DNA from: Fratercula arctica
Lineage: Eukaryota; Chordata; Aves; Charadriiformes; Alcidae
Assembly: GCA_947846985.1 (NCBI GenBank)
Contig: CANTUZ010000008.1
Location: 30,000,077-30,064,076 of the forward strand
Direction: 5' to 3'
Length of the DNA: 64,000 nt
Shown piece by piece: positions 1-64,000 of the stretch (position 1 is the first letter of the stretch; each line of letters opens with the position of its first letter). The translations under genes and the position numbers were made by a program. The notes under the pieces are model-generated. The model made no database searches. It was not told where the DNA came from and worked only from the letters and a program-made list of their open reading frames with translations.

Positions 1-3000
1 TCTGAGTGAGATTATAAAACAGTTTTATTTTTAGAGCCAGTAAACATCTGCTATTGTGGGAGTGCAGCTGTACTGTTCAGCTGAGTTTCTCATTTCTGTG
101 TGACATTGCTCAAGGCACTGTTCATAGGGCAAACATTTGTTTTACTAAACTCCTCTTGCCTTATTATTTCTCAAGCATCCCTATCCAGTTGCATCATTCC
201 CTGAAAAATCAAGAACCTACTGTGTCAGGTCTGTTGCACAAAATACTTCCATGTTGTCCCTTAGGCAGTCCCACCCAGAATACACATTTTCAAAGGCTGG
301 TGTTCACTGCTTGTTTTCTATCTGGGTCCACGACTAAACTTCTTAAGATAACTGAATTTTAAATGGTGGTTCAGAAAAACAATTAACAGAACTAGTATTA
401 CATGCAGTATTGGTGAATCTTGCACTTAAGGTATGTGCTTCTCACTTCAGCTGCTCTTTGTAATTTCGATCTGGTGTGCAGTACTTGGGTGCTGACTGGC
501 TGCTCCACCCCACCCCAACTCTGTTGCAGCTGTTCCAGAAGCTTAAAAAAACTACACATTTAGTTTCCTGTTGGGAGAGTTAGTTTTCATTTTTTTCTGT
601 ACGTACGCTTTTAATTGGGTTTTTTTGTTTGCTCTACATCAAATGCTTTAGAGTCAGAGGTAATTCCTGTAGAATTAGTGTTTTAAAATGTTCTGAGCCT
701 GCCGTTTCACTGATATAGCAGACAGTTCTGTTAAAAATCAAGAGCTTTATTTACACTAGCTGAAGAGAGATTCATACATTGTTTTCTTTTCAAGCACTAG
801 GAGATGAAGACAGATTTAAAAGTTACTGTAATCTTATTTTCAGCATACCTAACCTTGGTACATTGCTTAGTTTCCTTATCCTAAAAGATGTAAAATACAT
901 ACAAATGTAGCTTGGTTACTATATAAACTAATGCATTCCTTGGTAATTTTTTTAAAAAAACAGATCATTTGGTTTATCAAGACTTTATTGTATATGAAAA
1001 AAATTAAGACAATCAAAATCTTATGTCTTCTAATTTCAGCCACAGTTTCCAGAAAACTTACATGCAAGCAAGTAATCTCAATTTAATTTCCACAGTTCTA
1101 CTTTAAAGATTTAAAAATTAATTTCATGCATAAGTGCTGTCTTGTATAAGGAAGATCATAAGAGTCTGCCTTACCAACATTCTATATAAGCAAATATACT
1201 GGGCATATTCACTGTTAGACTAGGCTGGTTTAGGTAAAATTCACGGATTTATGAATTAAGGTGGTATAATTCAATGGTTTAATAGCCAGATAGCAGCCAC
1301 TGCCTTAAACCACTGCCTTAATTTATGATGAACATATTTTGGCAATATTGTGGAATATAAAAATGTCTCATCGTTATTATATACAATACTCATACCACTT
1401 TCACATGTATTCTAATACTAATCCTGCCTGGGGATGGAGTATTTCCTGTGTATTAAAATAACAGTACCAAACCTGTCTTCACTGTAACCATAGCAATAGC
1501 TGTCCTTACGTTAAAACAGCCCTTCTACCAGCACAGATATTTTACAGTGCAAAGAACAGGGTCACAAACAGCAGTGGCACCTGCAGGTAAGGAATATACA
1601 TGATTGTAATACTACAGTCAGGAAGCTCCTTCTGTATCTTAACTTCTGAAAAACAGAACTGATGATGATCTATTTTCTGAAATGCAGGTGAAAATTCCAT
1701 CAGCAGTCACCTGGAAAGATAATGGTGATTTGTAACTCTCCCTTTTTTTTTTTGTTGTTTTTGCTAATGCTACCTGTAATATTTACATCATTAGCATAAT
1801 CTTCCAAATTTGTATGTTACAGAGAAGTTAAAGCAGCTAAATAATTCTAATACAATACTGACTACATTGTAGTATAAACTGAACGTCAATGAGATTCCTA
1901 CTTTAGAGCATAACAGAATAACTGTTCGCATGATGTGAGGCAGTTAGAGTTTAAATAGCAGACCATAACTGTGTGTTTGTGGTTAACCTGCCTTGAAGTC
2001 TCTCCTGAAAATCTTCCTACAAAAATCATTTTTGTTGAGCTCACAAACTATGAGCTTCTATACTGCAATTAGATCTTGGCCAGATCAGCATTTATTAGAA
2101 TAGGCTTTTTACCTCAATGCAAGTGTATTTTCTACATGCAGCTAATTGAAGTTAGAAGTGTTTGCTTCAAGAGGTGGTACAAGGAATGTACTCGGGACCC
2201 ATGCTTGTCTTCCAGTTTAGTTTACTGATTTCATCGTGGGTATCAAAACATTCAGGGATTCATCCAAACTCTTCAACATGTGTGACAGGGAACTGATTTT
2301 ACAGATGCTCTATATGTTCTCTATCGTCAGTTATAGGCCAAATAGAAATCTGAAAATCTGCAAGTCAGATAATCCTATTACCATTGTTCCAATGGAGAAG
2401 AAAAACCCTTGAAAATAATCTTCCTTTAGTGACTTAGCCTTTTTTAAAATAATAAAATCAACACCAACACATCACAAATGAAACTAGTGACACCATTTAT
2501 TTATACAGATGCAATGCAGTCACCCTGATCATTCCAAGTCTGATTTTTGAAATATACAGCATAAAACACAAGTTTATAGTATTTTAGGAGGCACAAACAA
2601 GAAAAAAAAAAATTTGTTTTCATAACCAGGGGAATCTACAAAATCAAACAGGTCAAACCTGTTATGAAAAAATATCAAGAGAATTATGTCCAAGCCAGAG
2701 ATTTACATGCAAAGCTCTCTAAATTGAAACATATAGGACCATCTCTTCTCAATCACATCTAATCTTACTGGTATGCTCTATGTTCTACGTTTATACTGAT
2801 TTATAGTTCCAGTTTACATGAGAACCTATCAATGAAGACAATGTAGTGTTTCAACTTAGAAACAGGGAGGGAAGAATGAAAAAAATTCGCATGCAACTCA
2901 TAAAAAAGCAAAAACTGTTTAATAAGCATATAAGTGTTACGTAAATTAAGGAAAAAGTGGAGTAAGTAAACAAAAGAGTATATTGGTTGCTTCAGTAATG

Positions 3001-3900
3001 GCTGTCTTAAATTGGTAAATCATTCAGCCATTTTTGAAAAAGAAAAAAAAAACCACATAATTTTTCTTTACTAAGCTTGCAGCCATAGTCTCCTTAAACC
3101 TCTTCTATGGCACAGATCCAAGAAGAAAGTGTGCATATTGATTCACAGCAGGTAGCTGGTTTTCTTCTGAATCAGCACCGATCCAATGTTATGTCTTAGT
3201 AGCAGGGATACTATGATACTCTTGAATGATTGGTATTAAAGTGAGAGCCTAACCATATGGTTTCAGTAAGAATCCAGGTATTTTTTTCAGAACACGGAGC
3301 AGTTGCTTAGTACCTGACCAAGTCCTAGTGTGGGCGATTACTTTCTGCCTCCTTTTTTCCCTGCAGTTCCAAAGGGAGCGTGACTCTCTGAACAACAATG
3401 TGCTATCCCAGAGTACTCTGCTTCCGCTGCTGTATTTTTAGCGGCACAGATGATGACTCACTGTTCTGTAAATGCTTTGAAGTCCATTGATCTGGGAGTT
3501 ATATATGATGTGCCTAATTTCATCACATGTGGAGATGGCTTTTTTCTAGTTCAGCTGATAAAACAGTCCAGAATTTTATATTTTAGGCCCTTAAGACAGC
3601 AGCTTCAAGTACAACACTAGCACCTCAGAGTAAGTTGCTTTGTGGAAGTTGCTGCTTTGTACCAAGGGAATCACAACACCCAGTTTACAGGGACAAGGCA
3701 TTATTTAAAATTTACTGAAGATTATACAACAATGGGAAGCATACAACTTTCACGCACCTATATATTATCCTCACCATGAATGAACTCAAGAGCGATAGTG
3801 CAAGCCACGAACCAAGTATGAGTTTTGCTTCTGTATAAACTCCCGCCAAAACACCCCCCAAGTCCGTAACTGCTCACTGAAAAAAACGTCCGTTACCACT
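1..3900. other. AT-rich non-coding stretch, no gene recognised
   Basis: There is no open frame with a recognisable family here, and the longer frames are low-complexity. Several reverse-strand AATAAA signals occur (TTTATT at 746-751 and 984-989), so a 3' end of a leftward gene is possible but unproven. In mammals NDUFB3 lies upstream of CFLAR. I looked for its conserved C-terminal exon and did not see it. Confidence 0.5.
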
Positions 3901-4870
3901 GAACGGCTACTGGGGCCGATACAAAGCCGTTTTAGCTGTCCTCATACCAGCAGCAGCATAAAAAGCGCAGTCCCGTAAGCGTCCATACACATACTTAACT
4001 CGAGACTACCCCGCCATCAACCCCTCCGCACAGAGGTCCCCGCACCCCGGCTCCTCAGGAGCCATTTTGTCCCTAACCGACACCCAACGGCGCTGGCGGG
4101 AGGTTGCGCGCGTGACGCGACCTCCCTTCCGCCACAGCCCCGCCGCCATCTTGTGGGAGCAGGGCAGGCTTCTTTGCGCAGTTCCGAGTTTCCTGTCTTG
4201 AAGTAGACTGTCAAGCAAAACGGAAAGCGTAATCCGTCCCTCGCCTCTCCCCAAAATATCTAACGGCCGACCTCACGATAAATTCGTAAAGGTTAGGGAA
4301 CGTGGCTCGACAGAGGTATAATGGTAGTAAGGCGGCTAAAGCCAGTTCCCTCGTCCCTCCGTGAGGGGAGATCTCTGCCGCGAATACCGTTGCTATCTAT
4401 ATGCAGAGGCGGCTCGGGTCTCTCCAACAGCGCTAAGGAATCCGACTGAAAAGTGCTCTGCGTGTCTTACTAATGTGAAAAAGAAAGAGACACGAAACTC
4501 GAAACCACGCCCGGGGCTGCGGAGCCTGTTGCTGGCTCGGTGCCGCCTCCTCCTCCTCCCTCCGCCCAATGCCGGACCTGGCCCCGCTGCTGTAGATGAA
4601 ACGTCCCCGGCGCATTTGGGTGCGTTATACCTTTCCCTCTTCCTTTCTTTCATACCTCTCTTCCCACCCTGCGCCTTCAGTACAGGCGTCCCAACGCACC
4701 GTACTCCGGGATCGGGTCCTCCTGCCTGTCTAGGCCCGCTCCCCAGCGGAGGTGGGCTGAGCCGGGTACGGACGACCAGAGCGCTCGGCGCAAGTGGGGC
4801 CTGAGCCCGACCTTGCTCCTGAGGAGAAACGAAACCCGGCGCTGCCCATCCGCCTGACACTTTTTTATCT
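3900..4870. promoter_or_regulatory. CFLAR: CpG-rich promoter block, probably CFLAR promoter and untranslated exon 1
   Basis: The local GC and CpG content rises sharply compared with both flanks. The block lies about 6 kb upstream of the first CFLAR coding exon. Mammalian CFLAR also has a non-coding first exon followed by a long intron, so this is inferred to be its promoter. A perfect YY1-type site (CGCCATCTT, 4144-4152) reads as AAGATGGCG on the minus strand, with a weaker GCCATTTTG at 4061-4069. YY1 sites of this type usually face the direction of transcription just inside the transcript, so the block may also fire leftwards. I could not decide the CFLAR exon-1 donor. Confidence 0.55.
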
Positions 4871-7800
4871 TGCAGAGCGCAGTTTCCTCTCGCTTCGTTT
4901 TCCCAGTGTGATTTAAAATGACGTAGTTAGAAAGTTGCGTGGAAATCTGCATAAACTCCCTACGGTAAAACCAGTTTTAGGGTTCGTTTTGATTGTTGGG
5001 TTTTTTTGTTGTTGTTTTGGTTTGGGTTTTTTTATTAGGAGAACTGGGATGTTAAACTGGTGCATCTCTAAATGGAAATTAGCGTGGTCACTACTAGTTT
5101 ACACCGAGAACAAACTACTTAAGCCTAATACAGTAATGAGAAATGTGAAAGTGCGGAATTTCCTTGTTTTCCTTCTATATCTCGTATCAAATCCTCTTTT
5201 CTTTTACAGGGAAATGTGAAAGTTATGGAGCATGCTCCAGACAGTTCACTTTGAAACTTTGAAAAATGCCAGATGATACAGACTCAAAATGTAGTTACCT
5301 TTGTGTGGTTTCGCCACCTCCACCTCTCCAAACAAAGCAGAGTGGAGGAAGCACAAAATGCAGCTAGTGCCTCCTACTCTTTCCCTCCAGCGTAGGGGCT
5401 TCTACATTAGCTCATCTTGTGAAAAGAAAGATAACTTCCCAAATCATGACTACACCCACTGATTTTATATCCTGTTTTTGCTGCTGCGGAGATGAACGTT
5501 CAAGAAACAAATGCTGTCAAAAATTATAAACTGTAGTTGTAGAGCATATTTGGAGTGTGAAATGTTCTCTAGTTCTCATGAAAGACCTTCCTTACTAATA
5601 TGAGGCCTGATATGTTGACTTACCATTGATACGGAACACTTCTCATTGCCTTCGTAATCACATTGGTATTTGTATATTGTGCAGCATTTGTTTTGCAGTC
5701 GTGGGAACAAGGGTTTCACACATGGTATTAAACAGCAAAGAGTAGTTGCTTGAGCCTCGTACACACATACCAACCTCCACTTGTTAATGCCAGGAGGGAG
5801 GCCCTGGAGCCTTATGTGTCTCTGTGTGTGAAGTTTTAGTATGTTGTTATTTCCTGCTCCTTGGGGGAAAAACAAAAAAGAAAAAAAAGTGTCCCTGATT
5901 TTGGTTGTATTCTGTATGGACTGGGGGCAGTGTGAAATAGTTAAAAAATAGGAGTATAATTAATTTTTTTAGCTTCATAGCAGCTAATGAACATACAGAT
6001 GTTTTTCTGCCTGTTTTAGTGTAGAAGGGAAATTATATGTGGTCTGAGGAGTAAACATGTTTGCTAATATTCTCAGGTGTTTACCTTAAAAAATTTCTTC
6101 TTGTGAACCTTGTTTACAGTGTGATACCTCGGGTCAAAAGTCAGTGCAGACTTAGACAAATATGCCTGTGACAAAGGTGGTTTCCTGTGCAGTATGTGAG
6201 AAATTCACCATCTTCAAGATCTTAGACTTTGTTCAGGAAAGTCTGAAAATTAATGAAGCCCAGAATCTTGTATTTAAGTGCACTTTGGTGTTATCTCCTT
6301 GAGATGTGTTTTCTCTCAGACCACTTTTGGGGACAAGAGGACAGATGAATCATGCTAGAATCATTGGTTTTCTTTCCAGAGACATTATTTCCCAGAAGAC
6401 GCCTTACTCTGTGAAAATTTGAGGTGATAGTGAACTGAAATAGCCAGACTCACAGAAAATTCTCCCCTCATCAGTCATTTTCCCTCATCATGCCAGGGGT
6501 TTTCCTGATTCTTTGAATACAGGAGGAAAAGAGATTTTTTTGTTGTTGTGGTGTGTGTAGGCCTGCCCCTTTGATTCATTCTGCCGCTAACGTTACTGAC
6601 GTGATCTTGCAGTATCGTTCTATCTGTCAGTGGTGGTAATCAGCTGGTGATCAACTATTTGGAATAATTCCAGATTTCTTACAAATCAGGAATGTAAATA
6701 AGAATGTGTAATACTTTAGGTTTCTTTTTTCAGCCATCTTCCTGCTCCATAAGCTTTGCATTGAAATCTTTACTCAATACATGAAACATTGAACTGAAGA
6801 GGAAACTCTTGACTGTTTTCTTGCAGCGATATTGGCAAATTTACACATGCACGTGAACACTCAGACTATTGGGGCAGCTTTATCTCTGAACTTTTTTCTT
6901 TCCTCTTGAGAAGATAAGCTAGTTTTCCTCTCCTCTTTGTAAAGAATTTATATTCAATAACTCTTCTTGTTGCAGGGCCCAGGTAATCTAAGTTGAAAGC
7001 CAGGCTGCTGGGTTTTACATTGTGATTGCTTTTCTCTTTTTAATTATTGCAGCTATGATAACTGTATCTGTGACATTTGCAGAAGTGGTCATATCAGATG
7101 GAAGGGTGAAGCATGATGCCCTTCACCTCTCATGGTGAAACGGAGATGGCTCAGATGTATGCAGATGGAATGTATCAGGCTTGCCCCAGTAGTGTGACAT
7201 TCCTGCTATGAAAATATGGTGACATTGGTTTTGGATGCAAAGCTATAAACTGCTTTATTTTATACTAAACACTTCATGTTACTTTTACTCATTCCCCACT
7301 CAGAACCCTGGGGTAATGAATGTTATTGACAAATATGCATGCATGGTTGTTTTTCCTTTTATTTGGAGCATCATTCCTGGTTCACTGGACCAGTGGAATC
7401 ATACAGAAGAATGCATGATCCTAGGTCATTTTTCTTGGCTTTTCCTCCACTAAAATTAGGAAGTAGCCCCCAGAAGTAATTTGTGATGTTGGTATTTTTC
7501 TAACAGAAAACTAGCTGATGTAATCAACTTTTTCTGTGGATCATAGTTGGAAAATACTGGATGGAAACCAATGTGTGCTGGATCTGAATCAGTGATTTGA
7601 CAATGGTCAAATGCCAGTCTTCCAATGTTCTTGTGGACAGACTTGCATACAGGTAAGAGAGTTTTGTCACTGGAAGTATTGATCAGCTTTTTTTTTTATA
7701 ATGAGCATGCAATGTATCTTCCATAAAGGAACGTCACAAAAATAAATAATTCGTATGTGTTTTTTAAAGGCAGATTTTTTTTTTTAAGATAACATATAAA

Positions 7801-10453
7801 TAGTAATTCTGCATGTCTGAAATTTTTACTGTAGGAAGTTCCTCCCTACCACACGCACACATGCACACCTCTTTTTTTAACTAGTTTCATATGAGAGAGT
7901 GTTTTGTGCTTCCCCATTCCTGACTGCATTATGTCATGAAAACAGTCTTTGTCTTTCTGTAGAATTCTCACAAATGTTTGAGGCTAGCCTGAAAATAAGA
8001 ACTTAGCAATAAATATGCTTTTCCTGTGATAGAAAACTGTACACAAAGACATTCCAGTGCATGAGGAGTTCCTCTGCTTATCAGAGGCCTGAAAATTTTC
8101 CCAACCTGCCCTTCTGCCCCAGCTGTACAACTGATAGCATTTTAAGTCCATGTGTTAAAGAGGTTCAAAAGTACAAATATTTTGTCTACCCAGTTTGGTT
8201 TTGTTGGAAACAAAACTTTTCAGCTTGCTATGTTAAAAATACTGTGGTCCTGAGTATTTGAAAGGGGCAGCTTCTACTGATGTTTCATTTCTGTTTGTGA
8301 GGTTTTTTGCTGTTTGCACTGTTTACGTTAGTGTTAAATGTTGTTGCACTTCTTAGAGCAAACAGCGCATTTAATTCTCTGAAGGCCCGAAATGGTGTGG
8401 TGTGATGAGGGAAAACACTCAGTTTGTGCCTGTCCCTTTTGCATTCTGAAGAACATAACTGTATCAGGGAGGATAGGTGCTGCTTTTTTCTTGTTGTGTG
8501 CTGTAGCGTGAGTACTATAATGGTGCGTTTTCTCTAGGTATTTAGTACAGTCTGTGTAAGAATGCATATAGGAAGCTGTGATGGGATAAGCAGGGTATTG
8601 GCAGACTTGTTACTGTCAGCTGCTATTGAATGCTCTGTGCTTCTGAATATGAGCCAAAGTGTCCTCAGTGCTGTTTTTGAGGACTCTGTCACATATACAT
8701 CATATCTCATTTACACTATGGTATGGAAATGCAGGAGTACTTAAGCTGAGTAATGCTTGGGTCTTCTAATGTGGTGGGTTTATGATATTTTACAGCTTGC
8801 CTGTGCTGCCCGTCCTTATCTCCCACTTCCGTTTTGGTTCTCAAGGTGGGACCTTGAGGTCGTAGCAGCTCCTGATTCAGACATGCTATCAGCACGATTA
8901 ACAGTGCTGGGGTTTTTTGTTGGTTTGTTTTTTTTTTTTTTTTTGAAATAATGATGACTTGGTAGTGTTACTGTCAGCAACAGCACTGGAGCAGAAAGCC
9001 ACTGGAGTCTTTGACTTCATAGAAAATATGGCTCACTGGGATAGATGCAGGTAAAGGAGACTTTGCCCTAGGAACTTGAACTTGATATGCTTTTTTAGTA
9101 GGCAGTGGAACCCAATCCATGGATTTAATCAAATCCAACTCTTACTCCCTTTCTGAGGAAAGTCAGGTGGATATTTAGAGTTGTTTTTTCATTTAAACAA
9201 CATTGGAATGAAAAAAAAAAGTGCTTGTAGATGAGTTTATCTTATGTCCTTAACGCATGGACACAATATGTGACATTGTTGATTGTGACTTCCAGAATGT
9301 GTAACAAAAGGCTGAAAATGCTTTTAAAAAATGTTATCCAGGTGCTAGAATCTTTCAGTGTGTTAGGCTTTGACGTCGAATTGGCTTTTGCTTTGCAGAA
9401 TGGTTTAAACAAAGTTATGCAGTATAGTGACTGAACTTATAAGGGCTAAAATTTGTCTTCAGATTGCTCATTTCACCTTTCTTCATGTAGGCAATGGGGA
9501 TCACAGAAGGTTAGATAGAATTTCCATAGTTGGTGGCAGCGGAAATTGAGCATAGCACCCTACTTATTTTGCTAATTACAAGGGTGGGGGTTTTTCTAGG
9601 TTTGAATTTTTATTTCAGTTTTCAGTATGGGGAAACATGAATGTCACATGAAGAAAAAGGCGGTCTATGGCTTATCTATACCTTCAGAGTTAAACAATTT
9701 GCATACTTAAGGTTGGAATTTTTTGTTTGCATGGTTCTTCGATCTTTCTGAGCATGGTGGGGTTGTGTGGGGAATCCTTAAAACCCCAGTAACTCATTCC
9801 GATTGGGATCACTTTAAATTAAGCTAATAAGTAAGAAAATCTACACATTCCTGAATTTATAGATAATTAATGTTTTAAAATATCATATATTATATTGTGA
9901 ATATTTACTTTATTTTGACTTGTTTTAAGACAAAGTGCATGCCTGATATCAGGGAGTTTATATGTGGGGGTTTCTTCATTCTTTTGTATACAATGTGTGC
10001 TTACACTACTTACTACTTAGCTCCCAAAACTCTTCCTGAAGAATGCCTTGAGACTTTTAGGGGAGGAAAAGCGGTGGTGAGCAGGGAGGTGGAGGGTTTC
10101 TGGGAAGAGGTCAGAGCTTTAAGTTGCTGTGGAACTTAAATCTTATTTTCAGAAACACTTGAAATATCACTCATCAGGAAGCTGGTGACTTTTGTTTCAC
10201 TTCCTATGGAATTTACAGACTTGTGTTAAGGTAATTTTACTTTAAAAAGAACTTCCATTTTTTTTCTGATTAGTATGACCTACCAAGTACTTCTTGTTCC
10301 GTAATGAAGAGCTGGGAGAACCCCTTGAGAGCAGGAGATTTCTGTAGACTACATTGGTGTTTTAGTTATAAGTGAAGTACATCAGGTAGGAGAGTTAACT
10401 GTGGACTTGTGCAGCAGATCACTGATGTAGTATCTTTTAATTCTCTCTCACAG
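4871..10453 (+). other. Inferred CFLAR intron 1, no coding content seen
   Basis: This is AT-rich sequence between the CpG block and the acceptor at 10452-10453. It has homopolymer T runs (for example 8928-8944) and no family-like open frame. Assignment as intron 1 depends on the CpG block being the CFLAR promoter. Confidence 0.4.
10194..10204 (-). promoter_or_regulatory. ETS-IRF composite element (EICE-like)
   Basis: On the minus strand the site reads GGAAGTGAAAC, which matches the ETS-IRF composite pattern GGAAnnGAAAC bound by PU.1 with IRF4 or IRF8. It lies about 390 bp upstream of the CFLAR start codon. An 11-bp match can arise by chance, and function is only inferred. Confidence 0.25.
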
Positions 10454-10589
10454 AACTGCTTATGTAAAAATGCGTCTAGTTGAGAATGAACACCAGAGAA
10501 GTGCTGCGGTAGACACAGGCTTCACGTCATGTTGGCTTCCTGTTTAAAAAACAGTAGGCTGGCAATTTTAAAGGGACAGTGACAAAGTG
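10454..10589 (+). other. CFLAR: CFLAR 5' UTR part of first coding exon, with three uORFs
   Basis: A strong pyrimidine tract and AG (10452-10453) suggest this exon begins at 10454. Three upstream ORFs precede the CFLAR ATG. The first is a minimal ATG-TAA (10462-10467), the second has 25 codons (10470-10547), and the third has 17 codons (10529-10582) and stops 7 bases before the start codon. If transcribed, these would be expected to lower basal translation of c-FLIP. Confidence 0.45.
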
Positions 10590-12879
10590 ATGACCAGGTG
10601 CCAAGTGCCAGCTGCCCTTATTCACCAGATTGAAGAAGAACTGGATAAAGAAGAAGAAGAGATGATGGTTTTCCTGTGCAGAGACCTTGCTCCTGACTTG
10701 GTCAATGCCAACCTTAGAGACCTTTTGGGGGCTTTGAATGAGAGGGAGAAATTGTCTTTTCTTGGCTTGTCTGAGCTGTTATGCAGAGTTAAGAGGTTTG
10801 ACTTGCTAAGGAGGATCTTGAAGACTGACAAAGCAACAGTGGAAGCTGACCTTGCCAGGAGTCTCAGACTTGTCCCTGATTACAGGTAATACATCTATTT
10901 CAGATTTCAAGGCTACTCTGTTGTGTTCAAAATATGTGTGGATTTTTTTTTTTTTGTTTCTTTTTTAAAATATTACTTGGATGTAAAAGAAAAGCAGAAA
11001 AGGGCATCATATCTAGAGTTATAGTGAAAAGAATATGTCAAGTTTAGTTCCTCAAATAAGCGTTAGTAGCTTCTTACAAGTCATGGCATTAGAAGCATCT
11101 ATCTTTAAGGAGTTTAGGTATGTTACTCAATAAAACCAGTGATGTTTGTACGTTTTAGATTAGCAGATAGAAATGAGGCTATAGAGGAAGATCATTCATT
11201 AGAGATACTTTTTTTTCTAGTTTGCTTTGGGCACGTAGTCTTGTCGTAGATCTTTTCTGAGCGGACCTGTCTCTTACTACTTTTTACTGTGTAGTTTTAA
11301 GATTCTTAAATTAAGAAGCTCCAGTTATTTTCTTTGAGAGACTTCAGAAAAAAATACATGTACTCATAAGGAAGATTTTCCTGTGTTAACTTCTCACTGA
11401 AATAAAAACACTGTAACTACTAGGTAAAAAAGTTAAAGGTGTGTTCTGTTGTCTCATTCTCTTACTTCATCTCCGTTGAAATATTAAGGAGACTTGTGTT
11501 TTCCTAGCAGTGGATATTATGCAGTCAGTCTGAGTAACTCAGGTGCTGATGAGCAACAGTGGGTATTTTGTAATTGGATCTTGGAGCAGGGTAGGCTTTT
11601 TTCCTATTGTTCAATTGGGAACGGTGCATTAAAACTGGAAAATGGGAGAAGTTGGGTAGTTGAGCAGGGGTGGGATCTTGCTGAAAGCTAGTCCTTTAGA
11701 AATGTCTCAACTTTATTTCAGGGTACTAATGGTAGAGCTTAATGAGAATCTGGAAAAAGAAGAAGTGAATTCTCTTGTTTTTCTACTCAGAGATTATGCA
11801 CCTCGTATGAAAATGGCAAAAGATAAGGTAAGGTCTTTCTGCTGGTCTTCTCTGGAGCAATGACAGATTAAAGTAAAAATGGAACTAGCTAGACAGCAAA
11901 GGAGGGGAGGCAGTACTGCAAGGGATAGTGAGGCAGGAGTGGAGGGGAAGTCGGAAAGTGAAGAAAGAGTGGTGGCTTCTATTTCATTTTTGTTTTTCAA
12001 TTCAAGGAAAGAAGCATGAGAAACAGTAAGAGGGAACAGCGAAGACATGCTGTAATGAATGGTGTTAGCATGAACCTCATAGGCAGAAGGCATAAAAGTC
12101 TTCAGTATTACTGATCTGAAAGTTCGTATACAAAGGATCTCAAACAAATAATCATATGAAATGAATGACAAGGTCCCTTTTTGTTTGTGCTCTGCTTCAC
12201 TTACAAAAGAACAGTCTTATTTTAATTATGTGTTTCTCTGCATGGTTGCATTCTGCATACGTGTTTTAAATGCTCTGAGAAAGCAGAGATTCTTCAGAGA
12301 GAGTTCAGACGGCTTGACCACTGTGCATAGAAAACTGAAGATTTCTGTCTTCTTCCTTTGAGGTTTTTTCTTTTTCTCTCTTTAACCAAAGGAGAGAGGC
12401 CCTGCAAATTCCCCAAAGCCTTTCTTAACTCTTGCTTTGTGGCATGTGAGGTGACATTGCAAGTGTCTGGCTTTGTAGCAACAAGGAAATGCAAAACTGT
12501 TGCCTCAAAAACTTTGATTTGTTTTCAAGAATATAACTTCCTAGTTTTCATTACTCCTATGATAATACCAAGAATTCTTATATCTTCCAGATAATTTTCT
12601 TAGTGTTTCAGAAGGTAATGTCCCTAGTTCTTGAATTTACAACCTTTATGACCTCCCCACATTGTTTTCTGGGTTGCTTTGTTACTTAACAAATAGAAAA
12701 CAAATGGCTGATATGACAGTGTAGTTTTCTGTTGCTATTCTAGAGTTTTCTAGCTCTTGTGATTGACCTGGAGAAACTCAATTTGGTGGCTCCTAATCAA
12801 CTGGATTTGATAGAAAACTGTTTTCAAAATATTCACAGGATAGACCTGATCAGGAAGATTCAGAAGTACAAACATGAAG
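10590..12879 (+). other. CFLAR: CFLAR tandem death effector domains (exons 1-3)
   Basis: Exon 1 encodes DED1 (about residues 1-98), including the surface motif FLCRDLAP and the RxDL charge-triad motif (RFDL). Exons 2 and 3 encode DED2 (about 99-179), with FLLRDYAP and a second RxDL motif (RIDL). Both motifs are typical of DED-DED contacts with FADD and procaspase-8. The segment [10 protein letters not shown] in DED2 is nearly the same as in mammalian c-FLIP, which separates this gene from its caspase neighbours. Confidence 0.93.
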
Positions 12880-15800
12880 GTAACATGCTATTTTTGCACT
12901 TTTTACTCTTGATAACAAGGATCAGATGTGCTCTTACTGAAGATAAAATTATGAGTTACAAGTCAGTATTTGTATGCTTCACAGATGTAGGCTTTCAAAA
13001 CAGTTTATATATCATGGTGTATTTCTCTGTGTGTTTCTGTTAAATTTTCAGCTTTAATGTCCTCCGTTCATTCTCAGCCACTATATGTAAATGCACTTCA
13101 GGCATCTCTCCCTAATCTCAGTCTGATTGATCCTCCTTATAATTCAGGGGTAAGTATGCAATGAAACAGATAGATCCTTTATTTCTAAATGTCGCCAGAC
13201 ACTGAAAGGGGATTCATCTTTGCAGAGCCTAATGAATGAGAGATTGCTAGTAACTAAAATAGTACTTGGTTTATTTCTCTTATTACTTTCATTTGCTGGG
13301 TTTAGGGTCTGATTTAAATCTTCTGACTGAGAAAGATCCCCTTTAAAGAGTTTCTGTGAATTTTTTCCCATTAGTTTGGCATATAAAATCTGTATCTTGA
13401 AAGTTTTTTCTGCTGTTCTGTAGAGTGAAAATTTTGCTTTGACTGTTCTTTGCAAAACATACTCTTCTTCTTTGTACTTTTCAACTTTGCAGAGAAAGTA
13501 GCTTTTTAACTTTGGAAGCTGGTAGTTATGGCTTTTTAAGAAGACCTTTTCAGATTTTTTTTGTGTTTTGTTTTAATCTGATTTTAACAAAGATATCTTA
13601 GTATGTCAAGACATCAAATCTTACTGCATGCAGTATTCTTTATATTTGGGTTAGGTCTGATATTGTGGTAGTATGACCTTAATTAAAGTCTTTAGCTTGC
13701 TAAATGAATTTGATGAGATTATTTCTGTCATGTATTCAGTAAATATGTATGTATAAAGCTTATATACAAGACACCATGATGCAATTTGTCTTTCCTAACA
13801 AAGCCACAACAGCTTTGTTTTCCACACTACTAACAGGAAAGAGTTTGCATTGACTTTCCATATTATGATAATATTGTTATAATTTCCTTTCTAATTCAGT
13901 GGAATTTCCTCCCTGATGCTCTATAGGAAACAAAATTTACAACTTCAGAGCTTTTTGTTTGTTTAGTATTTTAGGGTTTAAGCTTTTCTTTGCTGTTCAT
14001 GGCAAGCTGGTAATTTTTTTCTGAGGAAGAAGGGTTTGGGGGTTTTGTTTGTTTGTGGTTTTGGTAGGGTTTTTTTTATTTGTTATTTTGTAGTTCTAAT
14101 TAGTTGACAGATGTGAATCTAAAATATGTAATCCTTTTATTGAGGAACAAAAATACTATCATGTTGTATTTTGGAACACATAATTATTAATTCTTGAAGG
14201 AGAGAGGGAAAATACACCTTTTCTTTATTTTAGATTCAGAATGTGAACAAAGAAAAACCACAGAATGGACAAAGTTTTACTCTGGGTAAGAGCAGTCTAT
14301 CTGAGTTTTGATAATCTGAAAGAACCAAATGATGCATTTCATTGTATCAGAAGGATTGTTGTTTGATAGTTGTGTTTATGGCTAATTCAGTTGATATCAC
14401 CAGGAGCAGAGAGTATTTGGTACCTCTGAAAACTCAGCCTTGCCTTATTGTTTGCTCTTGTATTTGCTTTGCTTGTGCTGCCAGATCTTAAAAATGTATT
14501 GAAATTGCTTTGGGCTTCCACTGTCACAGCGTTTTAACAGAATAAATAGTTTATTAATAAAATAATGGAAATGGTTGACTGGCTAGCTCTGGAGGCCCAT
14601 GTAGTGCAGCTGTGTCCATTAAGTCTTTAGTAGGAAGTTTTTGTGTCATTTCAGTGGGGGACTCTCAGCCAGGCCAGCCAGGAAGTTGTCTAGTGAGTAC
14701 TAGGTTCTGGTACACACAACCATGTGTGTTGTGTTCTTGATGGAAACCCAAAATACCTCTCAAATATGTTGATTTTTAAGAGTAGTTGGCTGAATTATCT
14801 CAGTGTAGGAGAGGTTGGTTGTTTGTTTATTCTAGTAACAAGAAATGTAGAATGCAATCCAAGTAACATTTTAGAAGTTAAAACTTTGTGTGTGTTTTTT
14901 TTTAAACTCCAGTAGCATACACAGAAACTAAGATGCCCAGATGAGTGAGAACTTGGCTGAACTAGATAGATTCCTCTTTATAACTGATTTGGTGTCAAAG
15001 AAATGTCATTGGTACCTACATACTGAGATTACTTCTGTATGTTTCAACTGCAGCAGAACCAGTCCACATGTCCATTCAGGAATCGGGACCAGTGTCACAT
15101 AAGGTGTGTGCTTGGGCATATGTATGCATGTAAATATAATAAAAACCTCTGCAGGAATTTACCTTAGTTTTCTTTGTGTTTCATTTGGAGATTTCCTTTA
15201 ATTGAATGCAAACAGGATCTGTATATCCATATCTTCCTCAGCCATAAACAGCTTCTATTAACTGCTTTTGCAGAATATATTTTTAATATAAAATAGAAGC
15301 AGCAGTGTGCAAAATGCACGTACATATGATGTGCGCATAGAACTCGCATATTTATTAGTGGAGGCTAAATCAAAATCTGCTGGAAGTCAGAACTCTTGTG
15401 GTCTGCATTGGAAATGGCAGGGCTTCTTGCATGCAGTAAATTTTGTTCTTTATTCTCTCCCCGTCCCTTGCTCTCCAGGTAGAAGACATGCTTTGGGTAT
15501 TAATGACAAGACTGAACTACTGCTATTTTCACTAGCTGTCCTGTAGGCCCAGGAACCAGGGAGTTACCAATAGCAAATCGATTATAATTTTTTGATAGAG
15601 TTGTGATAGAGTCGTGATAGAGTCATTACAGATTATTTAGGAACAAGGCAGTTGTTCCACTAAATAAGGAAATAAGTATTGTTAATAAGCAGTGCCTGTT
15701 TGCATACTGGAAGAACACAAAAGTTCTCTACATTTACTGTGTTGGCAATATGCAAGCTTATAGCTCCTAACATCTCAAAAAGCAGTTACACTTAAGGAAA

Positions 15801-18800
15801 TTAATTTGGAAGTACTATAGAAAGGATTATTGCTGGCATAGCCCACGTCTTTAAAAAGCCCCTCCGCCCCATACAGGTTTGGCTTTTTTGTTGTTGGTTT
15901 GGTCTCAAACTTGCCTCTCTCATTTTTGGTACGGTCTTAATCTTTGTTTAAGGATCATGGTAGTAAGATTGCACAAGGACACAAGAATTAAGCCTGTACT
16001 AGAAATAGGGGAAAAAAATATTACTTTTTTTGTTGTGTAGATAAGAGATACTACATCCCAGTAGATAGACTTCTGCTAGCTACTCTATGGAAAAACAACA
16101 GAATGTAATTGAATAGATCTGAGGTGAATTTGAGAAAAGAATCAAGTCTGCGTGTTATTAATGTAGTATTTCTCCTTCACATTCCTCAGGTGTGTGATGA
16201 TCAATACAGAATGCAAAGTCAACCTTTAGGAATATGCCTGATAATAGACTGTATCGGCAATGACACAGGTAAGTCTCTGGAATTTGAAGTTCCTTATCTT
16301 GTTAATCTCAGATAATTAGAACAATTTGGTATGAAGAATATGATGTACATTTACCAGCCAGACTAGGGTAATGTTGTAGTCAGCTAATCTATCAATTATA
16401 AGAAGTTTTCTAAAGCAGAGAGTTGGAAGGCCCAGCCTGAGGTTAAACTATCCTAACCATTGCAAACAATGGGTTTTTGGGGTTTTTTTGGTGCAGAATC
16501 TCTGAATGAAAGAACTTACAAGGGGACAGACTGAATTTTAGGAGGGAGAAAAAGGATGTTCAGAGGCCAACAACAAAATAGTTAAACTACAGTCATACAG
16601 CAGGTTATTGGCAACGATGGTAAAGATAGTGTTTCCCACCAGTTAACAAAACCAAAACTGTTGTCATTTGAAGCGTAATCATATTGGACACCAGAGATTT
16701 TGAATAGCTGAAGGCACGTGGTCCTTTATTAATAATGCACTTAGGTTTCTGTTACATCTTGCACAGTTTAACTGAAACCATCACCATAGCTTTATAGGGA
16801 AAGGAATTTTTCTTCCTTCCCTCTTGGTTTAGTTTAAAAAAAAAAAAAAAATTGCATGTAGAATTTAACATAGTCGGTGACATGGTTAAAATGTGGGTTT
16901 TTCCTGATTGCCTTTGTAAGAATCAAAAAATTTAGATTCTTGTATAAGCAAAAACACCCTACTCTCTAATAATTGGAACATGTGAAGCTAAAAATAAAAA
17001 TGAGGAGAGTAGTTGCAGCCAGTTCTGTAATAGACTAGGAGATGTAGGGGAAGAAGAGGGTTTGTGGGCATATCTTTTCTCTTTCTCATAACTAATGGTC
17101 CAGCAGATGGACCAACTTAGAGTTATTGATGTAGTTGTTGAAAAGCAGTGGATGCAGAGCACAGACACAAAGTAAAATTTTGATGTTTACTTGACAGTAG
17201 TATTTTAGGTAAATAATATAAAATAAGACACTTAGTTTGCCATTAGAGTAACAGGAACTAGAACTGATTCACAGTCCTGCCATGTGTGAAGAAGGGGGAC
17301 AAAGGTGACACTTAACTCAGTGACATGCAACTGGGAAGCATCCTTGTGATCTGATTTTGGTCTGTCCTACCAAGTTCATCAATAACCTCTGGCCAAAAAA
17401 AAACCAAACAAAAAAACCCAAGGTTTCAATTGCTGTGTGTAGAAATTAAATTGTATGTCTCAGATGTTTAATGTCACCAGTGCATCATCAGCACTTCACT
17501 GAAATATGTTACTGTGCTACTGAGATCTAGGAGAGGTGGGGCATATGGCATTGCTTAAAGCAGCTTTTTAGAAAGACTTCACTACTCTGTATAGTTGTTG
17601 TGCCACACAACTTCTGAAATCTGAAAATACCAAAGAAAGAGAAGAGGGCAAGGAGAACGTTAGGAATTGTACCTGTGGCATGCATTAGAGTCTGTAGCTA
17701 TCCCAAGATTAAATTTGAGGAAGCTGAACCAATAATAGATACTGTAGGATCAAGGATTACAACAATTGAAAATGCCCAGTGTAAACAATATGAATTCATC
17801 AGATGCTGATAAAATTCAAACTGAAATCACCTTGCTGTTTTCCAAGTAGAGTCTTGCTGTTTTGCTTTTGCCTTTCCATTTGGAAGCAAATTTTTATCCT
17901 TACATTGTAAACAATCGAGGGGAGAAAAGGGTAATTTTTTATGTGGAGTGGAAATGCTCAAAAATCAGTGGAGGTTTCTTGGGAGATGACTACTGTTGAA
18001 GAAATAGATGTTTTATCTCAGGTTGCAGCATGTAATGCTGTGTTTCATCTTGCCTTAAAGTAAAATTGCTGTATCCAAAGTTTACCATGTATAATTTCTG
18101 ATTCAGTGTTAAACTAAGGTATCAGCTCTAAGTTTGCTGCATTTAATTTTTTTTAACTGTGACACTTAGAGTGTGTGTATGGTCTAAGGTGACACCAAGT
18201 TTTGTACCTTCGTGTGTATGTGTAGATGCTAGTGAAATAAGTAAATCATAGGAAAAGCTCTCTCGTTGCTGTAACTCTCTTTTTTCCTATGTACTACTGC
18301 CCTCTAATGGATTAAGTGCTTCATCGAGTATATAACAGCTAAACAGTATTAATACTGAATCTTCCACCTGAATTTTGAGAGCATGTTTTATTGCCTAAAA
18401 TAGAGGGGATTTTCCTTTCTATCTCCAAATAAAAAATGTCTGGAAAGTTTTTGAATTATTTTACAAAATTTAATCAAACCAACAGAACTGGAGTGAAACC
18501 ATAGTTTATCATAGTAGAGTTTATCCCCTTGCTATAGTATAGAGTTTGTATCTTCCCTGCTAAGGAAAGTTACAAGTTCTGTTCTTTTTGAGAACAGTGT
18601 GGTAGTATAACTCCTGTTTTGCTTCCAGTTACCTCTGAAATAGCCTCTGCTAATTAGGGATTGTTAAACTTCTGAAGTCAAAGAACAGTCTAGCTTCCTG
18701 TGTCTATAAGGCATTTTACATAAACATGGCACCCGATATTTCCTGTCATATCAGAAACTGTGCTTGGGCAATGTATATGTTGTTTATACTAAAAATACAA

Positions 18801-21258
18801 TGCTACAGGTGTGAGTCATAGTAGTAGTTGTGGTTCTCTGAACACTTAAAAAATACCTGTGGTTTTAACCACCATGTACCTGGTTTCACTGCCATATTAA
18901 TAAACATCCAAAGTAGTTATTCAGAGCATAGCACATTTTCCTGCAGTAGAGGTTAGCACAAATACAACAGGTTAAATCTTGATTTTTGGCTATCTACAGT
19001 TTTAATTTCTAACACATTTTAAAGGGTTCATTTTTCAGCTTTTTTTTCGCCCTTAAAATGCCATTCTGGAACAGTTAAGACTCCAGCGTCCATTCTCCGC
19101 CTGGAACTCATCACTTAAAGTCTGTTTTATATAATAGGAAGTATAAATTACTGCAATAGGTTCCTTTTTGACTGATGAAAGGGAGTCTCTTATGTCCTGT
19201 ATAATAACCATTCATAGTAATTTTGACAAGTCAAAAGGTGAAAAACATCCTGTGCTATCCCGATCACTCCTTACCATTTCAAGAATGTTCTGTGTGAAGC
19301 ATTCTCTAATGTTTTCTCTTGCACAATATTTTAACTCCTAGGAACTTGGGATACTGGTTCTAAATGAAAGCATCAAAGTATCTGGGGAGTTTGGAACGGA
19401 TCACTTGTCAAATAATAGTGTCTTTGCTGTCATGAAGTACATAACTCGTATTAAAGACAACATGCATCTAGCACTATAAGTATGTAATGTACTGTGATCA
19501 ACATCAAGTCCTCCCGATTTTCTAATAAACATTTTGTCACAATATTAATCGTAAATATTTAAAATAAATATTTCCAGTAGCAAAATACTGTAAATGCTGT
19601 AATTCAGAATATTTGAGATTGAGCCTTGATGTGCTGTAATTTAATTATATCTCTCTTTTTTCAGATTTGTTGGAAGAGACCTTCAGAGGCTTAGGTTATG
19701 ACGTTCTTTGTCACAGATATTTAAATATGAATACCATGAGTCAAACATTGCTTGAAGTTGCAAGGTTGCAGAAGCACAGAAATTGTGACAGCTTCATCTG
19801 CATATTGGTCAGCCGTGGAAGTCCTCAGAGCATCTTCTGTACAGACCATACCTTTTCTGGATTCCCTTTGGAACAAATAAAGAAATACTTTACAGCAGAC
19901 TCATGTCCTGAACTCCTAGGAAAGCCGAAGCTTTTTTTTATTCAGAGCTACATTGTGCCAGAAAATGAGCAAGAATGTACTAGTCTGTTGGAAGTAGATG
20001 GTAATGATGAGAAAATCATTGCTAACACAAAAATCCCTTGTAAAGGCAGTATCCCCCAAGTAGCAGACATCTTTTGGAGTCAGTGCAAGGTGGATGTGTC
20101 TACGCTAGAAAAATCTCCAGGATCATCCTCATATTATCTGCGCTGTCTGGCTGAGCTACTCCGCAATCCTCATAAAAGGTAAATAAAACAAAGAGGAAAA
20201 AGAACCCTTTTCCTATGACAGCTTGCTGTGCTAGAGAAAGAGAAACCTTAAGTTTCATCCCATCTGTCCTGAAAAGTGTCTTCATGCTCTGTCATATGTT
20301 AAAAGACAAGTGTACCTGATGTTGGAATGATGGCACAGGAAGGTAGTCTAAAGTAAGAGTGAAGTTTCTGATTCTGGATAGTAAAATGAAAGTGTTTTAT
20401 GGCAATGGGGCTTGCAGAGTGAGAAAGGAAGAACCTGTCCTGGGTAATGTATGGCAGTGCTTTAGACAGGATTGGAAATTTTCCTTCTCTGAGGTTACGA
20501 GGCACACACAGGCTTCTGCCAAATTGAGCATTGCCTTTTATCATTAGGAAGGGCTCTGCTTGCAAATATAAAGAATCAGTGCCTAAGTGTGGGGGGAAGG
20601 CAGATGAATGGGAAGAATTTTGTCCTTTCTTTAGATCTAATTAACCTACTGCTCAGGGAGCCACTAGGTTGCTAATTTGTAATCTTGAATATAAACTATC
20701 AGAAAACTTTAGTCTGTCTAAAGAGATTATCAATAGGAATTTGAGCAGATACGTTTAGATATGTAACTTAACAACAAAGGTTTTCCTTGTACAATTGATC
20801 TACCAGGGAGTTAGCAACTGTTTTTCAAAGTAGTTGTGTTGTTAACATTTAGTACCTTTTTACAGACCCTAAAACCTTGTAATGAAATCACAGATCATCA
20901 TATCAGCATAACCAATATCACAACGGCGATATGAGTTATAATAGATTGTTTACAAAATGTATGTTCAGCCTTGGGTTTTAGAGGTGTAACCTCTGCAATA
21001 AAGACTGAAATCTGAAACGTTCTCCTTGCTGAGCCTAAAGTTGTCTTCTCTCTTGTGGATTCTTAAAAGGTGTCTTACTTCATTCTCTAATAGAAAGCTT
21101 TTTACTTTTGTTGCTGCAGGAAACTCTCTATATTAGATATCCATACAGAACTAAACAGAAAAGTCTACGAATGGAATAAGACCACTGACCCAAGCCAACA
21201 ATACTCACTTCTGCTCCAGCACACACTGAGGAAGAAACTTTTTCTTTCTCCCACTTAA
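10590..21258 (+). CDS. CFLAR: CFLAR (c-FLIP long form), catalytically dead caspase-8 homologue, 9 coding exons
   Basis: The CDS joins 10590-10885, 11722-11827, 12744-12879, 13052-13149, 14234-14285, 15054-15103, 16190-16268, 19665-20178 and 21120-21258. This makes 1470 nt, 489 aa (human long form 480 aa). c-FLIP acts in the cytosol at the death-inducing complex, where it pairs with procaspase-8 through DEDs and the caspase-like domain and tunes apoptosis, necroptosis and NF-kB output. Identity rests on two DEDs, close similarity to vertebrate c-FLIP in every exon, and the characteristic loss of catalytic His and Cys. The start chosen is ATG 10590. A GTG just upstream is in frame but is not a normal animal start. 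All splice sites are GT-AG and phases agree. The gene heads a + strand cluster with CASP10, CASP18 and CASP8. Confidence 0.95.
13052..15103 (+). other. CFLAR: CFLAR linker exons 4-6, with a tandem NAGNAG acceptor
   Basis: Three short exons (13052-13149, 14234-14285, 15054-15103) encode the poorly conserved linker, about residues 180-246. They are supported mainly by clean splice sites and by phases 1-0, 0-1 and 1-0 that keep the frame. The exon 6 acceptor is CAGCAG (15051-15056), so splicing 3 nt downstream would drop one Ala. If the donor after exon 4 is read through, four residues and a stop follow (TGA 13162-13164), giving a 216-aa DED-only protein similar in size to human FLIP-R. Confidence 0.75.
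15594..15626 (+). repeat. 11-bp unit repeated three times
   Basis: The unit GATAGAGTYRT occurs at 15594-15604, 15605-15615 and 15616-15626, with one or two mismatches. It lies in CFLAR intron 6 and looks like a small minisatellite. Confidence 0.7.
16190..21258 (+). other. CFLAR: CFLAR caspase-like domain (exons 7-9), inactive
   Basis: Exon 7 opens the p20-like subunit ([13 protein letters not shown]). Exon 8 holds the inactive site. The position of the catalytic His is Arg323 (VSRG), and the position of the catalytic Cys is Tyr368 (FFIQSY in place of the caspase QACQG). The caspase-8 cleavage motif LEVD-G is kept, with Asp384 (codon 19997-19999), matching human Asp376. Exon 9 encodes the p10-like C terminus, ending [10 protein letters not shown]. 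Intron 16269-19664 is 3.4 kb with no further exon seen. Confidence 0.93.
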
Positions 21259-22602
21259 CTGCTGTTGGAAATGACACGTCTGAAGTGGCTAACAAGAAAC
21301 ACTTACTATGATCCAGACAGTTTCACGCATACTTCCACTTTATGCATTGTTATTGCATGTACATCTAAAGTACCTATTGCTTCCAAATCCTGGAATTTAG
21401 AAGCATTTTGGTGTGGTAAGGCACTAGTCTTTATATATTTAATACATAATGTTCTGAAAGCTTGCATGAGAACGGCAGCTGTCGTATAGCACTGCAACAG
21501 ATCTTAAAACCAAGTACAACAGGTAAAGAGTGGAAAGAACTCTTAACTGTATAGCTATTGGGTTTTACAGTGCTTTGTGGTTTTATTGTTTCGTTGGTTG
21601 TTTTTTAGCCTACTATTAGCAGTGCACTGATCTAGGTTCTTCTGTTGATGCTAAAAACAAATACAAGCCAGTGCAAAACACTGAAATTCACCGGGTACTT
21701 TCCCCAGAACCTAATAATGGAAAATGCCTACCCAGAATGCCTACCCAGTAATGCCAGTTCTTCATTAACAAGTTCTGGCTTGTGTGCCTCCACAGACTAG
21801 CAAAACAGAAGGAGAGATGGTCTTTTAAATAATTTGGATTCCATCTATCTGCTGCATTAGACGTTGTGATTCACCCAGGACCTCATGACGTCAGTACTGC
21901 CCACAGCACACGAGAGTATATGTTAATAAGTGAGACAGTCTGCCATGTTTTGGGATGTGTTTTCCACTGATGCAAAAATAAGTCTACATGTGGCAGGGCT
22001 TTCCAGTAATCAAACCACACAGCTAAAAAAATGTGGGATTTTGGCAGATGTTTTGTGGAAGCTGAAACATGATTCACACTCGTTGCACCAGCCATAGTTG
22101 TAAAAGTACACTTTATCATATTTGAACCATGTCATGTGGCAGACACTGGCTCTTAAGACTGGATTAAATTAAACACCCCACATTCGCTGCTTTTGCTTAT
22201 AAAAAATGATATGTCTTTATTAATTGATTATTTTTTTCAAGTTGTGCTTCTGAAAAAGACATGAGTGAAAATTGTCCTAAATACAGAAATTTTTTCTCCA
22301 GGGGAGCAGACGCCTAACATGAAGAGTTCACTTAATGTGCTTGTTATACAACAGTATAACCTGGATGAGTTGTATTGAAACTTACTGAATTTATGGAATT
22401 CTGTTCCCTCCTAAAGCAAGCCATTGCAAATTTTTAATACTCCAGATACAGTGTCCTGTCCAGGAAAACAGGTCAAGGCCTTGGCGTGCCTTGCTTGGTT
22501 TCTGCTGTAGCTACACCATACATCCTTCTAGCGTGTGTTTCATGCAAGCAGAAAGAAGAGGGGGTTTTGCTAATCATAATAAAATGGTAATATTAAAATA
22601 AA
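21259..22602 (+). terminator. CFLAR: CFLAR 3' UTR with paired polyadenylation signals
   Basis: About 1.3 kb of non-coding sequence follows the stop codon. AATAAA occurs at 22578-22583 and again at 22597-22602, before the LTR at 22644. Polyadenylation here is inferred from the signals alone. The CFLAR 3' UTR also contains a 13-bp exact tandem repeat at 21723-21748. Confidence 0.5.
21723..21748 (+). repeat. 13-bp exact tandem duplication in CFLAR 3' UTR
   Basis: AATGCCTACCCAG occurs twice in a row (21723-21735 and 21736-21748), followed by a partial third copy starting TAATGCC. Confidence 0.8.
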
Positions 22603-22643
22603 TATATATTTATATTAATGTACCATTTTGTGTAATATATAAA

Positions 22644-23217
22644 TGTCCTGGGTTTGGGTGAAACAGAGCCAACTTTCTGTCCGGTGAGAGAGGCTCTCAC
22701 TCTTACTTGTTGCTGTTGCAGCCAGGGTCAGCTGACTGGGTTGTTGACCCTGTGGAGGGGTTGCACCTTTGGGGAGACCTGGATAGGTCAGGTGACACAA
22801 GCTGACTAATCGGGTGTTCCATCCCATCTGCCACCCTCAGTATTAAAGCTGAGGGACCAAAGGGGTCAGGTTGGCTCTTCAGTGTCTGATGTTTGAGGAG
22901 GATCCCGTCAGCTCATCTGCCTTTTGATCCTGGTCAGTGTGTTCCAGTTCCCATTTGTCACTGAGTCCAGCCTGGAACTTTCCCAGTGCCTGCCAGCGAC
23001 ATCTTGCTAGGAACTTGATCCAGTTTTGAATATATTTATTTATACTGTATCTATTTCATTATCTCCTTTTTTATTTTATTATTAGTATTTCATTAAAGTA
23101 CTTTAGTTTTTCTAAACTAAAAAATCTCTTTATCTCTCTTCTTCCTCTCCTTGGAGCGAGAGGTGGGGGAGAGCATCTGTTGTCTTGTCATTGGCCAACC
23201 CAGCCCAAACTGCAACA
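22644..23217 (+). mobile_element. Solo LTR of an endogenous retrovirus, ERVL-like, 574 bp
   Basis: The element begins TGTCCTGGGTTTGGG and ends CTGCAACA, with TG...CA termini. It is flanked by perfect 5-bp direct repeats ATAAA (22639-22643 and 23218-23222). A 5-bp target-site duplication fits class III (ERVL-type) insertion. The T-rich run and AATATATTTATTTATACTG stretch (about 23026-23046) look like the promoter or polyadenylation part of an LTR. No gag, pol or env reading frame is nearby, so this is a solo LTR left by recombination. A related copy lies inverted at 28136-28775. Confidence 0.82.
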
Positions 23218-23222
23218 ATAAA

Positions 23223-26170
23223 GTACATTTTATACTGATTAAATCTTCACTTGTTCACTCATTATCTTTTTTTTTAATTTTGTATTCAGTTTTATTTGTA
23301 TGTTGACTCTAGAAAGTTACATACATGGTTGTGATGAGAAGAAATTTTTGCACAATTTAGAAAAATAATTCACATGTATTGTAAGCCTATGTATTCTATA
23401 CTTTTCTCTTTCCACTTCATAAGCTATAGTGTCCTCTTTAATAAAAGTATATGGAAACCTTTTAATAACTTTGAATTGGGAAATGCAACCAAAAATATAT
23501 GTTAAACTATGGATACCTTATTTGCGTTACTGTAATTTTATGTAGGCACAGGCATAAGAGGAAAAATAGAAAATAGTATTTTGCAAAATTCCAACGTTGT
23601 CTAAAGGCTTGTTCTCTATAAGTGTTAAAGTAAAAATACTAAATCCAATTTTATGATATTACAGGTTTGGAAATAAATGCATCATAGCGGGGCAGGGAGA
23701 GGGAGCAGGAATTCCTTTGAGTTTACTGTTTTTTAAGAAAGGGCCTATTGAACCAGTCCTTTTCTTAAACTAATGTAATTTTGCTTCTGGCTTTAAAAAT
23801 ACTGTGTGTCTTAAAATTACATTCATATGCATTCCACAGACTCCCACAGAGAATTTACTGCGTTCTGTCAACAGAAGGGTCTGTATTATATGTGATAGGT
23901 AGTAAAAATAGCATTCATTTCTAACCCTGAATATTTAATAACTGACTATTTTACAATAAAGCACAAGTGTCATTTTGAAACTACCTTGCTTATGTTTCAT
24001 GGGATAAGAGAAGGATTATAAAGTAACAGATTTGGAATCTTAGAAGTTACTTCCTGTGGTGGCTGGTAAATGAGGCAAATGATGTGAAATAAGTATGTTT
24101 TCTGTGGTTGTAGAAATCAGATGTAATTCCTAGTTATCATATATACCTATGTGATGTTAATAAATGTGATTTCTTTCACAAATTAACTTCACTTTTTCCT
24201 ATTTCAGTTACTAGCTTTTGCATGTGATGAGTACTTCTGCTGCCTTATAGACAACCAAAACCAGGGAGAGTGGAACCAAGAGGAGGCAGAGAGATGGGGG
24301 AAAGAAATACAGAAATTTCAAGCAGGAACAAGGAGAATGGTAGGGAGAACCAAGAGAAGAAGTAGGGAAAAGAAGATTTGGAGGAGAGAGACAGCATCAG
24401 TATTGGAAGGATAAAGAAGCAAAGAGAAGTGGGAGAAACGAAGTAAGAATAATAGTGGCTGTCCTTACAGGATCTAACAATGTGGTGGGTTTTTGTGGGT
24501 TGGTTGGTCTGGGGTTTTTTTGAGTTATGCTGTATACAACTATTTATTTAAAATATTAGCAATAGGATATATTCTGTTTCTGATAGTTTTGTGACAATAT
24601 AGGTTTGGTTTGGGGGTTATGAAGTATACATGTTCTTCGCCTTAAGTGCCTGACACAGTAAGTAAAGTTCTTGTCCCTTCCCTTAAGAAATGACAAAGAA
24701 ATCCTGTTTTGAAAACTGTAGAGGCTCCTGTAAATTACCCTTGCAGTGAAAAAGTCTCTTTGTGTCTGGCTGGTGATAGGAAGTGTCTGTTCTTGCAGTA
24801 CTGTGCACCTAAAATTTGAGTCTGGAAAATGACTGGATGCAGGGCCTAGGTTGCATCAGGTTGTACACGTATTTCAGGTAGAGTGGTTGAATGATGTCAA
24901 ACTTCTGTTCAGTACCCAAAAGAAAAGAGGGAAAAGAATTAATTCTGGATCCATCATGAGTTGAGGGTGTTAGTGAGATGCTGGTGAAATGTCATGGTCA
25001 CGGACTGCCAAAATGTGTAGTTTTCAAAACCTGCTGTTGAACAAGATAAAACAAACCCCTCTTGCTCCACTTATGCATTGTCAGTGGTTGGAACAAGGCT
25101 GTCAGACTCACTGCTCTGTGGCACTGAATTTCCTGTCTGATAACTGAAATTTCAAACATTTGTTGTACTTCTGTATGTGCTGTATATATGGAAGAGGGAA
25201 AACTCAAGAGACCCATGAGGCAGGAGATTTGTGTGGTGTTTTGCATGACTTAGTTTGCATGATTTCTCTCAGCCACCTACATTAATATGACTGAGCCATA
25301 AATCCAGTTTACTTTTTACTGTTACATACTTATGCCTTACAATGGTTGCCAACTCATTATCCAGACAAGAAGTTAGGTTCAAGAGGAAGTTCAAGTGCTA
25401 GCAGTTGTAGATGGAGTATGCTGTATGACTTATTCCCCCTTGCAACTCTGCATAAGAATTAGGAGTGACTTCTGTTACAGATGCCTGAGTCAGAGAAGCT
25501 TTTTATGACAGTTTCTGGTAATTCTTTTTTCTAGAGTTTTACATTTCTGACATGCAGGATGGTGTTGCTGAGAAGAGACTGCCATCTGTGTGGATGATCT
25601 GCTGTGTATCTGGTTATGTTCATTTAAACTGTATCTCCTGTACAGAATTATTTGACAGCTTTTCTGTGGCTGTTTTGGAGAATGTCTGTTTTTCAGTTTA
25701 TTAGAATCAGTAAGACATTACAAGTCTTTTAGGAATTATGTTTTTGTGGATTGTCGCTTTCTGTACGTGACATTTTCAAATTTGTGTTACTCTAAGAGTG
25801 TATTTTCAGTGTTTTGTAGAAACATCATCAGAAATGTGATTTGAATGGGTGCTGTTTAGCATCATGATTCAGTAAAATTGGTGCTGTTAACTGCTACCAC
25901 TAAATTGCTATTATTACTAAATTACAAATGCTGGGTTTCAAGCCGATTTTCTAAGAAAATTTCTGCATGCAGTCAGACTGATTGTCCCAGTCTCACTCTA
26001 GACCAGAGAATGAACTCTTGAAACTCTGGGTGGACTCATCTTGTAGATCTCTATGGCTTGTTACATTTGGCTACCAAAAACTGTTTGCCAAAGAGCCTAC
26101 CAGAAACATTTGGGGCTCTTTTGCAATGAAGCCTCCTTTAAAAGGGCTTGACAACAAAAGCAAATAGAGT
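23223..26170. other. Intergenic region between CFLAR and CASP10
   Basis: No family-like open frame is visible. The region is AT-rich except for a purine-rich tract on the + strand at about 24255-24460, dominated by GAGA and GGAA words. It may contain distal regulatory sequence for CASP10, but nothing specific can be named. Confidence 0.5.
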
Positions 26171-26760
26171 TACTGGTCACTTGTATTTCGTCCCGGAAAC
26201 GTTGTCGGTTGCTTTTTTCTGACTATCTAGCGAAGTTTCCTCGACCCGGGGGAACGGGCTGGAGGTTGACAAGCCCCGAGGCCGAGTACTGAGAGGGCCC
26301 TGGCCCGGGCTCGGCCGGAAAGGCGGCGCAGCGCGGCCGCGTCCCGGCGCTCGGCCCGGCCCGGCCCGTTCCTGCGGGGCGCCGCCGCGCTCCGTGGGAG
26401 CCCGCCCTCTCACTGGCAGTGGTGTGGCGCTCCAGGACGTGTCCCCAGCCCCTTGTCCCCGATCGACTTTGTCCCACTTTCCGCCCCCGCCATCGGGGAT
26501 GCCGTGTCCTTCCCGCACGGCCTCGGCTGGCAGCGCCTCCACCCCCAGCTCCGGCAGGGCGCAAGGCTCCGCGCCCTACCCCCGCGGGGAGGTGCGGGGT
26601 CGTGACTCAGCACTCGGGCGCGCACCGCCGGCTCGCGGCTGGCCGGGAATAAACCGGGAAGCGCTAAGCGCCGCCCCGAGAGTAGCTGCCGAGAGAGGGG
26701 ACAGGGTCGGAATTCACGTAAGAGGTAAGAGAGGGGGGACTAAAATGGAGAGGGAATGAA
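26170..26760 (+). promoter_or_regulatory. CASP10: CpG island, likely CASP10 promoter and untranslated exon 1
   Basis: This is a compact block of very high GC and CpG density in AT-rich surroundings, 3.1-3.7 kb upstream of the CASP10 start codon. A consensus splice donor (GAG|GTAAGA, GT at 26725-26726) lies at its 3' edge, so a non-coding first exon may end at 26724 and join the acceptor at 29857-29858. The site GTGACTCAGC (26602-26611) matches the antioxidant-response core RTGACnnnGC and contains an AP-1 site. Open frames on both strands are GC-rich shadows and resemble no known protein. Confidence 0.6.
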
Positions 26761-28135
26761 GAAGGGCTTCAGCTCTCGAGTCCGCAGGCTGAATCCCGCT
26801 CCTTCCTTCCTGCCTGCCTTCCGGTATGGTGTAGCTACTGCTGGGCTGACCGCGGGCCCGGAGCTGAGTACAACCCTTGCTTGTGGGGCTGTGGGACGTG
26901 CCTCGGCATTCCCTCGGGCTTCGTGTGTTTGCGTTATTCTTGCATCTTTTAGTCTGGCACTGTCACAATCAATAAAACTTTAAGGGAAAAAGTAATAATG
27001 TGATAATTTTTATTGCTTATTTTATGTGATTTTCTTTCTCGGGATATATCACAAAACATAAATTAGAGACGCTGATCCAGCACCTTTCTGTGCGTCGATG
27101 TTCTGCTTGCTAATGCCCTGCTAGCTCTAGCTGTAAGTGTTAGCGTGAGCCACAGCAGACCTGGGGAGCAGCTAGGTCCTGGGCACCGTGTGTGTTAGTG
27201 CTGGATGTTTAGCATCGTCTTGTTTCACTGGAATAGGGATTGTTTGCTCGATTTCCTTCTGTGCTTTAGGACTCTGGTTTTTACCATGGTGTTTTATAAA
27301 TGGCCTGTAAAATGCATGAAGTGTATGGGGTTCTAAAAACACCGAAGCGGTAGGCTGAGCAGTGGATGAGCAGGCAGGGCGCCGTCTGGGAGAGAGGGCC
27401 AGCCCAGCCTGCCCTGAGTACAGAGGCGGGAAAGTGAGAGTAAACAGCTAATGAATGCAGCACGCGCTGGGAGGTCTTGAGAGTATCCCAAACTCAAGCA
27501 GGACATTTTTGAGTGAAAAAAGCTTTCCAAGAATGGCAGCAACACAGACTTGAAAGCTATTTGAAAGGTAGATGAAGGAACTTGTGCTGGAACTTGCTTC
27601 AGTTTGATTTGCTGATGAAACAACTACACCTGGTTTACACACAACTTGCCCTGTTCTCCTAAAGTGATGATTTTTAAACTCATTTAATTGAAATCATTGG
27701 CTCTAAATTCTTGAATTGTCATAATTCAGTTTGAACTTGGATTATATAGGCTTATTATTTTAGGCAGGAATCAGTTTAACCTAAATTATTCTGCTGTATT
27801 TAGTTGATCGAAGCATCTGGATAGGATTTTAAAGTAGCTTTTAGCTAAATGAGTTTAAAGTCTGATTTACTGTGAAGTGATACAGTTTTTTCGTGTAGAT
27901 AACTGAGATCTGAGCCTTTTTTATAACAGCTTCAGTGAAGAGAGTGTAACAACACATGGGATTTCATATGTGGAGAGAGACAATCTGAAGGACAATTATT
28001 GAGCTGTGGGAGAGTAAGTTTGAATACAGGAAAAAGCAATCTGACTTTTTTTTTGCACAGGCTTAGACTTGTGACTTAGGGACAGGACACGATTCAGGGT
28101 TCCTGGGTTCTTTCAAACCTTATTTTCTAACTGAG

Positions 28136-28775
28136 TGTCATGGTTTTGGCTGGACTGGACACTGAAACGAACGACAGATGCTCTCCCCAACCTCTCCCTT
28201 CTGGGAGAGAAGGATGAGAGAGAAAATTACTTATGAGTTTAAAAGAAACTAAACTACTTTAAATAAACTGTTAATAATAAAATAATAGAAAGAAAAGATA
28301 ATAATAATAATAATAAAGAGAATAATGAAATACATACAACATATACAAAATCATTATCAAGCTCCCGGGATGACGATCGCATCACCGGCAGGCACTGGAA
28401 GAGTCCCAGGCTGGACTCAGTGACCGATGGGAACTGGATTCTGGATCTGTATCAAAGGCAGACAGACAGAGCCCTCCTCAGATGATGGCTGTTGAAGAAA
28501 GAACTGGCCCCTTTGATCCCTCAGCTTTTATACTGAGCATGATGCAGATGGCATGGATTACCCTGTTGGTCAGTTTTGGGTCACCTGTCCTGTCTGCTTC
28601 TTCCCTGCAGGTGCAACCCCTCTACGCTTTTCTACTTCCAATCCTGCAATGGGACAAATATCAAAGTTAGCTGACCTTGGTTGTTATAGCAACAAGTATA
28701 AGCAGGAGCCTCTCTGCATATGGTTCCTTGGTGTTAACTATAAACATCAAGCCTTATCTCTGCTAGAAGCAGATA
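28136..28775 (-). mobile_element. Solo LTR, reverse orientation, related to the copy at 22644-23217
   Basis: On the + strand it starts TGTCATGGTTTTGGC and can be followed, as reverse complement of the 22644-23217 element, through several shared blocks. These include the GAGAGCATCTG-type block near the 3' end, the block before the A/T-rich part (GTCACTGAGTCC and its complement), and AGCAACAAGTA plus GAGCCTCTCT near the 5' end. The right edge is set by fading similarity (about 28775). Only CTG is shared at the flanks, so there is no convincing target-site duplication. It is more diverged than the first copy and carries no viral genes. It sits in the inferred CASP10 intron 1. Confidence 0.7.
28298..28316 (+). 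repeat. Short (ATA)n microsatellite inside the reverse LTR
   Basis: Six ATA units follow one another here, within the A-rich segment of the reverse-oriented LTR. The first LTR copy has a T-rich segment in the matching position. Confidence 0.75.
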
Positions 28776-29882
28776 CTGCCTAAAAAAATACACTGTTAAT
28801 TTCAGAGAGTGCAGTTTGTTAGAATAGACTTAACTGAAAAGTAAAATAACTGAACAAAAACTTGTTTCTGTTTTACCTCAAACCAGGGCATTGGGCATCT
28901 AGACTTGGTGATTGTATTTTCTGTCTGCCTCTGAATACAAAATTGCAACAGTCTCCTCCCTGTGCCCCCATGTGCTGTGATACCTTCTGTGATTTATCTG
29001 CTGAGCTGTTCTCCCAGATGGTTCAAAGGCTTTGGTTTCAGAGGTTTTGTCCCTACTCCACTTCTCTGATTTTTTTCTTGTGCTCCCTCATGTAGAAAGC
29101 TTTGCTGCTTCCAGCCGCTCTAAACAAAAGACCTGCCTGCCCATTTGAACAGAAGGCACTGAGGCACCTCAGTGCCTAGGCTACATGGAAGAAGTTTGTA
29201 TAGTGGAAGGGTGATTAGTCTATTGAACTTCAGTAAGATTGAGTTGCTTGTGCAGAGCCTGTTTAGACTGAGCACTGTTACTTTTTAGTTGACGTTTACT
29301 TACAAGGGAGGCTTTAGGGTTTTCCTGTGCCAAATATGAAACGCAGTCTGGTAGCAAGATATGACTGGGAGTGGATGGATATTCCACAGATCAGCTTGGG
29401 TGTCAGGCTTGTAACAGAGGAACACCTGCCTGCTACAGGAGAAGAATGAGCCCTTGGACTGCAGATCAAGGAATATATATGTGAACCACAGTGCTCACTC
29501 CACTCAGAGTTGTAATAAGTTACTGCAGGGACTCTTCCCATGTACAAACAATGGAGGGAAGCAAAGAGCTGAACATGGAAGATGTTTGAAAGAAACAGAA
29601 GAAGGTCTTCTAGCCCAGTTTTCTGCTAAGAGCAGGGCTAACTTCAAATTTAGCCTGGGTTGTTCAGAGCTTCTGCCAAATCTGATCTTTGTAGTCTTGT
29701 GTTTGGAGAAGGGAGTAAGTTTCAAATTTATTTAAAAGGTAACAACTCCTCTCCTGCAGAGAATCCAGGGCTTCCAAACAGCTGTTGGATGAAATCTTAT
29801 TACAAGGACTGTTGTTCTGAAGATTCAAGTGTTACTAGTGTTTGCTTTATACTTTCAGGCAGAGAGTGTTGGTTCTAGCAAC

Positions 29883-31155
29883 ATGGAGGATGATACCAGC
29901 CTGAAGTTCCGTCAGCAGCTTCTGCTCCTTGATGAAAATCTGGTGGCTGAAGATGTAGCAGCTTTAAAATTTCTCTGTACTGACTTGCTCCCCTTCAAGA
30001 AACTAGAAAAAGTGAAGTCGGCAGTGGACATCTTTCAGCTTCTTATGGCTGAAGAATATCTGAATGAGGAAGATACTTTCCTACTGGCTGAACTCTTGTA
30101 CAGAATTAAATGTCACTCCTTGCTCAAGAAGCTTGGTTATACCAAGGAGAAAGTCCAAGAATGTCTGCATGAGAAGGGAAAAGTGTCTCCGTACAGGTAA
30201 GCTTGCAGTGGGATTATGTTCTCTCCATTACTGCCATCTATGCCATACTGTTTCCCTTTCTATTTTTAAATTCTCAGATTGCTTTTAGTTTCTCCACTGT
30301 CTCCTGTTCTGGTTTTATCTCACTGTATTTCTGTTACAGGCAGATGCTGTATGAATTGTCAGAGAACATTACTGGTGACATGTTGAAGGATATCATATTC
30401 CTCCTGCAAAACTGTCTTCCAAGGCGACGGATAACTCTTGTATGTGAGGAGAGAGCCAAACATGTATATGGCGGGAAGGGAAGAAGGAGGGGGGTAAATA
30501 GGAGGAAAAGTGTGAAGCAGAATAGAGCATAATCTGCAACTAGGCTGGTCAGTGTTTGTAGGGTTAGCAAGGAGGAAACAGTTACAGGTAAGTATGGAAC
30601 TTGGTGCTTTGTGCCAAGGTCAATCGTTGACAGTTAACAGATCATAAAAGGGTGACAAATCAAATCTTTGCCCTGCTTGAGCCATGTGCAAAGGTGGCTG
30701 AAGATGAGTCATGTCCATATGTCATTGGTACCATTTCACAGTAATAAATTCACAGTAATAAAGCCTTCTCGAAGCCAAGACTCATTAATATGATTTGGGT
30801 GAATCTGTCTAAACAAGGCCATACCAAATAGTCATGCAACTAGTAGCTTTCCATGGAGCAACGTTTCCACCTCCAACAGTGATGTAAAATTGACTGTTTG
30901 GACCTTGTTGGTAGGAAGCAAAGCAGGTAGTAATGTGATTGGTTGAGGCAGACGGGGCTGAGGCAGGTTTTGAGTTCTAAGGAACAATAACAAATTTTTC
31001 TCTCTCTCTTGGCTGTCAGTCTGCTCTGGAGTTGCTGATTTTATTGGAAAAACAGGGCCTTTTAACTGAAAACAATGTGCAGATACTGGAGGACGTCTGT
31101 ATGAATGTTTCACCTGATCTCCTGGAAACAGTAAGCTGCTACAAAAGGGCAAAAG
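29883..31155 (+). other. CASP10: CASP10 tandem death effector domains (exons 1-3)
   Basis: DED1 occupies about residues 1-104 and DED2 about 105-183. The hydrophobic surface motif is present in both (LKFLCTDL and IIFLLQNCL). The RxDL motif is not kept in DED1: the matching position reads KCHSLL, and human CASP10 also lacks it. CFLAR, CASP18 and CASP8 keep it here. Read-through of the exon 2 donor would add a 29-residue basic tail before a stop at 30530-30532. Confidence 0.9.
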
Positions 31156-34100
31156 GTGAGAAACTCAGAGTCAGGAAGTAGGTTTGCTAAAATGCAGGAA
31201 GCACTAGAAGGGTCTGAGGAACTGAACCTCAAGGTCCCATGTGTACGTTGCTAGAATAGGAGCTAGAGTGGGATCACTCATCTTAACACACAAATTTGGC
31301 ATAACCGTCCCTAGCTTGCATTACTTCCTAGCTGAATTCCAATAGGGACGTGCTGGAATATCTGAGGCCTCACAGAGCAGTTCAGCACATACAGGTTAGC
31401 CTGGGAAACTGAAAATCTATCTATAGTTATGTCTCACTTTTCTATTTCCCCATGAATAGTGTTGAGATGATGATGACTGTCCTATAAATGGCACTTTATG
31501 ATTTATGAATGTACACTACAACAAGGCAGTTGCCTGCTAGTAAGCTGGAGAGGCAAACTGTGTGTGTGTTTGTGTCTGGTATGTGGTAGGCTGTATTATT
31601 AAATGTGTGATTCATGTTATCAGGGGTTATACTGCAGTTCGTAATATTCCTTCATTTAACATCCTGTGGAGTGACTGTAAGCATACTGGGAAAAAGTTTG
31701 GTTTCTATTTATTTCAGCACTGGGAAGCACGTTCTGGGAAGTACAAAGCTATGTCTTCCCAGTAGGTGCAAGGGCACTCAGCATTTCATGAGTTCCTTTC
31801 CCCTGTGCTTTCTGAGTGTGTTTCAAAGTTGCTTTCTATTTTAATCTATCTTTCAGTAAGTGTAGGTCTGCATTTGCCTAATGTGCAGATTCATATTGGT
31901 TTAACTAAAATGCATTTTGTCTCTCATTTTGTCTCTTTCTGCTCTTAGTGTCTCTGCCACAGCAGGAGAACACTCTCCCAATTAAGGAATCTTCACTGTT
32001 TCACACTGGAGACATCAGAGTATTCACTTCCCCGCAGGTACACTGGAGTACATACAGCCAGCTTGGGTTTTAGTCATTTGAGGGGTTGTTTTATTTTCTT
32101 GCCTTTATTTTGAAACCGTACTGGGTGTGAGATTTTTTGCTAAACCTTCTTACTTGATTTATGAGGGGAACAAGCATATTTGTTCAGCATGTAAGAAATA
32201 CAGCTGCATATAGCATCAAATAGTGGAAGTCAAAAATACTACTATTGGTCATGTACAGTTGGGGAAAAAATTAATGAAATGAATGTTAGGAAGAGAGATG
32301 AGCGAGAGAAAAAGCTAGACAGGTGCCTTTTGGAGAATGGGTCAGTCACTTGGTGCTGATTTTTAAAGTTTCTGCTGATCAACACTAAACTATCTCTAAA
32401 GGCTAACACCGTACTTTGGTGGTCAGTTCAAACTGCTGCTGCTAAGGGAAGCGTGGTCCCATTTTCTCAGTGTACCAGTCCATGATCAGTTAAAAACCTC
32501 TTGCAGCTTCATGACGCATCAAATTGGGAAACTTACCAGGGCTATAACTGATCTTTTTTTGGGGGAAGAGGAGAGGAAGAGAGGGAGTTTTAACCCAGTT
32601 ATGAATGAGGAAAACCAGTGATCTCTCTAAGGATACTCCCAGAAGTGAAGTTCTAGTAGACAAGAGCTGAGGAAAATGAGCTACTTATTATCAGAAGCGT
32701 TGCATTACTGCTGTTTTCAGATATATTTGCTCTACATGTGCAGAGGGTTTGGGATAGCCTTCCTGCATGGCACTTGGCACAGTAAGAAAATGAATGTAGT
32801 CTTATTAAGAAAACATATATTTAAAAGAATTGGAAAAAAAAGATTAAGAGACTGTTTCCATAATCGTGATGATCATGTTTGATTTTTCTTTAAAATGATG
32901 AGAGGTTATACACTTTTTCCATGCTGTATAATAAACCATCAACACTTACTGCTAGAAGATGTCTCATAGGCAGGACTAGAATCACTAACTATAATGTTTT
33001 ATACTCAAATAATTGACTATCCAAGAGAATTGGTATGGGACTGCGTTGGGTCTTTTATTTTGTTTATAGTGACTGCCTACCCCTATAGTGAGAGGATCAT
33101 TTGGAAGTGAAAGAAAACTCTTTGCTGTTTTCCTTTATCCTTAAGAGAAAATATAGTTGTTTCCAGCTCTGTGAGATTTGCTGTAAGTGGGGATGTCTTT
33201 TGTAATTTCATTATTAAATGCTCTGCTGCTCTTAGGAATTCAGTATTTTTCCTACTCACTACTTAAAGAGCTTTGTATTAAGCCTATTTTGCTAAAATCA
33301 CTATGAAAACTTATTATACATAATAATGATTTTTAACATGGTATTCCCCCCACTCAAAAAATAGGAGACCTCAATCAAATCTGTCGGTTCTAATATCGAT
33401 GGTAAGAATTTCTGAAAATATGTTTGGTTTTTATTACCTTTTTGTTTAATGTTGCATTCCTTTACTCTCTCTGGGAAATTTCTAGCATTTGGTTTAATAC
33501 AACACACTTACCTTGCTGTCTTCTTGGAAGGGTCTTTTGCTTTCTGCACAAATAAAAAGAGGGAAGAGAAAATTGGCAAATGCTGTGTACTTTGTCACTC
33601 ATATACTAGAAACTAATTGAAGTGTTTTCTGGGAAGTGAAGTAAGGACCGATCTGATGAGAAGCAAAAAGATGATTTCTTTACTGAAAAAGAAAAACAAG
33701 TTTTCCATTTAGATATCCCTGGGAGGACAAGAGAATGGGACACTATGACTGTTTATAAAATTGAGATGTTAATTTTTTGGCTGCAGGGATTTTCCTTCTG
33801 ACTTCTTTTGCCATATAGATCATGGTATTGAAGAGCCGGGGAGTGTTGCGTGGTAGAGATAGATCTTTTAAATGCATTAAATAGTGTATGATTTGTACAA
33901 AAGGAGACAAGCATTTTAGGGATTCAGGAGGAGAAGTAAATAAAGCACCAATAAATAAAGGTACATTTTGGATCAGATCTCTGAAAAGTTTCATTAGAAA
34001 TAACTGGGTAGTTTGCATCCATCTTTGTGACTCCACGTCAAATGACCAGTTGCAAAGTATAGCAGTACAACATCTGTCAGCTCTTTTCCACTTTCAAGCT

Positions 34101-37100
34101 CTGTCAGTGCAGACTTGCTCTGAAAATTGGTGTGAGAGTTATTATCAGTGATTCAGGAACAAAAAAAAATATCTGTAATGGGAGCTTCAGTAGTAGCATT
34201 GCAGATCTTACAGAACAGTTTATTTCTGAGCTTATTTCCAAATTAAAAATTAATTTTAATGTCTGAGGTAGAATCTATCCTTGTACCATGGATATCTTTG
34301 TTCCACAACACCAATACAAATAGAAACCTTGCTTTTGTCACAAAAAAATATATATAATAAAAATAACTTGAGACATGTTCAGAATATATCCTTTGAACAT
34401 GACGATGCTATCTCATACGGAGGAATTATTCCTTTCAATGAAACAGTATTTCAAATACAAAAAGTGCTGTATTGTAGCTAAACTCCTTTTTGCTATGTCC
34501 ACCAATATTGGATTTCTCGTTATAAATATCTATGCTGGTTTTTTTTTCCTAGATAACAAAGCAGCTAATCTTACACAAGACTTCTCTGAAATGAACCTGG
34601 AGCTGCCTGGAGAATTCAGCAATGTGGAAAATGAATCCAAGGTTTGAGACAATCTCTTAAATCCTTCTTTTTGAATACCTGGGTGTGTGAGGTCTTCATT
34701 CCTGTAATGACATGCAAGGACACAATCCCTCATATGCAAAGACACATGAGATGCCTGTGTATCTCATAAAGTTTTTTGAGTTGTCTGATCAACTGGAATG
34801 TTGCAGAGAATACTTTAATCTGGAGGCCAGAAATTTACCAGTATTGAAAGGTGTGGTGGAAGCAAAAGAGGCATAACACCGTTGATGTTATCCACACATC
34901 TGCTTATGTTCCTGATATAGGCAAAACGTTTGGCATTTTCTTAAGTTCTGCATTTTGGAGATGGCAGCAGAATGTGCAAGATGCGGAGGCAAATATAGCT
35001 TCACAGTTCTCTCTTTCTGGATCTGGCTTAGAAAATTTTCAGGGCATCTTGAAATTAAAAGCAATAAGGGGTAGCATGCAAAGACCCTGTGAGAAGGATA
35101 AAAGAAGGCAAGAGTTTTTAGTAAGCTATTGCAGGCTTATAACAATCTTCATCAATAAACCAGATGTCTTGGTACAGAAGAAAAGATCCCTTTTGTGAGA
35201 TCCCTTCTTAGAAGCCTCACATGCAGTCTTTAGTCTTGTACAGCAGTGTAGCCACTGAATTCTCCCTCTGGCTTTTTCCTTCTGATGAGCATGGATATTG
35301 AGGGAGCAAGTTACTGCATTTGTTTATAGCTATTTAATTTCTCGATGTTCTGTGCTATAACATATCTTTTCATCACCTGCAGTTCAGACTGCTGTAGCAA
35401 AAGTACTTCTTGCTGCCATTGAAGGAGCTTGGACTGCGGCCTTAATTTTTTTCTACTAAAATGCACAAAAGTAGATGTTTGTTGTTCTCTCTAGCAAGCA
35501 GAAAGGAACTGGAGTGGTTGGAGTTTTTGATTTCAACCCAAGGTTGGACTTGAAGAGATGGTACTTGAAGTTTTGATGACCTTTCAGTTCTTAAAACGTT
35601 CTTTCTTAAGAGTGGTAGATAACTTTTAAGTCTTAGCAAAACTGGTAGTGTGGCAGGTTTATGCACTGCTAAGATCTCTGTTCTGCTTGAATCCATTTCC
35701 AGTGAATAAGTATGAACGACCTGCTCCAGATATTCATCACTACTCTTGAAAAAAACAAGTCAGATGTCTAGCATCCTGTAGTTTCACTGTGAACCCTTTG
35801 CCATCTGAAGTTAAAATATTGTCATGACATTGGAAACAGTTTGGGACTTTTATCCCCATCATCAGTTCAGCTGGCAGAGTTTAGCTGCTGAATCCTCTCT
35901 TTTGCATACAGCTGAACAACTCAGCTGCTAAACCTTTCCTCTACAGTTTGATAGTATGGTGACAGAGTGTGCTTGAGGATTCACCCACAGTCTTTTCACA
36001 CAAGGAGGCGCCATTGAGTTCTGGCTTTTCAAAAGTAACCCATAGTCTTAGGTGCCTCTAATTTTGGGATGAAAATTTTGAGACATGTTAAGGAAATATC
36101 AGTAAGTTGAATAAATTCGTTGAGGCTGTAAGCTTTTTTTCTCTCCTTTCTACAAAAGATGACAAGCTACAAAATGGATGGACCCCACAGAGGATATTGT
36201 CTTGTTATTAATAACGTTGAGTTCGATAGGTCTCTTCAGGAGAGGAAAGGTTCTTGCAAAGATGCTGGTAAGTTACTGAAGTGATACTTTTGGAGGACTG
36301 GACGATCTGTGTTTCCCCATGTGAGTTGATTGTCTAGTATTGCTCTATATTTTGTTGTCTGTATTTTAGTTGGTTAATATTCTTAAAGAGTAAAATGTTT
36401 GATATGTGTTAAATTATGTCATTTGTGTATCCTAGGGGAGGAAGCGTTAAAGGATGAGTAACCACTGAGTTTCTGATGCAGTTGGATCATCCTTGAGTCA
36501 TTTTAAGAATCTCTTACTTAGCCTTTATCTATAGCTGAAATAAAGAACTAAAACTAAACTAAATCATCATTCTACATAGTGTAATGCAAAATTCTCGCAT
36601 CAAGCAGCTCTGTGCATACTTCTTATTTCAGTCTGTTCTTTCTATTTTTCTCTTGTGTATGAAACTCGAATAGTCAAAACTGCAACTGGAAAATAACGAT
36701 GTGAGGAAACTTTTGAAAGATGTAATCTGAAACGCAGGGCAGGATTCCTCATATTTTCAGGAGTCATTTGTGAGCTCACTTGGTGTGTCATTATACATTG
36801 TAAAATGTCATTGTATTTTCTGAAACCTGTCGAGAAAAATCCAGGAATTATGTGTTGAGCTGATGCCATCTTTTTTTATTCCAGTTAACCTTTAGTTGAT
36901 ACTAGTATAAGGATGAATCTGAGGAAGTGTCAGGTTGTAAGGTCTTTCGCAGTTCAGATTAGCTTGCATGGTGACTTCATAAAATGGTTTTCTACTGCCT
37001 CAGTTTTTCCTTTTATCTTTCTTTTAATTACAGAGGAACTGGAGCGAGTATTCACGTGGCTTGGTCTGGATGTTAGGACTTACACAAATCAGACATCCTG

Positions 37101-38204
37101 GCAGATTAAAGATCTCATGCGAACTTGGCAGCATTTGCAAGATCACAAAGACAGGGACTGTTTTATATGTTGTATTTTATCTCATGGAGAGTCAGGAGCG
37201 ATCTATGGGAAAGATGAGGAACTTGTATCAATTCGCACGATCACGTCCCACTTCACTGCCAAACAATGTCCACAGCTTTTTGAAAAACCCAAACTCTTCT
37301 TTATCCAAGCATGCCAGGGTAAAGAGATACAGCGTCCTGTCTATGTTGAAGCTGATGCACAAATTCCTGAGTTGCCTTCCATGCAACAGAGCGTTTCTCC
37401 TTCTGAAAGTATTCCTGAAGAGGCCGATTTCCTCCTAGGCATGGCCACAATTGATGGATATGCCTCTTTCCGGCACGTTCAACAGGGCGCTTGGTATATT
37501 CAGTCCCTGTGCAGCAAGCTACAGTTGTTGGTACCAAGGTAAATACTTTGCTTAGCTCTTCCATGAACAAATGGGAGGAACTTCCTCTTTTTTTTTCTCC
37601 AAAGGCAAATTCACATAGGAACACTAACCCATGTTCTGAGGTGGACAAAATTAGTTGAATTGGTGATTTGTTTGCTCACCACTGACAAATTTACATTCAC
37701 ACTGGTAATACCATAATCTGGAGAATGTGAAGTTTATTGTAAAAAACTCCAAAACTTCCCATCTATATTTTTTAAGGCAGAGCCATCTGTTTCTTGAGTG
37801 CATTTAGGTAAAAATATTTTATTCCATTATTTTTCTTTACTGGATGAATCAAGCAAGACAGAGTAAGAAAAGGTCTTTTGTGACCCAAATGAGAACAAAT
37901 TTGGAGAAAATAATGTGGTTTTTGTGTTTTAAATGTTCATATTGTATCTTCTAAATGATCTGGGAGGTGTTAAATGGAGTGCCATCTGCTCATTAATAAG
38001 TCTTTTTTTTTTTTTTTTTGCTCTCTCTGTAGGGGTGAGGATATTTTGTCAATTCTTACAGAAGTTAATGAAGATGTGGGCAGACGTGTTGACCGCCTGG
38101 GGACAAAGAAGCAGATGCCCCAACCGGCGTATACCTTAAGAAAAAAACTTATATTCCCAATACCTAGAGACCCTCCTCCTTCACAGCAACACCGAGGCTT
38201 TTAA
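29883..38204 (+). CDS. CASP10: CASP10 (caspase-10), initiator caspase, 9 coding exons
   Basis: The CDS joins 29883-30196, 30340-30439, 31020-31155, 31949-32037, 33365-33401, 34553-34641, 36159-36267, 37034-37538 and 38033-38204. This gives 1551 nt, 516 aa (human about 521). Caspase-10 is a cysteine protease that is recruited by FADD to death receptors and cleaves after Asp. It is distinguished from CASP8 by the DED1 text KKLEKVKSA, by the VEADA cleavage site, and by the [14 protein letters not shown] segment, all close to mammalian CASP10. The ATG at 29883 is the first in frame after the acceptor at 29857-29858. The exon phase series is the same as in CFLAR, which supports tandem duplication. 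Intron 2 is only 143 bp between exons 1 and 2. Confidence 0.94.
30735..30762 (+). repeat. 14-bp exact tandem duplication carrying AATAAA twice
   Basis: TTCACAGTAATAAA occurs at 30735-30748 and 30749-30762 in the CASP10 intron between coding exons 2 and 3. Each copy contains a canonical polyadenylation hexamer, so premature 3'-end formation is possible. Confidence 0.75.
31949..34641 (+). other. CASP10: CASP10 linker exons 4-6
   Basis: Exons 31949-32037, 33365-33401 and 34553-34641 encode about residues 184-255. The linker is poorly conserved in the family, so these exons rest on splice signals and frame closure. The 37-nt exon 5 has an A-rich, weak acceptor (AG 33363-33364) and is the least certain of the three. 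Its phases (0 to 1) are needed to join its neighbours. Confidence 0.7.
36159..38204 (+). other. CASP10: CASP10 protease domain (exons 7-9)
   Basis: Exon 7 opens the large subunit ([13 protein letters not shown]). Exon 8 carries the catalytic pair: His342 in LSHGE (codon 37183-37185) and Cys385 in QACQG (codon 37312-37314). The inter-subunit processing site is VEAD-A, with Asp399 (codon 37354-37356). The substrate-pocket segment DFLLGMAT followed by SFRHV and WYIQSLC is intact. Exon 9 completes the small subunit, with [12 protein letters not shown] and KQMPQP. It ends in a proline-rich tail of about 15 residues that is longer than in human CASP10. All signs are of an active protease. Confidence 0.93.
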
Positions 38205-38395
38205 AATACATCCTTTTATCAGCCATCTCATTTAAATGCAATTCACCACACTACCTGTTTTAAGGCAATTACCCAGAAATATATCTGTATAGGTTTATCA
38301 GATTGATTAACTTTGTTAAGCATTACATTTTCTGATTATTGTTTCTTGTTTTAAGATCTAAAATACAGCCATATGAGAAATAAGGCTTCTTGTTG

Positions 38396-38401
38396 ATTAA
38401 A
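38396..38401 (+). terminator. Possible CASP10 polyadenylation signal ATTAAA
   Basis: ATTAAA lies 192 bp after the CASP10 stop and is followed about 40 nt later by a GT-rich stretch (TGTTGTTTTGTTATG). A second ATTAAA lies at 38501-38506. No canonical AATAAA was seen nearer the stop. Confidence 0.35.
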
Positions 38402-39849
38402 CTTCTAACAGAGCATTTTGTGGATTAACTGAAATAATGTCATGTTGTTTTGTTATGAGCATTTACTATGTATGTCTGTGTCCTTCCTGTTTGTTACTGC
38501 ATTAAATTTATACTTCTTTTTAAGAGCTTGGTGAGATAAAAATTATGTACTGGGGTAAGGCTTACCCTTGTTTCTGACTGGCCCTTGCACTTTGTTGGGC
38601 TGCATGGATCAGTGGGGTTTTAACTGCCTTGGGGTTTAAGCTTAAGTGAAACAGTTTATTTGAGCAAAGCACTGATTGTTATATATAATTACTAGCCATA
38701 AGTTAGGGTAAAGATTTGAGAGTACTGTTTAGTGCTGTTGGATGCAATTTTTAGCTTGCACTGTCCAGGATTTCTAGGAGGGGAGTTTTACATCATACGG
38801 AGCATTGAAATGCAGCCAGTTTGCCAAAACATAATGGTCACTTTTTATCATGATGAATTGATAGTTGTGTGACCCATAGCATTTTGAGTCTTCTGAGTTA
38901 GTACGGCTGCCACACTTGAAGTCACATTTGTGCCACAGATAGAAAATGTTTTGTTTGTCAGTGGAATATATAACATACTGTAATAGAATCGTGAAGTTTC
39001 TGGCTCACAATTAGTGTTCAGACTTGGTGCACTCTTGTTGTCTCTGTTTAGGGAACAATTGAGTTTTTATCAATAGAGAATAGACACTAACAACAATTTT
39101 GACCTTGTTTTGTGGGGTCTTGCTCTCAGTTTTAAGTTTGGTAGACAGAGAACATCAACATGTTATCTTGCTTTCTCTATAAAGACTTCTTCCTGGGTAA
39201 TCTCCAGTTAAAACATCAGTAGGTAAAGGCAGTCAGAAGAGTCTAAGCTGACTTCTGCCTTGAGTTCCCTGGGGAGAGGCATCCACACTTGTGAACTATA
39301 AAAGACTGGTAAAGTCTCCCTTGCTCATAATAAGGTTTGTTCAAACGTAGTTTACACTACCATGATTTATACTATTCAATGTGAATATTTTGCTTGTGTG
39401 TGTTGAGGGTTGTGTTTATATGTCTGCACACTGCAGGGTGCGCGCAGCGGTACTCTCAGCGCAAGCCCAAAGGCAGGGTAGGCTTAGCACTATAACTGCA
39501 GCTGCCGTTCAGCAAGGTTGTTGGACATTTCTGCGTGATCTGCGGTGTATTTCTTGCATGATCTCGCATGGTAGATTGTAAGATAGCAGGTTGAAAGTCA
39601 TAAGGGAGAGCGTGTGGTTTTTATACAACTTAAGTATTCATTGCTCCTTGCTGTCCACACTGTACACCTTCAGTCTAAGTCTAGTAAAAGAGCTGTGACA
39701 GAAAGAAATCAGCCTAAAACAAACAAACAAACAAACAAAAATGTGATTGGTTTCTGTTGTGGCTTACTGATGGCATGCAGAATCATATGCATGTTTGCAT
39801 GCTCTCCACCTACAGAATTAAAGACGGGTTGTGACTTGTGCAATCCTCG

Positions 39850-40213
39850 TGTGGTGGTTTGGCCCCAGCCGGCAGCAAAGAACCACACGGTGCTTCACTC
39901 GCTGTCCCCCACCCCACGACGGGATGGGGTGAGAATCGGAAGAAAAAGGCAAAACTTGTGGGTTGAGATAAAGGCAGTTTAGCAGTACAGGCAAGGAAAG
40001 AGGAAAACACCAACAATAGTGCTGATAAAGGAATATACAAACACGATTAATGTACAACCACTCACCGACCGGATCCAGGAAAGCCCAGCCCGCTCCCAGG
40101 CGGGAATACTGAAAGCCAAGCCAGCTCCCCAGCAGCGATTCCTGCTGCTCCCGACTGTGTCCCGTCCCAGCTCCTTGTTGAAAATTAACGCTGTCCCTGC
40201 CGGAACCAGGACA
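39850..40213 (-). mobile_element. Solo LTR of a second endogenous-retrovirus family, reverse orientation, 364 bp
   Basis: Read on the minus strand, the element starts TGTCCTGGTTCCGGCAGGG and ends GGCCAAACCACCACA, giving TG...CA termini. Both ends resemble LTRs that are abundant in many neoavian genomes. It is GC-richer than its surroundings. Flanks share only CCT, so the target-site duplication has decayed or was never clear. No viral open frames adjoin it. Confidence 0.68.
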
Positions 40214-43200
40214 CCTTTTTTAGACAGATTTAAATGGAACTAGGGTAAAAACTGTGTTTCTGTTGGGGAAGTTGGTATCTTGGGAAGATGATGATCTGAA
40301 AGTGGGATTTGTAACAACCACAAGTCTTTGGTATCCCATGCCTCCTGTTTGTCAGTTTTTGTGCAGAAGCTGTGTATCCTGGTTTTGCCAGTAGAGACAG
40401 TCACTACAGTTGTTGCTGAGTAGTCAGTAGCCTCAGGATTTCTGCTTCCCCAAGACCAGCCTTCCAGCCTTTCTGGAAGAGATGAATTTTTGGCAGGCTG
40501 CTGTGCAAGGAATAGATTGGGTCCCTAAGACAGTTCTAGAGGAAGCCAGAGGGACAAAACCAGGATGCAGGGGAGCTGAGGGAAATTGGAGAGACTGTAA
40601 ATTAACAAAAGGACAGGAACGTTTTGAGGAAGGGCAAGAGACGAAGAAATAAGAAGTGAAACAGTAAGGACAAAGAGGAAGAACAGTGCCAGGAGGGCTG
40701 GACCTTGAGACCGCTGCATGATGGGAGAAGCCTCTTATCTGGAAAGAGCCAACCTGGGTTTGGTCTTGTCCGCAAATATTTTTCACAGACTGCTGATCAC
40801 AGCATGCTTCCTGTTTCAAAATGCAACTGGAGTCTTGATTCAGTTAAGACAGAGGAACTGATGCAGGGAGAGAGACACTGAGGCATGGGATGATACAGAG
40901 ACAGAACCATTTTGGACCTGAAGGTCAGATAGCGCTTGTGGTGTCCCTCTGTGTTCTCCCAGCCTTTGGATAAAGGAAACGAGTCAGACGGGTTTTCTGA
41001 ACCGTTGCTAGCTGTGCCTTTTGGAAGGAATTTGTATGTCTCATTCTATCGAGGGGTATGTTACAATTTTGAGTTTATAAAGTTAGATAGGTTGAAATTG
41101 ATGAATGATTGTTTTCACTGCAAAATTTTAACTAATTTCAGCTCTCTTAACTGTTTCTCTTCATAATGTTGACTTCACAAGCTTCAGAGAGTCTGGTAAC
41201 TGTACTGATTGCAGCAGGAAATATATGAACAGCAAGGAACATGCTGGTGACCAGCAGATCATACTGAGAACCTTACCATTTTAGGCAGAGTTCTGTACTT
41301 AAAAGAGGATGAAAATACCAAAAGTTAATTATTGTTTAAATTCTCTTGTAAATGGGGAAGTGTTTACTTTCAATACGTACTTTCAGTATGTAAATACTTT
41401 CAAAGGAATGTTTAACTATTCCATTCCTGTATTCACTCCTGAATTTGGTGCTGATAGTTGACCTTTTTTTAATTTTGGAAATAACCTTCCATGAAAGTGC
41501 ATGTTAAAAGTACTATGGTGAGTTGGAAAGGGGCTTCAGAGAAAGGAGGTGAAGTCATGGAGGATCCGGTGACACAGCAGGACAGTAGCACTGAAGTATT
41601 TTTAAATGGGAAGATATAATTGATTCACCCTTCCTTCATTGTCTTTTAATTAGGATTTATGTATGGGAGCAAATACACTGAGCTGTGCTGTGTACTAGGA
41701 AGTCCTGGCTGCACTGCTTAGTGTGTCCCCTTAAAATAAAAGCAAAACCTGGTTACTTTTGGGGCTTGTCCATCGATTTTTCTCACAAGCACTGTAATAA
41801 TTAATTTTGTGAAATTGGAACCATGATAGGTGGAGCAGGGAACCGCTGCATTATGACCACAGCTTATTACTTTGTTATAACATATTTCTTCTAAGTCATG
41901 TGACAAATACATAGACAAATAGACTATAGTGCAAAAGGCAGTACTTTTCCTGGAACTTTAGAGACTATGGCTGTCTCACTTTTTTCAGAGTTGTTCTATC
42001 AGTCCTTGAGCCTGTTCTCCCATGTAAGTGGTGTAAGATTAACATTATTGTTATTATTATTTATTGGGTTTATTATTGATTATTATTATAATAAAACAGT
42101 TTGCTTGTTGTATCAGTTGTGTCTTTAATTTAGTAAAGTGAGAGAAGAAGACAGACAGTTAAACATTGTTTTAGTGTGCTCCCTGTATTTACAGACAGGC
42201 TTAACTATAGTGTTTGGTGGCACATCTGTTCGAATTGCAATAATTTTGTGGGTTTGAAACTTAACAGCCTTTGGGAAATAAAAATGAAAATTTCCTTTAT
42301 CAGAAAGACTTACTTTTATAAGCACATACCTTGTATTTTAAACAAAAGGCATGACTTATGTGAGAAAGAAGATAACTTCATAACTGGCTATCAAGAAAAT
42401 ACTCTTTCCTGTGTGGATATAAAAATACACAGTCAGAACTGAGCTCATTGAATCGTGGGGTTAAGCACATATGATTCATTCAGATACTGGTGGTTTTGTG
42501 GTGATAGGGGCTGAATGGTAAGGATTCTAGTGTGTTTAAAAGTTCAATTTGAACAGATTTAAAGAAAACAGTATTTGGGGCAGAGCATGAATTGTATAAA
42601 CTGCATCACAACGCATGTTTTGCTGTTTTATCAGTTTTTTTGATAGACAAAGGTTTAAGATTCAGTTGTATGTTCACTCTTGCTAACAGAATGCTGACCA
42701 AGGGCATGTCACAAAAAGCTGCTTTGGTGTAGAGTGGTCCTTGGAGGAGAGGGAAATACAATTGTCTGCTTTTTTTTTTTTTTTTTTTTAATATTTACAG
42801 TACTACTAATTCAGTTAGTCAGCTGGGCTACCTTGGAGTTATTAGCCCTGGTATTGAAACATTTGCAGTAGCAGTAACATTAAAATTGATTGCCTAATAT
42901 TCCAGTCGTGTAGGAGTGGCAAGTTTTGATTTGCTGTTGCGAATTTTTCTGTCTCCCAGTGAGTTCAATGGGACAAGAGACCTCTACTGAATGCATTTCT
43001 GTAGAGTTTCTCTTCAGAAATTCTTAGGTAGACAGAATGAAGTGGCAAACGGCTCGCTTACCAGAGAGGCACTGAAGGCAGGTCTTTGAAGTGTCAGAGT
43101 GAGATAGTTGGAAGGTTTGCATTTGGTATTTTCTAACTGTCTCTTGTACTCAAAAGTTGGATCCATGAGCCAAGTTGAATATTTCTAAAGCCAATGGAAG

Positions 43201-43466
43201 AAGTGGTGGAGAAGGGAGGTGGTATTCGATGCTCAGTGAAACAGAACTAGTTTGATGAGAATTTTCCTGGCCTTTTTAAAAGGGTTGACCTGACTTGTAT
43301 TTGATTTTAATATTATAAATTGATTGAAAGCTGGGAACTTAGTTTTACTTGATGCAGATAATCCAAAACAGGAAGACGTGCTTTGACTATGCTGACCAGG
43401 GTCAGAAGCAGTGTATAGAAACAGGAGAAACCAGATAGCTTGGAAGAGTTATACTCACGTGGACTC

Positions 43467-43516
43467 TTATCTTTGTGATGATGCAAAACCTTTATCTTTG
43501 TTATGGTGTAAAACCT
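43467..43516 (+). repeat. 25-bp imperfect tandem duplication
   Basis: TTATCTTTGTGATGATGCAAAACCT (43467-43491) is followed directly by a copy differing at a few positions (43492-43516). It lies about 0.5 kb upstream of the CASP18 start. Confidence 0.7.
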
Positions 43517-43590
43517 GGCACTCTTATTTACTACATAGTCTGTATTTCAGACTGGTAAGTGGCTCTTGCTCCTAAATGGGATCAAACCTC

Positions 43591-43640
43591 AAAAAAAAAC
43601 CAAAAAAAACAAAAAAAAACAAAAAACAAAAAACAAAAAA

Positions 43641-43676
<36 letters not shown>

Positions 43677-43680
43677 AAAA
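43591..43680 (+). repeat. A-rich tract with scattered C
   Basis: Ninety bases consist almost only of A, with isolated C. Three overlapping open frames through it are lysine-rich artefacts. It could be the tail of an old retroposon, but no recognisable body is attached. Confidence 0.8.
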
Positions 43681-44025
43681 CCCCAAAACAACCAAAACAG
43701 CAGCAGCCTGCCAGGATTGTACATCCTGTGCATTGGTACTTCCCACTGGCTAGACACACAACACAGGAAGCAAGAAAGATCCATGATTTTCTCTGTCAAT
43801 TTCAGGTAGTAGAGTTTTTTATATTAAATTGAGAGAACCGAAAGAGCCAAGCATCAAAGCTATGATAGCAAGACAGCCTCTCTCTGCTGAAGTGCTTTTG
43901 ATTGCATGTATTTATTTTGGGCTATTCTCATGATGTGATGCCTTTTATAATCGTGTTTTTGCACTATTGTTACTGACAAATGAAATCAACTTCTGTTTGT
44001 GTTCAGATCCAAATCCTGACGTGAA

Positions 44026-45839
44026 ATGAGTGCAAACTTCCACAAACTCCTTTTTGACATTTCTGAGGCTTTGGTCGCAGATGAACTGGCAGCTCTGAAG
44101 TTCCTCAGCCTGCAGTACATCCCCACGGGGAAGCTGGAAGCCATTCAGGAGCCCAAGGCCTTCTTCAAAGTGCTGCAGGAGAAAGGCATGATCGAGGCAG
44201 AGAACCTCTCCTTCCTGAAGGAGCTGCTCTACTGGATCAATCGAATGGACCTCCTGGCCGCCCATCTGGGCTCCAGCCGAGAGGAGATGGCGAGGGAGCT
44301 TCAGATCCCAGGCAGGGCAAAGGTGTCAGCCTACAGGTAAGCACAGAAGTAGTAAACCTTTGCATGCAGAATGTCCAACAGTTCTGTTGTGTATTGTCTT
44401 GTTTTCTGGCTGCACCATTGTCTTTTGAATATGGCGGCATCATTGTATTTATTACAGCATGACTACCTGCCATTTTGCAGTTTTACATTTTGCAGTTCAA
44501 ATGTGTAATTGCGGTGTTTATTTCTCATAATTTCATTAATCAGTCTCTCTTTATTCTTTATTGCCAGGCAACTGCTATATAGAATTGCAGAGGACTTGAC
44601 TCCAGAAGATGTCAAGTGCGTGAAGTTCCTGCTTCAAAAAGAAATGCCAAAGAACAAGCTCCAGGATAATGCTGTATGGAAAGTGATCTTGATACGTTTC
44701 TTGCAAATCTAGTTCAGAGTCTGCTAGTTCTTGTAAGAAGAGAGGAAAGAGAAAGCAGTCTGTTCTCACTAAAATCTGTTGTTGAAAGAATTGGGATGTT
44801 AGCTGATAGCTGCTGTGTGAAAGAATGGACCCCTTTTTTATCTCATTGTATCTTTTCTCTGCCCTTTTTTGTTCTCCTGTTCCTACTTTCCCTCCACTAC
44901 CTGTCTCCCTAAACTTTTCTTCTTGCAAAATCCATCATGCTCTTCCTTTCATCTTTGCTTGGTGTTTATAAGACATTTGTACATATGCTGTACCTAGGAA
45001 GAGTGATGTTTGCTGGAGGAGAAACAAAGTTTTGGAGACAGAAAATCTAGTTCTAATGTGAGTTCAACCACAATTTTTGTGTGTCTTTGGGTATGTTTTC
45101 TTCTTTATTGTAATTTGGGGTAACAGCATTTTGTTAACTTCCCGGCAAAAGTATTAAGAGGTTTGATGAGCTAGTTTAATACTTGTATTGTAAATAATGA
45201 ACGTGCTATTAAAATGCTTGATGTTGTTAAGAAGATATTATTGTCTGCTATTTGTATTGTGACACCTATAGGAAAATTATCAGACTTACCTCCAACTTGG
45301 TGGACTATGGAGATTTAAAAAACAAAATTAGCCCTGAACACCCTTTCTGTAATAGAAAATGTAAAATGGCACAGCTAAATGACTTAACTGTACTTCATCT
45401 CAACCCAGAGACACAACAGGATGCCATGATGTTGTCCACATCAGTGCTTTGCAACACGGCAGGATAACCTAGCCATAGGCAATTTCTAATAATCCTGTCT
45501 TTACCTTAGTGATCTGTTTCTTCAGTTGCATTGCATCCTGGCACTTGTTTTAATGAGGTTTGGAGGAAAAAGAAATTGGTCTTTAGCTGGGCTGTCTCTG
45601 GGAATGAGGATGTTGTCTTCTGCTCTATTCAGAAGTGCCCGATACTGCAGTTATTGAAGGTCACTCTATGAGCTTGGGTTTTGTGTTTTTGTTTTACCAG
45701 TCAATGTTGAAGGTCTTACTGGAAATGGAAAGAAATGAGATAATTAAAGAAGATGACCTGGCAGCGCTGAAAGATATATTAAAGCCATTTAGAGCTGATG
45801 TAAAGAAAAAAATTGATATCTATGAAGAAAAAAAAAAAG
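44026..45839 (+). other. CASP18: CASP18 tandem death effector domains (exons 1-3)
   Basis: DED1 spans about residues 1-103, with LKFLSLQ and RxDL (RMDL). DED2 spans about 104-185, with VKFLLQKEM. Exon 1 is GC-rich from about 44086 onwards, unlike all later exons of this gene. DED2 ends in a very lysine-rich stretch (about residues 173-185), and the exon 3 donor is preceded by a run of nine or more A. Confidence 0.9.
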
Positions 45840-48800
45840 GTAAATTATTTAATCTGCTGTTTAAGAGGAGAGATGAGGTGTTTTTTGTGATTTTTGTGGC
45901 TCCATCCTTGGCAAGCCAAGAATCCAGAGGTAAAAGACAGACCTTACAGTATCCTAGGACAGGCAGAGGAGCTTTTGGTATCTGTGGTTTCTGAAGTTTT
46001 CTGCTACTTCCTTATCCCATCATACCTACCTGTATCTCCTTGAAATACATTCTATGCCTTGTAAATGGTCTACTTTTCCCTCCTCTTTGCCTTAAATGCA
46101 ATTTTTCTCTTCCGGAAACCGTGCAGTGCTGGTTTTGGACCATGATACTTTTTCAGTCATGAAAGGGACTGGAAGTGACAGTTGCCTTGGGGAAACTTGT
46201 CAGCTTTATTTCCTGTTAGCCAGGCTGTTTGCTCTTAAGTCAAAGGAAAAGCCCCTGGAGACCAGGTATTTGGCTAAAGTCTAACCATTAGCTTTCTGTA
46301 CCAGATGTGAAATTTTAAGGACTTCAGTATATCCGAGCTGTCGCAGCTGAGGTGGTGACTTGTGACACCACAGCTGGGCCTTACTCTTTGGGAAACAGGA
46401 TACATTAACCAACAACTGAGACCTATTAAATCTTTCCCCAGAACCTTCTTTTGGATGACTCAGGACGTGTGTTTCCTTAGATACATCTGTACAGCTTATG
46501 TAGGTCCCTGCAGAGATACCAGCTAGTTTCCCCAGCATGTCTTTGTGCTGATGACCTGTGCTTGTGTCTCTAAAAGAGCAGAAGAAAATTGCCAAGGGTG
46601 CCTAGTGTGAGCTAGTGTAAGTGTCAAGGGAATGGCTTTTTAGTAGTATTGTTATTATTTTGTCCCCCTTGATAAGTAGACAAAGCGCATGTCTTAAAGA
46701 TCTTGTTGCCCTGACAATTACCATTTAAACACATCTGTGTAACGTGCAAAAGGGGTACTGTGATTTATTTCCTTGGCTGCAGTCATGGGTTTGATGATTT
46801 CAGGCAGTTGTATTCAAAGAAGTGTTTGGTTGCTTTCATTATGCTGGTATTTTCCATCCTTGGTGTGTCCACCCAAACAGTCAATTTCTCTGGAAAGACA
46901 ATGGCCTCAGAAGTAAATGAACTAGCTGTAATGTACCACTGTACAAAAATGGATCTCCTCTTTCACTTACGTATCCCATAGTGGGGATGCTAGCAAATGG
47001 CTTGCCTGGGGTGACTACTCACATTCAGCCTTTTATTATCTGGATCTTGCTACCAGTAAAAAAGCAGAGAAGAAACGGAGCACAGCTCTGCACAGCTTCA
47101 ATAACCAGCAGCCTGTGAAACTGGAAGCCTGCTTGGCCCAGCTCTACAAAATGATGGTGTCTCAGTGATGTCAAAACCACCCTCCACTTCATGCCTCATA
47201 CTGTTTTTTATGAGTGTTGAAATATGCACAGTGGAAGATTTATCTTTTTAGTTCTAAAATGTTCTATTTATCTTCTCCCTCTTAGAAAATGATTCTAAGG
47301 AAAAACTCCACTATCCAGTGCCTGTGTCTGTGCATCCATCAGGACAAGGAGCAGAGGGAGAGACACCACACCTGGTGAGGAATACCTCAAGATTACCTTT
47401 AAAGTATTTATCCAGCTCCGGGGGAAGGGTGAGGGGACATAAATTCTTAAGACTAAGGAGGTGGAAAAGCTGAAAGGGAAGAGTTCTGTCTTTATATGTA
47501 AGCCTTGGAACAATTCCTATTTTCAAAACAAGGCCAAGCCTTGTTCCTTTTTGAAGACCTGGCTGTCAGAAACCTTTTAGGCAAGAAATGAAGAAGTAGC
47601 TGCTGTGTGAAGAAAACCAATCTTAATGATAATGGAGACTGAGACATTAAAGCCCTGGCCAGTATACTCTTGGACAGATGGGAAGGGAACCACAGAATCT
47701 GCTACCTCACTAGAAACCCACAAGGACTCTCAGAGGGAATGATACAGTGCAGGAACTTTTCCTCTACATGTGCAAATTTGTGTTTCTGGATATACGCTTT
47801 CTCCCATGCCAAAATCATATCCTAACCACAGAAACAGAGGAGGAGGGATTCAGGGAGACAGAGCAGATTCCTCTCCACTGTATCTAGGTTGTATTCTTAG
47901 GCTTTTCCTTTCTTGTATCTTGACCCTCATGATTTTTTTGCACTTGTACATGAAGGACCAACAATCTGTGTATAGCATATTTCTCTTTTGTGTGCTTGTC
48001 GCGGCTTTCTTATCTGCTTTCTTTGTTTCTACAGCTTGTGGAATCATATAAGATGAAAAATAACCCCCATGGTTACTGTGTGATTCTTAACAACCACATT
48101 TTTAAAAATCCACATGAAGTCAGAGAAGGAACATTGAAAGATGGAGGTAAGTACTTTTTTATTACAATTACTGGTTTGTTTTTTCTGTGCTATAATTATC
48201 TGAAAGAACTATCTAATCTTTCCTGTGAAGAAGAATCATGTCCACTGAGCTTCTTTTGTTACTCCTCAAGAGTAACTGTAATAACAGTCACTGTAGAAAC
48301 TGGAAATATGCCACTTCCAACACTTTAGCTGATGGCTTAAAGAAGGAACCACTTTCTGTTCTAGGTAAAAAGCATCGTCTTAATTGGTCATATATACCAA
48401 ATAGTGAAGAATACTGTTCCACCTTCTCACTTTTTGATTGTTTCTAATTCTTGGCTATCATGGAGTAATATTTTTAAGTCCTTAAATTCTCTTTAATGCT
48501 CAAATGAATGCTACTGCTTTGTAAATTACCTTAAAGCCTGACTTCCTGCAAGAGTCACTTTTAAGATAAACAGAAGTTTATCTTAAAAGATAAAACTCCT
48601 CTTCCTTCTTGCTGCATTGATCATTCTCAAAAAATGAGGGACCTACTTCATCTAAGAGTGACAGAATTTGTCATTCTAAAGAGGTACCTCTTCTTAACTT
48701 TCTAAGTCTTGTTCTTAAGCATCTGAGATTACTATGCAATGTGCAGTTAAAGCTTTTTTTAAAGCAGTAATTTTGCTATTTTGTGAATTTCACTAATTTG

Positions 48801-50449
48801 TACCAATTAGTGTTTTTATATAGAGTGATGCTTAACCCAGTTGTATTTGAAAAAAATAAAATTAGGCATTCGAGTTTTTCTAACTAGATTCGGCAATCTA
48901 AGAGTCAGTCAGGTGAGTTTATTGGTGGGATCTAAACATCTCTGCTAATATCTGTTCTACTACACAGACACTGATGTTTCAGCATCTTCCTTGTCACTGT
49001 TTATGTTTAACAAGTGCCTTCTGACTTTTTTTCCCAGAGGCTGTGAAGAGGGTCTTTGAGTGGCTTCAGTTTGAGACAGTTGAGCACAGGAATCTAGAAG
49101 CAAAGCAAATGTATGCTAAACTTAAAGAATACAGCAAAAAAGATCATAGTAACATGGACTGTTTTGTTTGCTTCGTTTTTTCCCATGGTGAAAAAGACAA
49201 AATACAAGGCGCTGATCATGAGCTTGTAAATATTAAAGATTTACTCTCCTGCTTCAGTGGATCTAATAGTCCTTCTCTTGCTGGCAAACCCAAGCTGTTT
49301 TTCATCCAGGCTTGTCAAGGCTCTGTAGGTCATCCAGCTGTCACAGTAAAAGAAGACTTTTCTGGCCATCTTGAGATGGATGCTGCCCCTCTGACTTCCA
49401 TTCCTGATCAGTCAGATACTCTCGTTGGCATGGCTACAGTGAAAGACTATGAGTGCTACCGCTGTCCAGAGACTGGCAGTATTTACATTCAATGCCTCTG
49501 TAAGAAGATGGAGTTGCTTTGCCCGCTGTAAGTACTATTTTTAATCCATGTACATTTGGGCTATTGCAGACTTACATACTTAAGCATGCTGTGCTGAAAC
49601 GTCAGTGTTTTGCATTTGTGCTGTAGAATGCTTTTCACCTGTAGGGCAGTGCAGAACAGTAATTATTCTGGAATTGGGCATTGTTATTCTTCTACAGATG
49701 AACCAAAGTACAAGTGACTTCTCCTAGTTTGCCTGTGACAGAATCAAGGTTGTAATGCTGGAACATTAATATATAAACTAGTGTGTGCATGTTTTTTAAC
49801 ATTTTTTGACTGATAAACGATTTTTTTTCCAGCGACAGCTGATGAGAGGCAAATTTGTTGAGTGATTACACAGACAATAAAATCACTGTTCTTTAGTCAT
49901 AATTTTCATTGTTCCCTCCCTCCCATCCCCATCATAAACTTGATTTAGAAAATAGAATTTCTCTTCAAGCATCACTTTCTCATAGTTTCCAGAAAAGGGC
50001 TTGGAGAATACATAGGTTTGGTTCTGTTTCATTTTAGTGCGCTCTTCTGCCTATAACCAAAGTAGGTGACTGCCTTTGCTGGTAAAGCGATGCTACAGGG
50101 AGGTTGGTTTTATTCCCCCCAAAATACCGCATTCAGTGGTTACACAATGGAGCCTGCAATTTCAGTGACAGACAGGGTAAGGGGAAGGTACTAGCCTTCC
50201 CTGAGATACCACTTTACTGGAGCAAACATAGATCAGCTCCTTGGACTAGCTGCAAGTACCATGTATTTCAATGTAACTTTTCTTCATTTTTGTTCAAGCC
50301 GCAAGGATCTCATGACCATCCTGACAGAAGTGAACAGGGAAGTGGGAGGAAGAGTATTAAATGGATGGAAGCAGATGCCAAAGATAACATCAACCCTTCG
50401 GAAGCAATTGATCTTCCAAGTTCCACAATCTCAGTCAACTGGAAAGTAG
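44026..50449 (+). CDS. CASP18: CASP18 (caspase-18), caspase-8-like initiator caspase, 7 coding exons
   Basis: The CDS joins 44026-44336, 44568-44673, 45701-45839, 47286-47374, 48035-48146, 49038-49527 and 50299-50449. This is 1398 nt, 465 aa. Caspase-18 is a DED caspase described in birds, reptiles and marsupials and lost in placental mammals. Its natural substrates are not well known. It is placed here by position between CASP10 and CASP8 and by an intact protease domain that is clearly different from both. Exons 2-7 are well diverged from CASP8, but exon 1 is almost a copy of the CASP8 first exon (see findings). The exon starts at about 44007, after the acceptor at 44005-44006, so there is probably an untranslated upstream exon. 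It has fewer linker exons than CFLAR or CASP10. An alternative reading as a CASP8 duplicate unique to this lineage is less likely. Confidence 0.87.
48035..50449 (+). other. CASP18: CASP18 protease domain (exons 5-7)
   Basis: The large subunit begins PHGYCVILNNHIF. The catalytic residues are His302 in FSHGE (codon 49184-49186) and Cys345 in QACQG (codon 49313-49315). The inter-subunit cleavage motif is LEMD-A, with Asp367 (codon 49379-49381). The pocket differs from CASP8 and CASP10: the usual WYIQ reads IYIQ, and DFLLGMAT reads DTLVGMAT. The Arg of the S1 region (CYRCP) is kept. Exon 7 begins RKDLMTILTEVN in place of GEDILTIL and ends with a 10-residue polar tail. Confidence 0.88.
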
Positions 50450-51227
50450 AAAAATAAGAATACACTCCATTAGGAATGACATCTGCAATGGACTTCCACA
50501 GGGAAGAAAATTTGCAAGAGAAATTATCTGGATTTCTGTAGTTAGCCTCAGTCCTTCAAGGGGCCATGGGACCTCAATTTTCTAATTCCCATGTTTAATC
50601 AGTCTGCTGGCACCTGGATCTGTAACAGTCTGGTAAGGCCATGGAGGAGTACAGATCTGGCTTTCTGCCCTGCAGAGTCTGTTCAGTCTGGGTTTCAAGT
50701 GAGAAAGCACTTCCAAGTAGTGTGATTTTTAAGAGTTACTGGAAATGCCAATGGAAGTCCCATTTCTGTCTGAGTTGTTATAAATCCCTGAAATCTGAAG
50801 AAAAGAACAGATAGGTTCAGAATGCTAGATCCCTTCCCAGGGAGCATGTGTAAGATTGTAACTGATTTACCCAGAAGAGACAGAAGGCTGTCTCTGGAAG
50901 CTGTATAATTTTTCATGGAAAAAAACATCCCTGTCCAGAAGGACCAAAAAAAGATGATTATATGGTAATACAAGTTTGGTTCTTTTCCTCCAGATATTTG
51001 TTTCGCTTTATGTTATTCATTTACTTGGCTAAACAGCACCACTGTTTAGGTTCTTTTTAATAGTAAGGGTTCTAGTTGTGATTTTTTCAGAGCTCTTAGG
51101 GAACAGTCTGTTTTGAATGGCTGTTGACCGCTGGAAGGCAGGTCCCATGCCATTAGATCCACTAATCCGAGATGTCTTTTCTTCCTGGCAGCCGGCTCTA
51201 GCTCCTGTGGACTCTTGGTTCTGTTTT

Positions 51228-51233
51228 AATAAA
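51228..51233 (+). terminator. CASP18 polyadenylation signal AATAAA
   Basis: AATAAA lies 779 bp after the CASP18 stop and is followed within about 25 nt by a strong GT-rich element (TTGTTTGTGGTGTGTTT). This is the arrangement expected of a working poly(A) site. Confidence 0.7.
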
Positions 51234-51479
51234 TACTCTTGGTTTTCATATGACCTTGTTTGTGGTGTGTTTCTCTTTTGGATGAGCTGACTGAGGGATG
51301 GTCAGCATGACAAAGACTTTGACTTCAGCAGTAGGAGTTATTTTTCTCTCCTTGAAGTATTCGATGGCAGTCGCTCTGAGGGGTAGCGTATTGATATCCC
51401 TTCATTAGCAGCTGGAAAGATGGTAGGAACGAATAAGTTTAAATTCAGGACTTTCATCATAATGGCAGCTGATGCCAGT

Positions 51480-51523
51480 GAGGCTGTTCTTACCTTGCAT
51501 GGAGGCTGTTATTACCTTGCATC
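51480..51523 (+). repeat. 22-bp imperfect tandem duplication
   Basis: GAGGCTGTTCTTACCTTGCATG (51480-51501) is followed by a copy with two differences (51502-51523). Confidence 0.75.
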
Positions 51524-54117
51524 CTCAACAATGTGTAGGTGGTGTGTGGGAGCTGTATGGGATTCTAACGGCTACATTCTTTTTGAGTTTATAACAACAT
51601 AAAGAATGGATCTGAGACACTTTTTAACTTCTTTTTTTAGTTTGTATTTTTTGGAAATCCATGTCTTGCCATAAAACAGGGGTTCTTTATTCAATCCTGC
51701 TTGTGTTCTTGAAGCAAAACTTTTTTTTTCTAATTCCACACAATGTGTTGGCAGCTGCATTTTACTCCCCTTACCCTTTTTCACCTTCCAAGTAAAAGGG
51801 AGAATGCCAGCTCTGTTCACACATATTTCATAAATAACAGACGTTACAAGCACTATGTAAATGAGAGTGCTGTTTGTGGCAAGTTACCAGAAGGTGTTAC
51901 CAGGTACGATACAATTCTGTGGCTGACGCTTGGTTAACCATTTGGGAAATGTGGCAACAATTTACTTACATTTTTATAATGTTTTCATAAATAAGACCCT
52001 GATACAAAGTTAGTAATTAGAGTTGTGAATGTTGTTTTATGATAAGGAAATATAGCTTAAACGAAATAACTGCTTCCTCTGGGAGAAACTTGCTGGAAGG
52101 TGGCAGCTGCTCCTGTAGTGAAGTTGTGAATCTACAGCATGTCTGTTTTTTCGTAATTCTCTGTGTCAGAGTTCAATACTCAGACCAAGTTCTTTCATAT
52201 ATTCCACATGAGGAGGAACTGGATACCAAATTTACTTATTTGGTATATTTGGTGCTTCATGGGATTTTGATTTAGTAGAGTGATACAGCAACACACTGAA
52301 ATCACAACGCAAGCACGATGGAGTGATTGCAATATTCAGTTGAATCGCAATACAAACATGGTTCTCATTACCCATCTCTGTATGCTCACCATCGTGACAT
52401 TGGGCATCCTCAGCCACAATGGTACATGTGGGTTGAAGCCAGCTGAAGCCCATTGCGCTTTTCAAAGTTTAAATGTTTTATCAGTTGTCCAGTTTTTATA
52501 CTTTCATGGTTGTGCTGAGCCTCATATTCACACCCCCACGCTGGTCTGGTTAGCTCAGGAAGGCATTATTCTTTGTTAATTGTCTTGGGGAACCTGATGA
52601 TTCACAGGTGCAGCTGTCTTCTCTAAAACTAAGGTTACACTCCAGTTTCCCTGATGTTGAGGTAAGCTGAGCTTTCTTTACAGTACGTTCTTCCCTGAGA
52701 TCACTGGATTTTTGTCCTGCTTCTCTGAGCTGTCCTCTACTGGGGGGAGGTGGTGCTGGTCAGTCACACCCTGTCATTAAATTGGCATGGTATTTTGTTC
52801 TGCCTGTTAAAATCAGGCCACCTCCATAGCTAACATTATTGCCTGCTGATGAAGACCTACTAGAATGGAGAGAAAACTCCGTCAAAATCCTCTGAAGGAC
52901 TGCAGGAAGTAGCTGCGCTGTGAATTTGTATCTGGCTCATGCAGTGATCAAGGAAGGAGAAAATACACTTTCAGTTTCATGGTTCTGAGCAAAGTATGCT
53001 CACACAGGGCTGCGGCAGGGTGGATGATATGCTCTTGCACATATTTATGGCCCTCCCACAGAACTGAGAGGTAAGAAGGAAGTTGGATCTGCAATTCTGA
53101 ACTTTTTTTTCTTCTGTAGCACAACTTGGAGAATAGTGAGGAGCAATTGCCTGTCCTCTCTGAAGGACCTGCAGCTATAGTTTGCCTGTCCTCCCTTTTC
53201 TTCAACTCCTGTCTGGGGGGCCAAATGCTATTACAAAACAATTCTGGCACTCAGTTCTGTGTTTTGTTTTCAGACAGCAGAAGCGCTACCACCGGAAAGT
53301 GGAGTCAGAAGGTTGGTAGGAAAGCAAAGTTGGTGAGTTGAAGTCCTGCTGGCTTAAGCTGAAAGCAGGTAAGATCAGAGTGATCCTGTTTGAAAAGGGA
53401 AAGACTTAGAAGAGTTGGGGAGGACTGTTATCTGCAGAGGCAGAAATAATGTTCCTCCGTGGTGTGAGTCACTGCCCAGCCATTTGCATCTTGCCACCTA
53501 TTCGTTCAGTTTAACATCAGTTTCCCAGAGAGCTATTTATGCCCACCTTCTATGGGAAGTTTGTCATTCTGTCCACTGTAATTGTTTCAGGGTGACTTGT
53601 TAACGTGCTGCTGCTCTTGGGATGGGTTAGTAGTACGTGTGAGGAGCCTGCTCGTGTTCAGATCGCTGCCAGCTTCTCCCATTGCACAGGCTGCTGTAAG
53701 TATATGTTTTCCCACCACCTATATAAAGGTTCACTCTCAGTTCTCAAAGTGGTGCAAAATTCAGGTACTGCAAAGTTTTGATTAGTTGAACTGTTGGCTA
53801 TGTCTGTGATCTGTAAGATCTCCTGCAGGAAATGTTGAAGTCCAGGGAGAAGTGGAAACAAAATACACACCACTTAGGAGATTAATCTATGCAGCAGGGT
53901 GTCCAGAGCTAGATTTTTTGCCGGAGATATTGGATGTTCAGCCCTTGCTGGTTACACTTTTTATTCTGACCCCTAACTAACATGGGCACATTCTGTCTGA
54001 AATTGTTCAGATATGCCTCTTTTCAACTAGAGCTGTGTCAAATTATGAACAGAGAATGGCATGTTTAATCTGCAGTGACTCCTGTGCAATGTGCTAAAAA
54101 ATATACTTGAGATCTTT

Positions 54118-54127
54118 GGGAATCCCC
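54118..54127 (+). promoter_or_regulatory. kappaB-like decamer upstream of CASP8
   Basis: GGGAATCCCC fits the NF-kB consensus GGGRNYYYCC and lies about 1.35 kb upstream of the CASP8 start. A single decamer is weak evidence. Confidence 0.2.
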
Positions 54128-54613
54128 AGATACTAATTTCTGTGTGTCCTGTATGTAACTGTGCCTTTTCTCGTCACTGTATCTGTTCTGTTATTGACAA
54201 CCACAGGAATTCCCCAGGCCTCGAACGTGGCTGGCTCTTGTGGGTGCCAGCCGTAATACATTTCTAGCTAGGTGGAATGTTATTCTGGACGTGTCTTCTC
54301 AGCTTGGCCTAGGTCTTTTACATGAGTTTTATATTTGTGGAGCCACTTTGTGTTTAGGCCTGAGTTGCCCAGGCATATCAGTGCAAAGAGAAGGACCCAT
54401 ACCTCCTTCACTAGGAAGAGCTTGTTTTCACATGACTTGAGGGTGTGTTAGCTCATGGGCAGTTAAAAAGTGTCTTGCCATATTCAGATTACTTCCAGCT
54501 TTGAACCAGCTTGTGACACATTCAGTAATCAAATATCTTGCGTAGGGTTTTGAACATTGATAGGCCACTTCTATGACAGTGTACAGATTTCTGCTTAATA
54601 TTTGGTCAAACTG

Positions 54614-54664
54614 TTTTTTCTTTTTTTTTTCTTTTTTTTCTTTTTTCTTTTTTTTTTTTTTTTT
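54614..54664 (+). repeat. T-rich tract with scattered C
   Basis: Fifty-one bases contain only T with isolated C. No retroposon body is recognised beside it. Confidence 0.8.
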
Positions 54665-55379
54665 GGTGGGGACGGGACTCTGGTTTTAGATCAGTGCCTA
54701 GACAGAGAGAACACTGTTTATTTGGAGAGCTTGGATGCTCTGAGGGTGGCTTTCCTGCTCAAGGTGAGCACCAAGGTGTTAACGTTTGCTTCCACACGGA
54801 TGAAATGCCAACTGGTAAAACATCTTCCCTCCTATTGTGAAATACCATCTATTGAGAGTGCTGCACCAGAAGGTGTGTCAGAGGTGGTGCACCATCCCAG
54901 GGTCTTACGCCCCCGCGCAGTGCTGCTGCGAGCCCGCTCCTGTTGCTAGAAGGGTCTTCAGCCGATCTGGGAGGGCTGGGAAGGGAGCTGGTTCCGTGGC
55001 TGGGCGCTGTTAGGGCAGGGGGCCGAACACCCGCATTGAGCGTGCTGCGTTGCTTGCCAGCAGCCCCAAAAAGCTCGCAGGGAGGAAGTCGAGTCAGTGG
55101 CCTTATGTATAAGCTTCTTTCTGTGTGTATTAAAAATGGTAATGAATTGTGATGCCTTTAAACTAGAGAGAGGAGACTGCGGGCAAAGCCACGGCAGGGG
55201 GAGACCTTTTGACCTGCACCCGTGGGTTCAGTTTTCCCAAGAATGGACTCAGGAATAGTCAGTGCTTCCCCACTGTGAACGGGGGGGGGCGGCTAAAATG
55301 CCCCTGAGAGAAGTCCTCTCTGTCAGACGCACAGGTTTTAAGTCTGTGGGGTTTGTTTAAGTCAGAAATCCAGAGGGAA

Positions 55380-55880
55380 CTACATCTCCCAGGGGCCCCG
55401 GCGCCGCCTCCTGCCCGGCGGAAGCGCGGCGGGAAGCGCCCTGCGCCTTCCCCCGGGCCGGCGCCGCCATGGAGCTTCCCAGGCAGCGGCTGCTGGTGGT
55501 CGGCGAGGAGCTGGGCGAGGCCGAGCTGGCGGCTCTGAAGTTCCTCAGCCTGGAGCACGTCCCCATGAGGAAGCTGGAAGCCATCCAGAAGGCACAGGAC
55601 TTCTTCGAAGCGTTGCAGGAGAAAGGCATGATCGAGGCGGGGAACCTCTCCTTCCTGAAGGAGCTGCTCTACCGGATCAGTCGGATCGACCTCCTGGCCG
55701 CCCATCTGGGCTCCAGCCGAGAGGAGATGGCGAGGGAGCTTCAGATCCCAGGCAGGGCAAAGGTGTCAGCCTACAGGTGAGTGGCCGGCGGCGCGGCGTC
55801 AGCGGGCGGCCGGGCCGGGCCTCGCCTCACCCGGGAGCTGCCTCCCGGCGTCGGCTGCCCTTCTCCCGTGCTCGGCCCAG
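55380..55880 (+). promoter_or_regulatory. CASP8: CpG island over CASP8 promoter and first coding exon
   Basis: GC and CpG density is high from about 55380 to 55880 and covers the ATG (55469, in a GCCGCCATGG Kozak context). The transcription start is probably in the first 90 bp of this block. No TATA box was seen. Confidence 0.65.
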
Positions 55881-57774
55881 GCTTTGGCCGGCCATTTGAA
55901 CTCCAGGCTAAGGTTTGGAAGCACACAAGCACCTTTCAAGGGAAAGCGGGTACAAGCCATAGGGAAAGTTGAAATTTCTGTCCCGTAGAAGGGAGGAAAC
56001 TAAAGCCGCACCTTTCTGAAACACTGGCGAGCCCCCGAGGGCCTCCCTGCCCGGGTGGTGAGAGCAGCGGCTGCCTGTGAGTCTCTGTCCTCAACTCCAG
56101 AAAGTTTCAGCGTGGTTTTGATTTGAGGAAAACAGAGATCTTTTTAATTGCAGCTGAAAGTGGTTTGACTTCAGGCTGTTCTGGGACTGATGTCCCCCCC
56201 GGTTTAAAAGGGAAAAAAAAGGGAGGGAGGGGGGTGAAGGTGGCAGTTCAGCAGTCCGGTGTTGAGTTGTGCTAAGGGACATGCTTGGGAACACGATGAA
56301 ACAGTGTCCTCCACTTCTCTTTCTAGATATCTGCTCTTTCAGCTGTCAGAAGACATCACTGAAGATGAGCTGAATTCTTTCAAGTTTCTGTTGGGGAAAG
56401 AATTACCAAAATGCAGGCTAAACCCTAAGACTGTAAGAATTTCTTTCATCTTTTTTTTTTTTTTTTAAATGATTATTATAATTCCTAGATGCATTTGGGT
56501 TGCTATGAGGGGAATGAGTGTTACTCTTCTTGTGGCATCACTGTTCCTATGGTGAAAACACCATAAGAAAAGTGGTGCACCTGGAAAGGGGTTATAGGCT
56601 CTCTGGTGCGTATGCGAGTTGTCTGTGTGCAGCTTTTGCAGCAGCGTCCTAGTGCAGAGAGCATGGGCCAGCCCTGCACCGGGCACAGAGGCCCTTCGTG
56701 TCCACGCAGCGTATGGGGCTTAAGGGACTCAGTGGCTTTGATCAATGGAAGATTGATGAGCACATTTGCTCATCTTGCCCAACTGATTTTCTTTTGGCTG
56801 CTTTCTAAGCCATTATAAAACACATAAAATCACCCACCGTGGCTATTACTTTATGCTTTTCTTCTTTTTATTTCCAAACTCAGAAAATACAAATCTAAGC
56901 AGCAGATCTTTACCAAGGCTAATGCCCAAGAGCCTGGAGTTTATAAATAGCCTCGTGGTAGATGCAGCTGCTCTTAGACTGTCTCAGCCTGCAGTTCTGA
57001 CTGCTGGGTACTTCGTTCTGTCTCATGAAAACTCTTGTAGCAGTTTCCCTCTTTTCTTAGAGGAGAGACTGTCTGCTGGTAATAGCTGCTAGTGAACAGC
57101 TAGTGATAGCTGTTCTGTTGGGGTGACCACTCACTGTTTGGCAATAGCTCCTGTTCCTTGGGTCCCCTTTTGTATCAAAGCAATCTCTACACCATACTTG
57201 CATGGTTATACCCATTTTTGCCATTGCTCATGATGGTGACTACAGTGATACTTGTGTTTCAGTTAAGTGCACAAGATAGACACTGGAAGTCAAATGAATG
57301 AAAGCAGTCATTAAAAATTACATTACATATTCCTGTATGATCACCATTAGTTCTCCTGGATTAGATCTTACTAGATCTTGGTGTCTCTGAGCTGCAGGAG
57401 GGAAATGAGTATGTTTTGAAAACATATTTGTACTTACAGTACTTGTAGGGTTTGTTGAACTAGGTTTAATTGACTCAGCTGAGGTCTCAACTGAGCTACC
57501 AGTCAGCTGGACTGACTGCGGGTCGCATGTGCTGTCAGTATATTAAAGCTTAGGTGCACATGCACATGCTGCAGCGTCCCTCCCAGTGGCAGCATGGATG
57601 TGCCCTAAGAGCAAACTACCTCTCTGATTACCCAGACAATGCTCGACGTTTTCATTGAGATGGAGAAGAAGGGGATTTTGGGAGAAGACAACCTAAGTAT
57701 GCTGAAGCGTCTCTGTGCAGGAATTAACATCAGCCTGTTGAAGAGAATTGAAGAGTATGAATTAAGCCTATTTG
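55469..57774 (+). other. CASP8: CASP8 tandem death effector domains (exons 1-3)
   Basis: DED1 covers about residues 1-102, with LKFLSLE and RxDL (RIDL). DED2 covers about 103-184, with FKFLLGKEL, whose Phe-Leu pair corresponds to the human Phe122-Leu123 surface needed for filament growth. The 3' 89 bases of exon 1 plus the GT donor are identical to those of CASP18. Confidence 0.92.
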
Positions 57775-60700
57775 GTAAAACAAAACAAAAAGGCCTCTTT
57801 CCCATAGTTACTCTTGAAGTCACATATAGATATCATACAGGACTGATAATGAATGCTTTTCAGGTAAAGAAGAGATGCTCATCACAGAGGAACAGAGGGG
57901 CAGCACAGGAGGCCCTGAAGGTAATGGAAACTCTCAAAAAATTAATGCTTAGATTTTTCACTCTTCTTCAGCTTTTGGACTCTCTACACCACTTGCATCT
58001 CACTTCTTTACATGGGTGCCTTTCTAAAAAGTGATCAAGTATCCAGCTACTTACTGATAACAATATATTTTACTTCCTTTAAATTGATTATCTAGTGGTT
58101 TATAGCTAACAGGAACAGCCATTCAGCCACAATTCAGTGTTTTCAGAGAACAGTTTTACCCGGGGAGGTATGCGTGGAGATAGAGAATAGGAACAGAGCT
58201 TCTCTCCTTTCTCTAGTGCTACATTCTGTACTTAAACTTTTTTGTGTATATTCAGCCCATGCCACATGGCTGGCGTCGTCTGTGTCACCTGATTCTCCTG
58301 GCAGTTGGAATGAATCTTCCCAGGTAAGGCAGTTTGTTTCTTAGAAACATCATCATTTTGTCTTAGAACAGATCATCCCTCCATGAGGTGAACAGTTATT
58401 ATGTGAGCCCAACTGTTAAAAGCACCATCTAGAAACAGAAAAATGCACCACTCTGTAACATCCTTCATTCTGAAACTAAGTCACAGGCAGCAGCTACTGC
58501 AGTGTTAAAACTTCAGAAACATTTGCAAGGGTAGCAAGATGGACCGAGTTTATTATAGCAGGAAATACGCAGTTGGCAGATGGCTGGGCAAGAAGCGGGT
58601 GAGCGCAGCACCCCGTGTGGGCTGAGCATGATGCTGTGGGTCCATGGGGGGGCTGTCATGCTGTGCACAGGCTCCCAAAGGTGATGGGGCAGTGCATTGC
58701 CAGGTCCTGGGGCAAAGCTGTACAGGGAGAGCTGCCTAGAGAGAAAGCCAGCTGGTTGGTTGCCCTGCCGTGCCACTAGCAAGGGCTGAGAAGCACCTGG
58801 AGGAGAGTGTAGTAATTTCACCAATATTCTTTCTTTTCATCAGCTCGAAGCTTACAAAATGACTAGCCGACCCCGTGGAGTGTGCCTGATCCTGAATAAT
58901 CACAGTTTTGCAAAAGCCAGGGAAGCAGTGCCAGAACCCAAACACTTGAATGATCGGAATGGGACAGATGTGGATGCAGGTACAGTGAATATTAAAGATG
59001 AGTTTGTGTATCTTCAAAAATAGAAACCTAATTTATTTTTCTGTACTAAAGGTCTGAATTTCAATTTTCCCCTCCTCGGATACTTTTGTTGTAGTGGCTG
59101 AATCAGCTCTGTTTCCTGTGCTGACAAACCCTAATCCATTTGTCAAGCTTTTACTGTCTGACTCTGAGTTTACAGCAACCTCAGCCTGGACTTTGCAAGC
59201 TAGGCTAGCTTTGTGTCAGCCTTATGCTTACTACTTCTGAAATATGCAGAATCAGAAACAGATTTGCTACTGAACTAGCATTTGGTGTTAGTTGTTTAAT
59301 GTACAACTTCAAAAAAAAAAGGGCAGGAAGGATGTTGGAATTTAGGGACTCAATTACCTTGCTATTCAGGGGTCCTGATTTTAGCAGGCTGTCCTGCGGC
59401 AGCAGCAGCATAGCTCATTGCAGGTCCTAGGCTCTGGGATATGGGTGTATTTGCACTGTCTATGCCAAGAGATAAAATCCATCAATGGGCCTTCCCTGAT
59501 TGAATTAAACTTTTGAACTCCAATTTAATTAGAGACTCAGAGTGCAAGGTTTCTCTTCCTTTGACACAAGTGGGCGGTGCCCTCTGGTCCTGGGTAAAGC
59601 AACTGCACTGTTAACACCGTGTCAGTCAAGGGACTGGCTGTAAAGTGGATGGGGGAAAGAGATACAGCTTTCTTAATAGTTCTGCATGCTTTCCAGACAG
59701 AGGCAATACTAAACAGCAAGATTGCAAGGAAGACTTTTAGTGAGAGTTAAGGGAATTCCGTAGAGATATGATTAGTAATTAGACTACTAGATTATTTTCA
59801 GAGCAGGAATGTAACTACCTGGATAGTAGTGCAGCAGAATTAAAAAAAAAGGTCGTTCATCTCTAGAAATGCAATTTGCAATTGCAGATTGCAAATTCCA
59901 TGTAATGAAATGGCTCCAATTCCCCTTCTGTTTACTTTCCAGCGGCTCTGAAAAGAGTTTTTAGCAAGCTTCATTTTGAAACAGAAGAACACAGAAACCT
60001 CACCGCAGAGGAAATCCGTAAGATTGTGAACATCTACCAGTGCAAAGACCACAAGGACAGAGACTGTTTTGTTTGCTGTATCCTGTCTCATGGGAAAAAA
60101 GGCATTATATATGGTGTTGATGGGCAGGAAGTACCTATCCAGGAACTGACCATTTCTTTCACTGGACAGAATTGCCGCTCACTTACTGGAAAGCCAAAAG
60201 TCTTTTTTATTCAGGCCTGCCAAGGTGATGCTTACCAGCAGGGGGTGACCGTCGAAACAGATTCTGGAGAGCAAGATTCTTCTGTAGAAACAGATGCAAG
60301 ATTTCAGCTCGACTGCATCCCCGCAGAGGCAGACTTCCTCTTGGGCATGGCTACCCTGCCAGATCACGTTTCCTTCAGAAGCCCGACGCGGGGGACCTGG
60401 TACATACAGGCATTGTGCCAGCACTTGGACTACAGCTGTCCTCGGTAACTATGTTTCCTTAAGCTGCTTCTTGCCAACGTGTATTTTCCTTCTGAGTGAC
60501 AGGAGTTTGATTTGGATGCAGAGGTAGATGATACGCAGTGTGAGTGCTTGCTCGAGTGAAAACAATAATATAGGACAGAGCAATACTGTGCAGATTTTTC
60601 AAAGCAGCTTAGCCAACTGCTTTGAAGCCTTTTTAAGATGGGAGCCATTAGTACTGGTGTAGATCAAGATATATGAGAATGTGGTAATTTTTCTGATGTT

Positions 60701-60876
60701 AACAGCCTCCCTAATGCAAAACATACCTGTGTTTTTGCAGTGGAGAAGATATTCTCACCATCCTGACAGCAGTGAATCGAGAGGTGAGCAGAAAGACTTG
60801 TGAGCCGAACGCAGAGAAGCAGATGCCACAGCCCAGTTTCACATTGAGGAAAAAACTCATCTTTCCTGTCAACTAA
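55469..60876 (+). CDS. CASP8: CASP8 (caspase-8), initiator caspase, 8 coding exons
   Basis: The CDS joins 55469-55776, 56327-56432, 57636-57774, 57864-57920, 58256-58323, 58844-58979, 59943-60444 and 60741-60876. This gives 1452 nt, 483 aa (human 479). Caspase-8 is the main death-receptor protease: it is recruited by FADD, cleaves effector caspases and BID after Asp, and restrains necroptosis by cleaving RIPK1. Close matches to mammalian CASP8 include [35 protein letters not shown] and [10 protein letters not shown]. Unlike CASP18, the start codon lies inside a CpG island. Exon 4 is 57 nt with equal phases at both ends, so it could be skipped without a frameshift. It is the last gene in the cluster. 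Confidence 0.95.
58844..60876 (+). other. CASP8: CASP8 protease domain (exons 6-8)
   Basis: The catalytic residues are His321 in LSHGK (codon 60089-60091) and Cys364 in QACQG (codon 60218-60220), equivalent to human His317 and Cys360. The inter-subunit linker has two VETD motifs, with Asp378 (VETD-S, same place as human Asp374) and Asp389 (VETD-A). [14 protein letters not shown] and TWYIQALC form an ordinary caspase-8 pocket. The last exon ends [10 protein letters not shown]. Confidence 0.93.
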
Positions 60877-61791
60877 ATGGGTGGGAACTGTATGGCAGAG
60901 GCTGGTATCAGCTAAGAATTTGGTAAACATAACAGACTTCCAGTGTCTGCTCTTACCACAAGAGCAAATATTTTTATTGAAAATACAGCTAAAGAGCAAA
61001 AGTCTTAAGAAATTAGTGTTAATATGTATGACACTTTATACTTGGGAGCATCTCTGAGCTGGTTGCCGTATTGCGTTTTGCTAACTGAATGAATGGGATC
61101 ACTGGGCCAAACAGGTTTCGGAGCACAAAAGGTGAAATGCAGGGAGCTGTCATTCGACTCAGCTCCATCGCCTTGACAGATGCTTATTGATCCTTATCTA
61201 TGCAGAGATAACTTGGGAGGAGCTGTGGAAATGGCTCATCACAATAAGAACCTACATCTGAATGGTGCCTTTAACAAACAAAGTCACATCTCACCACTAT
61301 TCAGTGACTTTGAGTACCAGACATCACAAAATAAACAATACTACCTCTAAGGGGCCATCAAACCACCAGAGATAACCATTCCAGATAGTGTAAGCAGGAT
61401 ATTTAAATACTAAATTTTGGGGAGGAAAATGGGGAGTCTTCCAATGATACAGCTGGCCTGTAGGAGATATTTCCCCCCTTGTCCAGGACGCCGTGCAAGG
61501 TAACTTCCCAGGGATTTAGTGGCCTTACCTGAGAGAGAGGGTAAGTGATTAAATAACATACGTATGATATTTGGCATGCTTTGAGATTGTGAAAACTGCA
61601 CTCTTTTAAGGTATTAATATCTAGCGCGCTTGTGGGTTTTGTTTTTACTTTTCGGGATCACTTGTAGGTTGTAACAGTGTATTCTGTGAATTGTTGGTTT
61701 TTTTTTTTTCTCCTTAAATTGCAATAGTACCTTCTCCATTGTATCCATAAAACTTGCAATAGTGGCGTATTGGACCTGTGAGTGAAGTCCA

Positions 61792-61983
61792 AATAAATTG
61801 TTAATTTGAACCTCTCAGTGAAGTCTTTTCCTCTCCGCCACACTACAGTGTGAAATACAGTCAGTGTCTCTTACCAGCCGATCCATGATGCTATTGCTTT
61901 AGCAAAGTGTCTTTCCAATGCAAATTTTTAAGACAACTGTTAAAAAGCTTTGTGTATTTTATGCCTAACTTTTGCAAAATAAA
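61792..61983 (+). terminator. Candidate CASP8 polyadenylation signals
   Basis: AATAAA occurs at 61792-61797 and 61978-61983, and also at 61330-61335. The 61978 copy is followed by a G run and a GT-rich segment. Which one is used cannot be told from sequence. Confidence 0.45.
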
Positions 61984-64000
61984 GGGGGGGGGGAGGGTTG
62001 TGCACTGCAGATTTTGTAGAATATAATCAGCTCACATCAGCGTCTTTTGTCACTTCTCCCCACCACTTAAAAATCATTAATTTTTAGTGTCTTGATATAC
62101 CTCAAGGAAGAGTCAAGCACTTGACTTCCAGCATCCTCAGCAGGATGTGGCTGTGACTTGCATTTCAGAGTATCCTCTACATAGAGTAGTTGTAACAGTG
62201 AAAAATCAGTGTTTGAAGCTCAGCAGTTATCCCGTCTTCACTTACCTTGCTGATCTTCGAGTCTCAGTTCTAGGCACAGCAAAAGAAGAAGTTGCTAGAT
62301 AAGTACCCAGCTCCTTAAAAACATTTTTCGATTGCCTCCTGTGATTAGTATGCACACAGAACAGGGAGTTTTACAAGCTGAGTAAAAGCTAAAGCTTTGT
62401 TAGTATCTCTGTTCTGTTTTGAATGAGATGTTCGTTCTGTTACACTCTTGTTACAGGGTGTTCCCTGGACTCTTGTGCTGAATACTGCTGTCTTTCATAC
62501 CAGTTTGTGTCTGCAAAGATAAGGGCAGAGAGATTATAGGCTGTGAGAACGATTAGAACCTTAACAACTGCCAGATGCAGGATGCAGTTACAGAAACGGG
62601 CAAATCTGTGCTTCCAAATTCTAGGAGTAATTTTCCAAGATCGCTGTTGATGCTCATTTAGGGAATTCATCATGAAACCATTGAGAGTTGTGCCAAAGCA
62701 AGGAAAGCTGATACACAGAAGTTTGTCTGTTACTTGGACATGGCAAACAAGCATAATACTCCATGGGCAAAATAATTAATGCATCCTGTTTTACTGTGGA
62801 TTTTCTTCCCAGATCGTCTCTCTTTCCACACATACTGCTCGGCACTTTACCTTTTCCAAGTCCTGTGTGTTCTTCAGCAACTTTCAGTTCTGTGCATAGA
62901 TTCTGAGCTCCCTTCTTCCCCTGCTACACCAGCTACCCTGCCTGCCACACTGTGGATCCAGCCAGGGATCAGGCAGGGCAGAAGTACCAAACTCTCACAG
63001 CTCCCTTTCCCTTTGAGGGGGAGGCTGGATCTTCCTTGGTCTGCACTGTTGAGAAAATTTAAGTGAGCCAAGAGATTCTGAAGTCAGAGGTGTCTGACTG
63101 ACATGCTCACAGAGACAAATTTTTCCTTAGGAATCAAAAGGGAAAACATAGAGCAAATACAAACTGTTTGCCACGTTCAAGGAACCAGTTTTTCCAGGAG
63201 TTCATAATATAAAAAATTGGGGGATTTTCCAACAAGATTTAATGCATGCTATAAACAAGGTATTACTAGGAATCTCCTCATATAATGAGTTATGAACCTG
63301 ATTAGGAATTCTTCATCAGTTAGGAATCAAATCTGTCAATTATCAATCTCCGCAATTAGTCTCCTCATATAAAGCAACTGCCATCTAGCCTATTCACAAG
63401 GAACCCTAGCAGCTCCACAGGGCAATTACACTCATTCATACGGAGGAGGCAGGCAGTTCTGGCTCACACCGACGCGGGATACCATCACTGGTGTCCCTCC
63501 CCTTAGTGCTATCTTGTTCTTGTTTCAGAGTTAGGATTGCAGAGACAGATTCTCAGGTAATTTGACAACCTAAAATTTTAACTATAAACACACAGAATTT
63601 TGCACAAAGTTTTGCTAATACCCAAGTTTTCTTTAGCAGCTGCTCTCTTAATCTTCAGTAATTTCTGGAAATGTTCTTGCAAGCTGGTGACTTTGATCTA
63701 TGAGCTTCTTGATGCAAGCTGTGAAAGCAACACTTAAGGAAAACACACGCATATAGATCTCTTCACAGCACAACGCTCTCCTCTGCCGGTTGTACTACTA
63801 AAGATACTGATTACACCATGCAATGAAGGGGACACAGCTCAGTGCTGCGCTGCACTGTGGCTATGTGTTCCCTTTCTGTCGGTTCCCAGTGACTGGGCTG
63901 GGATGAACTGCATTGAACAGTCCTTTAACTAGGAAGGTTTCTTTGTTAGCTTGAAATGCATGAGAACTTGTGAGGCAAGCTGAGCCTCCAGCAAAACGAA
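61984..64000. other. Region downstream of CASP8, no gene recognised
   Basis: Mixed AT-rich sequence with no family-like open frame on either strand. In mammals the neighbour on this side is TRAK2, on the opposite strand. Its 3' UTR could extend here, but nothing in the sequence identifies it. Confidence 0.4.

Follow-up and report, generated by a model that had tools for sequence, protein, structure and literature searches.

Recurrent concerted evolution of the DED1 exon in the CASP8 and CASP18 genes of birds

Segmental concerted evolution of gene pairs is a known phenomenon. In mammals, BMP8A/B, DDX19A/B and TUBG1/2 have been homogenised segmentally for more than 100 My in the species examined (PMC2720389, accessible part). 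Partial concerted evolution has also been described for TLR1/TLR6 and CCR2/CCR5, for which a shared binding or heterodimer surface was proposed (cited in the accessible part of PMC2720389). The CASP8/CASP18 pair of birds resembles the former in that nearby paralogs are homogenised segmentally and have a mosaic structure, and the latter in that it is an immune pair with one region homogenised and another diverging. Unlike the mammalian pairs, CASP8 and CASP18 are homogenised in a single coding exon and share about 43% protein identity elsewhere. The screen that identified the mammalian pairs demanded at least one similar intron, whereas the introns of CASP8 and CASP18 are unrelated; the pair falls outside this rule, which is a screening criterion and not a definition of conversion. 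Unlike TLR1/TLR6 and CCR2/CCR5, CASP8 and CASP18 share an initiator-caspase death effector domain (DED) that contains a short gene-specific island.

Caspase-18 is present in chicken and zebra finch (accessible parts of PMC2779465, PMC5965869 and PMC2865498), and the genes analysed here agree with the caspase-8/caspase-18 family described in these papers in gene order and in the tandem DED and caspase domains. The casp8, casp18 and casp10 genes form a cluster in gar, coelacanth and chicken (PMC5965869, accessible part), which makes the paralogs much older than the similarity of the exon reported here. Within the accessible parts of these papers, PMC2779465 speaks of gene conversion once, in conjecturing that fish card-casp8 replaced casp18, zebra finch CASP18 is reported without the term (PMC2865498), and PMC5965869 does not mention it. 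A search of titles, counts and abstract openings, with the subscription literature mostly outside its reach, returned no description of DED1 exchange between CASP8 and CASP18. An initial annotation of the DNA studied here had proposed that the first DED exon of CASP18 was gene-converted by CASP8; the finding is real and larger than was proposed, and represents a new, unusually sharp case of segmental concerted evolution.

The caspase array and its homogenised tract

The window, a 64-kb stretch of the Fratercula arctica genome, carries CASP10, CASP18 and CASP8 as a tandem array, all on the plus strand, with one copy each of CASP18 and CASP8 within it. Gene models and tblastn identify CASP18 by its two DEDs, its caspase domain with QACQG and its position between CASP10 and CASP8, and a tree of exons 2–7 shows that, exon 1 apart, it is an ortholog of the CASP18 of other birds. 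The CASP18 model (seven exons, 465 aa) has an intact frame and intact GT/AG junctions, the CASP8 model (eight exons, 483 aa) has an intact frame and splice sites, and the CASP10 model closed once one small exon had been added. The closest relatives were the CASP18 of Uria aalge (94% over the whole protein, among the best 120 of 1766 matches) and the CASP8 of Rissa tridactyla (98%, among the best 120 of 1682). In both genes exon 1 encodes DED1 and ends in phase 2, and the two first exons lie about 11 kb apart. Upstream of the three caspase genes, at 10716-21246, there appear to be CFLAR-like exons, most of them weak matches, to which we presumptively give this name from gene order. One of them, a caspase-like exon at 19670-20161, has FIQSY at the site of the FIQACQG of caspases, presumably as expected for an inactive cFLIP. 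The features of the two genes are as follows.

44026-44336, plus strand: CASP18 coding exon 1 (DED1), from the gene model, with a phase 2 end
44026-44085, plus strand: opening 20 codons of CASP18 exon 1, outside the homogenised part in this genome (DNA identity, GC3, within-clade shuffle)
44086-44336, plus strand: homogenised DED1 core of CASP18, codons 21-104 (21/251 differences, pS, GC3)
44149-44160, plus strand: gene-specific island of CASP18, codons 42-45, EPKA (overlap of residue distributions)
44248-44338, plus strand: 91-base stretch identical to CASP8, GT donor included (exact comparison)
44568-50449, plus strand: CASP18 exons 2-7 (DED2, linker and protease with QACQG), not homogenised and serving as internal control
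55001-56000, no strand assigned: GC- and CpG-rich, CpG-island-like stretch around CASP8 exon 1 (bin counts)
55469-55776, plus strand: CASP8 coding exon 1 (DED1), the partner and probable original source (gene model)
55526-55776, plus strand: CASP8 counterpart of the homogenised core, with the identical stretch at 55688-55778 (exact comparison)
55589-55600, plus strand: CASP8 counterpart of the gene-specific island, KAQD
56327-60876, plus strand: CASP8 exons 2-8, not homogenised with CASP18

By exact comparison, the two cores differ at 21 of 251 bases (about 22 in the initial annotation), and the 91-base identity that runs through the GT donor was found as first described: the base right after it differs, and the introns beyond appear unrelated. 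Neither exact comparison nor blastn of the two loci found any intron similarity between CASP18 and CASP8. At its 5' end the tract has an equally abrupt edge: the 20 codons before it in CASP18 have 40% DNA identity with CASP8 over 19 aligned codons, a divergence that matches the rest of the genes. The remaining exons are 36–60% identical in DNA and 24–55% in protein, and the two DED2 exons, at 40% and 36% in protein, do share well under half of their residues, as had been noted. In a blastn comparison of the two loci (E up to 1e-3), the tract was matched over 259 bp at 91%, and the only other match was a weak one in the catalytic exon (202 bp, 65%). CASP10 exon 1 had a blastn match to neither CASP8 nor CASP18, and CASP10 appears to take no visible part in the exchange.

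The tract stops at a splice junction, as it would if a spliced (cDNA) template, and not the neighbouring gene, had been the converter. A genomic tract limited by homology would, however, stop at the same place, given that the introns are unrelated; a CASP8 cDNA could at times have converted other exons, and neither DED2 nor the protease is homogenised; and the two genes lie close together in tandem. A cDNA template is thus a very improbable source, and conversion by the neighbouring gene is preferred.

Silent sites set the tract apart. In the window species, pS is 0.118 (7/59) in codons 21–104 versus 0.752 (169/225) elsewhere (Fisher p 4e-19), and pN is 0.078 versus 0.370 in 352 aligned codons of the other exons. 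Silent sites outside the core are saturated. A normal dS in exon 1, which would have counted against conversion, was thus not found in the window, where the dS of the tract is far below that of the rest of the gene. The 21 core differences comprise 15 replacements and 6 silent changes, the seventh silent change in the codon counts being the exon-2 base of split codon 104. The GC content of the tract is 0.59. GC3 in CASP18 rises from 0.45 over its first 20 codons to 0.82 in the core and drops to 0.40 across the remaining exons; the corresponding values for CASP8 are 0.95, 0.85 and 0.51, against 0.46 for the core of CASP10. The two 500-base bins that make up 55001-56000 hold 28 and 35 CpG, with GC of 0.59 and 0.64.

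Identity in the codon alignment runs for up to 89 bases, whereas 20,000 shuffles of codon order gave runs of at most 41. The core differences are unevenly placed, with 21/162 bases in the 5' part and 0/89 in the 3' part (Fisher p 7e-5, all sites); synonymous sites alone give p 0.07, which is not enough to establish the contrast. In this charadriiform lineage, the last 91 bases of the exon probably mark the latest conversion tract.

Own-paralog similarity across birds

The comparison across birds was based on proteins, namely the best 120 of 1766 CASP18 matches and the best 120 of 1682 CASP8 matches, the latter being proteins with a CASP8 body. Genes were assigned by the part after exon 1, in agreement with the search set for 240/240 proteins. 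The bird CASP18 orthologs (P0001-P0120) are named CASP8 or caspase-8, and chicken P0056 also 'initiator caspase'; CASP8 and CASP18 are confused in public annotation. Both genes were available for 46 bird species, window included (45 species for residues 1–20); the silent-site evidence comes from the window species and the other 45 are represented by proteins. A rule on the first residues dropped 19 of the 120 CASP8 models. By the author's reading of scores and names, 12 of these have a CASP18-type start (P0145, P0147, P0163, P0167, P0169, P0171, P0177, P0216, P0217, P0226, P0232 and P0234), and the other seven are galliform CASP8 and probably genuine (P0197, P0205, P0206, P0211, P0212, P0219 and P0223).

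In the DED1 core, the identity of a species' two paralogs averages 0.828, versus 0.751 with partners shuffled among species (0/2000 shuffles). There is no such excess in DED2 (0.366 versus 0.365, 636/2000) or the protease (0.484 versus 0.484, 497/2000). Residues 1–20 have a small excess (0.345 versus 0.333, 1/2000), which is also present in two other sets described below (19/5000 for the large-contig species and 0/2000 for 49 species). Own-paralog core identity ranges from 0.64 in Climacteris to 0.99 in Baryphthengus, and in 33/46 species the CASP18 core resembles the CASP8 of the same species more than it resembles CASP18 orthologs on average. An earlier pairing rule gave 0.820 versus 0.753 for 43 species (0/2000), but lost the ratite, Anseranas and most galliform CASP8, the first 20 residues of which resemble CASP18. 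With three galliform pairs restored (49 species), the core gave 0.828 versus 0.747 (0/2000), DED2 775 and the protease 402 shuffles.

These values could in principle be produced by an artefact of assembly or gene prediction, with one exon 1 collapsed or given to both genes. Among the matches listed, 12/120 CASP8-body proteins carry a CASP18-type N-terminus and at least two (P0177 and P0234) look mosaic inside exon 1; in P0234, on a contig of 2421 bases, the first part of the exon is CASP18-type and the last part CASP8-type, possibly an assembly mosaic. The CASP18-type starts perhaps come from models built on assemblies that lack the GC-rich exon 1 of CASP8, although read-through splicing, the phase being the same, may be the alternative. 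An artefact is nevertheless highly unlikely as the source of the core signal: models with CASP18 starts were removed before counting, the window copies differ at 21 sites and have distinct first 20 codons and introns, and the excess persists when the set is cut to the window and 14 species whose two genes are on equal-sized contigs larger than 19 Mb (core 0.847 versus 0.765, 0/5000; DED2 2235/5000 and protease 1531/5000, no excess). The assembly collapse that the initial annotation had named as a possible refutation is likewise argued against by this set.

In five-residue bins taken to residue 200, residues 1–15 have no own-paralog excess, each bin between 16 and 105 has one (0.01 to 0.19), and the bins starting at 106 deviate from zero by no more than 0.02; the excess ends at the exon 1/2 junction. 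As the excess is confined to about residues 16–105, the tract edges seen in the window are general. Parallel adaptive change, in which both DED1s independently follow the same changing partner (FADD, for example) in each lineage, would suit a homogenised stretch that coincides with a domain-coding exon, and a common docking assembly is possible; it leaves the alike silent sites and GC3 unexplained, and residues 1–15 belong to the same domain without having an own-paralog excess. We hold it to be very unlikely. Stronger purifying selection on DED1, with no conversion at all, might be suggested by the good conservation of its 3' half with solved caspase-8 chains. This is contradicted by the silent sites, which are alike as well (pS 0.12 versus 0.75), and conservation among orthologs is no higher in the core than in DED2 (0.784 and 0.785 for CASP18, 0.773 and 0.794 for CASP8). 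Purifying selection also predicts neither the own-paralog excess nor the shared rare residues described below, and is barely credible.

Trees of the 46 pairs agree with repeated conversion. The tree of exons 2–7 separates the 46 CASP18 from the 46 CASP8 rows with one change of gene label. The core tree requires 18 such changes, 7 of which are forced by starred branches; this is not a count of events, given that the alignment has 84 columns and 52/89 inner branches are open. Shuffled labels need a mean of 31.0 changes, with 0/500 as low as 18, so the core retains part of its gene history and homogenisation is incomplete. Forcing CASP18 into one clade makes the core tree 164 log units worse and is rejected (AU p 0.0012). 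The predicted species grouping of exon 1 and gene grouping of the other exons thus appear as a strong tendency in the proteins of 46 birds, tempered by some gene grouping within the core.

The core has 57 rare residues that a species' two paralogs have in common, spread over 33/46 species, a clade-wide residue being scored once for each species; 20 control pairings gave a mean of 5.5 and a maximum of 11. The counts for DED2 (2), the protease (10) and residues 1–20 (2) lie within their controls. For example, A89 is common to the two paralogs in 7/7 charadriiforms sampled, and Q37 and I76 in 3/3 palaeognaths; Baryphthengus has L63 and W89 in both of its paralogs, and Rhynochetos has H82, P85 and K90.

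Such residues bear on the timing of the transfers. A single ancient conversion in the bird stem, followed by slow divergence, would account for the cross-species paralog identity of 0.75 in the core, already above the 0.43 found elsewhere, and for the several clades with little later exchange. Later events are, however, required by clade-private residues in both paralogs and by shuffling within nine clades (36 species), in which the core remains in excess (0.820 versus 0.790, 0/5000); residues 1–20 (2697/5000), DED2 (2643) and the protease (1874) have no excess in this shuffle. A single event is therefore most improbable; repeated transfer between the two exons is well supported, and the process is recurrent concerted evolution. 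Palaeognathae, Coraciimorphae, Gruiformes and the pelican-gannet-heron-shoebill group contribute most of the within-clade signal. The excess is modest in Charadriiformes (0.808 versus 0.788) and very small in passerines, parrots and cuckoos, while swifts, hummingbird and owlet-nightjar have none (0.737 versus 0.737). Signs of recent exchange are thus few or absent in swifts with hummingbird, passerines and parrots. The passerine CASP8 DED1 (e.g. P0203, P0224, P0233, P0238) forms a long branch of 0.32 with support of 100, own-paralog core identity in passerines is 0.64–0.73, and exchange seems to have largely ended in this group.

Source, direction and the gene-specific island

A third search, with the DEDs of ostrich CASP8 (best 120 of 471), brought in the CASP8 of turtles, gharial and tuatara, giving 15 CASP8 models from 10 genera (14 models for the protease). 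Their mean identity to bird CASP8 and bird CASP18 is 0.59–0.66 and 0.62–0.68 in the core, 0.56–0.68 and 0.33–0.39 in DED2, and 0.70–0.77 and 0.47–0.49 in the protease. As reptile CASP8 is about equally close to both in DED1 alone, the DED1 of bird CASP18 is of CASP8 type. No reptile CASP18 was found among the examined matches (best 120 of 1766, 1682 and 471). Ostrich CASP18 matches the caspase-8 chain 8ybx_A, presumably human, at 51/84 core residues and at 24/73 in DED2. In residues 1–20, reptile CASP8 is nearer to bird CASP18 (0.46–0.58) than to bird CASP8 (0.30–0.34), and an early transfer may thus have spanned the whole exon, the start of Neoaves CASP8 having changed later. In three Chelonoidis CASP8 models (P0263-P0265), CASP8 exon 1 is followed by WALYH or WVALYH instead of YLLFQ, perhaps the DED2 of another paralog or an alternative exon.

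GC3 and reptile CASP8 thus make CASP8 the likely original source of the DED1 core. The initial annotation had named CASP8 as the donor, which stands for the origin but not for the later copying, which, to judge from the distribution of a few residues, went in both directions. The derived CASP8 block AQD (43–45) is complete in the CASP18 of six Neoaves, Eurystomus, Bucco, Bucorvus, Baryphthengus, Indicator and Pelecanus, probably as a result of a few events of copying from CASP8 to CASP18. The CASP8 of Steatornis carries the CASP18-type block and that of Podargus shares an altered, CASP18-like block; both suggest copying from CASP18 to CASP8. Breaks at the CASP8 CpG island would make CASP8 mostly the recipient, an expectation contradicted by some clear cases of copying from CASP8 to CASP18.

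The block belongs to a gene-specific island. Among 42 Neoaves pairs, only 4/84 core columns have residue distributions with an overlap below 0.5 (50/82 in DED2), and these four are adjacent, residues 42–45 being EPKA in CASP18 and KAQD in CASP8. A rule based on differing majority residues gives six columns instead (32, 43, 44, 45, 49 and 99). The chance that four random columns of 84 adjoin is 4e-5, although the adjacency could alternatively reflect one early change missed by later short tracts. Counted along the alignment, residues 42–45 are about residues 40–43 of 8ybx_A, presumably near the start of DED1 helix 3. These four residues are likely to tell CASP18 from CASP8.

Mechanism and meaning

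Overall, recurrent two-way interlocus gene conversion has very probably kept the DED1 exons of CASP8 and CASP18 alike as birds radiated, leaving the two proteins with similar docking domains; DED2, the protease and the introns meanwhile diverged by gene. The old tandem paralogs would have exchanged the exon repeatedly by ectopic conversion, most simply the ordinary meiotic process. Conversion would halt at the exon edge because homology persists only in the exon: the introns are unrelated and cannot pair, so tracts have to end there, and the exon stays similar enough to pair because it is repeatedly converted. The CpG-rich CASP8 exon 1 may act as a stable recombination site, as expected since birds are without PRDM9 (PMC5519329, accessible part). 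Zebra finch non-crossover tracts average about 32 bp, with gBGC of 59%, and are enriched at CpG islands (PMC12047795, accessible part).

Selection may tolerate or favour a common DED1 surface, so that both proteins join one FADD/CASP8 assembly, with the four-residue patch kept gene-specific. Structures indicate that CASP8 DED2 binds FADD and that DED1 then binds cFLIP, older models having placed DED1 on FADD (PMC11074299, accessible part), and a shared DED1 could let CASP18 join the CASP8 assembly under either model. The search of titles, counts and abstract openings returned no experiment on the entry of CASP18 into this assembly. It is possible, though we hold this more specific proposal to be doubtful, that selection maintains the DED1 exon as a common interface cassette for FADD/CASP8/cFLIP assembly but expels conversion from residues 42–45 (EPKA versus KAQD), which would encode gene-specific assembly, and that the events come from a hotspot, free of PRDM9, at the CpG island of CASP8. 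To our knowledge, the role of the CASP18 protease is poorly studied.

Trees of bird caspases that are based on the prodomain can mix the two genes, and call for caution. The pair amounts to a natural experiment: across birds, two old paralogs have repeatedly exchanged a single exon while its surroundings diverged. It provides a testable case for distinguishing conversion that persists through a hotspot from selection for a common protein surface.
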